IMG/VR virus record: IMGVR_UViG_3300030116_004792
Coordinates: 1 to 39,348 of that record
From: a virus
Length of the DNA: 39,348 nucleotides
Direction: 5' to 3' (one strand)
The position numbers and the translations under genes were made by a program. Position 1 is the first letter of the stretch. Every line of letters begins with the position of its first letter. This document shows, in pieces, positions 1-39,348 of the stretch. The notes under the pieces were generated by a model. It saw nothing but the letters and a program-made list of their open reading frames with translations. It was not told the origin of the DNA and ran no database searches.

Positions 1-91
1 CATCCTCTTCAACCACAGTAGTGGTGCGGATTTGAATGACCTGATTAGGCAGGATTTCTTCTTTGTATTCAAGTCGTTTTGTAATAGCCAT
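1..91 (-). CDS. Partial copy (5' part) of the 83-aa fibre-associated protein gene
   Basis: This is the first 30 codons of the gene that is complete at 39089-39340, duplicated here because of the terminal repeat. The copy is useful because the bases just upstream are visible only on this side: a GGAGG Shine-Dalgarno (its complement at 101-105) sits about nine bases before the ATG at 91-89. The gene's translation signal therefore spans the contig junction, which supports a circular or terminally redundant molecule. Confidence 0.9.
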   Translation of the reverse strand, partial: MAITKRLEYKEEILPNQVIQIRTTTVVEED

Positions 92-99
92 TAAGAACG
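1..99. repeat. Terminal direct repeat, left copy (identical to 39250-39348)
   Basis: The first 99 bases reappear exactly as the last 99 bases of the window. The repeat ends inside the ribosome-binding region of the 83-aa gene that crosses the junction, so joining the two ends rebuilds a normal gene start. A length of 99 equals a common assembler k-mer, so this may be the signature of a circular assembly graph rather than the phage's physical terminal redundancy. Confidence 0.97.
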
Positions 100-118
100 T
101 CCTCCAGACGAAATAGGT

Positions 119-3100
119 TTAGGCAGTAGTAGTATAAGTGCCAGAAAGCGCGAGTCTACCGTCACTATCATCCCAAACTTGACCGGGATTCAAATGAGTA
201 CGACTGCCGCTGGCGGGTTCGCCAAGTAAAACAATGTAAGTAGCACCTTGCTCTATGTAAGCATGGTAAACACTGTTTCCTAGGTTGAATTGCCACGCAA
301 CAGTTACTGCATTATCGATATTGCCTGTACTGGTTGCAGTAAATGGAAGTCCTTCAACTTCAGCGTAAGCATCGCTGCTACTACCAGAAAGTGAGCTAAG
401 GTCGATGTTGATATAAAAGTGAACTGTGTTACCAATTTTTGTGTATCTACCTGCTTGATTATTGTAAGAAGCAGTGAACCCTGTATTAATTGATGGTGTA
501 AATGTACCCTCTTCATAGTCGTCGAGAGCGTTGGCTTGAGCTGTGTCACCATTAAAAGAAAGGCCACCACTAGCTTGGAAGCGAGCTTTTTCTGCGAACC
601 CGCCAGTACCTACGCTATTAGTTGTGCCGATCCTTAAACCACCGTTGTATGGATAAAGAAGAGCTGGTGTATTGACGGTGGAGTCGCCTGAGTAAAAACC
701 AAACCATGCACTTCCACTTGCACCTTCAGCAAACAAACCGCTTACACCACTTACCCCTTTAATTCGGAGAGTTGAACCAAAACCTATTGTTGATGGGCTT
801 GTTTCGTTGATACCCACATTCCCTGCATTGTCAACCCTGATTCTTTCTACGCCTTCAGTGTCAAGCGTGATATGACCGTTGCTGCCAGTATCAACACACT
901 CAACGCTTGTGTTGCCTTCGCTAATTGAATCACTCGAACCACCACCGCCTGAAGCATCTTGCCAAGTTGGAGCGTCGTTACCGTTGCTGGTAAGAACCTG
1001 ACCGCTGGTGCCGTAGTTCGATGCGCCTTCAATCGCCCACGCACCAGTTGATGTAATGCGAAGTCGCTCTGTAGCCGCAGTAGAGAACTGCAATGAATCA
1101 CTACTGTGAGCATATTGAATAATTCCTCGGTAACCACCAGTATCATTAGTAGTTGTATCGGCAAAAACAATACCGCCAGTGCCGCTGGTTGATGTTGTTA
1201 TTGCTTGATAAGTTGCACTACGACTTGTGCTTCCAATTTCAATAAGCCTATCGCCGTGGACAGAAGTTGTCGTTGTTCCAATAAGAAGTCGGCCAGCACT
1301 ATTGACCCGCAATCTCTCTGTACTGCCAGTCCATAAAGTTAAATTATCGCCAATGTAGCCAACATATCCACCAGAAGCACTAGAGTTGACGAAATTTATA
1401 TAGGAAGCTGACGCAGAAGTTTGTACTTTTAATTGAGTGCCAGAGGATCCAGAAAGATGCAAGGTATGCGTCGGGCTGGTGGTGCCAATGCCGACATTTG
1501 ACGTAAAGTAAGCAGAGCCATCACTACCAATTTGTGACTTTACAGTACTACCGGAATAGCCTCGGAAGATAGGGCTGCTGTCAGTTCTACGAATGTAAAC
1601 AGCGCCACTATCGTATAGGTTAATTCCAGCAGTTGATGCGTTTGGAGTGTTGAAATTGGCTACGGATAGAGTTTGATTGCCGAAACTTGGGCTGATCTTT
1701 GTGCCAGCAATGGCTGCACTGCTGCTGACCTTGGCGTTAGTGACAGCACCGTCGACCAGCTCTGACGTGTCAACTGTGTCAGCGCCGGGCTGGCCAATGT
1801 CAACCGTCGAGCCAATGGTGACGATAAAGTGGCTTGCACCAGATGCAGGTGCAGCAGCAAAGATGATGTCGTTGTTGTTAATTGCAAAGCCTTCAGACGG
1901 CTGGCTAGTGCCGCTGTTTGGCTTTTGAATAACACCGTTAACGCTAACCAGCATTTGCTGGGCGTTGGCGCCAGCGTTGCTAAGGGTGAACCGATAGGCG
2001 CTGCCGTTGAACGTGGCAGATCCGCCGCCTGTACCACCTGACGACGACAGCGTGTTGATAAAGAAGTTGCCGACGGACTGCACTTCCTTCCACGCAGAAG
2101 TGCTGGTGTCGTACACCTTCATTTTGTTGGCAGTCTTGTCGTACCAGAGATCGCCTTCGTCTAGATCTGTGGTCGGCGCATTGTCTGATACGCGATAGCG
2201 AGCGTTGAAATCATTGATGTCATCGCTGAGCTGAACGACGTCAGTCTCTTTAGCAATCAGCTTGTGATAGGTGTAAGTGTTAAGGGTGGTAGTGGTCTGC
2301 ACCTGCAGGCCCAGGCCGGCGGCCAGCGTGCTGCTTTGCAGGCTGCTGGGAAAGCCGTTGATTGTGACTGTGACGTTGCCAGTGGTGCGCCCAGTGGTGC
2401 TTACACCGCTGGCATCAACAACAACGCCACCTGCATCAGCAATCGACACCACCGTGCCAGCGTTGTCGCTGGGGTCAGGGTTGGTTGTCGGAAAGCTGGT
2501 TTCGTTCGGAATAGCGACAAAGCCGCCCAGGGCGTTGAGCAAGCCAGACACAAACGTGTTGACTGCTGAGCTGGTGGGGATGTCGTTGGTGTTGGCAGGC
2601 GTCAGCGTGCTGCTAATCGTCTTGCCATCCAGCTGGTTCAGCTCTGCTGTAGATGCAGTCAGGCCGTCAGTGACGTTGAGCTCGGTAGTGGTGGCAGTGA
2701 CGCCGTCAAGAATGTTGAGCTCGTTAGTGGTAGACGTGACACCATCCAGCTTGTTCAGTTCTGCAGTATTGAGCGTGGCGCCATCAAGCACCTGCACTTC
2801 TGTCTGAGTCAAATCAGCAAGGGCAGATGCTGTGCCGCTCTGCATTGTCGACAGTTCAGTCAGCTCAGAATCCAAAGGCTGCTTGCCATCAATCTGGTTC
2901 TGGATTGCAGAGGTGACACCGTCAACAAAGTTCAGCTCTGCCGTTGTTGCAGTCACGCCGTCCAGCTTGTTGATTTCCGCAGCTGTCGCAGTCACGCCAT
3001 CAAGCGTGTTCAGCTCTGCTGTGGACGCAGTAACCCCATCAAGCTTGTTGATCTCAGCAGCAGTTGCCGTGACACCATCAAGGATGTTGAGCTCAGCCGT

Positions 3101-3769
3101 ACTGGCGGTCACGCCGTCCAACTTGTTTAGCTCAGCTGTGTCAGCAGTGACGCCATCTAATTTGTTGAGCTCTGCTGTAGACGCAGTAATCCCATCAAGG
3201 GTGTTTAGCTCTGCTGTGGTGACAGTCGCCCCGTCAAGAATCTGTGTCTCTGTTTGAGTCAGGTCCGCTAACGCACTGGCAGTGCCAGACGACATGGTCG
3301 CCAGCTCAGTCAGCTCAGCGTCAACTGGTTGGAAGTTGGTGTCGACGTAGTTTTTGGTGGCTGCATCCTGCGCCCCTGTCGGGTCAGATACGTTGGTCAG
3401 TCGCTGGTTGCCAAGCGTCGGCAAGCCAGTGGTGCTGCTAATTGTGACGACCTGCTTCTGCGCATCGTCTAGCTCTTGGTCAAGGTAGAGCTGCTGCAAT
3501 GCGTTGGTGTCTAGGTCAGCAGCCGTCAGCGTTGAGCCGTCGGTGTAGTCGACCAGGACGTTGTCGGCGGGCGTGACTCGACGTACCTCCACCCGTACGC
3601 CGTTGGCAGGTGCCGAGGACAGCTGCGCTGTGGTGTCGTTTGCAAAGGTAAAGGTGGTGTCGACGTAGTTGACGAAAACCTTGACGTGCTCCTTCCTGAT
3701 GTAGGGAAAGCCAATGGTGTACTGAGTGGCGCTGCCATTGCCGGTGTAGACGTTGTATGCGTAGGGCAT
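119..3769 (-). CDS. T7 gp17-like tail fibre, 1216 aa, with 13-residue repeats
   Basis: Adhesin that probably contacts the host surface. Residues 1 to about 150 resemble the N-terminal domain of T7 gp17, which attaches the fibre to the tail tube. Residues about 183-385 are a tandem series of a 13-residue unit with core AELNxLDGVTA, interrupted by a second copy of a block containing SGTASALADLTQTE. The middle has cyanophage-style shaft motifs (GIGTTSP, RLLIGTTT, ERLRI). The last 110 residues begin with YEEGTFTPSIN and contain YTKIGNTVHFYI, a C-terminal domain common in fibres of aquatic phages. The gene starts two bases after the giant internal virion gene and is followed by the second fibre module across the contig junction. 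T7 gp17 is 553 aa, so this fibre is long. Host receptor unknown. Confidence 0.93.
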   Translation of the reverse strand: MPYAYNVYTGNGSATQYTIGFPYIRKEHVKVFVNYVDTTFTFANDTTAQLSSAPANGVRVEVRRVTPADNVLVDYTDGSTLTAADLDTNALQQLYLDQELDDAQKQVVTISSTTGLPTLGNQRLTNVSDPTGAQDAATKNYVDTNFQPVDAELTELATMSSGTASALADLTQTETQILDGATVTTAELNTLDGITASTAELNKLDGVTADTAELNKLDGVTASTAELNILDGVTATAAEINKLDGVTASTAELNTLDGVTATAAEINKLDGVTATTAELNFVDGVTSAIQNQIDGKQPLDSELTELSTMQSGTASALADLTQTEVQVLDGATLNTAELNKLDGVTSTTNELNILDGVTATTTELNVTDGLTASTAELNQLDGKTISSTLTPANTNDIPTSSAVNTFVSGLLNALGGFVAIPNETSFPTTNPDPSDNAGTVVSIADAGGVVVDASGVSTTGRTTGNVTVTINGFPSSLQSSTLAAGLGLQVQTTTTLNTYTYHKLIAKETDVVQLSDDINDFNARYRVSDNAPTTDLDEGDLWYDKTANKMKVYDTSTSAWKEVQSVGNFFINTLSSSGGTGGGSATFNGSAYRFTLSNAGANAQQMLVSVNGVIQKPNSGTSQPSEGFAINNNDIIFAAAPASGASHFIVTIGSTVDIGQPGADTVDTSELVDGAVTNAKVSSSAAIAGTKISPSFGNQTLSVANFNTPNASTAGINLYDSGAVYIRRTDSSPIFRGYSGSTVKSQIGSDGSAYFTSNVGIGTTSPTHTLHLSGSSGTQLKVQTSASASYINFVNSSASGGYVGYIGDNLTLWTGSTERLRVNSAGRLLIGTTTTSVHGDRLIEIGSTSRSATYQAITTSTSGTGGIVFADTTTNDTGGYRGIIQYAHSSDSLQFSTAATERLRITSTGAWAIEGASNYGTSGQVLTSNGNDAPTWQDASGGGGSSDSISEGNTSVECVDTGSNGHITLDTEGVERIRVDNAGNVGINETSPSTIGFGSTLRIKGVSGVSGLFAEGASGSAWFGFYSGDSTVNTPALLYPYNGGLRIGTTNSVGTGGFAEKARFQASGGLSFNGDTAQANALDDYEEGTFTPSINTGFTASYNNQAGRYTKIGNTVHFYINIDLSSLSGSSSDAYAEVEGLPFTATSTGNIDNAVTVAWQFNLGNSVYHAYIEQGATYIVLLGEPASGSRTHLNPGQVWDDSDGRLALSGTYTTTA
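2620..3240 (-). repeat. About 13 tandem 39-bp units inside the tail fibre gene
   Basis: On the coding strand the unit encodes T-A-E-L-N-x-L-D-G-V-T-A-x. Third positions differ between copies, so protein sequence is conserved more than DNA. A non-repeat block at about 2760-2900 splits the array, and a second version of that block lies near 3235-3320, pointing to an internal duplication. The pattern fits a trimeric rod whose length can change by gain or loss of units. Confidence 0.85.
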
Positions 3770-3771
3770 GG

Positions 3772-6700
3772 TCAGTTCAGAGCGTCAATGAAGGTTTGGG
3801 CTCCAGCAGGCGCAGCACGCTGGATGTCAAGTGATGTCCTGCCCTTTATGTAAGCATTGTCAGCCCGTCTTTGCCTGGCTTCAGTCAGCTCAGCTTTGAG
3901 CGCCGGGCTTTCCTCTTCAAGCAACAGCTTTGCCTCTCTGGCATATCTGTTAAACACCTCTTTAATTCTGGTCAATCGCACTGATTGGTAGTCCTCAGAA
4001 GGGCGAGTGCGGTCTGCCTCGTTGCCACCGATTGGCGTTGCCTTGTAGGTGATGTCCCTAGTAATAAGGTCGCGGATCTCTTCTGCCAGCAGCTTGCCTT
4101 CAGGGTGTGGCGTGGTGCCCCTCATGCGTACGACCTGAGTGCCAAGCACCTCCAGGCGGTCGAGCTCCTGCGGAGACAGCACGCGATTAGGCAGCTCTGG
4201 GCCAAACGCAGTGTCAGACCACCATGTCTCCATGGAGCCCTGGCCATACAGACGACGCAGCTCGACGTCGATCGGATCGTCAGACAGCACCCGAGTGGGG
4301 AACGCGGATGTAGGGCTGAACATGTTGTAGGCGCTGCGCAAGAACCATTGATCTTCAGGAATCAGGTTCAAACCCAATGGCTGCGGCATGGGAATGGCTG
4401 CGCCTGTAAACGGGTGACGCTGCGGCGGAAACTCCTCGCTTGCGCCAGGCAAGCGCATGCGCATCATTTGCAAAGTTTGCAGCGGGATGGCAAGGAAGGG
4501 GTTGTCAGTAGCAGGACCAGGCGGCTTGAGCTGAGGGCCAACGCGTGCGGCAGCAAACGTGCTTGGCATAAACGCACGCAGGTTGGTTGAAATGTATTTA
4601 GTTACTGCGTTTACTCTGCCTTCTTTTTTGCCAAACCTGCTGTTCTCAATTATGTCAGAATACAAATCAATAAGCCGACGAAATGGCTCAAGAATTTGTG
4701 AGTTAAATTTAGCCGGACCAAGCTCACGAGCTGTGTGCCAAATTGCAGCTTGCACTTGCGCAGCAACAGTTTCAGCCTGCTCAAAAGGTACGTTTTCAAC
4801 CATTTCTTTGTACTCGCCAAGCATGCCAAAAATTGTGGCAAGTTGATCTAATGCACTGAGCCTAAATTGGGGCGTAAATTTATCAGTGCCAGGAATCCTG
4901 AATGAAATTGAACTGCCCTGATAGCCAGTGTATTCAGCCTTTGCTCCTGTATAGCGTTCACGCCAATTAGTTGGATCAAATCCAGTAACGCGGATGTAGT
5001 CAGATTGCAGCAACATCAAGCCGCTTGCCATTGCAAACGTGCCAAGCGCTGCATCGCCAACAGCTCTGTACCGCGTAAATTTGTCTTCACTGTGCAAGTC
5101 GCGCCACAGCGTATCTGTCAACAATCCACCGCCAGGCGTCATGCGCATGGCTGCTTTAAGAATGTCAACTGGCCCACGCGGCAATGCGTAGATCACACCG
5201 GCAAGCGGGTAATCATTTACAAATTTGCCGGCTGCGCGAGACGGAGCCCATAGCGCTGCCATTGCTGGGCGCCCTTCATAGCCACTCTTCATGTAGGCAA
5301 GAGCGCTGTTGTGAATGTCAAGCTGGTCAGTCAAGCCTTTTTGCCGTGCCTTACGGATGCCCATCTGATATGTGCGCGGCTCATGCACAACATCAAGAGG
5401 ATCAGTAAACGCGACGTAATCCATCACGTTCTTTGCGTGAATACCAGTCAGCGCACCTTTCTTAATTACTGCACCGTTAGGCATGGTGACGTCACGGAAT
5501 TGCTTCTGCAGCAACCGCTCTGCTTCAGCATTGGCGTAATCCCATACTTCTTTAGAGCCAGGCTTGCCAACGCCAGTCTGCACTGCATGCTCCAGCTGCT
5601 CATCCATCAATCGCGCCCATTCAGCTGAAGGGCCGACCAGGCCGTTGATGAACGTGTCGATCATTGTGATCGGACGGCCAACAACAGCTTTCATGCCGCG
5701 TGCTGCAGCGCCAGTCGCGTCTCTTGCCACTGACCGTGGCGTTGCATTGCGAATGTAATTAACAGCAATTGCGACAAAGTTTGGGTTGTTGCGGTCCATG
5801 TACCACTGACCGTCCTGAATCTCATCTATCTGAATGTCCTGCAAGTTGCCTTGCTTAGGCCCATTAGCGAGCCGGCGATCCATGCCGATGTAGTCAACGC
5901 CCAGGTTTACAAAGGCTTCGTTGTGAATAAACGACGAGCCGGTAAGACGCAGTGCGTAGTTGAGATTAGAAGCATATTTGGCGTACATGCGGAAGCCCAG
6001 GCCAGTGGCTTGCGTAGCAGCCTTTGCCTCAGCAAATCGCCCTGTTGCGGCAAGGCGTGCTGCATCGACAGCGCCACCGTAAATAGTGCTTACTGGCATG
6101 GTGGCTGCTCTAAACGCGCTGCCCAGCAACATTGTCCAATGAGTCCGCGGCGCAGACAGGATCGACATGACATGGAACTGCCTGATGTTCTGCGCAATGC
6201 CTGAGCCAGGCGCGGCATCACGCATGTGGTTAAGCATGTTGGCCTGATATTTCTTGTCGTTTTTTGCCTGTATGGCAACCTCGGCCAGCTCTTTCATTAC
6301 CTCGTCAGTGCTCGCTGTTGACTGGTTTTGTTTGACAGCGTTGACTACCTCTGCAGGCAGAACCCGATCAAGCATGTTGCCTGCATTAGCTGTCGTCTCG
6401 ACAAACTGCTCTGCTGCTGATTTGGCTGGCTGGTTAGGCGGCACGGCTTCCGCTTCCGAGCCAACGACACGGTTTGCAGCATTGACGTCGTAGATGACAA
6501 CTTCGTCGACCGGCCCGCCTTGGCGGCCGATCATCTCAGGCTCATGCCGCAGGCCCTGGTAGCCCAAGCCGGTGACGTAGTCCTGCAGCCCTGCTTTCTG
6601 CGCAGGCGTCAGCTCAAGGCCGTTGGGCCCTTCCCGCATGCGGCCTAAGTCAAGGTCGTTGAGCAGGTCGGCAAGATCCTTGTCCATGGACGGCAGGTCC

Positions 6701-9700
6701 ATGATCTTGATGTCCTTCTGCAGCGTGCCCTCAACCAGGGCGCCGCCGTAGCCAGCCATGTTTTCGTAGCCACTGGTGCTTGCTGTGAAATAGACACCGT
6801 CACCAAGAGGGCCAGCTGTTGGTTGCAAGCCTTCCGCAAGCGCAGCCTTGCCTGCTGCTTCTGTTGTGGCGTGCTGCAAGTTGACGCCAGGGATCAGCTT
6901 GGAGTTGAGGATGTTGGGGTCAGCATCCATCTGGGCAATGCGCAAGCGCTGGCCTGCCACTCGCGTCATCTCGGCGTATGCCGCGCCAATCTTGAGCGAG
7001 TCATTGATAGAGGCGTACAGCTTGCTTGCGGCAGACGCTTTGTCCGCTGCAGTTGTCGCGCCTGTGTAGTTAATTGCTGCAATCGCTGCGTCGTTGTTGG
7101 CAGCGTCCAGCAGGATCTGTGTTGCCCTGATAGAGCCAAGGTCATCACCTGCTTGCAAGTCACCGCGCAAAGCACGGTCTGCCATTTCAATTAGGCGGTC
7201 AGGGTCAGCGCCTGTTTCGCTCAGGATTTCAATGGCCTTGCCATTGATTTGCTCATCGGTATATGTGTCGCGACCAGTCAGGTCAGCACGATCTAAGAAG
7301 TCGCCAGAGATGCCGCGACGCACAGCATCAAAGGAAGCAGCAAGCTCGTCGTTAGTTAGTTCGATGTACCGGGTCTTGCCGCTGCGGCTGGCATAGCGAC
7401 GGATGTCGTCCTGCAGCAGCTCTTCAATTGTGATGTCGCCCTTCTTCAGGGCTTCCATGTTTTCAGCAATCTTGCGCGATACGTCGTCAGGATCAGGCAT
7501 CTGCACGGCCAGCTGTGGCTCCAGCTCCATGCCTTCTTCTGCGCGCCGCGCTGCAATGTCGCCTTGGTACGCGTTTTCAAATACGTCGTCCCAGGTTTGA
7601 TAACCGCGGCCTAGCAGCCAATTACCAGCAGCTTCTGCGATCTGCGAAATCTTGGCAAAAGGTTGTGCCCAAGTGGCTTTTTTGTAATTCTCGCCAAACT
7701 TCCACCAGCCACTAAAGGCCATTGCCTGTACTTCTTTGCTTCCAATTTGCCCACTTAGTATTGCTTGAGCCTGCTCTGGGACAGTCTTCGCCGCTAATTC
7801 CCGAATCTGGTTATCTGCATTGCGAAGAATTTGTAGCTCACCCTTTGACAGAAAAAGATCTTGTAGGCGGTGAAATGCCTCGTGATATGCGGTTACAAGT
7901 GTACGAGTAAAAGAAAGCGGGTTTGATTTATGGAACATTGCGATCTTGATTAGATCGTCTGCTGCCTTTTGGCCGCGAACAAACATGCCTGAGGCTGAAT
8001 AAGCCTGACCCTTCTTGCCGCCGTAAGCACGAGCCTGAGCAGGAGTGAACTGGCCCTCGATCCTGTCGACAAACTCGACGTTGACGTCAACGCCTGCAAC
8101 CCGCGTGGCCTCTTGCAATAGCAAGGACTTTTCTTGCGACGTAAGAACGTTGCGGCCTGTGTAGTCCTGACCCAGCTGGCCTGCGCCACGGGTGCTGCTG
8201 ACAGGGGGGAGCTCAGCCAACTGCCCGCCTTCACGCCAGACACCGCTGTCGGGAACGGTATAGGTGTCGCCGGTTGCTTTGCTGCCAAGGTCAGCACGGA
8301 TGCGAGCACCGGCTTCCCGAATCACGTTGTCATGCAGGCCCAGGTCGTTCTGCAGGTAGTTCAAAAACTTGTCCCTGTTTTTAGAGGGACGGCCTGACGT
8401 TTTAGTGACGCTGTAGATAAGTGCATCTACGTCTGACTCCCACTGCAGCACTGTCGAGCGGTAGCGCGGTGAGCCGTACTTAAACGGCACTGTTGGTGGT
8501 GTCTGTGGCGTAGACACTGCACGCGGCGCCTCTGTGTTTGCTTCGAGCCAGGCAATTGCTTGGCGGGCGTAGACGTCGTTGTCGAGCTGTCTTTTTGTGC
8601 GATTGAAGTCAGCTTTTTTAGGCGCTACAGGCGCAGTGCCTTCGGCAAACGCTTCAGGGTTGCTTACAAGCTCAGCAACTTCGTCGTACTGCCTGTTGAA
8701 CTCTTGCAGCTTTGCCTCGCGATTAGCCCTTGCACGATCACCAAGCAGCATTTTTTGCAGCCTGGTTCGCTCAGCAGCTCGCTCTACAGGGCTCATTGCC
8801 TTCAGCTTTGCAATCTGCCTTTCGTTCAGGTTGCTGTAGGCAGCATTGTCGACAGGCTGCTCAACGGTCGGCTCGTTAATGCGTGACGGGTTAGACGTAA
8901 TCCGGCCGCCAGACGCTTGCAACTTTTCAAGCACCCGGTCAAATTCTTCCTGCGACAGGTGCTGCAAGCTTCTGCGCAACTTCTCTACGTCAATCTCTGG
9001 ACGTGTCGGCTGCGGCTCAGGAGCAGGATCAGCTTCTGCTCGTGCTTCTGGGGCTGCGGGCTCTGGGCGTGGTGCAGGCGCAAACTCTTCTTGCAGCACA
9101 CCCCGCAGTCGCTGCAAGTTTTCGCGGACGACAGTCACTGCCTTTTTCTTTGGCGTGACCTGTGCCGCAAGTTCTGTAATTAGGTCGCTAAGCGGGCCGA
9201 CCATGTTTGCCCGCGCATTAAACACAGCTGCGCCCTGCATGGCTTCTTGCCGCGCAGCGCCTGACGCTTGGACATTGATGACATTGCCAGCAGCTTCAAG
9301 AAAGCCAGCCTTGCGCTCGCTTGCCGCTGCGGCCAAAGCGTTGATCTCAGCTTTCAGCTGCGAACGAATTGCAACACGCACTTCCAGCTGGCGGCCAAAA
9401 TCACTGCTCAGCAATTGGTCAAAGCCTGGCAATGCCAACGCATTGGGATCAGTGGCTGCTTCTACCTGAGCAAAACGAGCAATGTTTGCCGCTTCTGCAG
9501 TCTTTTGCGCCGACCACTTCTGTTTCTTTGCAGCTGCTGCCAGATCACGCATAACCTGCTCTTCAGCGCCACTGCTGCCAATAGCTGCGCCAATGTCGAC
9601 CGTCATGTCGCCACGAGCGACCTGGTCAAACAGTTCCTGCGGCAATTTGGACAGAGGAGCAGCTTTAAGAAACAGTCTTTCTGCCGCCTCGCTACGGATC

Positions 9701-11361
9701 GGCATGCCCTGGGCGATCATGTCCTCGGCGGTCATTGCCGAATCACGCATAATTTTTGCTGCGTCGACGGCAGTGCCGTTGCCCTCAGAAATGTTCTGCA
9801 TTGCGCCTTTAATCCGCGCTTCTGCAGCATTTGCGGCTTCCATAAACCGCACATTTATCATTTTGCGGCCGGCTCTAATAGCCGCGTCTAGGCGGTTGTG
9901 GCCATTAACGACATAAACAACACCATCCTCAGGATCACGCCAAACGCTGATGACATTGGCTAGGTCTGGATTAAAGACTTCAGTGCCAGCAAGCGAGCCG
10001 CTCCGGCCTGTTTTTGTTAGGCGGCCAGCTTCTTTGAACTGAAAGCGCGGCGGGTCAATGCCAATATCAACAACGGGATACGCGCCGACAGTGCCAGCTG
10101 CGTAGTCATCGCGGGTGGGCGGCGCCAACTCTGCGACAGCAGGCTCTGGCAGGTCGTCAGGGACAGTCTCGCTGGGTGCAGTTGCCTTGTAGACAGCCTC
10201 AATGTTTTCGACGCGTTCCTGCGCCTCAATCATCTGGTCAGCTGCCTGCTGCAGCCGCTGCATGCTGTCGTCGGCCTTAAGAGTGTTGACCTCTGCTACT
10301 AGGTCACGCTCAACCTCTGGCGTGCGGCCCGTCATGCGCACAGGCGCCGCAGGTGGCTCAGGCGCTGCTGTTGCCTCTACGTCGACAACTTGCTGTTCTT
10401 CAGCAACCCTGTCCAAATTCTTGGCCAGCTTGACTTCAGCAACGGCGCGGTCAGCCTGCGCTTGCACATAGTCGTTGGCCAGTCGCCGGCCAATTGGGCC
10501 GCCAACCATCTCCAAGCCAGCGCCAAGAAACGTGCCAGCAAATGCGCCCATAAACGCACTCTTCAGCCGTTTTTCGCCAACCGTGTCGTCGTCTGTTGCA
10601 GCTAAATAGTCGTTGACAAAACCTTCAGCGAACGTGCCATCAGTGCGCGATTTGATTGCAGCGCCAAAATTTTCGTAGGGGTTTTCAAAGTAAAAATCAT
10701 TGATCGCGCCAGGCAGGTAGCCCTCTTGCGCGCCTTCAATTGCGCGGCCGATCGCCCTTTTTCTTACGCCCTCAAAGCCTGGCGCACGGCTTGCCCTCAT
10801 CTGTGCGGCGTACTTAGGCCTAATTGGGATGCGCGGTGTCTTGATTCCGCCTGCCTTAAGGCCACTGGCAATGGCAGCAAACTGCAGGCCTGACGCCGTT
10901 AAGTCGCCAACAAAATCCATTACCGGGTTGCCGCTTGGTTGATACAGCGGCTTACCCGTTACCGGGCTGGGCGGGTTTGGCTCTGCTGCAGACGGGGCTC
11001 TTAGGCCAACGCGATTCGCAAAGTCCCTCGTCAGATCAGCTTTGTTGAGCTCAGTCGCGACAAAGTTCTGCAGGTTCTGCGCAACGCGGCTTGCTGCCAC
11101 ATCGAGCGTGTCACGCACGACGTTGCTGCCTGGCTCGCCAAGCAACACGCTGGCTGGATCTGACAGCGCTTGCTGAATCTGCGCGCCAATGCCGCCCTGG
11201 TCCTCGGCCGCGGCCTCTGTCAACTCCTCGACGACTGGCTGCGCTGCCTCAACAACAGCGCCTAAACCCGGTTGCTGCTCTTGTTCTGCGGGCGCCTCAG
11301 GCTCCATGACCTGGGGCATAACAAACGAGTAAACGCCGTTTTCGTCTTGTACCAGTGGCAT
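3772..11361 (-). CDS. Giant gp16-like internal virion (ejection) polyvalent protein, 2529 aa
   Basis: By position (after gp14/gp15-like genes, before the fibre) this corresponds to T7 gp16, an internal core protein ejected into the cell, but it is nearly twice as long. Visible segments: a Pro/Glu-rich N terminus; a ParB-like nuclease-type segment at about 430-560 with NGHNRLDAA (N486-R490); a zinc-metallopeptidase-like segment at about 1085-1260 with HEAFH (H1160, E1161, H1164); an ADP-ribosyltransferase-like segment at about 1490-1630 with GDGVYFT (from G1520) and VDEVVIYDV (from 1618); and a C-terminal region of about 860 residues with hydrophobic stretches, like the large C-terminal region of other podovirus ejection proteins. 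This assortment matches the published idea of phage polyvalent proteins. Catalytic activity is inferred from motifs only. The transglycosylase domain found in T7 gp16 is not here but in the neighbour at 11362-14184. Confidence 0.88.
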   Translation of the reverse strand: MPLVQDENGVYSFVMPQVMEPEAPAEQEQQPGLGAVVEAAQPVVEELTEAAAEDQGGIGAQIQQALSDPASVLLGEPGSNVVRDTLDVAASRVAQNLQNFVATELNKADLTRDFANRVGLRAPSAAEPNPPSPVTGKPLYQPSGNPVMDFVGDLTASGLQFAAIASGLKAGGIKTPRIPIRPKYAAQMRASRAPGFEGVRKRAIGRAIEGAQEGYLPGAINDFYFENPYENFGAAIKSRTDGTFAEGFVNDYLAATDDDTVGEKRLKSAFMGAFAGTFLGAGLEMVGGPIGRRLANDYVQAQADRAVAEVKLAKNLDRVAEEQQVVDVEATAAPEPPAAPVRMTGRTPEVERDLVAEVNTLKADDSMQRLQQAADQMIEAQERVENIEAVYKATAPSETVPDDLPEPAVAELAPPTRDDYAAGTVGAYPVVDIGIDPPRFQFKEAGRLTKTGRSGSLAGTEVFNPDLANVISVWRDPEDGVVYVVNGHNRLDAAIRAGRKMINVRFMEAANAAEARIKGAMQNISEGNGTAVDAAKIMRDSAMTAEDMIAQGMPIRSEAAERLFLKAAPLSKLPQELFDQVARGDMTVDIGAAIGSSGAEEQVMRDLAAAAKKQKWSAQKTAEAANIARFAQVEAATDPNALALPGFDQLLSSDFGRQLEVRVAIRSQLKAEINALAAAASERKAGFLEAAGNVINVQASGAARQEAMQGAAVFNARANMVGPLSDLITELAAQVTPKKKAVTVVRENLQRLRGVLQEEFAPAPRPEPAAPEARAEADPAPEPQPTRPEIDVEKLRRSLQHLSQEEFDRVLEKLQASGGRITSNPSRINEPTVEQPVDNAAYSNLNERQIAKLKAMSPVERAAERTRLQKMLLGDRARANREAKLQEFNRQYDEVAELVSNPEAFAEGTAPVAPKKADFNRTKRQLDNDVYARQAIAWLEANTEAPRAVSTPQTPPTVPFKYGSPRYRSTVLQWESDVDALIYSVTKTSGRPSKNRDKFLNYLQNDLGLHDNVIREAGARIRADLGSKATGDTYTVPDSGVWREGGQLAELPPVSSTRGAGQLGQDYTGRNVLTSQEKSLLLQEATRVAGVDVNVEFVDRIEGQFTPAQARAYGGKKGQAYSASGMFVRGQKAADDLIKIAMFHKSNPLSFTRTLVTAYHEAFHRLQDLFLSKGELQILRNADNQIRELAAKTVPEQAQAILSGQIGSKEVQAMAFSGWWKFGENYKKATWAQPFAKISQIAEAAGNWLLGRGYQTWDDVFENAYQGDIAARRAEEGMELEPQLAVQMPDPDDVSRKIAENMEALKKGDITIEELLQDDIRRYASRSGKTRYIELTNDELAASFDAVRRGISGDFLDRADLTGRDTYTDEQINGKAIEILSETGADPDRLIEMADRALRGDLQAGDDLGSIRATQILLDAANNDAAIAAINYTGATTAADKASAASKLYASINDSLKIGAAYAEMTRVAGQRLRIAQMDADPNILNSKLIPGVNLQHATTEAAGKAALAEGLQPTAGPLGDGVYFTASTSGYENMAGYGGALVEGTLQKDIKIMDLPSMDKDLADLLNDLDLGRMREGPNGLELTPAQKAGLQDYVTGLGYQGLRHEPEMIGRQGGPVDEVVIYDVNAANRVVGSEAEAVPPNQPAKSAAEQFVETTANAGNMLDRVLPAEVVNAVKQNQSTASTDEVMKELAEVAIQAKNDKKYQANMLNHMRDAAPGSGIAQNIRQFHVMSILSAPRTHWTMLLGSAFRAATMPVSTIYGGAVDAARLAATGRFAEAKAATQATGLGFRMYAKYASNLNYALRLTGSSFIHNEAFVNLGVDYIGMDRRLANGPKQGNLQDIQIDEIQDGQWYMDRNNPNFVAIAVNYIRNATPRSVARDATGAAARGMKAVVGRPITMIDTFINGLVGPSAEWARLMDEQLEHAVQTGVGKPGSKEVWDYANAEAERLLQKQFRDVTMPNGAVIKKGALTGIHAKNVMDYVAFTDPLDVVHEPRTYQMGIRKARQKGLTDQLDIHNSALAYMKSGYEGRPAMAALWAPSRAAGKFVNDYPLAGVIYALPRGPVDILKAAMRMTPGGGLLTDTLWRDLHSEDKFTRYRAVGDAALGTFAMASGLMLLQSDYIRVTGFDPTNWRERYTGAKAEYTGYQGSSISFRIPGTDKFTPQFRLSALDQLATIFGMLGEYKEMVENVPFEQAETVAAQVQAAIWHTARELGPAKFNSQILEPFRRLIDLYSDIIENSRFGKKEGRVNAVTKYISTNLRAFMPSTFAAARVGPQLKPPGPATDNPFLAIPLQTLQMMRMRLPGASEEFPPQRHPFTGAAIPMPQPLGLNLIPEDQWFLRSAYNMFSPTSAFPTRVLSDDPIDVELRRLYGQGSMETWWSDTAFGPELPNRVLSPQELDRLEVLGTQVVRMRGTTPHPEGKLLAEEIRDLITRDITYKATPIGGNEADRTRPSEDYQSVRLTRIKEVFNRYAREAKLLLEEESPALKAELTEARQRRADNAYIKGRTSLDIQRAAPAGAQTFIDALN

Positions 11362-14184
11362 TTACTCGCCCCGCAGGATTCGCAACCCATTTTGGTAGTG
11401 ACCACCGCCAGGAAGCAAATCTTTTAGTGCGCTGTTGACGCTGTTGCCGTTGGCGTCTTTTGCGTTCATGTAGTCCTCGCCGTTGGGACCACGCCCATCT
11501 GCGTTGCCAATCAGGATCGCGGCGTAGATGCGAGACATGCCGTCACCAGGGCGCACTCCACGGTCAATGAGGTATTGAGCGGCAGCCTGTGCTTGCTCCT
11601 CAAACGTGCTGTTTGCGTTGACGCCGTACGCCCTTTGGTTGTCAGGGCTGAATTGAATCAGGCCGGAGTAGCCAAACCGGTTAGTGATCGCAGGGTCAAA
11701 GGTGCCAATCGTCTCGTAAGACATAGCAGCAGCCAAATCATCGGGACGGATGCCAACACGCGCAGCTGCGGCCCTAATTGCCTGGGCGCGGCTGGTGTCT
11801 CCAATAATTGGCGGAGGTGGCGCGATAGCCGCCTGCGCAGGAGCGCCTGGCAAGACAGAGCCGACGAGGTAAGTGCCGATGCCAAGCATGCGATCAATCA
11901 TCGAAACTTTCTGCTGTGGCTGTGGGCGTTCCTGCAGTTCAACGTCGTATGCGCCACTTGGGAACTGCTGATTAAGGATGGTTTGTACTTGATCTGTCGG
12001 AATCTCGTTTTTAATAAGTTCGCCTTCTAGAAACGGTCGCAAGCCTCCATAGGCTTTAACAGCTTCAGAAATATGCGGCGGCAGCGGTTGCCCAGTTGCT
12101 GCCATATTCATAATGTTACTAACAGCTCCTTCAGAAAATATTGGGAATGGGCCGGCAGCCGTTGATTGCAAATTTTCCTGCAATTGCCTGTCAGTTTGCT
12201 TGTCAAAATCTTGCTGCAGCGCATCAAGACTTTGATATTGTGCAAAGCCAGGATCTTTTTTTGTTTCAGCTAAACCGTACTTAACCGCACCGTCTTGGCC
12301 GGCAATCATGTCGGTAAAACGCTTAGGAAAAGCCTCTAAACCTGATTCGCCACTTTGCTCATACAACTCCCGCATAAGCGCTAGGCCGTCTCGCACCATT
12401 TGCGGACGACGGATTTCAAATAACTGCTCTTCTTTGTCAGTAGATGAGCCGCCTAAGCTGCCTGAAGCAGTAGCTTTGCTTTTGTACTGAGCTAGGCGTT
12501 CGGCAATTGCTTCATTCATTGCTTTTACAGACGGCTTATACCGGCCTTCTCGCAAGCCACGCAACTGCTTTAGGTAAGTGCCACCAGTTTGTGGTGAAAT
12601 AAGGCGTTGATCTATTGCAGCTCTAACTCTGCTTTCTAATGTTTCTACACCGCGTGCATAAGGGTCATCAAGCAGTGTTGAAATATCTTTTTCTAAGCCA
12701 GAGAAAAAATCAACCTGAGCTTCTGCCCGCCAAGCCTTTGGAACATTTGTAGTACGCGTATTAAATTTTTGCATAACCATTGCTTGCAGCAAAGGGTCAT
12801 GGCCTAATTCCATAAACAATTCTGAGGATTTTTTTGCTTTTAATTCGTCGTAGCGCCGCATTGATTCATCAGTTGGCAGGCCATCTTCGCCAAACTCAAC
12901 TACTTCACTCAAGCCTCCTAAAGCGTCACTAAGTATCTGCTGCGCCATCAAGTCGCGCTGGTTGTCCTTCTCTGTCTTTGCGGCTGACGTAGCAGTGTTC
13001 CACTGCCGACGCAGTGTCTGCAAGTCCTGCGCATCCATCTGGTTGATGTAACGCAGCTTGTCGTTGACGCTGCCGTCAGCACGCCTGCGGTCGCCAACAG
13101 GGCCAACCATTAGGTTGCCCATCATTGCAAGAGCATCGTCAAAAGACTTTGGCCTGTTAGGCGAGTTGTTTAGTGCAGCAAAGTAATCAAATACAAAGTC
13201 TTTGCGCAGTGCATCAACCTTGTCCAACGACAAGTTAGGAATACCTTTGGGGCCAATACTTTCAAATGCTTCTTGCAGCTCCTCTGCTGCATCAGCTGCA
13301 GTCATCGTGCTGCCCGGAGCATGCAGCGCTGCAAGCGTGGTGTTGATGACAGTGTTGGTCTGTGTTCTTATCTCGCCAAGCTGGTAGTCCATGTGCTGCT
13401 TGGCTTGCGTGCCCTTTGCCCCAGCAATTGCTTGAATAATGGTCGGCGCAAGTTTGCGGGCCTCTGCCGGCTGCAGCACGCGGTCGCCATACAGCTCTCT
13501 TTGCAGAATCTCCATAAACTCTGCGCTGTCAGGCTTTAGCGAGCGCAGCTGAATTTCACTACCGTCAGCAAGAGTGACAGACGGATTGCTTTGCACAAAT
13601 GAGCTGAGCTGGTAAGCGCGGCTCTGCACCTCAAGACGATCAAGCGTCCTCTGGTAGTACGGGTTGTTGTCAACTTTTGCCTGGTATCTAGTCAGCACAT
13701 CTTTTGCTTCCCTGCGCTCTTCTGGCGTTGCATCTGGATCATTTGCCGCTGCTTCAAGTTGACGCAGGCCGTTACGCAACTTGTTGTTAGCTGTAGTGCC
13801 AAACAGCGTGCCAGCTGCAGCTTCTTCGGCTTCAGCCTTGAGTGTTTCCGTTTCGCGTTTTTTGTAATCGAGAATCCCTGACGTTAAGGTTTTGAGGCTT
13901 GAATCAAAGTTGCCTAGCGACTCAGCAAGCCTGCGCAAATCGCCAACACTTGTTGGCTCTGGCTCTGTCTGCATTGCACCAAGGCGCACAGGCCCAGGTG
14001 CTTGCAATTCCGCAGGGCGAGAAAAGGTGTCAATAATTGACGCCTGTGGTTGAAGCTGTGGCGCCTCGATGCCGCTGAACTGGATTGGCGCGTTGCCTGA
14101 TTGCTGGCTACCTAGACCAACAGTGCGTTGTGAGCTTTGGCGAGTAGTAACGCCAGTGTTCTTGCCAAGTGAAAGCTTTGCCAT
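11362..14184 (-). CDS. gp15-like internal virion protein with C-terminal transglycosylase-like domain, 940 aa
   Basis: Internal core protein expected to leave the capsid at infection and help DNA cross the cell envelope. Residues 1 to about 790 are mostly helical with many Gln/Ala/Glu-rich stretches and no clear motif. Residues about 800-940 look like a lytic transglycosylase (SLT-type) domain: an ALAxAMSYET-like segment with candidate catalytic Glu824, then FGYSGLIQFSP and an AQAAAQYLIDRG helix. In T7 this domain sits at the N terminus of gp16; here it is at the C terminus of the preceding protein, so the domain has a different partner. The gene begins two bases after the gp14-like gene and stops directly before the ATG of the giant gp16-like gene, so translation is probably coupled. 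It is the only peptidoglycan-degrading candidate I see in the genome. Confidence 0.85.
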   Translation of the reverse strand: MAKLSLGKNTGVTTRQSSQRTVGLGSQQSGNAPIQFSGIEAPQLQPQASIIDTFSRPAELQAPGPVRLGAMQTEPEPTSVGDLRRLAESLGNFDSSLKTLTSGILDYKKRETETLKAEAEEAAAGTLFGTTANNKLRNGLRQLEAAANDPDATPEERREAKDVLTRYQAKVDNNPYYQRTLDRLEVQSRAYQLSSFVQSNPSVTLADGSEIQLRSLKPDSAEFMEILQRELYGDRVLQPAEARKLAPTIIQAIAGAKGTQAKQHMDYQLGEIRTQTNTVINTTLAALHAPGSTMTAADAAEELQEAFESIGPKGIPNLSLDKVDALRKDFVFDYFAALNNSPNRPKSFDDALAMMGNLMVGPVGDRRRADGSVNDKLRYINQMDAQDLQTLRRQWNTATSAAKTEKDNQRDLMAQQILSDALGGLSEVVEFGEDGLPTDESMRRYDELKAKKSSELFMELGHDPLLQAMVMQKFNTRTTNVPKAWRAEAQVDFFSGLEKDISTLLDDPYARGVETLESRVRAAIDQRLISPQTGGTYLKQLRGLREGRYKPSVKAMNEAIAERLAQYKSKATASGSLGGSSTDKEEQLFEIRRPQMVRDGLALMRELYEQSGESGLEAFPKRFTDMIAGQDGAVKYGLAETKKDPGFAQYQSLDALQQDFDKQTDRQLQENLQSTAAGPFPIFSEGAVSNIMNMAATGQPLPPHISEAVKAYGGLRPFLEGELIKNEIPTDQVQTILNQQFPSGAYDVELQERPQPQQKVSMIDRMLGIGTYLVGSVLPGAPAQAAIAPPPPIIGDTSRAQAIRAAAARVGIRPDDLAAAMSYETIGTFDPAITNRFGYSGLIQFSPDNQRAYGVNANSTFEEQAQAAAQYLIDRGVRPGDGMSRIYAAILIGNADGRGPNGEDYMNAKDANGNSVNSALKDLLPGGGHYQNGLRILRGE

Positions 14185-14186
14185 GA

Positions 14187-14891
14187 CTAGCTCCTGATGT
14201 ACTTACCGCCGTCCCACTTGAAGCCAGCGTCTTTAATGCCTGCTTCAATGCTTAAGCCTGTGCTGACGCCGCCAATAGCTGAGTTGACGCCAGCCAAAAC
14301 GTACGGCGTACTACTAGGCGCAGCCCTCTTAATTGGTTCTATTGGGTCAAGCACGGTTTGCTGAATGTATGGCGTTACTGATGCAACTCTTGCTGCTCGC
14401 TCTGCTGCTGCTCCTCTCTTTTGCTCGTCTGACTGTCTTCCAAAGAAAGCAAGATTAGTGTCACTGTAAAAATCAAACTGAGCGCGTTCTCTGTCCACAT
14501 CCGCAAGCAAGCTGTCGATAACGTTGCCGACACGGCCTGAGGCCAAGATTGCGCCACGCTGTTCAGCTGCCTCCAAAGCAGCCCCTCTTTTTTGCTGGGC
14601 CTTCGCTTGCTGGCGCTCCATGTAAGCAAGGTTGACCTGCCGGATTTTGTTGGCCTCAACTGTCCTAGCCAGGTCTTCTGTTTGCTGCATCTGCTGTTCA
14701 CGAGCCAAAGCCTTCTGCGCTTCGCTCTGTCGCGATGCCTGGGCCTGCAGCTTGCTGTATTGAAACTGCTGCTCAGCTACTCGGTTCTGATAGTCAATTG
14801 CCTCCCGCTGCGCTTGGTACTGCGCTTGCGCTTGAGCAACACCTAGGCCGGCGCTAATGATGCCGAGAACAATTGGGACCGGACTACACAT
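14187..14891 (-). CDS. gp14-like internal virion protein, 234 aa
   Basis: Probable internal core protein, the counterpart of T7 gp14, which forms a channel in the outer membrane during ejection. It opens with MCSPVP and a hydrophobic segment (about residues 6-24), followed by a long Gln/Ala/Arg-rich helical region (about 25-115) predicted to be coiled coil, a middle part with RVGNVIDSLLAD, and a glycine-rich hydrophobic patch near 195-215. T7 gp14 is 196 aa with the same hydrophobic start and Gln/Ala-rich body. Gene order gp13-gp14-gp15-gp16 is preserved and the gene lies two bases from each neighbour. Assignment rests on position and composition more than on residue identity. Confidence 0.8.
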   Translation of the reverse strand: MCSPVPIVLGIISAGLGVAQAQAQYQAQREAIDYQNRVAEQQFQYSKLQAQASRQSEAQKALAREQQMQQTEDLARTVEANKIRQVNLAYMERQQAKAQQKRGAALEAAEQRGAILASGRVGNVIDSLLADVDRERAQFDFYSDTNLAFFGRQSDEQKRGAAAERAARVASVTPYIQQTVLDPIEPIKRAAPSSTPYVLAGVNSAIGGVSTGLSIEAGIKDAGFKWDGGKYIRS

Positions 14892-14893
14892 GG

Positions 14894-15418
14894 CTAGATC
14901 CTCACGAACTCATAGAACGTGCGCTGCTCTGGCCCAAAGTTGTCGTGCCGGTTGATAAAAGTAAATCCCATCCAGCGCAGCCAACGCAGGTGAACAGTGT
15001 TGCGGGCGTCTACAAAGTTGAACAGCACCGGATACTTGTCTTGCAAATTTGCGAGGTGAATCCGCGACTGGCGCAAAAACTCCCACTTATCTGCAACGTC
15101 AGTGAGCATTTCACTGCGGCCTAGCATCCAGATCCGACCCGCTGTTGAGCCGTCAGGGACGACGCCCCACATGCCAATCGGACGGCCATGGCGACCGACA
15201 ATAGTCATGCAAGGCTTGCTCATGAAGAAAGAGTAGAGCAAGGACCCGTGAGGCGATAGCCCTGATTGCGCCTTTACTTCTTCGACATCTGGCTCGCGCA
15301 TGCCATCAGCAACGTATGAGACGTCACTAATGACAGAGATTCGTTGATAGGCGCGGTTTACAGCCTCTTGGCCCGGCTGTGATACCACCCTTCCCATTCG
15401 GCTGATTGCACTCTGCAC
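14894..15418 (-). CDS. gp13-like internal virion protein / GNAT-fold, up to 174 aa
   Basis: Counterpart of T7 gp13, a virion assembly factor with an acetyltransferase-like fold. The C-terminal half matches the T7 protein in pattern: FNFVDARNTVHLRWLRWMGF here against the T7 stretch WNYVWVGNTSHIRFLKTIGA, followed by an F-rich beta strand and FYEFVRI at the end. The start is uncertain. The ATG at 15418 overlaps the upstream tail-tube gene by 61 bases, and an internal ATG at 15397 overlaps less; neither has a strong Shine-Dalgarno. The first 25 residues do not look like the family. No obvious acetyl-CoA binding loop is preserved, so enzymatic activity is not claimed. Confidence 0.78.
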   Translation of the reverse strand: MQSAISRMGRVVSQPGQEAVNRAYQRISVISDVSYVADGMREPDVEEVKAQSGLSPHGSLLYSFFMSKPCMTIVGRHGRPIGMWGVVPDGSTAGRIWMLGRSEMLTDVADKWEFLRQSRIHLANLQDKYPVLFNFVDARNTVHLRWLRWMGFTFINRHDNFGPEQRTFYEFVRI

Positions 15419-17778
15419 GGTAGCGGGCTGTCGCTAAACAACTCAATTTTGGCCTCTGTGTTGCGTGCCATCACAGGTGCGCGGAAAGATCCTGTTCGCA
15501 ATGCAGGGCTGCCAAGTGGAAACTGGCCACTGCCAGTTGTTGTGCCATTAAACGGATACGTCTGTGTTGTGCGGTCTTGCGGTGTGATCTTGAGGTCAAA
15601 GTGCGACGTGTCGTCAAAGACCACAGTCCAAGTGCGGAGCTGCAAGTGAGGGCCGGCAACAACAGCAAGGCCGCCACCAGGCGGTTGCTCTTTGAGGTAG
15701 GGCGTAGAGAACTCATACGTCATGTCGTAGAGCTCACCCACAAAAAACTTGGCACTGGTCAAGTCGCCGCGGACAACCATGGTGCCGTTGCCGCCAGCGC
15801 CACCAGCAGCTGTTTCACTAATTGGCGTAATAACAGCGCCGTGGTTTAACGTGTTGCCGGTTGCTGCCCGGCCAACCACCACCATCGTCCCGGTGTTTGC
15901 CATCGGATACGGCAAGGTGATTGTCGACTGCACGTCCAAGCCTGACGGGCTGGTTAGGGCAACGCTGCACTGCGCTTCTGTCGTCTTGCGATCAAGCAAG
16001 ATCTCAAACTCGCTGTCAACGTCAACCTCTTCTGGTCGCAGCGACGTTTTCTCCATGTAAACGCCATCGCTGCATTGCACGACGGCATACATGTCGCTGT
16101 CGAGAATTGACACGCCGATAATGCTCTTGTTGGGCGCAACCTCCCAGTACGACCAAGAAGACTGCAGCTTGGTGTCGTCCTCAAAGAAAAACTTGTAAAG
16201 GTACAAGCGCCGTGGCTGATCTTTGCTCAGCATCACGATTGCTTCTTCAGACACAGACGCTGCCAGATTGACCAAATTGCCTGGAATAAACCGGGGCACT
16301 GACGACGTCACCTCTTCTGACAACGGCACAGGGCCACTGGCGTCTGGCAAGAAAAACTCGCGCAAGCCGGTAAACGTGCCCTTAGGGATGCCGAAGTAAA
16401 CCGTTCGGCCAACGCCAACAGGGTCAACGCTGTCCAACTGGTCAAACGTCGTTGTAGCCGTGACGGTTGCCGTCTTAGGTGTCAGCGACGTACCTACCGT
16501 TGTGGCGCCAGTGTCTAAACGGAACTGGCCATGCCGGCTGAACAGCAGCAGTGTGTTGGCAAACGCCAGGCTGCTCGTCAAGAAGTTAATCTCTTGACCA
16601 CCAGTGCTGATGTCGATGGGGTCTGAATCAATGACCGTCTGCACAGTTTCTGGCCAAAACCTGTCGTAGGCATCAGCAGCTGACAGGATCACGTTCTCAT
16701 CCGCTAGCAGCACCAGGCGGTTGCGGAACGTGTTGATGTTTTTTATCTGACTGCCGACAAATGTCGGGTTAGGCGCAGTCGTTGCGTCACCAGCTGACCT
16801 GCCAGTCCACGAAAACTCCTGAAACGTAAACGTGTCATTCGCATTGCGAATCAACACATGCGGCATCGTGTTGGTGTCAAACAGGTACTGGATGTTTGGC
16901 GCTACGGTTTCTCGCCACACGCCAGGGCCAAAGCCACTGCCAGCAGACGTGACGAACTGGACGTAGTAGTCGTCAAAGCTGGTGCTGGCTGAACCCTGGA
17001 TTTCGACAATAAAGTTGTGCTCAGCAATCGTGGGCAGGTCCGTGATGTCATTAACCGTGCCTTTGATGGCTGATGTCGACGCTGCAGTCGCTGTGTCGCT
17101 GCTGCTCAGCGTGTAGTCACCACCATCATCTTTAGTAATTCGGATGATGTAATCGTCGTTTGTGACTGTGAACCCACTAATTGTGTTTAGCTTTGTCGCC
17201 AGGTCGTTGGCAATGGTGATGGTGTCTGGCGCAGATCCACTGGTGCCGCCAGTCGTGTGGGTCTTAACTGTGCCGTTGAGGTTGACCCGGTAGGTGGTGT
17301 CGTAGTCGGCTGATTTGATGAACACCATCGATTTGGTGCCCCAGTTGTACGACAGGCTCGACGTGTTCATAGCAACCGTCTTTTCGCGGTTGACAATGAA
17401 GGTGTAGTCAGCAATCGACGCAACGCGAAACTGCTCGCTGGGTTCGCCTGTGACGTCTAGGTAGTTAGTGCCGTCTGGCGTGCTGACTGTCTTAACCGAG
17501 CCATCAAGGCCAAACACTTTGATAGCGCCGTCCTGAATCAACACCATGTACTGGATGGTGCCGTCACGGTCGACGATGTGCGTAAAGGGCCTGCTGGACC
17601 CTGCGCTGCCCGTAAACATGCGGGCGAGGTGATTCATCGGCGGCCGCTTTTTTAAGCCCTCCACAGGGCTCGACATGCAGTTGATGACAGACTCCGCCTG
17701 CGATGCCAATCGCAATGCAGCCGGCTGCTGGCTAACCCCGTTAATCAGGTTCGGGATTGAGCTGCTAATCAGGGGCAT
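15358..17778 (-). CDS. Tail tubular protein B (gp12-like nozzle), 806 aa
   Basis: Forms the tail nozzle below the gp11-like ring. The start, MPLISSSIPNLINGVSQQPA, and the following R-x-x-SQAE-x-V-x-N segment are the usual N-terminal signature of T7-like gp12 proteins. The body is beta-rich, with segments such as FRNRLVLLADENVILSAAD and DSDPIDI that recur in the family. T7 gp12 is 794 aa, so the length is normal. The ATG follows the gp11-like stop by two bases, and the 3' end overlaps the gp13-like gene. In T7 the nozzle also holds the fibres, so this protein probably carries the fibre encoded at 119-3769. Confidence 0.95.
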   Translation of the reverse strand: MPLISSSIPNLINGVSQQPAALRLASQAESVINCMSSPVEGLKKRPPMNHLARMFTGSAGSSRPFTHIVDRDGTIQYMVLIQDGAIKVFGLDGSVKTVSTPDGTNYLDVTGEPSEQFRVASIADYTFIVNREKTVAMNTSSLSYNWGTKSMVFIKSADYDTTYRVNLNGTVKTHTTGGTSGSAPDTITIANDLATKLNTISGFTVTNDDYIIRITKDDGGDYTLSSSDTATAASTSAIKGTVNDITDLPTIAEHNFIVEIQGSASTSFDDYYVQFVTSAGSGFGPGVWRETVAPNIQYLFDTNTMPHVLIRNANDTFTFQEFSWTGRSAGDATTAPNPTFVGSQIKNINTFRNRLVLLADENVILSAADAYDRFWPETVQTVIDSDPIDISTGGQEINFLTSSLAFANTLLLFSRHGQFRLDTGATTVGTSLTPKTATVTATTTFDQLDSVDPVGVGRTVYFGIPKGTFTGLREFFLPDASGPVPLSEEVTSSVPRFIPGNLVNLAASVSEEAIVMLSKDQPRRLYLYKFFFEDDTKLQSSWSYWEVAPNKSIIGVSILDSDMYAVVQCSDGVYMEKTSLRPEEVDVDSEFEILLDRKTTEAQCSVALTSPSGLDVQSTITLPYPMANTGTMVVVGRAATGNTLNHGAVITPISETAAGGAGGNGTMVVRGDLTSAKFFVGELYDMTYEFSTPYLKEQPPGGGLAVVAGPHLQLRTWTVVFDDTSHFDLKITPQDRTTQTYPFNGTTTGSGQFPLGSPALRTGSFRAPVMARNTEAKIELFSDSPLPCRVQSAEWEGWYHSRAKRL

Positions 17779-17780
17779 GA

Positions 17781-18389
17781 CTAGATGCGGCGGAGGGCTC
17801 GGCTAGGCAGGTAGGTGTTTAGAGCGCTGGTCATGTTGGGGTTGCCCCGCAGCATGTTGTGCTCGCTCTTAGTCGTCTCTTCCTCCAGGAACTGACTGCG
17901 TGCCTCTAGCTCCTGGGTCAAGTTGATCTTGGTTAAGTCGCCGCTGCCCAGGATTGCTTCCTGCAGCTGCCGGCCAGCCTTAATCATGATGTACTGGTGC
18001 GCATGCTCAGGCAGGTCGTCCCAGGTCAGCAGGGACGTGACGTCAGCTTTGAGGTCTTCCGTAAACGTGTACGACTGCCGGCGGCGGTCATACAGCTTTG
18101 CGCCACGCTGGATGACGTCGTAGTCCGGGTACTCCGTGGGACTGACGACAACACGGCTGACGCTGGCACCAACAGGGATCTCGTTGCTGGTGTTGCGCTG
18201 CAGCGTTACTTCATAGTCAGTGTTAAACGACCAGCCCTCTGCTTGGATCTTGCGGCTGACATCGTTTAACGAATCTTCAGCCTGCTTGGCCAGGCCAAAC
18301 TGACCCTGCAGGCTGTTGACCGGCGCCTCGCCCAGCATTTGCAGGACGCGGTTGACGGCCTCTAAAAAGCTGGTGCGAGTGAGTGCCAT
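17781..18389 (-). CDS. Tail tubular protein A (gp11-like adaptor), 202 aa
   Basis: Ring protein that joins portal to nozzle. Diagnostic features are the N-terminal helix TSFLEAVNRVLQMLGEAPV, the segment AEDSLNDVSRKIQAEGWSFN, and the conserved DLPEHAHQYIMIKAGRQLQE helix near residues 125-145, all typical of T7 gp11 (196 aa). The gene lies between a small basic-peptide gene upstream and the gp12-like gene downstream, the standard order. The stop is followed after two bases by the gp12-like ATG, implying one polycistronic message. Confidence 0.95.
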   Translation of the reverse strand: MALTRTSFLEAVNRVLQMLGEAPVNSLQGQFGLAKQAEDSLNDVSRKIQAEGWSFNTDYEVTLQRNTSNEIPVGASVSRVVVSPTEYPDYDVIQRGAKLYDRRRQSYTFTEDLKADVTSLLTWDDLPEHAHQYIMIKAGRQLQEAILGSGDLTKINLTQELEARSQFLEEETTKSEHNMLRGNPNMTSALNTYLPSRALRRI

Positions 18390-18392
18390 GGG

Positions 18393-18542
18393 TTACTTCT
18401 TTTTTTTCTTTTTGGCTGTTTTTGCTGAATCGCGAAACGCTTTGTCAGTGGGCGCACCTGGGCTGCCGGGCTTGCGAGGAGCCTCGCCGCGCTTGCGTTT
18501 AGCGTGAATGTTGGCGTACAAGCCGCGTTTTTTAGGTGCCAT
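18393..18542 (-). CDS. Small lysine/arginine-rich protein, 49 aa
   Basis: A basic peptide that begins MAPKKRGLYANIHAKRKRG, continues APRKPGSPGAPTDKAFRDSA, and ends in a run of lysines. From memory, near-identical peptides (GLYANIHAKR and KPGSKGAPTAKAF) occur in many cyanophages, so I consider it a real gene. The charge suggests nucleic-acid binding or packaging with DNA; function is unknown. Its ATG overlaps the stop of the 20-aa gene upstream by one base (TGATG), a sign of translational coupling. It lies just after the capsid terminator and just before the tail tube A gene. Confidence 0.85.
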   Translation of the reverse strand: MAPKKRGLYANIHAKRKRGEAPRKPGSPGAPTDKAFRDSAKTAKKKKKK

Positions 18543-18604
18543 CAGTAGCCCTTCTTCTTGCCGCCTTTGCCACCTTTGTGGCCTTTAGATCCTTTCTTGT
18601 GCAT
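18542..18604 (-). CDS. Tiny Gly/Lys-rich peptide, 20 aa
   Basis: Encodes a 20-residue peptide, MHKKGSKGHKGGKGGKKKGY, with almost only Gly, Lys and His. A GGAG Shine-Dalgarno lies six bases before the ATG, and the stop overlaps the next ATG. From memory, similar Lys/Gly mini-ORFs sit beside the 49-aa basic peptide in other cyanophages. It could be a DNA-condensing peptide or mainly a leader that delivers ribosomes to the 49-aa gene. The good ribosome-binding site and coupling support translation. Confidence 0.72.
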   Translation of the reverse strand: MHKKGSKGHKGGKGGKKKGY

Positions 18605-18615
18605 GGTGATCTCCA

Positions 18616-18641
18616 ATAAAAAAGGGGCCCGTAGGCCCCTT
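18616..18641 (-). terminator. Rho-independent terminator after the capsid gene
   Basis: Read leftwards, an 8-bp stem AAGGGGCC / GGCCCCTT closes a TACG loop (a stable UNCG-type tetraloop with a C-G closing pair) and runs into a T-rich tail (TTTTTTATT). It starts ten bases after the capsid stop codon. It would end or reduce capsid transcripts before the small basic-peptide and tail genes. Confidence 0.88.
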
Positions 18642-18651
18642 CAGGATACGG

Positions 18652-19617
18652 TCAGCTGAAAGTGATCTCAACTGCGCAATCAGGACGTAGTACGCCTGTA
18701 CCACAAGCCATGGATCCGACCATAAACGTGCCCTGGTAAAGGGCATGCACGTCGGCCCCGGTTTGCTCCATCTTCAGGTCCATCAGCTTCACGGTGCCGA
18801 CAGCTTGGCGGTTGAACACCAGGCCGACGTTGTTAGTGAAGTTGGCTGAGTAATCGTTGTTTTCGCCGGTAGCCGCTGAGCGGTTGGTGGTCGGCAGGTG
18901 ATTGGTTTTGACAATCGTGATGCCGGCAACCTTCAGCACAGTGCCTTCGGCGTATGCACCTTGGCCGCCCCAATCGCGGTTAATTACATTGGTTTCTTGG
19001 ACCAATTTGTAGTATTCGCGGGGCGCTAAAGCGCAGTAGCGATCATCCTCAGGGACCGAGTTCTCGTCCATCTTCTGCGCAGCAGAGAACAATGCGGTCG
19101 CAAGTTGTGCGCCCGTAATGTTTGCTTTGTTAGAAGACGAAGGAGTGATGTTGACCGCAGAACCACCAGGCAGGTCAGTGTTGAAGTTCGTAGTGGTACG
19201 AGCAGCTTTGGCGATCATTGCTGCAACGTTCTGGTCAAAAGTGTAGGCCAGAGCGTTACCCATCTGAGTTGAATACTCAGAGCGAACGTCGTAGTGATTC
19301 TTGGCTTCATCAATATCTGCGATGAAGACATTGCTCACCAGCTTGTCATCAATCAGCACAGTTGCTTCTGCGTGCTTGATGGCGTTACCTGTCAGCTGGG
19401 TGCCAGGCGTATGATATGAAGTGCTGGAGAGGCCTACGATTGGAAACTGCGCACTTTTGCCTGATGCAATAGTACGAGTAACATGCAGATTTTCGAAGAT
19501 TGTATTTTTACGGAAGGCAGAAAGTACCTCCCCTGCGAACACCTTCAGGAAAAGTGCGTCGTAGCCGGTGCCAGTGTTGTTGACCAGGCCAAGCCTGGAA
19601 GCGGTGAAGTTAGCCAC
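18652..19617 (-). CDS. Major capsid protein (gp10-like), 321 aa, GTG start
   Basis: Main head protein, HK97 fold by family. It matches T7 gp10A at ALFLKVFAGEVLSAF, SGKSAQFPIVG, AxNHYDVRSEYSTQMG and RQAVGTVKLMDL. T7 gp10A is 345 aa. The codon giving the usual MANFTASRLG-like start is GTG, at 19617-19615, and it has no Shine-Dalgarno close by. An in-frame TAG lies four codons upstream, so the start cannot move further. A strong Shine-Dalgarno and an 11-codon mini-ORF sit just before it. The gene is flanked by terminators on both sides, suggesting a separately controlled, abundant transcript. Confidence 0.96.
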   Translation of the reverse strand: MANFTASRLGLVNNTGTGYDALFLKVFAGEVLSAFRKNTIFENLHVTRTIASGKSAQFPIVGLSSTSYHTPGTQLTGNAIKHAEATVLIDDKLVSNVFIADIDEAKNHYDVRSEYSTQMGNALAYTFDQNVAAMIAKAARTTTNFNTDLPGGSAVNITPSSSNKANITGAQLATALFSAAQKMDENSVPEDDRYCALAPREYYKLVQETNVINRDWGGQGAYAEGTVLKVAGITIVKTNHLPTTNRSAATGENNDYSANFTNNVGLVFNRQAVGTVKLMDLKMEQTGADVHALYQGTFMVGSMACGTGVLRPDCAVEITFS

Positions 19618-19729
19618 AGTTTGTGTCTAATAGGTTTTACTACCTGTCACCACCACCTTCACAAAGGGTGTCCTCCGCAGAGGGCCAGAGCTTCCGTGAG
19701 AGGGTCTAGGTAACAGAAATATACCCAAG
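19618..19729 (-). promoter_or_regulatory. Capsid leader with strong RBS and 11-codon mini-ORF
   Basis: This stretch of 112 bases lies between the scaffold terminator and the capsid GTG. Leftwards it contains GGAGG (complement at 19672-19676), then a GTG at 19662 opening a mini-ORF VKVVVTGSKTY that stops with TAG at 19629-19627, nine bases before the capsid GTG. The mini-ORF is in the capsid frame. The arrangement suggests ribosomes load at the mini-ORF and re-initiate at the capsid start. A promoter for the capsid message must also lie here if the upstream terminator is efficient; I cannot identify its sequence (a TATATT lies near 19717-19722). Confidence 0.55.
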
Positions 19730-19754
19730 AAAAAACCCCTGGGTAAACCAGGGG
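19730..19754 (-). terminator. Rho-independent terminator after the scaffold gene
   Basis: Read leftwards, CCCCTGG and CCAGGGG form a perfect 7-bp stem around a 5-base loop and are followed by six Ts. It lies 25 bases after the scaffold stop codon and 112 bases before the capsid start. It would separate the terminase-portal-scaffold message from the capsid message. Confidence 0.87.
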
Positions 19755-19779
19755 CCCCTCTTCATGCTCGACCTACATC

Positions 19780-20586
19780 TTAGAAGACGTTTGACCGAGA
19801 AAGCTTTTCCTCCAGCTTTCTTCGGTATGCGGGGTCTGTCTTGTACCGCGGATCCTGCATTGCTTCTACCAGCTGAGCTGTTGACTCAAACTTGGCCTCA
19901 CTGCTGCGAGAGGAGCGACCACCAACAAGACGCGGCTCGACGCCGGTCTGTGATGAATAGCGGCTCTGCAGGCCAGCAACTGCAAAGCGGACCTGGTCCA
20001 TGTCACTAGAAGCAATTGACTTGTTAAAAGCCTTTTGCTCGCCTTCTGACAGATTTTCGCCGGCCCACTGGATCATGTCCTGATAGGCCTGCTCACCACC
20101 AAACTCAGATTTAATCTGCATAACTTGCTGTGCAGCCAGCGCAGAGTCCTGCGACTGCTGGAACTGCAAGCCAGACAAATAGGCGTCGACCATGTCACGG
20201 GCAAAGCCAGCATTGCCGAGCTCGTTGTAGTCGTCGTCAGACAGCTGGCCAGTTTCCTGCCAGCGGCTGTTCATGTTTTGGAAGTCAATTCCAGCCTCAG
20301 TCAGACGTGAACCGATGTATTCCCCGTAGATAGAATTGGCATCGGGAGCATCGTCAGACTGCTCGGCTGGCTCTGCTTCCTCAGCAACTGCCTCGGGCTC
20401 TGGCTCCGGGCGGTTGCGCTCGCTTTCAAGCTCCTTGTAGCCCTTGACTAGATCGTCAACGGTTTTGTACTTGCCAGCAAGAAGTGGCTCCTCGCCCTGT
20501 ACCTGAATATCGCCTTCAGGAGCTTGTTCCTGATCGGGCGCCATTGCGGGTGCGGGATCACTTTTGATGGTAATTGCTTCAGGCAT
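19780..20586 (-). CDS. Scaffolding protein (gp9-like), 268 aa
   Basis: Probable head assembly scaffold, the T7 gp9 counterpart (307 aa), placed as usual directly before the capsid gene. It is acidic, with an N-terminal Glu/Pro/Ala-rich region (residues 1-90, including YKTVDDLVKGYKELESER), a helical middle with NDDYNELGNAGFARDMVDAY-like segments, and a basic C terminus (RRKLEEKLSRSNVF). Basic C-terminal helices are where many scaffolds bind coat protein. A good AAGGAGA ribosome-binding site precedes the ATG. The assignment rests on position, composition and the conserved SGLQFQQSQ-type helix. Confidence 0.88.
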   Translation of the reverse strand: MPEAITIKSDPAPAMAPDQEQAPEGDIQVQGEEPLLAGKYKTVDDLVKGYKELESERNRPEPEPEAVAEEAEPAEQSDDAPDANSIYGEYIGSRLTEAGIDFQNMNSRWQETGQLSDDDYNELGNAGFARDMVDAYLSGLQFQQSQDSALAAQQVMQIKSEFGGEQAYQDMIQWAGENLSEGEQKAFNKSIASSDMDQVRFAVAGLQSRYSSQTGVEPRLVGGRSSRSSEAKFESTAQLVEAMQDPRYKTDPAYRRKLEEKLSRSNVF

Positions 20587-20595
20587 GTGGTCTCC

Positions 20596-20820
20596 TTATT
20601 TGATCTGGATAACGCCGTCGTCATCAACAGTGACGACAGGCTTTTCTACCTCAACAACCTTGCGCTCAGGAACTTCGCCGATCTGAATAACTTCGTACTC
20701 AGCCGGCGGCTCCGGCGATGCCGGCGGGCCCACTAGGGATTCCGGCGGCTCCGACTGCGTCTGGGAGGGCGTTGGGCTGGGGCCCGGGGACTCCGCCTTC
20801 TTCCGTGAACTGGGGGCCAT
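20596..20820 (-). CDS. Small acidic/proline-rich protein, 74 aa, overlapping the portal gene
   Basis: Unknown protein encoded between portal and scaffold. The ATG at 20820 has GGAG six bases upstream and lies inside the portal gene, so 122 bases are read in two frames on the same strand. The overlapping half gives a low-complexity Pro/Ser/Glu-rich sequence (SPGPSPTPSQTQSEPPES); the unique half gives YEVIQIGEVPERKVVEVEKP and VVTVDDDGVIQIK, which looks like real beta-rich protein. A longer start at 20853 exists but lacks a ribosome-binding site. Function unknown. Confidence 0.7.
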   Translation of the reverse strand: MAPSSRKKAESPGPSPTPSQTQSEPPESLVGPPASPEPPAEYEVIQIGEVPERKVVEVEKPVVTVDDDGVIQIK

Positions 20821-22453
20821 AGGTAGCTCCTGGTTGGGTGTAGTTCTTGGCAATTTGTGCAGCGGCTGGGGACTTCATCATGTCCATCAGCTGTTGCTGC
20901 TCCATTGACTGCTGCTGCGCTTGTGCAGCAGCTTCCGCTTCCTGTTGTAGCTGTTCTTTTGTTTTAACCAAGTTCGTTGTATCAATCGAGCCGCTGGCAG
21001 CCAGGCGTCGCAACGCCTCATCAACGTTGATGTATTGCATCATCACCTCAGGGCCAAGTGTGTTCTGGGCTGCTGTGATGAACTCAATCAGCTTGTTGCG
21101 GTCGTCACCGCGGCCAATGGCTTCGAGACCTGTCACAGGCTTCGGGCTAACCAACGGCTCGCCGTTGCTGCCATTCGGGAAGGCAGGCAGCTTGCGTTGC
21201 TTGTTCAAAATGTGCATCAGCCTGCGCACCAACGGCAGCTGCAACTCTTGCGTCAGGATGGAATACAGGCCGCCAATTGACGCCTCTAGCTCTTGGCTCA
21301 TGTAGCGGATTTCTTCCGCTGTCACGCGTTCACCTGGGCGCTGAATTGCAGTGTTGAGCATGAACGCAAACTGCAAACGACCCTCGATGCGGTCAATTGT
21401 TGCGCTTGCAATTTGCAGATCTTGCCCCTTCTGGCTCTGGATGACTGTGACGTCCTGGGCGTTGCCCTGCACGATCGCGCCATTGGCTGCACTAGCCAGC
21501 GTGCGCGGGCGGGTGGTGCCGTTGGGATTAACCAAAAACAGGATCTTGGCCGCGGCAGCACTGCCTTCTAAAACTGCCTGATACAGCGACTCCAGCGCCA
21601 GCAAATCACCGTAGTACTGCTCAACGTATGAGCGACCATACTCTTCGGTGTCCGTGCGATCAAAGCGAAGGGGAATCCAGGGGCTGTTTTCCTCAGAGCT
21701 CATGCCATGAGTGCCTGGGATTTCACGTCCCTTGCACTCCTGATACCAGTGGCACTGCCCGTCGTAAAACTTGACGCAGGTGTAAATCTTCAGCGTCCGC
21801 TGCGCCGGTTCGTCTTCGTCGTATTCATCGTCCTCATAATCCTCCTCCGAGTCGATGAATCCCGTGGGAAGGGCCTCTGGGTAGACCTCTTCCTCAACCA
21901 CGATCTCAGTGACGTGGCCCATAGGGTCACGCACAAGCACATAACGATCCAGATGGATAACTCGTATTCCTTCTTCGGAGACGTACAGCAAGGCGTTGCC
22001 GCCGACGAGCAAATGCTTAAAGGCTTCGTGCAATGAGGCGCGGCCATTGGCCAGCTCCATTACTTGCATCACTGCATGCTCAACCTTTACCAGCGCGCTG
22101 TCTAGTTCGGTCTTAATCTCAGGCCCTGCCTGCTCAATGCGCAACGCGAGGCCGTCAACCTCCAACTTAAAAAACGCACTGTTGGGCGGGAACAGGGTGA
22201 TAAGCAGGCGGTTTGCCAGGTAATTAACCCCGCGAGCTCCAAGGCTTTGATATGGCGTCTTGAAGCTGCCGTGATCGCCGTAGTTCTCGTCTGGGATAAG
22301 GCCAGGCAGTGTGACCTTGCTGCAATCACGGGCGCGTTGCAGGAACGGCGAGCGGTTGCCATGCAGCTGCTCATAGCGCGCTGCAGCTGAACGCCCACTA
22401 CGGCCGTAATCGCTGGGTTGGCGATCGACCTTGCTGGTCAGATTTAGGCGCAT
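20699..22453 (-). CDS. Portal / head-tail connector protein (gp8-like), 584 aa
   Basis: Dodecameric portal through which DNA enters and leaves. Family features include RARDCSKVTLPGLIPDE near residue 40, YQSLGARGVNYLANRLLITLFPP near 70-90, and GERVTAEEIRYMSQELE near 380, all typical of T7-like connectors. T7 gp8 is 536 aa; the extra length is an acidic insertion near 200-215 (DSEEDYEDDEYDEDEP) and a Gln/Gly/Pro-rich tail. The final 40 codons overlap the 74-aa gene. The large terminase is three genes upstream. Confidence 0.96.
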   Translation of the reverse strand: MRLNLTSKVDRQPSDYGRSGRSAAARYEQLHGNRSPFLQRARDCSKVTLPGLIPDENYGDHGSFKTPYQSLGARGVNYLANRLLITLFPPNSAFFKLEVDGLALRIEQAGPEIKTELDSALVKVEHAVMQVMELANGRASLHEAFKHLLVGGNALLYVSEEGIRVIHLDRYVLVRDPMGHVTEIVVEEEVYPEALPTGFIDSEEDYEDDEYDEDEPAQRTLKIYTCVKFYDGQCHWYQECKGREIPGTHGMSSEENSPWIPLRFDRTDTEEYGRSYVEQYYGDLLALESLYQAVLEGSAAAAKILFLVNPNGTTRPRTLASAANGAIVQGNAQDVTVIQSQKGQDLQIASATIDRIEGRLQFAFMLNTAIQRPGERVTAEEIRYMSQELEASIGGLYSILTQELQLPLVRRLMHILNKQRKLPAFPNGSNGEPLVSPKPVTGLEAIGRGDDRNKLIEFITAAQNTLGPEVMMQYINVDEALRRLAASGSIDTTNLVKTKEQLQQEAEAAAQAQQQSMEQQQLMDMMKSPAAAQIAKNYTQPGATYGPQFTEEGGVPGPQPNALPDAVGAAGIPSGPAGIAGAAG

Positions 22454-22457
22454 CTAA

Positions 22458-22847
22458 TTATCCGGGGATAGACAGGCCGCCTGAGCCACCTGCAACACCT
22501 GTGCCGCCAGTGCGGAAACGACGACGGCCTATGCCAGAGCTTTGTGCGCGAGGCGCAATTGCCAAAGTTTGCTGCATGTCCATGCCACCTGCTGTTTGAT
22601 TTGCGGCGTACAGCGGGTCAGGCACAGCCGTTGAAGGAGCTGCAGTTTCTGCAATGGGGTTAGGAGCTGGAGCTGGATCGGCTTCTGCTGCTGCTTTTTG
22701 GTCTTTGAACCGCTTTTCTGATTGCGCAAGCTGCAAATCGAACTGACGCTTTTGCTCAGCCATCTGCTCACGCTGTAGAGCCATTTGCTCTTCATGGCGA
22801 CGCTGCTGCGCGCTGTCGTCACGGCCGCCTCCACCACCACCGCACAT
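22458..22847 (-). CDS. gp7.3-like virion/tail assembly protein, 129 aa
   Basis: Sits directly before the portal gene, the place of T7 gene 7.3 (a tail assembly virion protein of 99 aa). It starts MCGGGGGGRDDS, has a Glu/Gln/Arg-rich helical part (residues 15-55) and an Ala/Pro-rich linker, and ends with IGRRRFRTGGTG and a glycine-rich tail, GGSGGLSIPG, similar in style to the T7 protein's ending. The Met-Cys-Gly start recurs in small podovirus proteins at this position. Assignment is by position and composition only. Confidence 0.62.
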   Translation of the reverse strand: MCGGGGGGRDDSAQQRRHEEQMALQREQMAEQKRQFDLQLAQSEKRFKDQKAAAEADPAPAPNPIAETAAPSTAVPDPLYAANQTAGGMDMQQTLAIAPRAQSSGIGRRRFRTGGTGVAGGSGGLSIPG

Positions 22848-22849
22848 GG

Positions 22850-23032
22850 TCAGTCCTCGTTGATTTGCTCAGAATAAACGGCACGCAACATGCGAACCAC
22901 ACTGCGTTGCCCTACATAAATCCATATTTGCCGATCAGTCCAGTCCGCTTCTGGACATTTCTCCGGGTACTGCTCGTCGAGACGTCTCAGAATTGATTCA
23001 TCCAACCCTGGCCAATCACTTTCATCGCGCAT
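22850..23032 (-). CDS. Small conserved-type protein next to terminase, 60 aa
   Basis: Unknown function. It begins MRDESDWPGLDESILRRLDE and ends with a helix containing GQRSVVRMLRAVYSEQ. From memory, many podoviruses carry a short protein between terminase and portal that starts MRDE.W.GL and has a GQR.VV motif. It overlaps the upstream gene by 11 bases and is two bases from the next gene, so it belongs to the same message as terminase. It has no membrane segment and is acidic overall. Confidence 0.75.
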   Translation of the reverse strand: MRDESDWPGLDESILRRLDEQYPEKCPEADWTDRQIWIYVGQRSVVRMLRAVYSEQINED

Positions 23033-23258
23033 ACGGATCCTTCGGAAATACCTGACAGCCTTCGACGTCGAACGGTAGCTGCTCCCAGCAATCGCACAGG
23101 CTGGCTACTTCAAACGCATCCTCTGCGCTCTTAGCCAGCACGACTGTCTGGTAGCCGCCTTTGGCCATGCCACCCCACTCTCCCAGAAAACCGGAAGGCA
23201 GCCGCACGACGTAAGGCTTTGGCTTAGCGACCTGCGAGCTGGATCCACTCTTCTGCAT
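23022..23258 (-). CDS. Small hypothetical protein overlapping the terminase 3' end, 78 aa
   Basis: Unknown. I choose the ATG at 23258 because a GGGA lies nine to twelve bases upstream and because the longer frame, to 23453, would run far into the terminase gene. The product starts MQKSGSSSQVAKPKPYVVRL and continues with GGYQTVVLAKSAEDAFEVASLCDCW, a compact alpha/beta pattern without recognisable motifs. It overlaps the terminase coding end by 35 bases and the next gene by 11 bases. Translation coupling through these overlaps is likely. Confidence 0.65.
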   Translation of the reverse strand: MQKSGSSSQVAKPKPYVVRLPSGFLGEWGGMAKGGYQTVVLAKSAEDAFEVASLCDCWEQLPFDVEGCQVFPKDPYAR

Positions 23259-24951
23259 CTGAGCGTCCCATCTGATCCAAGGGTATCCCCAATACCTTTG
23301 CATCCAACGCCCCTTGAATGTTTCCCATATACGCTTCCATTTCGAGGTCCCATAGCTCGGCCTGCCGCTCCTTAATTGCTCGATCTTCATCGATAGCCAG
23401 CGATTCATTCCAGTACTGAATAGCCCCCGCCAGGGCGTCGAGGCGGTCGTCATGCTGTAAGCAATTTCTTTCGACCGTAATATGCGTCAGTTGATGGAAC
23501 AACTGGTAGGCCAGTGCTGTTTCAATCGACTCGTCGTCCCTGCTGCGGCTGTCGCGCTCAATAACTGAGCGGTTGACCACTAGGCGGTGCTGGTTCATCA
23601 CCGGTTCCAGCGCATTGATGATGCGCCGCTCCTTCTGCATGTTGCTCCGCACCGGCTCAACCGTGCAGGGGTGGTACTTGCGCAGGAAGGGCTGCAGCAG
23701 GCTCTGCAGCATGCCCTGGCCAAACTGGTCCTCCAGCAGGATCAATGTCACCTGACGGCGCTTTGCGGCCTTTGCCAGGCCCTCTAGGACCTCGTCTGAG
23801 TAGCCATCGGTGTACGCACCAACCTCTAGGACGTACAGGTTGCCGTTGAGCTGGCCGACGATCGCGTAGGCCGTTTCGTCAGTGCCCTTGCCTGAGGGGT
23901 CAACAAACATGACGCAGCCATCTAGCTCTAACCAGTCGCCGTGGATAAACGCTGGCCGGTAGTAGTAGTCGCCGCTAAAGCCAACTGACGGCAGATCTGT
24001 GATGCGGTACTCGGCTCCTGCTGACCACACCACTTTTTCGGGGACGTGGTCGTCGACCTCCAGCACCATGAGGTCCGAGACACGCAGCGGAAAACGCTGC
24101 AAGTCAGACAGGGTGGTATCCAGCTGGAACTGCAGGGTGAACTGCGAGCGGCCGTAGGACGCTTCACGCTCCAGCAGGTCCAAGTCAGAAAACCTGCCGG
24201 GGTCTGTCGGCTTGTTTGGGCTGCTGTCACAGCCCTCCAGAATCATTGGCGCCAGGGCATCGCCGTACTTGGCCGGCCTTTCGGGATACCTAGCTGGCCA
24301 GATGCGGCAGTCGTAGCCGCGCATGCGCAGCTTGTTGTAGACGCTCTCCTCTGTCTGGGGCGTGCCCAGCATCATGATCTCGCCCCCTGGCTTCAGGATG
24401 GCGTTGAACTCACCAACGCAGGAAATCAGCTTCTCCCGCATGCCAACAGTCCAGCTGGTGTTCGGAACCTCGGTGTCATCAGCAAGAATCAGGTCGGCCC
24501 GGCTTCCGGTCAGCTGGCCAAAGACCCCTACTGACTTCACTGACGGACTCTGGTCCGGTATGGCGGGACGCACGTCAAAGCGATTGCTTGCACTGCGTTG
24601 GTCATCACGATCTGGATCCAGGCACTGGAGCAACGGCATCTCCCGAATCAACCGCAGGCAGAACTGCGCAAAGTCATCAGCCCGCACTTTGCTGGCTGAC
24701 ACCACCATGATCTTTTTCTGCGGGTCATTCCTCAGCAACCACAGCGTGTAAGCCGCAGCCATCCAGCTCTTACCCACACCACGGAACGCCTCGACGATCC
24801 GTCGCTTTGGCCCCTGCTGCATGTACTCCGCAATGTCCAGCTGCACTGGTGTCGGATCCGGCAACTGCAAATGCCGCCACACCACCACCAGGAAATACCG
24901 GAAGTCCTTGTCAAATGGTTCCGGCAGCGGCTGCCATGCCGTCTTCTTCAT
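23224..24951 (-). CDS. Terminase large subunit (gp19-like), 575 aa
   Basis: ATP-driven DNA packaging motor and nuclease. ATPase part: Walker A FRGVGKSW (K61) and Walker B LILADDTE (D158, D159, E161). RNase H-like nuclease part: FVDPSGKG with D351, E407 in LLEDQF, and the final acidic motif HDDRLDAL (D501, D502, D505). T7 gp19 is 586 aa. The ATG shares its A with the TAA of the small subunit (TAATG), so the two are translationally coupled. In T7 the terminase genes lie at the right end after the fibre; here they lead the structural block. Confidence 0.97.
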   Translation of the reverse strand: MKKTAWQPLPEPFDKDFRYFLVVVWRHLQLPDPTPVQLDIAEYMQQGPKRRIVEAFRGVGKSWMAAAYTLWLLRNDPQKKIMVVSASKVRADDFAQFCLRLIREMPLLQCLDPDRDDQRSASNRFDVRPAIPDQSPSVKSVGVFGQLTGSRADLILADDTEVPNTSWTVGMREKLISCVGEFNAILKPGGEIMMLGTPQTEESVYNKLRMRGYDCRIWPARYPERPAKYGDALAPMILEGCDSSPNKPTDPGRFSDLDLLEREASYGRSQFTLQFQLDTTLSDLQRFPLRVSDLMVLEVDDHVPEKVVWSAGAEYRITDLPSVGFSGDYYYRPAFIHGDWLELDGCVMFVDPSGKGTDETAYAIVGQLNGNLYVLEVGAYTDGYSDEVLEGLAKAAKRRQVTLILLEDQFGQGMLQSLLQPFLRKYHPCTVEPVRSNMQKERRIINALEPVMNQHRLVVNRSVIERDSRSRDDESIETALAYQLFHQLTHITVERNCLQHDDRLDALAGAIQYWNESLAIDEDRAIKERQAELWDLEMEAYMGNIQGALDAKVLGIPLDQMGRSDAEEWIQLAGR

Positions 24952-25178
24952 TAACTAACCCGCCGCTTGAAGCTCACCACGTTTTCAATATCAGGCAATG
25001 CCTTAGCCAAATCACCAAACGGTGTTCCTTCCGCAGGCTGAGCACTGATTTGATTGTCCTTCAAGAACTGCCGCAGCACATTCAATTCACTTGTGCTGAT
25101 CGTCCCCTCATCCAGCTTTTCTTTTAGGTGCTGCGCTAATCCCTCGTGCAATTCACTTAGTAAGTCCTGCAGCTCCAT
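24951..25178 (-). CDS. Terminase small subunit (gp18-like), 75 aa
   Basis: DNA-recognition subunit of the packaging motor. It has the helix pair typical of the T7-like cyanophage family: LQDLLSELHEGLAQHLKEKL followed by ISTSELNVLRQFLKDNQISA, then a loop with GTPFGDLAKALP and a basic end (FKRRVS). T7 gp18 is 89 aa. A GGGAGAAAG ribosome-binding site lies eight to sixteen bases before the ATG. It is the first gene of the leftward block, and a terminator-like hairpin lies 32 bases ahead of the ribosome-binding region. Confidence 0.9.
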   Translation of the reverse strand: MELQDLLSELHEGLAQHLKEKLDEGTISTSELNVLRQFLKDNQISAQPAEGTPFGDLAKALPDIENVVSFKRRVS

Positions 25179-25211
25179 TGCTTTTACTTTCTCCCGTTAT
25201 CAACAGCATAT

Positions 25212-25259
25212 CGAAGAAAAAAGCAAGGGCCTCTACACCCACCACAGGAGAGAGGCCCT
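25212..25259 (-). terminator. Terminator-like hairpin in front of the terminase operon
   Basis: Read leftwards, arms AGGGCCTCT (complement of 25251-25259) and AGAGGCCCT (complement of 25226-25234) form a perfect 9-bp stem with a 16-base loop, followed by TGCTTTTTTCT. It lies upstream of the first late gene, so it would stop leftward transcripts entering from the early region, or act as an attenuator if a late promoter lies further right. The loop contains the 11-base ACACCCACCAC motif on the plus strand. Confidence 0.68.
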
Positions 25260-25463
25260 GTCCCAGCTCTGCGTCGCTAAGACCCCTGCACTATACCCAC
25301 CCGAAACCCCTTGCCACCACTGGCTGTCCCCATAAGAAGAACACCATGCCCCTCTAGTAAGAGTCCCTACTAGATCTCCTGCTAGATCCCTGTTCGCTCC
25401 CTGCGGTACTGCTGACGCTGATTTCTGGCGGAAAAATCTGAGGGGCTTACGCATGTGGGAGCA

Positions 25464-25500
25464 GCCGGCTTCACCCCCCTTCGGGGTGGCCACTGCCGGC
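25464..25500. repeat. Nested inverted repeat in the hub
   Basis: Outer arms GCCGGC / GCCGGC and inner arms CACCCC / GGGGTG with loop CCTTC form a two-level hairpin. No T run follows on either strand, so it is more likely a protein-binding or RNA structure element than a simple terminator. Confidence 0.6.
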
Positions 25501-25527
25501 CACATCGACTAGGGTGGTGGGGTCCAG

Positions 25528-25558
25528 GGGGACAGGCAGTCCCCTTGGTTGGTATGCT
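25528..25558 (+). promoter_or_regulatory. Candidate host-type promoter for early genes
   Basis: An extended -10, TGGTATGCT (25550-25558), lies 18 bases after GGGACA at 25529-25534, which matches four of six bases of a sigma-70 -35. The -35 overlaps a small hairpin (GGGGAC-AGGCA-GTCCCC, 25528-25544). It is the best match I found in the hub in the right orientation, but the match is modest. Confidence 0.38.
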
Positions 25559-25565
25559 GGGTACG

Positions 25566-25599
25566 GGCAACCGGCCCGGCTGCCTGTTCTTCTCTGTTT
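25566..25599 (+). terminator. Possible attenuator ahead of the first early gene
   Basis: GGCAACC and GGCTGCC form a 7-bp stem with one A-C mismatch around GGCCC, followed by a T-rich stretch (TGTTCTTCTCTGTTT). It lies between the candidate promoter and the first early ATG at 25642. The tail is not an uninterrupted T run, so termination would be partial. Confidence 0.4.
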
Positions 25600-25626
25600 G
25601 GCCGCCCAGGCTCAAACAGGTCACCT

Positions 25627-25641
25627 ACACCCACCACCGCC
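25627..25641 (+). promoter_or_regulatory. ACACCCACCAC leader motif before the first early gene
   Basis: An exact copy of the 11-base motif at 25627-25637 ends four bases before the ATG at 25642. Unlike the later copies it has no GAGG between motif and ATG, so this gene has no evident Shine-Dalgarno. Confidence 0.55.
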
Positions 25642-25845
25642 ATGACATACGAGGAGTCCTTCCTAGACACCTGCGGCCGCAACGGCGAGGCCTCACTGGA
25701 GGCCACCCGCCAGCTCTTTCGGGACCACGGCAACGACTACGACGAGGTTGTCCGCAACATCGACGAGTACACCAGCGGCCCCGACGAGATGCTTGCAGTT
25801 CTCAACCGCGACGGCCGCGGCCTGCTCAGCTTTCTGGGGTACTGA
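25642..25845 (+). CDS. Small early protein, 67 aa, unknown
   Basis: First gene of the rightward block. The product is acidic and starts MTYEESFLDTCGRNGEASLE, with RQLFRDHGNDYDEVVRNIDE in the middle and GLLSFLGY at the end. No family recognised; the pattern suggests three helices. I use the ATG at 25642, not the in-frame ATG at 25549, because the longer version would start inside the hairpin leader and give low-complexity sequence. There is no Shine-Dalgarno; the ATG sits directly behind the ACACCCACCAC motif. Position suggests an early host-takeover role, which is inference only. Confidence 0.68.
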   Translation: MTYEESFLDTCGRNGEASLEATRQLFRDHGNDYDEVVRNIDEYTSGPDEMLAVLNRDGRGLLSFLGY

Positions 25846-25848
25846 TCC

Positions 25849-26043
25849 ATGAATCCACACGCCAAGCTTGAGTCAGCCCTCGCATCGTTCGCCCGTTACT
25901 ACATGGGCAACGATGACCCAGAGGGCCTAGCTTCCGACCTGCTCATCATCTTGTCCGAGGTCATCGACACGGACACCATCGCCAAGCCACTGGCCCAGGC
26001 CCTGGACGACGAAGTGCAAGTCAATCAACGGCTAGACGGCTGA
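25849..26043 (+). CDS. Small early acidic protein, 64 aa, unknown
   Basis: Begins three bases after the preceding stop. The sequence MNPHAKLESALASFARYY and then LASDLLIILSEVIDTDTIAK and LAQALDDEVQVNQRL suggests a compact helical acidic protein. I recognise no family. A GGGGT about twelve bases upstream could act as a weak ribosome-binding site; coupling to the upstream gene is more likely. The gene ends just before the hairpin leader of the next gene. Confidence 0.68.
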   Translation: MNPHAKLESALASFARYYMGNDDPEGLASDLLIILSEVIDTDTIAKPLAQALDDEVQVNQRLDG

Positions 26044-26112
26044 ACCCAACACAGAGCCCTGCGGGGCTCTCTGGTGGTTTCACCACCAACACCCACCACA
26101 CGAGGTCTACCA
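26044..26112 (+). promoter_or_regulatory. Intergenic leader cassette: two hairpins, ACACCCACCAC, RBS
   Basis: AGAGCCC-TGCG-GGGCTCT (26053-26070) is followed by GGTGG-TTTCA-CCACC (26073-26087), then the 11-base motif at 26089-26099 and GAGG eight bases before the ATG at 26113. The same order recurs ahead of the gene at 26663. Confidence 0.72.
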
Positions 26113-26589
26113 ATGACCACAGCCACCACAGAGGCCAACCACGCCCTGGACAACGCCGCCGCCTGGAATGGCACGATCAGCGCCGCCCACGAGGCGTGGC
26201 TGTTTTGCCAGGAAGAGACGGAGGGCCGCGACCTAACGCAAGAGGCCAAGCTGTTGCTACATGAACACGGCTACGACGGCACCAACCACGCCGACGTTGC
26301 CGATTCCATCGAGTCGGAGAACCGAGACGCTGCCCTTAGCGTTGAGGTGCGGACCCGTTGGCATGTACCGGGCGAGCCAGCAGAGCCTGGCGATTACTGC
26401 ATCCTGTTGACTTGCGGCGGCCCTGCGCTCCGCATCACGGGCGAGCTACGCGGCTGGCCTGCTGTCGCTGTCGAGCCCTGCGGCTTTCAGCTGGAGTACC
26501 AAGACTGGGGCACGCCCTGGACCTGCTACACGGACGCCGACGCCGACGCCCTGGACTGGTTCACCGGCCTGTTCTACTACGGCGAATGA
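26113..26589 (+). CDS. Early hypothetical protein, 158 aa, with QDWGTPWT motif
   Basis: Unknown function. Residues 1-90 are helical and acidic (HEAWLFCQEETEGRDLTQEA; LLLHEHGYDG). Residues 95-158 contain YCILLTCGGPALRITGELRG, a segment ending QLEYQDWGTPWT, and the end WFTGLFYYGE. From memory, a domain of the form LLTWGGP.R..GEL...QDWGTPWT...FYFGE is common in phage and plasmid hypothetical proteins. The ATG at 26113 is supported by GAGG eight bases upstream. Its leader cassette suggests it can be expressed as a separate unit. Confidence 0.85.
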   Translation: MTTATTEANHALDNAAAWNGTISAAHEAWLFCQEETEGRDLTQEAKLLLHEHGYDGTNHADVADSIESENRDAALSVEVRTRWHVPGEPAEPGDYCILLTCGGPALRITGELRGWPAVAVEPCGFQLEYQDWGTPWTCYTDADADALDWFTGLFYYGE

Positions 26590-26598
26590 CGGCAACCT

Positions 26599-26662
26599 AG
26601 AGCCCCTCGTGGGCTCTCTGGTGCCCTCACCAGCACCCACACCCACCACCAACGGAGGCCCT
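26599..26662 (+). promoter_or_regulatory. Intergenic leader cassette: two hairpins, ACACCCACCAC, RBS
   Basis: AGAGCCC-CTCGT-GGGCTCT (26599-26617) is followed by CTGGTG-CCCT-CACCAG (26618-26633), then the 11-base motif at 26639-26649 and GGAGG before the ATG at 26663. The first stem has the same arms as in the preceding cassette, while its loop differs. Confidence 0.72.
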
Positions 26663-26881
26663 ATGGCTTTTCACGTCTACGTCCACGACTGCGGCTGCCT
26701 TGATTTCGTCAACAGCTTTGACACCAAGGCTGAGGCTCAGGCCTACGCCAACCAGCTGCACGCCGACGTCGAGGCAAATCCCACGCAGTGGGACCTAGTC
26801 CACCCCTGGTTTGAAATCACAGACCAGGTGCTGCACGCTCAGGAAACCTACACGTTTCCCAACATGTCGGAGATGGGCTGA
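26663..26881 (+). CDS. Small early protein, 72 aa, unknown
   Basis: The product starts MAFHVYVHDCGCLDFVNSFD, continues with KAEAQAYANQLHADVEANP, and ends LHAQETYTFPNMSEMG. The beta-alpha pattern and the two early cysteines suggest a small folded protein, but I recognise no family. GGAGG lies eight bases before the ATG. The stop TGA overlaps the ATG of the next gene (TGATG), so the two are coupled. Confidence 0.75.
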   Translation: MAFHVYVHDCGCLDFVNSFDTKAEAQAYANQLHADVEANPTQWDLVHPWFEITDQVLHAQETYTFPNMSEMG

Positions 26882-27048
26882 TGCAGCTACGCACCTACCT
26901 ACTGCTGATCCTGTACGCAACAGCCGCGGCCGCCATCGGTGCGGCCTGGCTGATTGCCAAGTTTGACCCAACAGCTGGCCACGGTGAGCTGATGGAGAAC
27001 ATCCGGCAGCGCAACGCAGAGATCCAGCGACACATCGACGCCAACTAA
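26881..27048 (+). CDS. Small single-pass membrane protein, 55 aa
   Basis: Translation from the ATG overlapping the previous stop gives a protein beginning MQLRTYLLLILYATAAAAIG, continuing AAWLIAKFD, and ending in a charged helix (ELMENIRQRNAEIQRHIDAN). Residues 6-27 form one strong membrane segment, and the tail is probably cytoplasmic and amphipathic. The shape resembles small phage membrane modifiers or a pinholin-like protein, but early placement argues against a lysis role. Unknown function. Confidence 0.68.
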   Translation: MQLRTYLLLILYATAAAAIGAAWLIAKFDPTAGHGELMENIRQRNAEIQRHIDAN

Positions 27049-27050
27049 TC

Positions 27051-27109
27051 CCGTAGGGGGGCGCCCCCCCACGGAAAACTGAATCACAACACCCACCACG
27101 GAGGACACC
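27051..27109 (+). promoter_or_regulatory. Intergenic leader: strong GC hairpin, ACACCCACCAC, RBS
   Basis: CCGT-A-GGGGG...CCCCC...ACGG makes a very GC-rich hairpin at 27051-27074. The 11-base motif follows at 27089-27099, and GGAGG lies just before the ATG at 27110. The hairpin sequence differs from the two previous cassettes, but the order hairpin, motif, RBS is the same. Confidence 0.7.
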
Positions 27110-27526
27110 ATGGCCACACGAGGCCGACCCAAGAAGCCCGCCACCTATGCGGAGGCGCTTCAGACTGACAAGCAGATCAGAGACGCGGCTGAAGCCTTTA
27201 GCAACGCCCGCCGAGAGCTCACCGCGCAGCAGTGCAACATCTACGAGACGCAGTACAAGCTGCGGGCGGTATTCGAACAGCAGGAGATGATCGCCAAAGC
27301 GCTCGAACCTGTCGACCCACCGTCAGACGACGACGAGGAACGGATCTGCCAGCGCATGAATTACCTCATGGACAGAACCATGGAGCACATGGCCGAGCTT
27401 GCGAGTGAGCTGGCATGTGATTTCAATGCTGTGGCTATTGCAAAACAGCAGCTTGAAGCAGCTGCACAGGCGCGCAGCAAACGCTGTCAAGAATTGTCCG
27501 ACGCGTACACCAAGCAGTGCGACTGA
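27110..27526 (+). CDS. Early coiled-coil protein with AT-hook-like start, 138 aa
   Basis: Begins MATRGRPKKPATYAEALQTD; RGRPKK resembles an AT-hook, a DNA minor-groove binding motif. The rest is predicted to be long helices (AFSNARRELTAQQCNIYETQ; ELACDFNAVAIAKQQLEAAA) with an acidic loop (PPSDDDEERI). This suggests a helical oligomer that may bind DNA. A strong GGAGG precedes the ATG. No family recognised. Placement before the integrase and RNA polymerase would suit an early regulator, but that is inference. Confidence 0.8.
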   Translation: MATRGRPKKPATYAEALQTDKQIRDAAEAFSNARRELTAQQCNIYETQYKLRAVFEQQEMIAKALEPVDPPSDDDEERICQRMNYLMDRTMEHMAELASELACDFNAVAIAKQQLEAAAQARSKRCQELSDAYTKQCD

Positions 27527-27684
27527 TCCTTATTTTTACGGCGCTCAATGCCTTGGTATGGGGCGCCTTTCTCAACTATCACGGCACGCAATGGATCAAA
27601 AAGGCCCGACCACACTCCAGCTCCAGCAGATTTTTCGAGACTGGTACAAGGACACAATTGGCCGGGCTCCGGACAGCCAGATGA
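27517..27684 (+). CDS. Possible small membrane protein, 55 aa, GTG start
   Basis: A GTG ten bases before the end of the previous gene opens a frame whose product starts with a good hydrophobic helix (VRLILIFTALNALVWGAFLN) and then YHGTQWIKKARP and a basic tail. The second half overlaps the 52-aa gene at 27591 in another frame. There is no Shine-Dalgarno. It could be a genuine nested gene or chance; the hydrophobic N terminus is the only positive sign. Confidence 0.3.
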   Translation: MRLILIFTALNALVWGAFLNYHGTQWIKKARPHSSSSRFFETGTRTQLAGLRTAR

Positions 27685-27749
27685 TTGCGATTGCGTCACT
27701 GTTCGGCACCCACCTGCTCAAAAAAATCGAGGAACAGACCAATGACTAA
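27591..27749 (+). CDS. Small helical protein, 52 aa, unknown
   Basis: The product starts MDQKGPTTLQLQQIFRDWYK and continues with APDSQMIAIASLFGTHLLKK, an ordinary soluble helical composition. The start is uncertain because there is no clear ribosome-binding site; an in-frame ATG at 27558 would add eleven residues. The stop overlaps the next ATG region by eight bases, consistent with coupling to the gene at 27742. No family recognised. Confidence 0.6.
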   Translation: MDQKGPTTLQLQQIFRDWYKDTIGRAPDSQMIAIASLFGTHLLKKIEEQTND

Positions 27750-28059
27750 CGACTCACTGATTTACGACATCAACGACAAGCAACCAACAGCAGCGCACGC
27801 CAACAACCAGGGCCTGGTGCTGCTGTACGACCCCATCGGTAAGTGGATGAGCGGCTCATGGGACTGCGTGCAGTACCGCAAGGGCGTCACCCACTGGATG
27901 ATGCTGCCCGATGCGCCGCCGATCACACAGACGCGGGAAGAGTTGAACGAGCAGCGCTTTGAACAATGGCTGGCCGCTTACAGCCAGGGCAAACAGCTGA
28001 CCTACGAGCAGCAGACCATTGCCCACCAGGCCTTCCTGAAGGGAGCCAGCTATGTCTAG
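27742..28059 (+). CDS. Small DUF551-like protein, 105 aa
   Basis: Residues 1-20 (MTNDSLIYDINDKQPTAAHA) precede a central segment with LVLLYDPIGKWMSGSWDCVQ and VTHWMMLPDAPP, which resembles the phage DUF551 pattern (VL.YD....W......HWMPLPEPP). The C-terminal half is helical (ELNEQRFEQWLAAYSQGKQL). GAGGAAC provides a ribosome-binding site before the ATG at 27742. The 3' end overlaps the integrase start by eight bases. DUF551 proteins are common in phages; function unknown. Confidence 0.75.
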   Translation: MTNDSLIYDINDKQPTAAHANNQGLVLLYDPIGKWMSGSWDCVQYRKGVTHWMMLPDAPPITQTREELNEQRFEQWLAAYSQGKQLTYEQQTIAHQAFLKGASYV

Positions 28060-28951
28060 TTGGACGCTGCACGAGGCAGCCAAGGTCACGGAGCAAGTCC
28101 GCTACGCAGGCAGCGGCAACGAACGCAAGGCGCTGTGCAACATGCGCCTGGTGCTGGATCACTTCGGCCGCCAGGTCAAGCTTGACGACATCACAACCAG
28201 CACCGTCGACGCTTACATCCAGACGCTGAAGGACAGCGGCAACGCACCCGCCACCATCAACAAAAAACTGGCGGTGTTGAAGGCCATTTACACGGACGCC
28301 ATGCGCCGTGATGGTTGCAGCAAGCGGCCGCACATCCCGACCATGAAGGTGACATCGTCCCGGCTGCGCTTTATGTCAGTCGAGGAGGAAGACGCACTAA
28401 TCAACTGGTGCTGCACCGAGAACGAGCTGCAAGTATGCGAGGCGTTGATCGTCTTAATCGACACCGGCATGCGTGTCGGCGAGCTGTTCCGTGTCATCCC
28501 TGCCGACGTGGACATGGAGCAGAACATCATCAGTGTTTGGAAGAACAAGGCAGACAAGCCCAGGTCAGTGCCCATGACCGACCGTGTGCGGCAGATCGTC
28601 GGCCGTCGCATCAAGCGGCGCAACCTGACCGGCTCAGTGTTCAACAGTTTGGAGCGGGGCCACCTGGAATATGTGTGGGACTGCGCCAGGTGTGACCTGG
28701 GTTGGGAAGACGACAAGCACTGGGTCTTGCACATGCTGCGGCACACCTGCGCCAGCCGACTGGTGCAGCGTGGCGTCGATCTGTATGTGGTGAAGGAGAT
28801 CCTGGGCCACAAGAGCATCACCGTTACGGAGCAGTACGCACACCTCGCCAACCCACAGCTCAGAGATGCCATCGCCAAGCTCAACAAGGTCGACAGCAGA
28901 CCAGCTGGAACTAGAGCGGGAGATGCTTACGCTCGGGCGGGATCGCGTTGA
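28052..28951 (+). CDS. int: Tyrosine recombinase / integrase, 299 aa
   Basis: Site-specific recombinase with an intact catalytic set: R141 (TGMRVGELF), K166 (NKADKPRSVP), H227 and R230 (HMLRHT), H253 (LGHKS) and the nucleophile Y262 (EQYAHL). Residues 1-95 form the SAM-like core-binding domain (TSTVDAYIQTLKDSGNAPAT). Ribosome-binding site AAGGGAG lies six bases before the ATG. A cysteine pair at CARC near residue 210 is unusual within the domain. Some T7-like marine cyanophages carry an integrase directly upstream of RNA polymerase, and this arrangement matches. I found no repressor and no tRNA-derived attachment site, so lysogeny is not established. The 3' end overlaps the RNA polymerase gene by 86 bases. 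Confidence 0.95.
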   Translation: MSSWTLHEAAKVTEQVRYAGSGNERKALCNMRLVLDHFGRQVKLDDITTSTVDAYIQTLKDSGNAPATINKKLAVLKAIYTDAMRRDGCSKRPHIPTMKVTSSRLRFMSVEEEDALINWCCTENELQVCEALIVLIDTGMRVGELFRVIPADVDMEQNIISVWKNKADKPRSVPMTDRVRQIVGRRIKRRNLTGSVFNSLERGHLEYVWDCARCDLGWEDDKHWVLHMLRHTCASRLVQRGVDLYVVKEILGHKSITVTEQYAHLANPQLRDAIAKLNKVDSRPAGTRAGDAYARAGSR

Positions 28952-31250
28952 GTTGATCGCTAACCGCCACCGCAAGGGGCGAATGGAATCACTCAGCACA
29001 TGGGGTGAAGCACTGACAGCAGCGGGGGTGGATCAGCTAGTGATCCACCTTCGTGCTGTTCGGCGCCGCATACAGGCAGGCAAGGCGGGCCAAGCGTTCG
29101 CCCTGCTTGCACCCGTGACACACCTTCCACCCCAGCAGGTCGCTGCAACTGCCGTGCGGGTGGTAGTGGACAGCATCAGTGCCTGCAACACGCTGCACCA
29201 TGTCGCAGCGGAGGTCGCCGAGAAGCTGTGGATCGAGACCATGCTCGATCGAGCAAGCGCACAAGAGCTGCGCACGTTCAGACGTGGCCGCAGCAGGCGC
29301 AAGCACCAGGTCGCTGCGATCAGTCACATGCAACGGACAGAGCATTGGCATCCCCGTGAGCGCATGGCCTCGGGTGTGTTCTTAGTTGAACTGATAGCCA
29401 AGGAAGTTGGCATCGTCGAGATCACCGTCGACCGCAGCTACAAGCCACCACGCAGGGTGGTGGTGCCAACTGACCAGTGCATGGCATGGGTGCAAGACGT
29501 GAAGCAGCAACAGAAGCTGATGACGCCCAGCTACCTGCCCATGCTGGTGCCGCCACGGCCATGGACGTCACCGCTGAGCGGGGGCTACCTGACTGACAGC
29601 ATCCCGTTAGTGCTGATGAAATCCAACGCAGAGCTGGTGGCACAGCACACCAAGGGAGACGAGCCGTACCTGCAAGCTGCCAACCTGCACCAGGCCGTGG
29701 CCTGGCAGGTCAATGGCTGGATGCTGGAGCAGGTGCTGCATGCCTACGACAACAGCATCGAGGTGGGTTGTCTTATGCCACGGGAAGGGTGGCCGGTGCC
29801 GCCGTACCCCAAGCACCTGCCGGAAGACAGCGAAGGCGTGCGCAAGTGGCGCATGCAGGCCCGCCGCATCCACGAAAAAAACGACAAAACCAAGACAGCG
29901 CGTATTGCCATTGCCAAATGCTTGTGGGTGGCGAAGCGTTTTGTCGGCGAGCAACGGCTGCACTTCCCCATGTCGCTCGATTTCAGGGGGCGCTACTACT
30001 ACCGCCCGCCGTACCTCAACCCCCAAGGCAACGACGTCAGCCGCTGTCTGCTGGTGTTCAGCGACGGCCAGCCCATCACAACAGAGGAGCAGGCCAACTG
30101 GCTGCGAGTGCATGGGGCAAACATGTATGGGCACGGTGGGCTCGACTTCCGTGCGCGCATTGACTGGGTGCATCAGGAAGCAGAGCGCATAGGGGCAGCT
30201 GCTGCTGACCCGTGGCAGCACGCTGAATTCTGGATGCGTGCCAAGAAGCCGTGGTCTTTCCTTGCTTTCTGCCGCAGCTACGCCGAGTTCATGCAGCAGG
30301 GCTACGGCTACGCCTGCCAACTGCCAACCATGCTGGACTGCACATGCTCAGGCATCCAGCACTACAGCGGCCTGCTGCTGGACGAGGGCATGGGCAAGCT
30401 AACCAATTTGCTGCCGTCTGACACACCGCAGGACATCTACAGCGCAGTAATTGACCGAGTGCTGCAGGTGCTGCGCAGCAATGGCGACGAGGACGCACGC
30501 AAATGGCTGAAGCTGCAGCCCGACAGGTCGCTGGCAAAGCCAGTGGTGATGTGCCTGCCTTACTCCGCTACGCACAGCGCCTTCTATTTTCATTGCTACG
30601 ACTGGGCAGTCGAGCGCACGCAGGAATTATTCAGCGGCAAGTCCTGGGCCACACGCAAGGGGGCAGTGCAGACCGTGCATTACATGGCGCGCATCCTGCA
30701 CAAAGAAGCATCGGCACTGATTGGGCCAGCTGAGCAGGCCATGAAGTGGTTCCGTGCCATCGGCAAGGCAGCCGGCAAGGCCGACATCCCGCTGCAATGG
30801 CGCACACCAAGCGGGCTGCTGGTGCAGCAGCAGTACATGGCAGACCACGTCAAGCGCATCCGACTGAAGTACCTGTCGGACGTCAGGCTCGACATCAAGA
30901 TCAAGGTTGACGACGAGGTAGAGCTGGATGGCAGGCGCATGGCTAACGCACTGTCGCCAAACGTCTTGCACTCCATGGATGCCAGCCACATGGCGCTGGC
31001 AAGCATTGACGCAGCAAGCAAGGGCGTGGTCAACTTGGCCGGCGTTCATGACTGTTTCGTCACAACGCCTGCAGAGATGACACAACTACGCAACTCTGTA
31101 CGAGCAGCGTTTGCTGCGCTTTATTCAGAGCGCTGGTTCGATCGCATATCGGATCAGCTCCTCACACACACACAGGTTGAGCTGTCACGGCCACAAGCTG
31201 GGCAGCTCGATCCTTCTCTCGTGAAATCTTCCGACTACTTCATCACATGA
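28866..31250 (+). CDS. T7-like single-subunit RNA polymerase, 794 aa
   Basis: Transcribes phage genes from phage promoters. Catalytic residues are preserved: D491 in MLDCTCSGIQH (T7 D537), K558 and Y566 in AKPVVMCLPYS (T7 K631 and Y639), and D729 in HDCFVTTP (T7 D812). LDFRGRYYYRPPYLNPQGND and SDTPQDIYSAV also match. T7 RNAP is 883 aa; the missing length is mostly N-terminal. I keep the ATG at 28866 because DQLELERE at residues 12-19 matches the T7 segment EQLALEHE. Starts at 28923 or 28983 would remove part of this, although 28983 has a better AGGGG ribosome-binding site. The gene overlaps integrase in another frame, and its stop overlaps the SSB ATG (ATGA). Confidence 0.96.
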   Translation: MPSPSSTRSTADQLELEREMLTLGRDRVELIANRHRKGRMESLSTWGEALTAAGVDQLVIHLRAVRRRIQAGKAGQAFALLAPVTHLPPQQVAATAVRVVVDSISACNTLHHVAAEVAEKLWIETMLDRASAQELRTFRRGRSRRKHQVAAISHMQRTEHWHPRERMASGVFLVELIAKEVGIVEITVDRSYKPPRRVVVPTDQCMAWVQDVKQQQKLMTPSYLPMLVPPRPWTSPLSGGYLTDSIPLVLMKSNAELVAQHTKGDEPYLQAANLHQAVAWQVNGWMLEQVLHAYDNSIEVGCLMPREGWPVPPYPKHLPEDSEGVRKWRMQARRIHEKNDKTKTARIAIAKCLWVAKRFVGEQRLHFPMSLDFRGRYYYRPPYLNPQGNDVSRCLLVFSDGQPITTEEQANWLRVHGANMYGHGGLDFRARIDWVHQEAERIGAAAADPWQHAEFWMRAKKPWSFLAFCRSYAEFMQQGYGYACQLPTMLDCTCSGIQHYSGLLLDEGMGKLTNLLPSDTPQDIYSAVIDRVLQVLRSNGDEDARKWLKLQPDRSLAKPVVMCLPYSATHSAFYFHCYDWAVERTQELFSGKSWATRKGAVQTVHYMARILHKEASALIGPAEQAMKWFRAIGKAAGKADIPLQWRTPSGLLVQQQYMADHVKRIRLKYLSDVRLDIKIKVDDEVELDGRRMANALSPNVLHSMDASHMALASIDAASKGVVNLAGVHDCFVTTPAEMTQLRNSVRAAFAALYSERWFDRISDQLLTHTQVELSRPQAGQLDPSLVKSSDYFIT

Positions 31251-31867
31251 AACCTCAGAAGTTTGACTCCCTGACTCTGACCACACCGCCTTGCCGTCTC
31301 ACCTACGCCTGGCTGGTTGAACCCGACACCAAGTACCCACCTGCTGTTTACAAGGTCACAGCACACGTCCCCGCTGAGCAGGCTGCAGAGATTGCTGAAC
31401 AGCTGGACGCGTACTACGCCTCATACATGCAGCACCTCGGCGGCAGCGCACCTGGCACCAAGCTGCAGCTGAACGACAAGCCATACAAATTTGAGAACGA
31501 CGACCAGGGCCGTGCCGTCTTCTCAATCAAGATGAAGCGCACTGCCAACGGCGTGCGCACAGACGGCACCACATGGTCAGCCGAGGTTGCGCTGTTTGAC
31601 AGCCAAGGCAAGCCCATCGGCAACCGTGATGCTCTGAAGAAAATGGGGCCAGAGACAACAGGCCGCCTCAACTTTGCAGTGTCTGGCTACACGGGAGGCA
31701 AGGGCACTGGCGTTACATGCAAGGTTCTGGGCGCGCAGATCCTGGAGTTTGTGCAGTACACCAGAGGGGCGACCAGCTTTGGCTTCCAAGCAGAAACCAC
31801 CGGGTTCAAGGCGGGCGACATCACGGAAACGGACGAGCCGGCAACAGAAGAAGCAGGTAACTGGTAG
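31247..31867 (+). CDS. Single-stranded DNA-binding protein (gp2.5-like), 206 aa
   Basis: Coats ssDNA during replication and recombination. It has an OB-fold pattern typical of T7 gp2.5 (232 aa): AWLVEPDTKYPPAVYKVTAH near the start, DDQGRAVFSIKMKR near residue 85-97, and GVTCKVLGAQILEFVQY near 150-170. The C terminus is acidic and ends with an aromatic residue (ITETDEPATEEAGNW), the tail that in T7 contacts DNA polymerase and helicase. The ATG overlaps the RNA polymerase stop (ATGA). Confidence 0.92.
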   Translation: MKPQKFDSLTLTTPPCRLTYAWLVEPDTKYPPAVYKVTAHVPAEQAAEIAEQLDAYYASYMQHLGGSAPGTKLQLNDKPYKFENDDQGRAVFSIKMKRTANGVRTDGTTWSAEVALFDSQGKPIGNRDALKKMGPETTGRLNFAVSGYTGGKGTGVTCKVLGAQILEFVQYTRGATSFGFQAETTGFKAGDITETDEPATEEAGNW

Positions 31868-32246
31868 GTATCGCAGCAAGTTTGAGGCGAATGTTGCCTC
31901 TAGCTTGGACAAGCGTGGCCTGGTGTTTCAGTACGAGACCCAGGCCCTGCCTTACCGCATCGAAGCTGTCTATACGCCTGACTTCATCCTGCCCACCTGT
32001 GTGGTGGAGACAAAGGGGCTGTTCAGTGCAACTGACAGGCGCAAGATGCTTGCCGTAAAGGCTGCGCATCCACATGTCGACATTCGCCTGTGTTTCCAGA
32101 ACGCCAAGGTCAAGCTCAGCCGTGCCCCCAGGTCACTGACTTACGGGCAATGGGCCGATCGCCATGGCTTCGTCTGGTGCGAGGGCCACATACCCACCGC
32201 TTGGTTCGATGAAGGAACGACGCAAGTCAAAGTTTGTCAAACATGA
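31779..32246 (+). CDS. Endonuclease I / Holliday-junction resolvase (gp3-like), about 155 aa, TTG start
   Basis: Cuts branched DNA and in T7 degrades host DNA. The catalytic set is present: E in RSKFEANV, D in YTPDFILP, and E and K in VVETKGLF, matching T7 E20, D55, E65 and K67. SLTYGQWADRHGF and HIPTAWF match the T7 C terminus. The start is not an ATG: the only upstream ATG, at 31674, is deep in SSB and gives unrelated sequence. I propose TTG at 31779, with GAGGGG nine to ten bases upstream, giving a length close to T7 gp3 (149 aa) and an 89-base overlap with the SSB gene. Confidence 0.87.
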   Translation: MASKQKPPGSRRATSRKRTSRQQKKQVTGRYRSKFEANVASSLDKRGLVFQYETQALPYRIEAVYTPDFILPTCVVETKGLFSATDRRKMLAVKAAHPHVDIRLCFQNAKVKLSRAPRSLTYGQWADRHGFVWCEGHIPTAWFDEGTTQVKVCQT

Positions 32247-33834
32247 GCCGTGCCCACAGTGCGGCAGTAAGGACAACGCAGCACGCTTTGATGACGGGCA
32301 TCTGTACTGCTACAGCTGCGACGCCGTCATTGAAAAGAGCCCGTCGCCTGAGCGGCTGCCTAAATACAAACCCTCACCCCCGCCAAAAGTGGAGCTGCTC
32401 GAATTTGTAAAGCCATTGGCCCTCGAAGCAAGGGGCCTGACGTTAGACACCACAACCAAGTTTGATTACGGCGTGACCAGCCACCACGGTGAGCTGGTGC
32501 AAGTCGCAACCTACCGGGATCAGCTGGGCAAAAGGACAGCGCAGCACCTGCGGTACAAGGACAAGCGCTTCCGCTGGATAGGACAAACGTCTGGGCTGCA
32601 GCTGTTTGGTCAGCACCTGTGGCGACAGAACCATGGCAACGGGACAAACATGTTTTGTGTTGTCACCGAGGGCGAGATTGACTGCATGTCAGTGTCACAA
32701 GTGCAGGGCAATAAGTTCCCTGTGGTGTCACTGCCCAACGGTGCATCGTCTGCTCGTAAATACTTGGCCGCAAACTTGCAGTGGTTGAGTCAATTCAACC
32801 GCATTGTTTTGTGCTTTGATTCGGATGAGCCGGGTATCAATGCAGCCGAGGATGCAATGCAAGTTTTGCCGCCAGGAAAGGCAGCGATCTGCAGGCTGCC
32901 ACGTAAAGATGCCAACGAAATGTTGGTCGCAGGTGAGGGTGAACACCTGAAGGATTTGCTGTGGAAGGCCACACCCGTCAGGCCTGACAGCATTAAGAAC
33001 GCATCAGAGCTGTGGGATGTGCTGGTTAAGCCAGGCGCATCAGCCATCTGCCAGTACCCATGGCCCAAGCTCAACGCTGCTGCTCATGGTTTCCGCAAGG
33101 GCGAGATGGTGACGCTGGCAGCAGGCAGTGGTGCAGGCAAGAGCTCTATCTGCCGTGAGTGGATCGTCCACTTCTTGCGGGCAGGGTTAAAGGTCGGCGT
33201 GTTCATGCTGGAGGAGAGCATGCAGCGCTCACTGCAGGGCATCGTGGGCGTCGACATCAACATGCCCATTCACCTGGACCCAGAGCTGGTTAGCGATCCA
33301 AAGGTGCGCACTGCCTTTGACGAGCTAATGAGCACCGGCAACCTGTTTCTCTACGACCACTTTGGAAGCATGGACCCCGACCGCCTGGTCGAGCAGATCA
33401 AATACCTGGCGACGTCAGAGGGTGTCGACGTTGTAGTTGTCGACCACCTCACCATTGTCGTCAGCGGCATTGCTGATCTCGATGAACGGCGTGCCTTGGA
33501 CGTGACATGCACCAAGCTGCGGCAGGTGGTGGAGCAGACAGGCGTTGGCCTGGTGCTGGTGTCCCACCTGAAGCGGCCCGAAGGCCGCGGCCACGAAGAG
33601 GGTGGGCAGACAAGCCTGTCGCAACTCAGGGGAAGCCACGCCATAGCCCAGCTTTCGGACCTTTGCATAGGCGCAGAGCGCAACCAGCAGGGCAGCGATG
33701 AAGAGCGCAACAAGCTGCAGCTGCGCATGCTCAAGAACAGGTTCTCCGGCGAGACAGGACCGCTGGATGAGCTGGTGTTTGATCGCAAGACAGGGCGCCT
33801 GACTGTTCCAATGTCCAGCTACTTCGGGTTATGA
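32209..33834 (+). CDS. Primase-helicase (gp4-like), 541 aa, lacking the acidic C-tail
   Basis: Synthesises primers and unwinds DNA. Zinc ribbon C15, C18, C34, C37 (CPQC, CYSC); TOPRIM motifs VVTEGEID (E154) and FDSDEPG (D204, D206); RecA-like helicase with Walker A GSGAGKSS (K311), LEES, Walker B VVVDHL (D412), and RGSHAIAQLSD. T7 gp4 is 566 aa. The T7 protein continues past its final SSY segment with about 18 acidic residues ending in Phe, which dock on DNA polymerase; here the protein stops at SSYFGL. The start could instead be the ATG at 32164. I prefer 32209 because it limits overlap with the conserved endonuclease end. The stop overlaps the exonuclease ATG (ATGA). Confidence 0.95.
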   Translation: MKERRKSKFVKHEPCPQCGSKDNAARFDDGHLYCYSCDAVIEKSPSPERLPKYKPSPPPKVELLEFVKPLALEARGLTLDTTTKFDYGVTSHHGELVQVATYRDQLGKRTAQHLRYKDKRFRWIGQTSGLQLFGQHLWRQNHGNGTNMFCVVTEGEIDCMSVSQVQGNKFPVVSLPNGASSARKYLAANLQWLSQFNRIVLCFDSDEPGINAAEDAMQVLPPGKAAICRLPRKDANEMLVAGEGEHLKDLLWKATPVRPDSIKNASELWDVLVKPGASAICQYPWPKLNAAAHGFRKGEMVTLAAGSGAGKSSICREWIVHFLRAGLKVGVFMLEESMQRSLQGIVGVDINMPIHLDPELVSDPKVRTAFDELMSTGNLFLYDHFGSMDPDRLVEQIKYLATSEGVDVVVVDHLTIVVSGIADLDERRALDVTCTKLRQVVEQTGVGLVLVSHLKRPEGRGHEEGGQTSLSQLRGSHAIAQLSDLCIGAERNQQGSDEERNKLQLRMLKNRFSGETGPLDELVFDRKTGRLTVPMSSYFGL

Positions 33835-34574
33835 CTCTTCTCTGCGACGGCGACTGGCTCAATTACGTCGGCTGCACTGCCAACGAGCAGGACATCCGAT
33901 GGACGGAGACGGTGCATACCTTGCACCTTGACGAAGGTGACGTGAAGAACACGATTGTCACCATGCTCGATGGCTACCGGGCCATTGCTGACGACGACGA
34001 CGTGATGATCTGCTTCAGCAGTTACCCCACGTTTCGGCACGAAGAGTTCCCTGACTACAAAGCCAACCGCCTGGGCAAGCGCAAGCCGCTGGGTCTGTCT
34101 GCCATGCGCCAATGGATGACTGACAACTACCCGACTGTGGTCAAACCAATGCTTGAAGCCGATGACTGCATGGGCCTGCTTGCCACCGATGGCAGCGTGC
34201 CTGACCCGGTAATCGTGTCGATCGACAAGGACATGCGGACCGTGCCATGCCGCCTGCTTGCCAACCAAGAGGTAGAAACCATCAGCGCCATGGATGCTGA
34301 CCGTGCATGGATGGCACAGGCATTGACCGGCGACAGCACCGATGGGTACAAGGGCGTCAAAGGCGTTGGCCCAGTGGGTGCCAACAAAATCCTGGGCGAC
34401 TTGGTCACTGTGCAGGAGATGTGGCCAAAGGTGGTTGGCGCATACCTGAAGGCAGGGCTGCAAACAGCAGACGCTATACGCACAGCAAGGCTGGCCCGCA
34501 TCTTGCGAGCCGGTGACTACGACGAGCAGGCTCGCAGCGTCAGGCTTTGGGTGCCTCCAACAGCGCCTGCTTGA
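33831..34574 (+). CDS. 5'-3' exonuclease (gp6-like, FEN/PIN family), 247 aa
   Basis: Removes RNA primers and in T7 helps degrade host DNA. Metal-binding aspartates occur in CDGDWL (D6, D8), LEADDCMG and SIDKDMRT, and the DNA-binding helix-three-turn-helix appears as GDSTDGYKGVKGVGPVGA. The ending ARILRAGDYDEQARSVRLW matches the T7 gp6 ending ARILRFNEY...IYLW. T7 gp6 is 300 aa; this one has a shorter start. It begins inside the helicase stop codon. In T7 the DNA polymerase gene 5 lies between these two genes; none is present here. The last 35 bases overlap a leftward 55-aa gene. Confidence 0.94.
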   Translation: MTLLCDGDWLNYVGCTANEQDIRWTETVHTLHLDEGDVKNTIVTMLDGYRAIADDDDVMICFSSYPTFRHEEFPDYKANRLGKRKPLGLSAMRQWMTDNYPTVVKPMLEADDCMGLLATDGSVPDPVIVSIDKDMRTVPCRLLANQEVETISAMDADRAWMAQALTGDSTDGYKGVKGVGPVGANKILGDLVTVQEMWPKVVGAYLKAGLQTADAIRTARLARILRAGDYDEQARSVRLWVPPTAPA

Positions 34575-34707
34575 CCATGGCCACCATGTGGTCATCGACC
34601 TTGTTGTCAGTGGTCTTGGCCGCTGCCGTAAGAAGATCGACGATCAGCTTTTTAACGCTGTTGCTTTTAAGGAACGCAAAAAGGATCGGCCTAATTAACA
34701 GAAGCAT
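34540..34707 (-). CDS. Small antisense gene, 55 aa, cyanophage-type
   Basis: Reading leftwards from the ATG at 34707-34705 gives a product starting MLLLIRPILFAFLKSNSVKK, then LIVDLLTAAAKTTDNKVDDH and MVAMVKQALLEAPKA. From memory, short proteins with the pattern FLKS..VK.LI.DLL..L...TDN..DD..V occur in many cyanophages, which is why I believe this frame and not the plus-strand frames here. It has a hydrophobic N terminus and a helical remainder; function unknown. No strong ribosome-binding site (CGAGAG at twelve bases). It is the only leftward gene inside the rightward block, and its end overlaps the exonuclease end by 35 bases. Confidence 0.72.
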   Translation of the reverse strand: MLLLIRPILFAFLKSNSVKKLIVDLLTAAAKTTDNKVDDHMVAMVKQALLEAPKA

Positions 34708-34751
34708 GGGTTGATGCTCTCGTTACGCTTTGACGGTAGCGCTGCTTTGCA

Positions 34752-35006
34752 ATGGCAAACAACGACACCGAACACAACGGTGGCATTTTGTCTGACCTAA
34801 TCCGCATCATTGTTCTGGCCTGGTCTTTGGCGTGCCTTAGCCTCAGCTACCTGGGTCAGGTCAAAGCCATGGATCCCACATTCGCCGCCTCCATGCTTAC
34901 AGCGGTGTTGAGTTCCTATGGGGTGAGTGTTGGTAAGACCAACGGCAAAAAAGACGACAGCAATAAGCTAGACGTAAGCAAGACCACGCCACCTGCTAAG
35001 CCATGA
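34752..35006 (+). CDS. Small membrane protein, holin candidate, 84 aa
   Basis: Starts MANNDTEHNGGILSDLIRII, giving a membrane segment at about residues 13-36 (LIRIIVLAWSLACLSLSYLG), a short loop MDPTF, and a second weaker hydrophobic segment at 44-60 (AASMLTAVLSSYGVSVG), then a charged Lys/Asp/Pro tail. Two membrane segments with a charged end fit a class II holin, and similar cyanophage proteins are familiar to me, but none is proven a holin. No Shine-Dalgarno is evident. The stop overlaps the next ATG (ATGA). Confidence 0.78.
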   Translation: MANNDTEHNGGILSDLIRIIVLAWSLACLSLSYLGQVKAMDPTFAASMLTAVLSSYGVSVGKTNGKKDDSNKLDVSKTTPPAKP

Positions 35007-35365
35007 AGATCCAATGGCTACTGATCGCAGCCCTAGCGCCCGCTCCAGCGTTGGCCAACACAGTCACACCGACGTGGTCGACTGGCAGCATGCAGAGCAC
35101 GACCACCACGACGCAGACAATCGAGGAGACGATTGTTCAGAAGATCTACGGCTCCGAAATGCAATCGTGGTCTGGCGAGAACGTGACGCCCAGCGCAGCC
35201 GACATTACGGGCGCCAGCACAACATGGGATCTGACGACCGATGGCGATGCGTTCACTTTCGAGTACACAACTCGGGACGCCGACACATTGATCGAGCAGA
35301 TCGACATCGACCGCACGATCGAAACCGACTCCACCACTACGTCGCTCAGTGTGTTCTCGCAGTGA
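35003..35365 (+). CDS. Secreted-type protein, 120 aa, unknown
   Basis: Has a signal peptide (MKIQWLLIAALAPAPALANT, cleavage after ALA) followed by a Thr/Ser-rich mature part: TVTPTWSTGSMQSTTTTTQT, EETIVQKIYGSEM, and a predicted beta-rich end with TWDLTTDGDAFTFEYTTRD. No lipobox cysteine, so it is not an outer-membrane spanin-type lipoprotein. It probably goes to the periplasm or is part of the virion surface. Coupled to both neighbours (ATGA before, TGATG after). From memory, comparable T-rich secreted proteins accompany the next gene in cyanophages. Confidence 0.75.
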   Translation: MKIQWLLIAALAPAPALANTVTPTWSTGSMQSTTTTTQTIEETIVQKIYGSEMQSWSGENVTPSAADITGASTTWDLTTDGDAFTFEYTTRDADTLIEQIDIDRTIETDSTTTSLSVFSQ

Positions 35366-36081
35366 TGTTGGCGGCACCTGCCGCTGCCGAGACAACTAAC
35401 AACTCGGCGCCCAGGGCCCAGGCCACAAGCAACAACACCAACCAATCAGTCCAGTTCAACAACAACGGTGCGCCCAGCCGGCAGCACTTTGGCGGCAACG
35501 TCAGCTGCAATGGTCCCACTCTGGTCGTCACCCCTTTTCACCTAGAGGCGCACGCTGATCCATATCCATCAGAGGATTACACCCGTGCGCAAAACTTCGG
35601 CGCGCAACTCAGCATCAACGTTCCGCTGGATGGGTCAATTACCGAAATGTGCAAGGCCATGGTGCGGCGAAAGTTGGCAGCACAGCAGCAGCAGATAGAA
35701 AAGGAGAAACTCGACTACCACCTTGTAAGGGCTCTTAAGTGCGCTGAGCTTTACAAGACGGGCTTTATGCTGCATCCAGACTCAACGCTTGGGGCTACTC
35801 TCTGTTCCGACGTAGTCTCAATCGACGTCTACCGAAAGTCTCAAGGTCTTTCCCCCGTAGCTTTGCCAGCTTCTTCAGCGCCGTCTGAAACGCAGGCTTC
35901 AGTACCTTCACGAGATTCTGCGCAGCAAGCGTTGCCCCGACAGAAGCCGCTGCCGCCACTGCCGCCGTCGTTGCAGCCACAGTCACCACCTCAGGAGTCG
36001 GCAACGCAAACTCCAGAGACGTCCCCGGCACAGTCACCGTCGGTTGCTGAACCTCAACCTTCTCGATCACAGGCGGATTGA
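35365..36081 (+). CDS. Secreted-type cyanophage protein with antisense-encoded tail, about 238 aa
   Basis: The core (about residues 45-150) contains NVSCNGPTLVVTPFHLEAHA, YTRAQNFGAQLSINVPLDGS, ITEMCKAMVRRKLA and LVRALKCAELYKTGFMLHPD, which I recall as a cyanophage family of secreted proteins. The ATG at 35365 follows the previous gene as TGATG, but it leaves only MLAAPAAAE of a signal peptide. Codons upstream in the same frame (YVAQCVLAV) would complete a proper hydrophobic core but offer no ATG, so a non-ATG start such as GTG at 35362 or further up is possible. The final 95 residues are Pro/Ser/Gln-rich and lie antisense to the gene at 35795-36343. Function unknown. Confidence 0.72.
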   Translation: MLAAPAAAETTNNSAPRAQATSNNTNQSVQFNNNGAPSRQHFGGNVSCNGPTLVVTPFHLEAHADPYPSEDYTRAQNFGAQLSINVPLDGSITEMCKAMVRRKLAAQQQQIEKEKLDYHLVRALKCAELYKTGFMLHPDSTLGATLCSDVVSIDVYRKSQGLSPVALPASSAPSETQASVPSRDSAQQALPRQKPLPPLPPSLQPQSPPQESATQTPETSPAQSPSVAEPQPSRSQAD

Positions 36082-36343
36082 CCAGCAAGTCGATCGTTTC
36101 TTGCTGCGCCTGAATGTTTTCGTTTAGCTGCTCGATCTGTTTCTGCAGCGCCTTGGCAGCATCGCGTGCGCTTTGGTCGACACCTTGCGGTGGCTTTGGC
36201 GGTTTAGGCGGCTTTTTTGGTGGAACGCTGGGCGGGATTAGCAGCGGGTGAGAGGGAGCCGGAAAGACCGGCTCCTCGATTGATGGCCTTGGAAGTTCAA
36301 TAGACCCAGGCAGCTGTATGGATGGCAGCTGCAGTGGGTCCAC
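35795..36343 (-). CDS. Proline-rich membrane protein, cyanophage-type, 182 aa
   Basis: N-terminal Pro-rich part (LPSIQLPGSIELPRPSIEEP; PSVPPKKPPKPPKPP), a helical stretch (AAKALQKQIEQLNENIQAQQ), a membrane segment at about 120-142 (VVTVAATTAAVAAAASVGAT), and a basic C terminus (KKLAKLRGKDLETFGRRRLR). I recall this architecture, Pro-rich then VATASVSSVGATLAA then KLAK.RGK, from many cyanophages, so the frame is probably real even though 287 bases overlap a rightward gene. It starts three bases after the stop of the porin-like gene, as part of the leftward block. Function unknown. Confidence 0.8.
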   Translation of the reverse strand: MDPLQLPSIQLPGSIELPRPSIEEPVFPAPSHPLLIPPSVPPKKPPKPPKPPQGVDQSARDAAKALQKQIEQLNENIQAQQETIDLLVNPPVIEKVEVQQPTVTVPGTSLEFALPTPEVVTVAATTAAVAAAASVGATLAAQNLVKVLKPAFQTALKKLAKLRGKDLETFGRRRLRLRRNRE

Positions 36344-36346
36344 CTA

Positions 36347-36709
36347 TCAGAAGTCGATGACTGCGCCAGTCTTGACGTAGCTGCCGGTGTCAGAACCGTC
36401 GAACTTGCTAAAGCCCGCCTCGGCATAGAGGCTGGTTGCGTCGTCGACCTGGCCGGAGAGGCCAGCCTTGCCTGACCAGCCCCAGTCAGTGCTGCTGGTG
36501 TCGTTGCTCATGGCAGGGCCAGCCTGGATGAAGAAGGGGCCGTCCTTGTAGCCAACGTGCAGGTCAAGGCTGCTGCCGCTGCTGCTGCTGCCGCTGAATC
36601 CGGTCACGAATTCTGGGTTCGCATACATCTTGCCCTCTGCCTTCGCAGACGGGCTGCCCAATGCAAACGCCGTGGCGACGACAGAAGCAGCAATCAGGAG
36701 ACGCTTCAT
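36347..36709 (-). CDS. Small porin-like outer-membrane protein, 120 aa
   Basis: Signal peptide MKRLLIAASVVATAFALGSP with cleavage near KAE, then alternating beta strands: MYANPEFVTGF, SLDLHVGYKDGPFFIQAGPA, WSGKAGLSGQVDD, SLYAEAGFSKF, and a terminal aromatic AVIDF typical of outer-membrane beta barrels. From memory, such proteins (NPEF..G..G, LHVGYE, GPA) recur in cyanophages close to tail-fibre genes. About eight strands would fit 100 mature residues. It could change the surface of the infected cell or be a virion decoration. Confidence 0.8.
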   Translation of the reverse strand: MKRLLIAASVVATAFALGSPSAKAEGKMYANPEFVTGFSGSSSSGSSLDLHVGYKDGPFFIQAGPAMSNDTSSTDWGWSGKAGLSGQVDDATSLYAEAGFSKFDGSDTGSYVKTGAVIDF

Positions 36710-36748
36710 GGTTATTGGAAGAAAACACGCAGACGTTAGTAGAACTAC

Positions 36749-37051
36749 TTACCAAGGCACACCCGTGCCAGTGGTAGGAGTGGCCTGCTCTGTCAGCTGT
36801 GCCTCTAGGGCAGCGTTGACTTCCGCAACCTTGTCTTCGCCCAGGGCGGATTTAACCCAGCCCACCACTGTTGCCTCGTCAAGGTCGGCATACGGAGTAG
36901 TTACGTCGCCTTCAAGAGCAAGCTCGCCGTAGGCGCCAGCGGAATACACCTCGTCGTCAGATCGTGCATCAACTGCGTAATGCACAGAATCGACGCGGCC
37001 GGTGCTGAGTGTGCGGGAAAGCGTGTTCACTTTCCAGGTAATGGTGGACAT
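36749..37051 (-). CDS. Small cyanophage-type protein, 100 aa (DUF7936-like)
   Basis: Starts MSTITWKVNTLSRTLSTGRV, followed by DSVHYAVDARSDDEVYSAGA, YGELALEGDVTTPYADLDEA, TVVGWVKSALGE and the end TPTTGTGVPW. I recall this pattern (TW.V..L.R, HY...A.....YSAGAYG, PYADLTEETVIGWVK, TGLPW) from proteins next to tail-fibre genes in T4-like cyanophages. The name DUF7936 is from memory and not checked. Probable virion-associated or fibre-assembly role, inferred from neighbours. It lies 28 bases after the second fibre gene. Confidence 0.8.
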   Translation of the reverse strand: MSTITWKVNTLSRTLSTGRVDSVHYAVDARSDDEVYSAGAYGELALEGDVTTPYADLDEATVVGWVKSALGEDKVAEVNAALEAQLTEQATPTTGTGVPW

Positions 37052-37079
37052 GAGAAAAAAGCAATGGGGTCAGAGTAAT

Positions 37080-39092
37080 TCAAGCCGCAGCTTCCAGTGC
37101 TGCAACCTTAGTTTCAAGGGTTTCAATTTTGACTATTGCTTCTTGCAATGCGGCGGTCAACAGTGGCACAAGCTTTGATTGATCGATGCCTTGCATTACA
37201 GCGTTGCCGTCCTCATCAACTTCGTTGTGCGTTCCAGTAACAGCTTCAGGAACAACAGCTTGCGCTTCGTGTGCAAGAAAACCATCAACTGTCGTATTAG
37301 CATCAGCGATAAAGTTAAAACGTTTGGGCGCTAGTTGCTTGACGCGAATAATAGCGTTAGCAATGTCAACGACGTTTTCTTTAAGACGGTAATCAGAGGA
37401 AGTGTTATACGTAGTAGAACTGCTATTAACAGTAATAGTGCCTACAAGACTACCACTTCTTCTGAACTCAAAAAGTGTTCCATCGCTATTTCTATTCGCA
37501 AAATAAGCAGGCCCATCTGCCCTAGAGATAAATAACGCACCACCATTTGTACCGAGATGTTCATAAGCGCCACCTACTACTGTGTTAGTTAAGCCAGGTA
37601 CATGTGTTGTACTCGGAGCAAACAGGATGTGACCATTGGAATTAATCCGCAGCCGCGTGTTAGAACTATCAGTATTAAAAGCAAGCGTATTGGCAGCAGG
37701 TGCATGTATGTTTGCACCACCAGTATTAAATGTAATCTTAGGGTTGGCCGCACTAAGTAATACATTGCCAGTAACGTCGAGTTTTGCTCCAGGACTGGAT
37801 GACCCCACGCCCAAGTTTCCAGCCGAGTCCAATCTCATTCTCTCTGTTCCACCATTAGTGTGGAACTGCATTGCGTTAGTGGAGTGCACATACGCAATCA
37901 TGCCAGTGTCTTCATCATCAGTGTCGCCAAAATTGACGTGAGACGATGCAGCGTTACCACTAATAATCGAAATCTTAGAAGTAGATCCAGACGCAGAACT
38001 TCTTTGGAATACAGCAACAGTTTGTTCTGCATTTGTTATCTGTGTTCCTGACTTAATGGCGTGCAAAGTACCGTCAGATTTAATGCGTAGGCGCTCAGTC
38101 GGGCTGCTTGCATTGTCGGCTGTTGTATGGAACTCAAGCCTTGTCGGATAGTCATCAGCTGCGTGCGCTCCATCTGCAACACATTGAACAATGCCAACAT
38201 CGTTGTAACCAGATGGATCGTTTGCATAAAAACGCAAACCACCAATGCCATTACCATCGGCAACGGAAGAATCGTTACGCGCTAAACCGACATATCCACC
38301 ACCACTTGCAACGCCTTGAATAAGAGTGGTGCTTAAGCCACCGCTAAACTCGCTAGTCGTCCCTACCAGCAACCGCCCAGCGTTGTCGATAGTTACATCT
38401 TCAACCAAGGTCGTGCCGTTGTAACGGCCGAAACGTGTTGGGATATAACTAGATCCACCGTCAGAAATAAATCTTGCCGCACCGCCTTGACAGTTAATAT
38501 TTACTTTATCGTCACCGGCACTACGGTAAACAGCTAAACCATTATCAACAGCGCTGGAATCGTTGTTAGAAAAAACGCTTAATTTTTCAGTAGGCGATGT
38601 CATCCCGACGCCAATATTTCCATTGGTGTCAATTCTCATCGACTCTTGATTTGATCTTGAGAAAAATCGAATATCTCGGTTCGTAGTTGTAGACCGGCTT
38701 GCAACAATATCCAGCTCATAGCTACCACTTGTTGCTTTATCAATGTAGCCGGCCGCTGCAGCAGAACTAAAATCACCAAAATAGATTTTGCCATCGTTTC
38801 CGATGCGCATCCGCTCAGCGTTATTGGTAAAAAACCTTGTTGGGTGATTTGAGAAAGTGTAAATATCAAATGTAGAATTATTATTATTTACTCCAACAAA
38901 GCCTGTTACTGTTCCATTGCTTTGGCGGATATAGGCATCAGCTCCAGAAGTAACAATGTCAAGAGGTTGCGCAGGCGCCGCCGTCCCGATTCCAACCCGG
39001 TTGTTAGTGCCGTCAACCTTTAGAGTATTACTGTCGATGTTGATGTTTTCATCGACGCCGCCAGTGGTGACTTGAGTAAGTGTCATGGTCAT
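37080..39092 (-). CDS. Second tail fibre/spike with S74 intramolecular chaperone, 670 aa
   Basis: Host-contact protein ending in a Peptidase_S74 (endosialidase-type) chaperone domain, residues 566-670: SDYRLKENV with S566 and D567 at the self-cleavage site, then VKQLAPKRFNF, FLAHEAQAVVPEAVTG, DQSKLVPLLTAALQEAI, and a C-terminal coiled coil. In the family the domain helps trimer folding and then cuts itself off. The upstream 565 residues contain many repeats of cyanophage shaft motifs (NNRVGIGTAAP, GRLLVGTTS, RLRIKSDG, GNLGVGSSSP). The ATG overlaps the stop of the 83-aa gene. There is no T7 gp17 N-terminal domain, so it is attached in another way than the 1216-aa fibre. Confidence 0.93.
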   Translation of the reverse strand: MTMTLTQVTTGGVDENINIDSNTLKVDGTNNRVGIGTAAPAQPLDIVTSGADAYIRQSNGTVTGFVGVNNNNSTFDIYTFSNHPTRFFTNNAERMRIGNDGKIYFGDFSSAAAAGYIDKATSGSYELDIVASRSTTTNRDIRFFSRSNQESMRIDTNGNIGVGMTSPTEKLSVFSNNDSSAVDNGLAVYRSAGDDKVNINCQGGAARFISDGGSSYIPTRFGRYNGTTLVEDVTIDNAGRLLVGTTSEFSGGLSTTLIQGVASGGGYVGLARNDSSVADGNGIGGLRFYANDPSGYNDVGIVQCVADGAHAADDYPTRLEFHTTADNASSPTERLRIKSDGTLHAIKSGTQITNAEQTVAVFQRSSASGSTSKISIISGNAASSHVNFGDTDDEDTGMIAYVHSTNAMQFHTNGGTERMRLDSAGNLGVGSSSPGAKLDVTGNVLLSAANPKITFNTGGANIHAPAANTLAFNTDSSNTRLRINSNGHILFAPSTTHVPGLTNTVVGGAYEHLGTNGGALFISRADGPAYFANRNSDGTLFEFRRSGSLVGTITVNSSSTTYNTSSDYRLKENVVDIANAIIRVKQLAPKRFNFIADANTTVDGFLAHEAQAVVPEAVTGTHNEVDEDGNAVMQGIDQSKLVPLLTAALQEAIVKIETLETKVAALEAAA

Positions 39093-39340
39093 TCACCAGG
39101 GGTAGAGGAAGCAACGCTGGCCTGATAAGCAGAGATTACCTCGGCTGTCCACAAAGCTGCTGCAATGTCTTGCACCTCCTGGACCTCGCCGCTTACGTCG
39201 TCACCAGGGCAGACAACGTGGCGGTGGTGGTTGCGTGCCAGCTCAACGCCATCCTCTTCAACCACAGTAGTGGTGCGGATTTGAATGACCTGATTAGGCA
39301 GGATTTCTTCTTTGTATTCAAGTCGTTTTGTAATAGCCAT
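39089..39340 (-). CDS. Small fibre-associated cyanophage-type protein, 83 aa
   Basis: Starts MAITKRLEYKEEILPNQVIQ, then RTTTVVEEDGVELARNHHRH and VVCPGDDVSGEVQEVQDIAA, and ends VISAYQASVASSTPGE. From memory, proteins of the form MAITKTLEFKEEVLP......I.EDGVE..R.FHRHV..PGDD occur directly before tail-fibre genes in cyanophages, probably as fibre adaptor or assembly proteins. The gene's ribosome-binding site lies across the contig junction, visible at 101-105. Its stop overlaps the second fibre's ATG. Confidence 0.85.
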   Translation of the reverse strand: MAITKRLEYKEEILPNQVIQIRTTTVVEEDGVELARNHHRHVVCPGDDVSGEVQEVQDIAAALWTAEVISAYQASVASSTPGE

Positions 39341-39348
39341 TAAGAACG
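39250..39348. repeat. Terminal direct repeat, right copy (identical to 1-99)
   Basis: Exact copy of the first 99 bases. It ends within the leader of the 83-aa gene. Either an assembly overlap in a circular graph or part of a terminal redundancy; the sequence alone cannot decide. Confidence 0.97.

Follow-up and report, generated by a model that had tools for sequence, protein, structure and literature searches.

A putative gp16-type ejection protein with ParB-like, zincin-like and ADP-ribosyltransferase-like modules in a T7-like marine podovirus

What kind of protein is encoded by a single gene that takes up 19.3% of the DNA of a small phage, and in which phase of the infection would it act? 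The window, i.e., the whole stretch of 39,348 bases analyzed here, whose ends repeat 99 bases, contains on its minus strand one ORF with an ATG start (3772-11361) which encodes 2529 amino acids according to the ORF list and its translation. Based on this ORF, its full-length relatives and synteny, the whole gene was assigned as encoding an internal virion (ejection) protein in gp16 position that carries polyvalent cargo. The original prediction had estimated a genome share of about 19 percent and had described ParB-like, metallopeptidase-like and ADP-ribosyltransferase-like (ART-like) segments on the basis of four motifs. The share agrees with the computed value, and NGHNRLDAA at residue 486, HEAFH at 1160, GDGVYFT at 1520 and VDEVVIYDV at 1618 are found exactly as claimed. 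In a simple composition model, 0.011 occurrences of HEXXH, 0.005 of NGHxR and 0.00004 of GxGVYFT are expected by chance in a protein of this size. Searches of Pfam, NCBIfam and PDB sequences with the window protein directly yielded nothing useful, and the domain signals were obtained only via relatives and profiles. All three motif regions are kept in relatives with 37-38% identity, and the key residues are retained in tens of relatives, down to 23-40% identity.

Gene order and the C-terminal ejection core

Upstream of the 2529-aa gene and on the same strand, genes for portal, scaffold, major capsid protein, gp11, nozzle and gp13-like, gp14-like and gp15-like proteins are located. The gp13-like protein (14894-15418, minus strand) was assigned by Pfam PF11090 (7e-7) and phrog_308 (2.7e-34), the gp14-like internal virion protein (14187-14891, minus strand) by Pfam T7_gp14 (3.4e-8) and the gp15-like internal virion protein of 940 aa (11362-14184, minus strand) by matches to phrog_4928, phrog_21656 and phrog_196 as well as by its position. 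Directly downstream follows a T7-type tail fiber gene (119-3769, minus strand; Pfam Phage_T7_tail, 3.2e-33). With gp11, nozzle and the gp13-like to gp15-like genes on one side and the fiber gene on the other, the gene indeed occupies the gp16 position proposed beforehand, and the order gp11, nozzle, gp13, gp14, gp15, gp16-position gene and fiber recurs in all podovirus relatives checked, within the reach of their contigs. A phrog_21 "portal protein" label for the 2529-aa product (4e-45) was rejected: the match spans residues 356-741 only, which correspond to the ParB module, and the wrong name has been passed on by fused proteins. The actual portal gene lies at 20699-22453.

The plus strand carries genes for an integrase, a T7-type RNA polymerase, a gp2.5-like protein, a primase/helicase and an exonuclease. 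Although the window encodes RNA polymerase, primase/helicase and exonuclease, a gene for DNA polymerase A was not found in it; MPP-C cyanopodoviruses likewise lack this gene (PMC9860041). The integrase of the window phage (28052-28951) is unlike what is seen in an obligately lytic phage. Relatives of the combined ART and core region were not found in bacterial genomes, so there is no prophage context that would point to a host. Several further regions were noted. Between the divergent late and early blocks, about 1.6 kb (25500-27100) contain no convincing gene and no Rfam match. Two plus-strand ORFs in different frames (35003-35365 and 35014-36081) overlap, may both be real and recall nested lysis genes; the longer one matches phrog_848/phrog_1755. 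Moreover, a small beta-rich protein with a signal-peptide-like start (36347-36709, minus strand; phrog_417) adjoins phrog_7802 and a second tail fiber gene at 37080-39092.

The ejection core comprises residues 1654-2502 (3856-6402, minus strand), is mostly helical and was delimited by the internal virion protein matches of relatives. The C-termini of relatives match proteins annotated as internal virion protein or internal virion protein D from Roseobacter CRP phages, HTVC011P, HTVC119P, S-CBP1/2/3, S-TIP28 and ProddE. Thirteen of 31 relatives match phrog_6651 (internal virion protein, up to 3.5e-29), a profile search reaches AGK86663 of S-CBP42 at 1e-16, and Foldseek against BFVD retrieved the internal virion protein of S-CBP2 (3e-12). 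Foldseek returned no PDB match for the core, for which the model is poor (pLDDT mostly <60) and uninformative on the fold. Judged by sequence, homology to gp16/internal virion protein D extends over the C-terminal ~850 residues, and the 2529-aa product as a whole is almost certainly a gp16-type ejection protein. From the head, T7 gp16 passes into the cytoplasm; universal conservation and DNA binding are described for its C-terminal part (PMC8954989). Because gp16 enters the cytoplasm, the homology of the core to T7 gp16-type proteins gives good reason to call the protein ejected; it probably enters the host cell before the phage DNA does. Delivery into the host, as the original prediction had it, is thereby backed by the homology of the C-terminal third to T7 gp16-type internal virion proteins. 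While its three domain types were recognized correctly, the gp16-C core and the swapping of modules among relatives had been overlooked.

The N-terminal region (residues 1-429; 10075-11361, minus strand) was defined by the conservation profile and is best conserved at ~130-300. It has no family match, also not to the N-terminal transglycosylase domain, which is a trait of T7 gp16 and is not universal. In the gp15-like protein, the C-terminus (~800-907) is lysozyme/transglycosylase-like, as concluded from phrog_4928 and phrog_21656 and a fold call made by eye on the sequence. The peptidoglycan cutter, which T7 gp16 itself bears, thus seems to have moved to the gp15-like partner in the window phage; a swap of the lysozyme-like domain between gp16 and gp15 is known from K1E (PMC8954989).

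The three modules upstream of the core

Profile and structure searches together with conserved residues distinguish the ParB-like, metallopeptidase-like and ART-like segments as three separate domains in one protein, in line with the original prediction. The first of them, a ParB/Noc/KorB-like domain with helix-turn-helix (HTH), covers residues 424-629 (9475-10092, minus strand) with NGHNR at 486-490 and was assigned by Foldseek, VIA and profile. Foldseek matched these residues to ParB (7bnr, 5.1e-6; 6t1f, 1.1e-5), Noc (7nfu, 1.8e-5) and KorB (8qa9, 3e-4), the structural match by VIA reached Z 10-11, and the fold match extends over the ParB N-domain as well as the HTH of Noc/ParB/KorB. A profile of 30 sequences finds Noc (E 0.009) in an alignment that spans the GERR position and the HTH, and Pfam HTH_ParB is matched by 4 of 30 relatives (best 4.2e-5). 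We regard a ParB plus HTH fold of these residues as nearly certain. A helical continuation of the module (residues 630-759; 9085-9474, minus strand) is aligned throughout the ParB-carrying family and is helical in the model. The canonical CTP-binding motifs GERRxRA and ENLQR are absent; in their place GHNRLDA and QNIxEG are found, with only G487, R490 and N523 kept. Since GHNR replaces GERR and the Glu is thereby lost, CTP hydrolysis cannot be assumed, and the module is best described as ParB-like with uncertain CTPase status. A search for a parS-like repeated palindrome in the phage gave none above shuffles.

The second module, a zincin-like metallopeptidase domain, covers residues 1081-1270 (7552-8121, minus strand) with HEXXH at 1160-1164 and E1210 as likely third zinc ligand, and its assignment combines invariance, topology and VIA. 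An alignment of 23 sequences has no more than seven invariant columns, and four of them are the expected zinc and catalytic residues H1160, E1161, H1164 and E1210; the chance of finding these four among seven invariant columns is ~7e-7 in a calculation that takes no account of how closely the sequences are related. These residues are also conserved in a larger set, in 62/62 and 56/56 sequences where aligned. The model places HEAFH on a helix (model residues 728-746) and E1210 on a later helix (785-794) with several strands between them, which corresponds to zincin topology. VIA matched model residues 648-857 to lethal-factor-type zincins and PPEP-3 at Z 6-8, a score that is middling alone and agrees with the motif; the same fold link was drawn for polyvalent peptidases by Iyer et al. 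(PMC5512222). A zincin fold of the predicted gluzincin type is likely. The domain is flanked by long flexible linkers with low pLDDT in the model. Between the two module slots a conserved helical linker (residues 1279-1478; 6928-7527, minus strand) is found, which is kept in the relatives L050 (1014-1214) and L059 with differing modules on its flanks.

Residues 1483-1642 (6436-6915, minus strand) form the third, ART-like module with the predicted triad H1497, Y1524 and E1620, as derived from profile, Pfam and VIA. The relatives show the motif YHGT...GxGVYF...E, which reads LQHAT...GDGVYFT...DE in the window protein. Pfam PARP is matched by 7 of 15 relatives (best 3.9e-7) and ART-PolyVal by four of the 15 (6e-4), and on the same motif the ART profile aligns to PARP3 and PARP10 (E ~0.02). 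Among the matches listed by VIA, 50/50 cover the ART segment (model residues 4-157), and all of them are ARTs or ART-type ejectosome/Tpt1 chains. The best of those listed is MbcT with a middling score (Z 7.7, rmsd 3.8, 124 aligned); diphtheria-toxin catalytic domains, NatT, ParT, PARPs and residues 1419-1599 of chain 9k3a_B from the cyanophage A4 pre-ejectosome are also among the matches listed. Foldseek with a 1050-aa model including the ART gave no PDB match at E<=0.001. Taken together, an ART fold of the H-Y-E class is very probable. Within the family the triad is conserved in 24/47 (His), 47/47 (Tyr) and 45/47 (Glu) sequences. In the P-SCSP1 clade the His of the first motif is replaced by Lys in 22/22 sequences (L022, L015 and 20 others) while Tyr and Glu stay, and the ART of this clade may be inactive or altered. 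For the window phage an active ART is predicted with modest confidence.

Pfam models of known polyvalent domains, ddrB-ParB (PF18763), MPTase-PolyVal and ART-PolyVal, did not match the window protein, although ART-PolyVal appeared weakly, below the cut-off, in 6/10 records of relatives. An identity as DdrB-like ParB or as MPTase-PolyVal was therefore rejected, and the modules of the window protein are regarded as separate subfamilies. The ParB-like claim of the original prediction thereby holds for the domain type and is refined to a ParB/Noc/KorB-type domain with HTH, distinct from the DdrB-like ParB of phage P1.

Exchange of modules among relatives

Within the phage collection, matches over most of the length of the protein were limited to 17 P-SCSP1 Prochlorococcus phages (87-90% covered, 37-38% identity), and IMG/VR searches added many further relatives. 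E-values from iterated profiles are inflated for sequences inside the profile; first-round and BLAST matches back the same placements for most of them. Full-length members found via ParB, the window included, have the architecture ParB-peptidase-ART-core in 23 cases, ParB-peptidase-core in ten, ParB-ART-core in one and ParB-core in two. In the ParB-ART-core member, L050, the ART sits in the peptidase slot. The two ParB-core members differ from each other: in L075, ParB is followed closely by an ART of another type (Pfam DUF3990/ART-PolyVal), and no enzyme was seen in L059. With the core as query, L229-L234, L240 and L243 were found to carry peptidase and ART and no ParB. L240 (residues 906-967, ORF at 3799) and L231 (residues 1050-1112, ORF at 3307) each contain, in addition to peptidase and the conserved ART, another ART-like stretch of a different kind (Pfam DUF3990/ART-PolyVal). 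The internal virion protein of S-CBP42 contains core and ART; ParB and peptidase were not detected in it. The distance from peptidase to core amounts to 380-393 aa in proteins with the ART and to 271-324 aa in those without it.

Turnover of this kind around a constant C-terminal core and a constant gene order fits exchangeable cargo. There is about an even chance that the gp16 core of many marine T7-like phages represents a general delivery chassis whose slots are loaded with phage-specific enzymes. Such a chassis would amount to a system of injected and exchangeable effectors in small podoviruses, the cultured Prochlorococcus P-SCSP1 phages included, with one slot ahead of the ParB region, a second between ParB and the helical linker, and a third between linker and core.

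Some relatives show additional features. L056/L058 have 566 extra residues between ParB and peptidase (residues 735-1298) with no family match, possibly a further module. In L016 (Nohivirus S31C1) the gp16-position protein (6426-10881) has 1484 aa with ParB and peptidase only, and the gene after it is a separate large one (10886-14323, 1145 aa); this is possibly a split version.

Possible roles and comparison with known systems

We consider it probable that in this T7-like marine podovirus, a relative of the Prochlorococcus P-SCSP1 (MPP-C) phages, the 2529-aa product represents the gp16-type ejection protein and has been enlarged by effector modules. By analogy to T7 gp14/15/16, the protein would be packed with gp14 and gp15 in the inner core of the head, exit the head first, pass the tail unfolded and refold in the cell. 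The gp16-C core would then serve as a hub at the inner membrane or in the cytoplasm, peptidoglycan cutting would fall to the gp15-like partner, and the modules would arrive in the cytoplasm before or together with the DNA. There, the ParB-HTH module would most likely bind the incoming phage DNA for protection or hand-over, the ART would most likely ADP-ribosylate some host target, and the peptidase would most likely free the modules by polyprotein cleavage or cut a host protein. An early function directed at the host is likely for at least one module. A purpose specifically in counter-defence is plausible and somewhat less than evenly probable; self-processing, DNA handling at entry and general host takeover fit equally well.

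Self-processing would mean that the giant polypeptide is cleaved by its own HEXXH domain, be it prior to packaging, inside the head or once ejected, so that the peptidase represents a maturation device and not a means of attack. It was proposed for P1 DdrB in the polyvalent-protein literature (PMC5512222), and it would suit both a giant protein that must traverse a narrow tail and a peptidase placed between long flexible linkers. However, L050, L059 and L075 are without the peptidase and keep the rest of the protein, so the domain is not required for maturation in all relatives, self-processing is not obligatory, and we hold it as a tentative explanation. For the ParB-HTH module, the alternative to a counter-defence enzyme would be an entry or DNA-handling module that clamps or tethers the incoming DNA like ParB or membrane-linked Noc. 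The fold match across ParB N-domain and HTH, the retention of R490 and N523, and the description of T7 gp16-C as a cytoplasmic DNA binder (PMC8954989) argue for it, but the exchange of GERR for GHNR makes CTP use uncertain, the phage offers no repeated palindrome, and the module is missing from some relatives. The chances of this reading fall slightly short of even.

A general host-takeover effector, for instance one that ADP-ribosylates RNA polymerase or translation factors, is possible to about the same degree as self-processing. T4 Alt is a packaged and injected ART that acts on host RNA polymerase (PMC9503650), and a T7-like RNA polymerase is encoded by the window phage itself, so that a shutdown of host transcription is conceivable; yet the turnover between close relatives presumably resembles an arms race more than a fixed takeover step. 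That the ART and peptidase segments are decayed remnants which serve as structural filler is improbable. The His-to-Lys replacement in the P-SCSP1-clade ART and the repeated loss of modules among relatives would agree with decay, but decay would not spare exactly H1160, E1161, H1164, E1210, Y1524 (47/47) and E1620 (45/47).

If this reading is right, infection by very abundant small marine phages would begin with the injection of a multi-enzyme protein, for which no separate early genes need to be kept. Although the MPP-C phages of Prochlorococcus are in culture and have been studied by cryo-EM imaging, no annotation exists for their largest protein. The present assignments provide it with testable parts, namely a predicted ParB-HTH DNA binder, a zincin and an ART on a recognized ejection core, and the relatives provide natural variants with or without each module.

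The closest isolates are the MPP-C phages of the P-SCSP1 type, in which the product of gene 21 (e.g., P-SCSP1c ULF49604) has 2571 aa, lies at the same gene position, shares 38% identity from residue 136 to the end and contains all modules in the same order. It differs in that it was deposited as hypothetical and has Lys for the ART His. The cyanophage A4 pre-ejectosome is reportedly a solved, capsid-packed ejection complex (PDB 9k3a, said to stem from Hou et al. 2025, PNAS). One of its chains is structurally like the ART segment, at Z 6.2 only and with no sequence match. S-CBP42 AGK86663 shares the gp16-type core and the same ART type but has 1610 aa and neither ParB nor peptidase detected. 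For P-SCSP1 gene 21, an internal virion protein had been guessed from size and position only (PMC9860041). The gp16-type internal virion proteins D of roseophages (CRP), pelagiphages (HTVC) and cyanophages (S-CBP/S-TIP28) have a homologous C-terminal core and the same place in the gene order, and reviewed gp16-like proteins range from 609 to 1337 aa (PMC8954989), compared with 2529 aa here.

Polyvalent proteins with such domain types, packaged ARTs (T4 Alt) and an N4 virion RNA polymerase with HEXXH are already known. The polyvalent proteins described by Iyer et al. in 2017, including N4 virion RNA polymerase and P1 DdrB, combine several unrelated domains such as zincin, ART and ParB-like domains in one protein of a late operon and were predicted to be injected (PMC5512222). 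The window protein likewise is a single polypeptide, encoded among virion genes, that unites effector or enzymatic domains of several unrelated types. It differs from them by its T7 gp16 core as base, and the terms "T7-like" and "internal virion" are absent from the text of that study (PMC5512222). In the open-licence literature consulted, this domain set on a T7 gp16 core, with variable slots and in small marine podoviruses including cultured isolates, is undescribed. The protein belongs with the polyvalent proteins and has a T7 gp16 core as its foundation.

Follow-up and report, generated by a model that had tools for sequence, protein, structure and literature searches.

Introduction

The four-protein replisome of bacteriophage T7 is a textbook model of DNA replication. 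In T7, the negatively charged C-terminal tails of the helicase contact positive patches on gp5, the DNA polymerase, and their removal lowers processivity threefold (PMC8472574) and abolishes the cooperative loading of helicase and polymerase (PMC8835902). Among marine cyanopodoviruses, 18 MPP-C isolates have been described that carry no DNA polymerase gene (Cai et al., ISME J 2022; PMC9860041). These phages infect Prochlorococcus MED4, have genomes of 37.3–37.9 kb without auxiliary metabolic genes and follow a T7-like left-to-right gene order. Three options were offered for their replicase: Pol I or Pol III of the host, or a polymerase hidden in the phage genome (PMC9860041).

Here, we analyze a viral DNA of 39,348 nucleotides, IMG/VR record IMGVR_UViG_3300030116_004792 (the whole stretch is referred to as the window), for which inspection of the sequence had led to the prediction that the polymerase was lost and that the loss might already have been described from MPP-C. 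It had indeed been described (PMC9860041), and the window is a new, divergent member of this published lineage, which we refer to as extended MPP-C. As far as literature searches show, two findings add to the published work: the helicase tail was lost along with the polymerase, and the clade is broad.

Results

The coordinates of the features discussed are collected in Table 1. The two ends of the record share an exact 99-bp repeat, which makes truncation unlikely. Repeats of this kind usually indicate that a circular assembly was closed where k-mers overlap, the alternative being an assembly break induced by a repeat; closed at this point, the circle has a unique length of 39,249 bp. The repeat is located in the tail-fibre region and the P-SCSP1u genome ends elsewhere, so that it is probably not a packaged terminal repeat. 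Taken together with a single-subunit RNA polymerase (RNAP) and T7-like virion genes, the hallmarks of Autographiviridae, we consider the window an essentially complete T7-like cyanophage genome.

Table 1. Features of the window (positions from its first letter; strand as + or -, a dot where neither applies).
Feature	Position	Strand	Evidence or remark
Exact terminal repeat, copy 1	1-99	.	Identical to 39250-39348
Structural block (portal, scaffold, capsid, tail tubes, internal proteins, fibre)	119-23032	-	Inverted relative to P-SCSP1u
gp16-like protein, 2529 aa	3772-11361	-	phrog_21 over residues 356-741
Small conserved ORF before portal	22850-23032	-	Edge of inverted block
Terminase large subunit (terL)	23224-24951	-	phrog_38
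Terminase small subunit	24951-25178	-	phrog_891
Tyrosine integrase	28052-28951	+	PF00589 (5.9e-26); overlaps RNAP start
T7-type single-subunit RNAP	28866-31250	+	phrog_414, PF00940
gp2.5-type SSB	31247-31867	+	phrog_112; acidic C-terminal tail EEAGNW
Endonuclease I (Holliday junction resolvase)	31674-32246	+	PF05367 (8.5e-32)
gp4-type primase-helicase (Zn ribbon, Toprim, RecA-like)	32164-33834	+	phrog_239 (1.7e-170)
ATGA overlap, primase-helicase stop and exonuclease start	33831-33834	+	Site of gene 5 in T7-like phages
gp6-type 5´-3´ exonuclease	33831-34574	+	phrog_107 (1.2e-58), PF02739
DUF6450 protein and two overlapping reading frames (phrog_848/1755)	34752-36081	+	Other edge of inversion
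Exact terminal repeat, copy 2	39250-39348	.	Identical to 1-99

The replication module reads integrase, RNAP, SSB, endonuclease I, gp4, gp6, and the actual start of endonuclease I is probably internal to the frame listed. The predicted ATGA overlap of helicase stop and exonuclease start is present in the sequence and recurs in P-SCSP1u, in Jalkavirus S08C159 and in four contigs (L002, L006, L008 and L009), of which L002 and L008 are near-identical. Six of the 12 polymerase-less records in the comparison encode an integrase, and no tRNA-like attachment site was found in the window: ARAGORN, used in search of an attP or a clue to the host, returned no tRNA, and matches to a T-arm pattern, sought as attP or tRNA fragments, were at chance level.

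The inversion of the structural block extends through 34752–39348 and covers a total of approximately 27 kb, from the small ORF before the portal gene to DUF6450. In P-SCSP1u, the DUF6450 and phrog_848/1755 region is on the minus strand beside terL, whereas it is on the plus strand in the window. As a consequence of the inversion, the structural genes run with the terminase and away from the replication genes, giving the genome two divergent arms. The same arrangement is seen in a close relative (G001) and in a more distant one (G007; gp4 67% identical). By eye, two motifs are seen in the gp16-like protein, one ParB-like (VNGHNRLDAA) and one zincin-like (HEAFH), resembling the large polyvalent proteins that are ejected with phage DNA.

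The GC content of the window is 55%, and its tail-fibre DNA is 83–95% identical to that of S-SBP1, a phage of Synechococcus WH7803. Based on these two observations, the host is probably a marine Synechococcus. At the start of the tail fibre (1–125 and 39250–39348), DNA of 95% identity is found in S-SBP1 and in two Mediterranean fosmids; the S-SBP1 genome is otherwise unrelated to the window, which suggests a recent exchange of the fibre. A host search in genome contigs gave no match beyond distant prophages and an unclassified MAG (TMED161). The TMED161 contigs (L324 and L327) encode helicases 52–53% identical to that of the window and are probably phage contigs in the MAG bin.

The best matches to the RNAP are the 17 P-SCSP1 isolates, at 58% identity, with everything else at 31% or below, and the helicase is 57% identical to that of an MPP-C isolate. 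This bears out the suspected relationship to MPP-C, given that the paper on these isolates reports no DNA polymerase (PMC9860041). Like MPP-C, the window has no DNA polymerase gene, and in trees of gp4 and gp6, two of the nine core genes, it falls with P-SCSP1 and P-SCSP2, apart from MPP-A, MPP-B and P-RSP2. None of the auxiliary genes psbA, hli, mazG, rnr, talC and thyX was found among the scanned ORFs of the window, as in the published MPP-C. The window departs from the published description in its size, 39,249 bp against a range that describes the isolates and does not define the group, and in its inverted structural block in place of the left-to-right order, a departure seen also in G001 and G007. 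In the gp4 tree, it lies outside a subgroup uniting P-SCSP1u and P-SCSP2, and in the RNAP tree it is placed beside P-SCSP1u. This conflict in the position of P-SCSP1u, which groups with P-SCSP2-type phages in gp4 and with the window in RNAP, suggests recombination between the RNAP and the replication module within the lineage.

The predicted absence of a DNA polymerase was confirmed by Pfam models of families A, B and C: DNA_pol_A, DNA_pol3_alpha and DNA_pol_B had no match in the record and matched the control genomes. DNA_pol_B_2 had no match in the record either, and none in its control. A custom Pol A profile, derived from phage polymerases and searched against all six frames with filters off and E up to 10, found all positive controls and gave no match in the window or in 80 relatives. 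NCBIfam models named “DNA polymerase I” match the exonuclease over positions 39–215 of 889; we rejected it as a polymerase because the match is confined to the 5´-3´ exonuclease domain of the model. The further claim that all space of more than 1 kb is held by identifiable genes stands for the assignment of the ORFs above 1 kb (terL, portal, major capsid protein (MCP), tail tubes, gp15- and gp16-like proteins and fibres) and is weaker for the gp16-like protein, which is assigned mainly by its position. The early ORFs without assignment at 25.5–28.05 kb encode at most 171 aa. In a comparison of 12 records, into which P-SCSP2 entered in part only, RNAP, SSB, endonuclease, gp4, gp6, a 60-aa ORF and virion genes were common to all, and no polymerase-sized protein without assignment was common to the clade. 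The ORFs at 26074–26589, 27110–27526 and 27685–28059 were present in five, two and nine of the 12, respectively.

To place the window in a wider context, helicase-centred loci were gathered from viral contigs, starting from four queries (the window, P-SCSP2, CRP-125 and a Votkovvirus). A locus was scored as polymerase-less when the exonuclease lies within 1.6 kb of the helicase and no polymerase is present. The 295 loci with a usable helicase comprise 152 polymerase-less and 104 polymerase-bearing ones and 39 that are cut off too early. PF00476 is absent from 22 longer polymerase-less virus records of 23.7–40.6 kb (15 of 15 and 7 of 7) and from both polymerase-less isolates, and present in all 10 polymerase-bearing records. 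The GC content of the helicase gene ranges from 35 to 65% among polymerase-less loci, which makes hosts beyond Prochlorococcus likely. In 115 of the 152, gp4 and gp6 are separated by 5 nt or less, and the abutting junction occurs in every main subclade. The remaining gaps (e.g. approximately 245 nt in L065 and L067) are occupied by small genes, which frequently encode an NrdR-like zinc ribbon; ThyX-like or HNH-like ORFs are seen in some. NrdR-like ORFs of 65–90 aa are found in many high-GC polymerase-less relatives (among others L016:2464-2670, L065:4287-4529, L017, L022 and L029). ThyX-like ORFs, judged by eye from their translations, occur in L034 (from 8350 onward), L015 and L024, in contrast to the published MPP-C, described as being without auxiliary metabolic genes.

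In trees rooted with T7 as the outgroup, a choice on which the direction of change depends, the polymerase-less phages form a single clade. For non-redundant helicases (58 polymerase-less and 62 polymerase-bearing), the clade has a support of 1.0, and in IQ-TREE it is recovered at 100/100 and in 200 of 200 bootstraps with one change; support is 1.0 in the exonuclease tree and 0.996 in the SSB tree. No polymerase-bearing phage falls inside the clade in any of the three, and one loss is therefore the simplest history. Polymerase-bearing relatives carry gene 5 at the site that matches the gp4/gp6 junction of the window. We infer a single loss of gene 5, placed on the stem branch of the polymerase-less clade. 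The position of this clade among polymerase-bearing T7-like phages supports the earlier claim of a loss over primitive absence, and the exonuclease and SSB trees agree with the helicase tree. The RNAP was rejected as a test of single origin: FastTree gave two polymerase-less clades, a better model unites them with weak support, and this gene neither supports nor contradicts one loss. The candidate sister, L158/L159, carries a polymerase and a tailed helicase, at a support of 81/94 only. A single cyanophage clade, with MPP-A/B as sister to the polymerase-less phages, is compatible with the data (AU p 0.27).

The primase-helicase of the window lacks the acidic C-terminal tail and ends in TGRLTVPMSSYFGL. 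When tails were measured after the TGRL anchor in the same 58 and 62 helicases, an acidic, Phe-ending tail was found in none of the polymerase-less against 45 of the polymerase-bearing phages. Polymerase-less tails are 7–13 aa long with a net charge of -3 to +1, and none ends in an acidic or small residue followed by an aromatic one. Polymerase-bearing tails have a median length of 16 aa and a median charge of -4, and 48 of the 62 end in Phe; that of L158 ends in DF. The short C-termini read PMSxYFG in the relatives of the window and VYExxFGD in the P-SCSP2 group. The tails of the SSB are still acidic, with an aromatic end in 48 of 48 polymerase-less phages. Since tail loss and polymerase loss fall on the same branch, they constitute one co-occurrence rather than 58, and a rank test on the tails has descriptive value only. 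Short helicase tails are also present in the polymerase-bearing HTVC119P, S28C10, L190 and L194, pelagiphages among them, showing that the tail is not strictly needed with a polymerase.

Discussion

We propose that the window is an extended MPP-C genome, that gene 5 was lost once in its ancestry and that a host polymerase copies its DNA, a combined reading to which we assign a probability of about 0.85. The use of a host polymerase, also part of the earlier prediction, is strongly inferred. A single deletion, beginning at the 3´ end of gene 4 and extending to where gene 6 starts, could perhaps have removed the docking tail together with gene 5, and the spacer genes in the gp4–gp6 gap of other members would be later additions. 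In replication, transcripts made by the phage RNAP would prime DNA synthesis, the SSB would coat the strands, and the gp4-type helicase would unwind and prime. A host DNA polymerase, recruited by the primase-helicase and the SSB, would carry out the copying, and the exonuclease would remove primers and host DNA.

Provided that a host enzyme is used, we lean slightly towards Pol III with its clamp as the replicase, with Pol I as a less likely but substantial contender. This preference is only moderate and has two grounds: the helicase no longer has its arm for gripping a gp5-like family A enzyme, and the clamp is a possible source of processivity. A β-clamp-binding motif was considered as the link to host Pol III and rejected, as no such motif is conserved across the group in gp4, gp6 or SSB, and no phage-encoded sliding clamp was found in 14 records. 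That Pol I alone replaces gp5 is rather unlikely overall, but it is the alternative that survives best. Gp4-type helicases elsewhere pair with family A enzymes, as Twinkle does with Pol gamma, which counts for Pol I. Gp5 and Pol I are both members of family A, and Pol I is among the options given by Cai et al.; against this, the processivity of cellular Pol I is low, and it is through the lost tail that a family A polymerase is contacted. More speculative still is that the short helicase C-terminus is a new docking element for the host replicative polymerase. If true, this would be a rewired replisome in which a gp4-type helicase works with Pol III.

A phage-encoded polymerase too divergent for the profiles, the third hypothesis of Cai et al., is very improbable. 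The early ORFs and, as the foremost candidate, the gp16-like protein are poorly annotated and leave some room for it. The early ORFs are patchy across the 12 records, though, the proteins common to all are assigned, and the gp16-like protein lies within the late virion module; moreover, the search with filters off gave no match and the helicase has no arm left to hold a T7-type polymerase. Even less probable is a primitive absence of gene 5 from the lineage, with a gain by the polymerase-bearing phages: the direction depends on the root of the tree, but when T7 serves as the outgroup, the clade lies within polymerase-bearing phages, in which gene 5 occupies this site. Finally, a gene 5 collapsed in assembly or residing in missing sequence can practically be set aside, for although a 99-bp end repeat can mark an assembly break, the record closes into a circle, the 22 longer polymerase-less records are without PF00476, and the identical junction recurs in sequenced isolates and independent contigs, with the ATGA of P-SCSP1u (an isolate), Jalkavirus S08C159, L002 and L008 arguing against collapse.

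A large and globally abundant lineage functions without the central enzyme of the T7 replisome, and among the three published options the genomic evidence makes a hidden polymerase unlikely. The lineage, so far represented by Prochlorococcus isolates, now also includes phages of high GC, and surveys based on polymerase genes overlook all of its polymerase-less members. The loss of the helicase tail is a concrete clue to DNA copying by a host enzyme in such viruses. With the SSB tail kept, it constitutes a specific molecular footprint that turns the question of the replicase into a direct binding test.

Among described phages, the closest are the Prochlorococcus phages P-SCSP1a-u of MPP-C (OM416763-OM416779). 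They likewise have no DNA polymerase and share with the window an identical RNAP-SSB-endonuclease-gp4-gp6 order, the ATGA junction and a minus-strand terminase adjacent to the early genes, with identities of 58% (RNAP), 57% (gp4) and 78% (MCP). The window differs in its GC content (55% against approximately 39%), in its 39.25 kb with an integrase and in the inverted structural block. P-SCSP2 also encodes an integrase and has no polymerase between gp4 and gp6, which are 2 nt apart; in the Mediterranean metagenomic contig Jalkavirus S08C159, the two genes overlap at ATGA, again without a polymerase. Both are more distant, with gp4 only 50–52% identical to that of the window and, for P-SCSP2, RNAP at 27%. 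MPP-A, MPP-B and P-RSP2 (Syn5, P-SSP7, P-RSP2) resemble the window in their T7-like replication module and picocyanobacterial hosts, but all have a DNA polymerase and their gp4 falls in a separate clade. The Autographiviridae of Roseobacter and Pelagibacter (CRP-125, HTVC119P, Votkovvirus) share the gene order of the window and, at 46–47%, have the helicases most identical to it among annotated polymerase-bearing phages; in these, a polymerase is present and gp4 and gp6 are separated by 2.4–2.9 kb.
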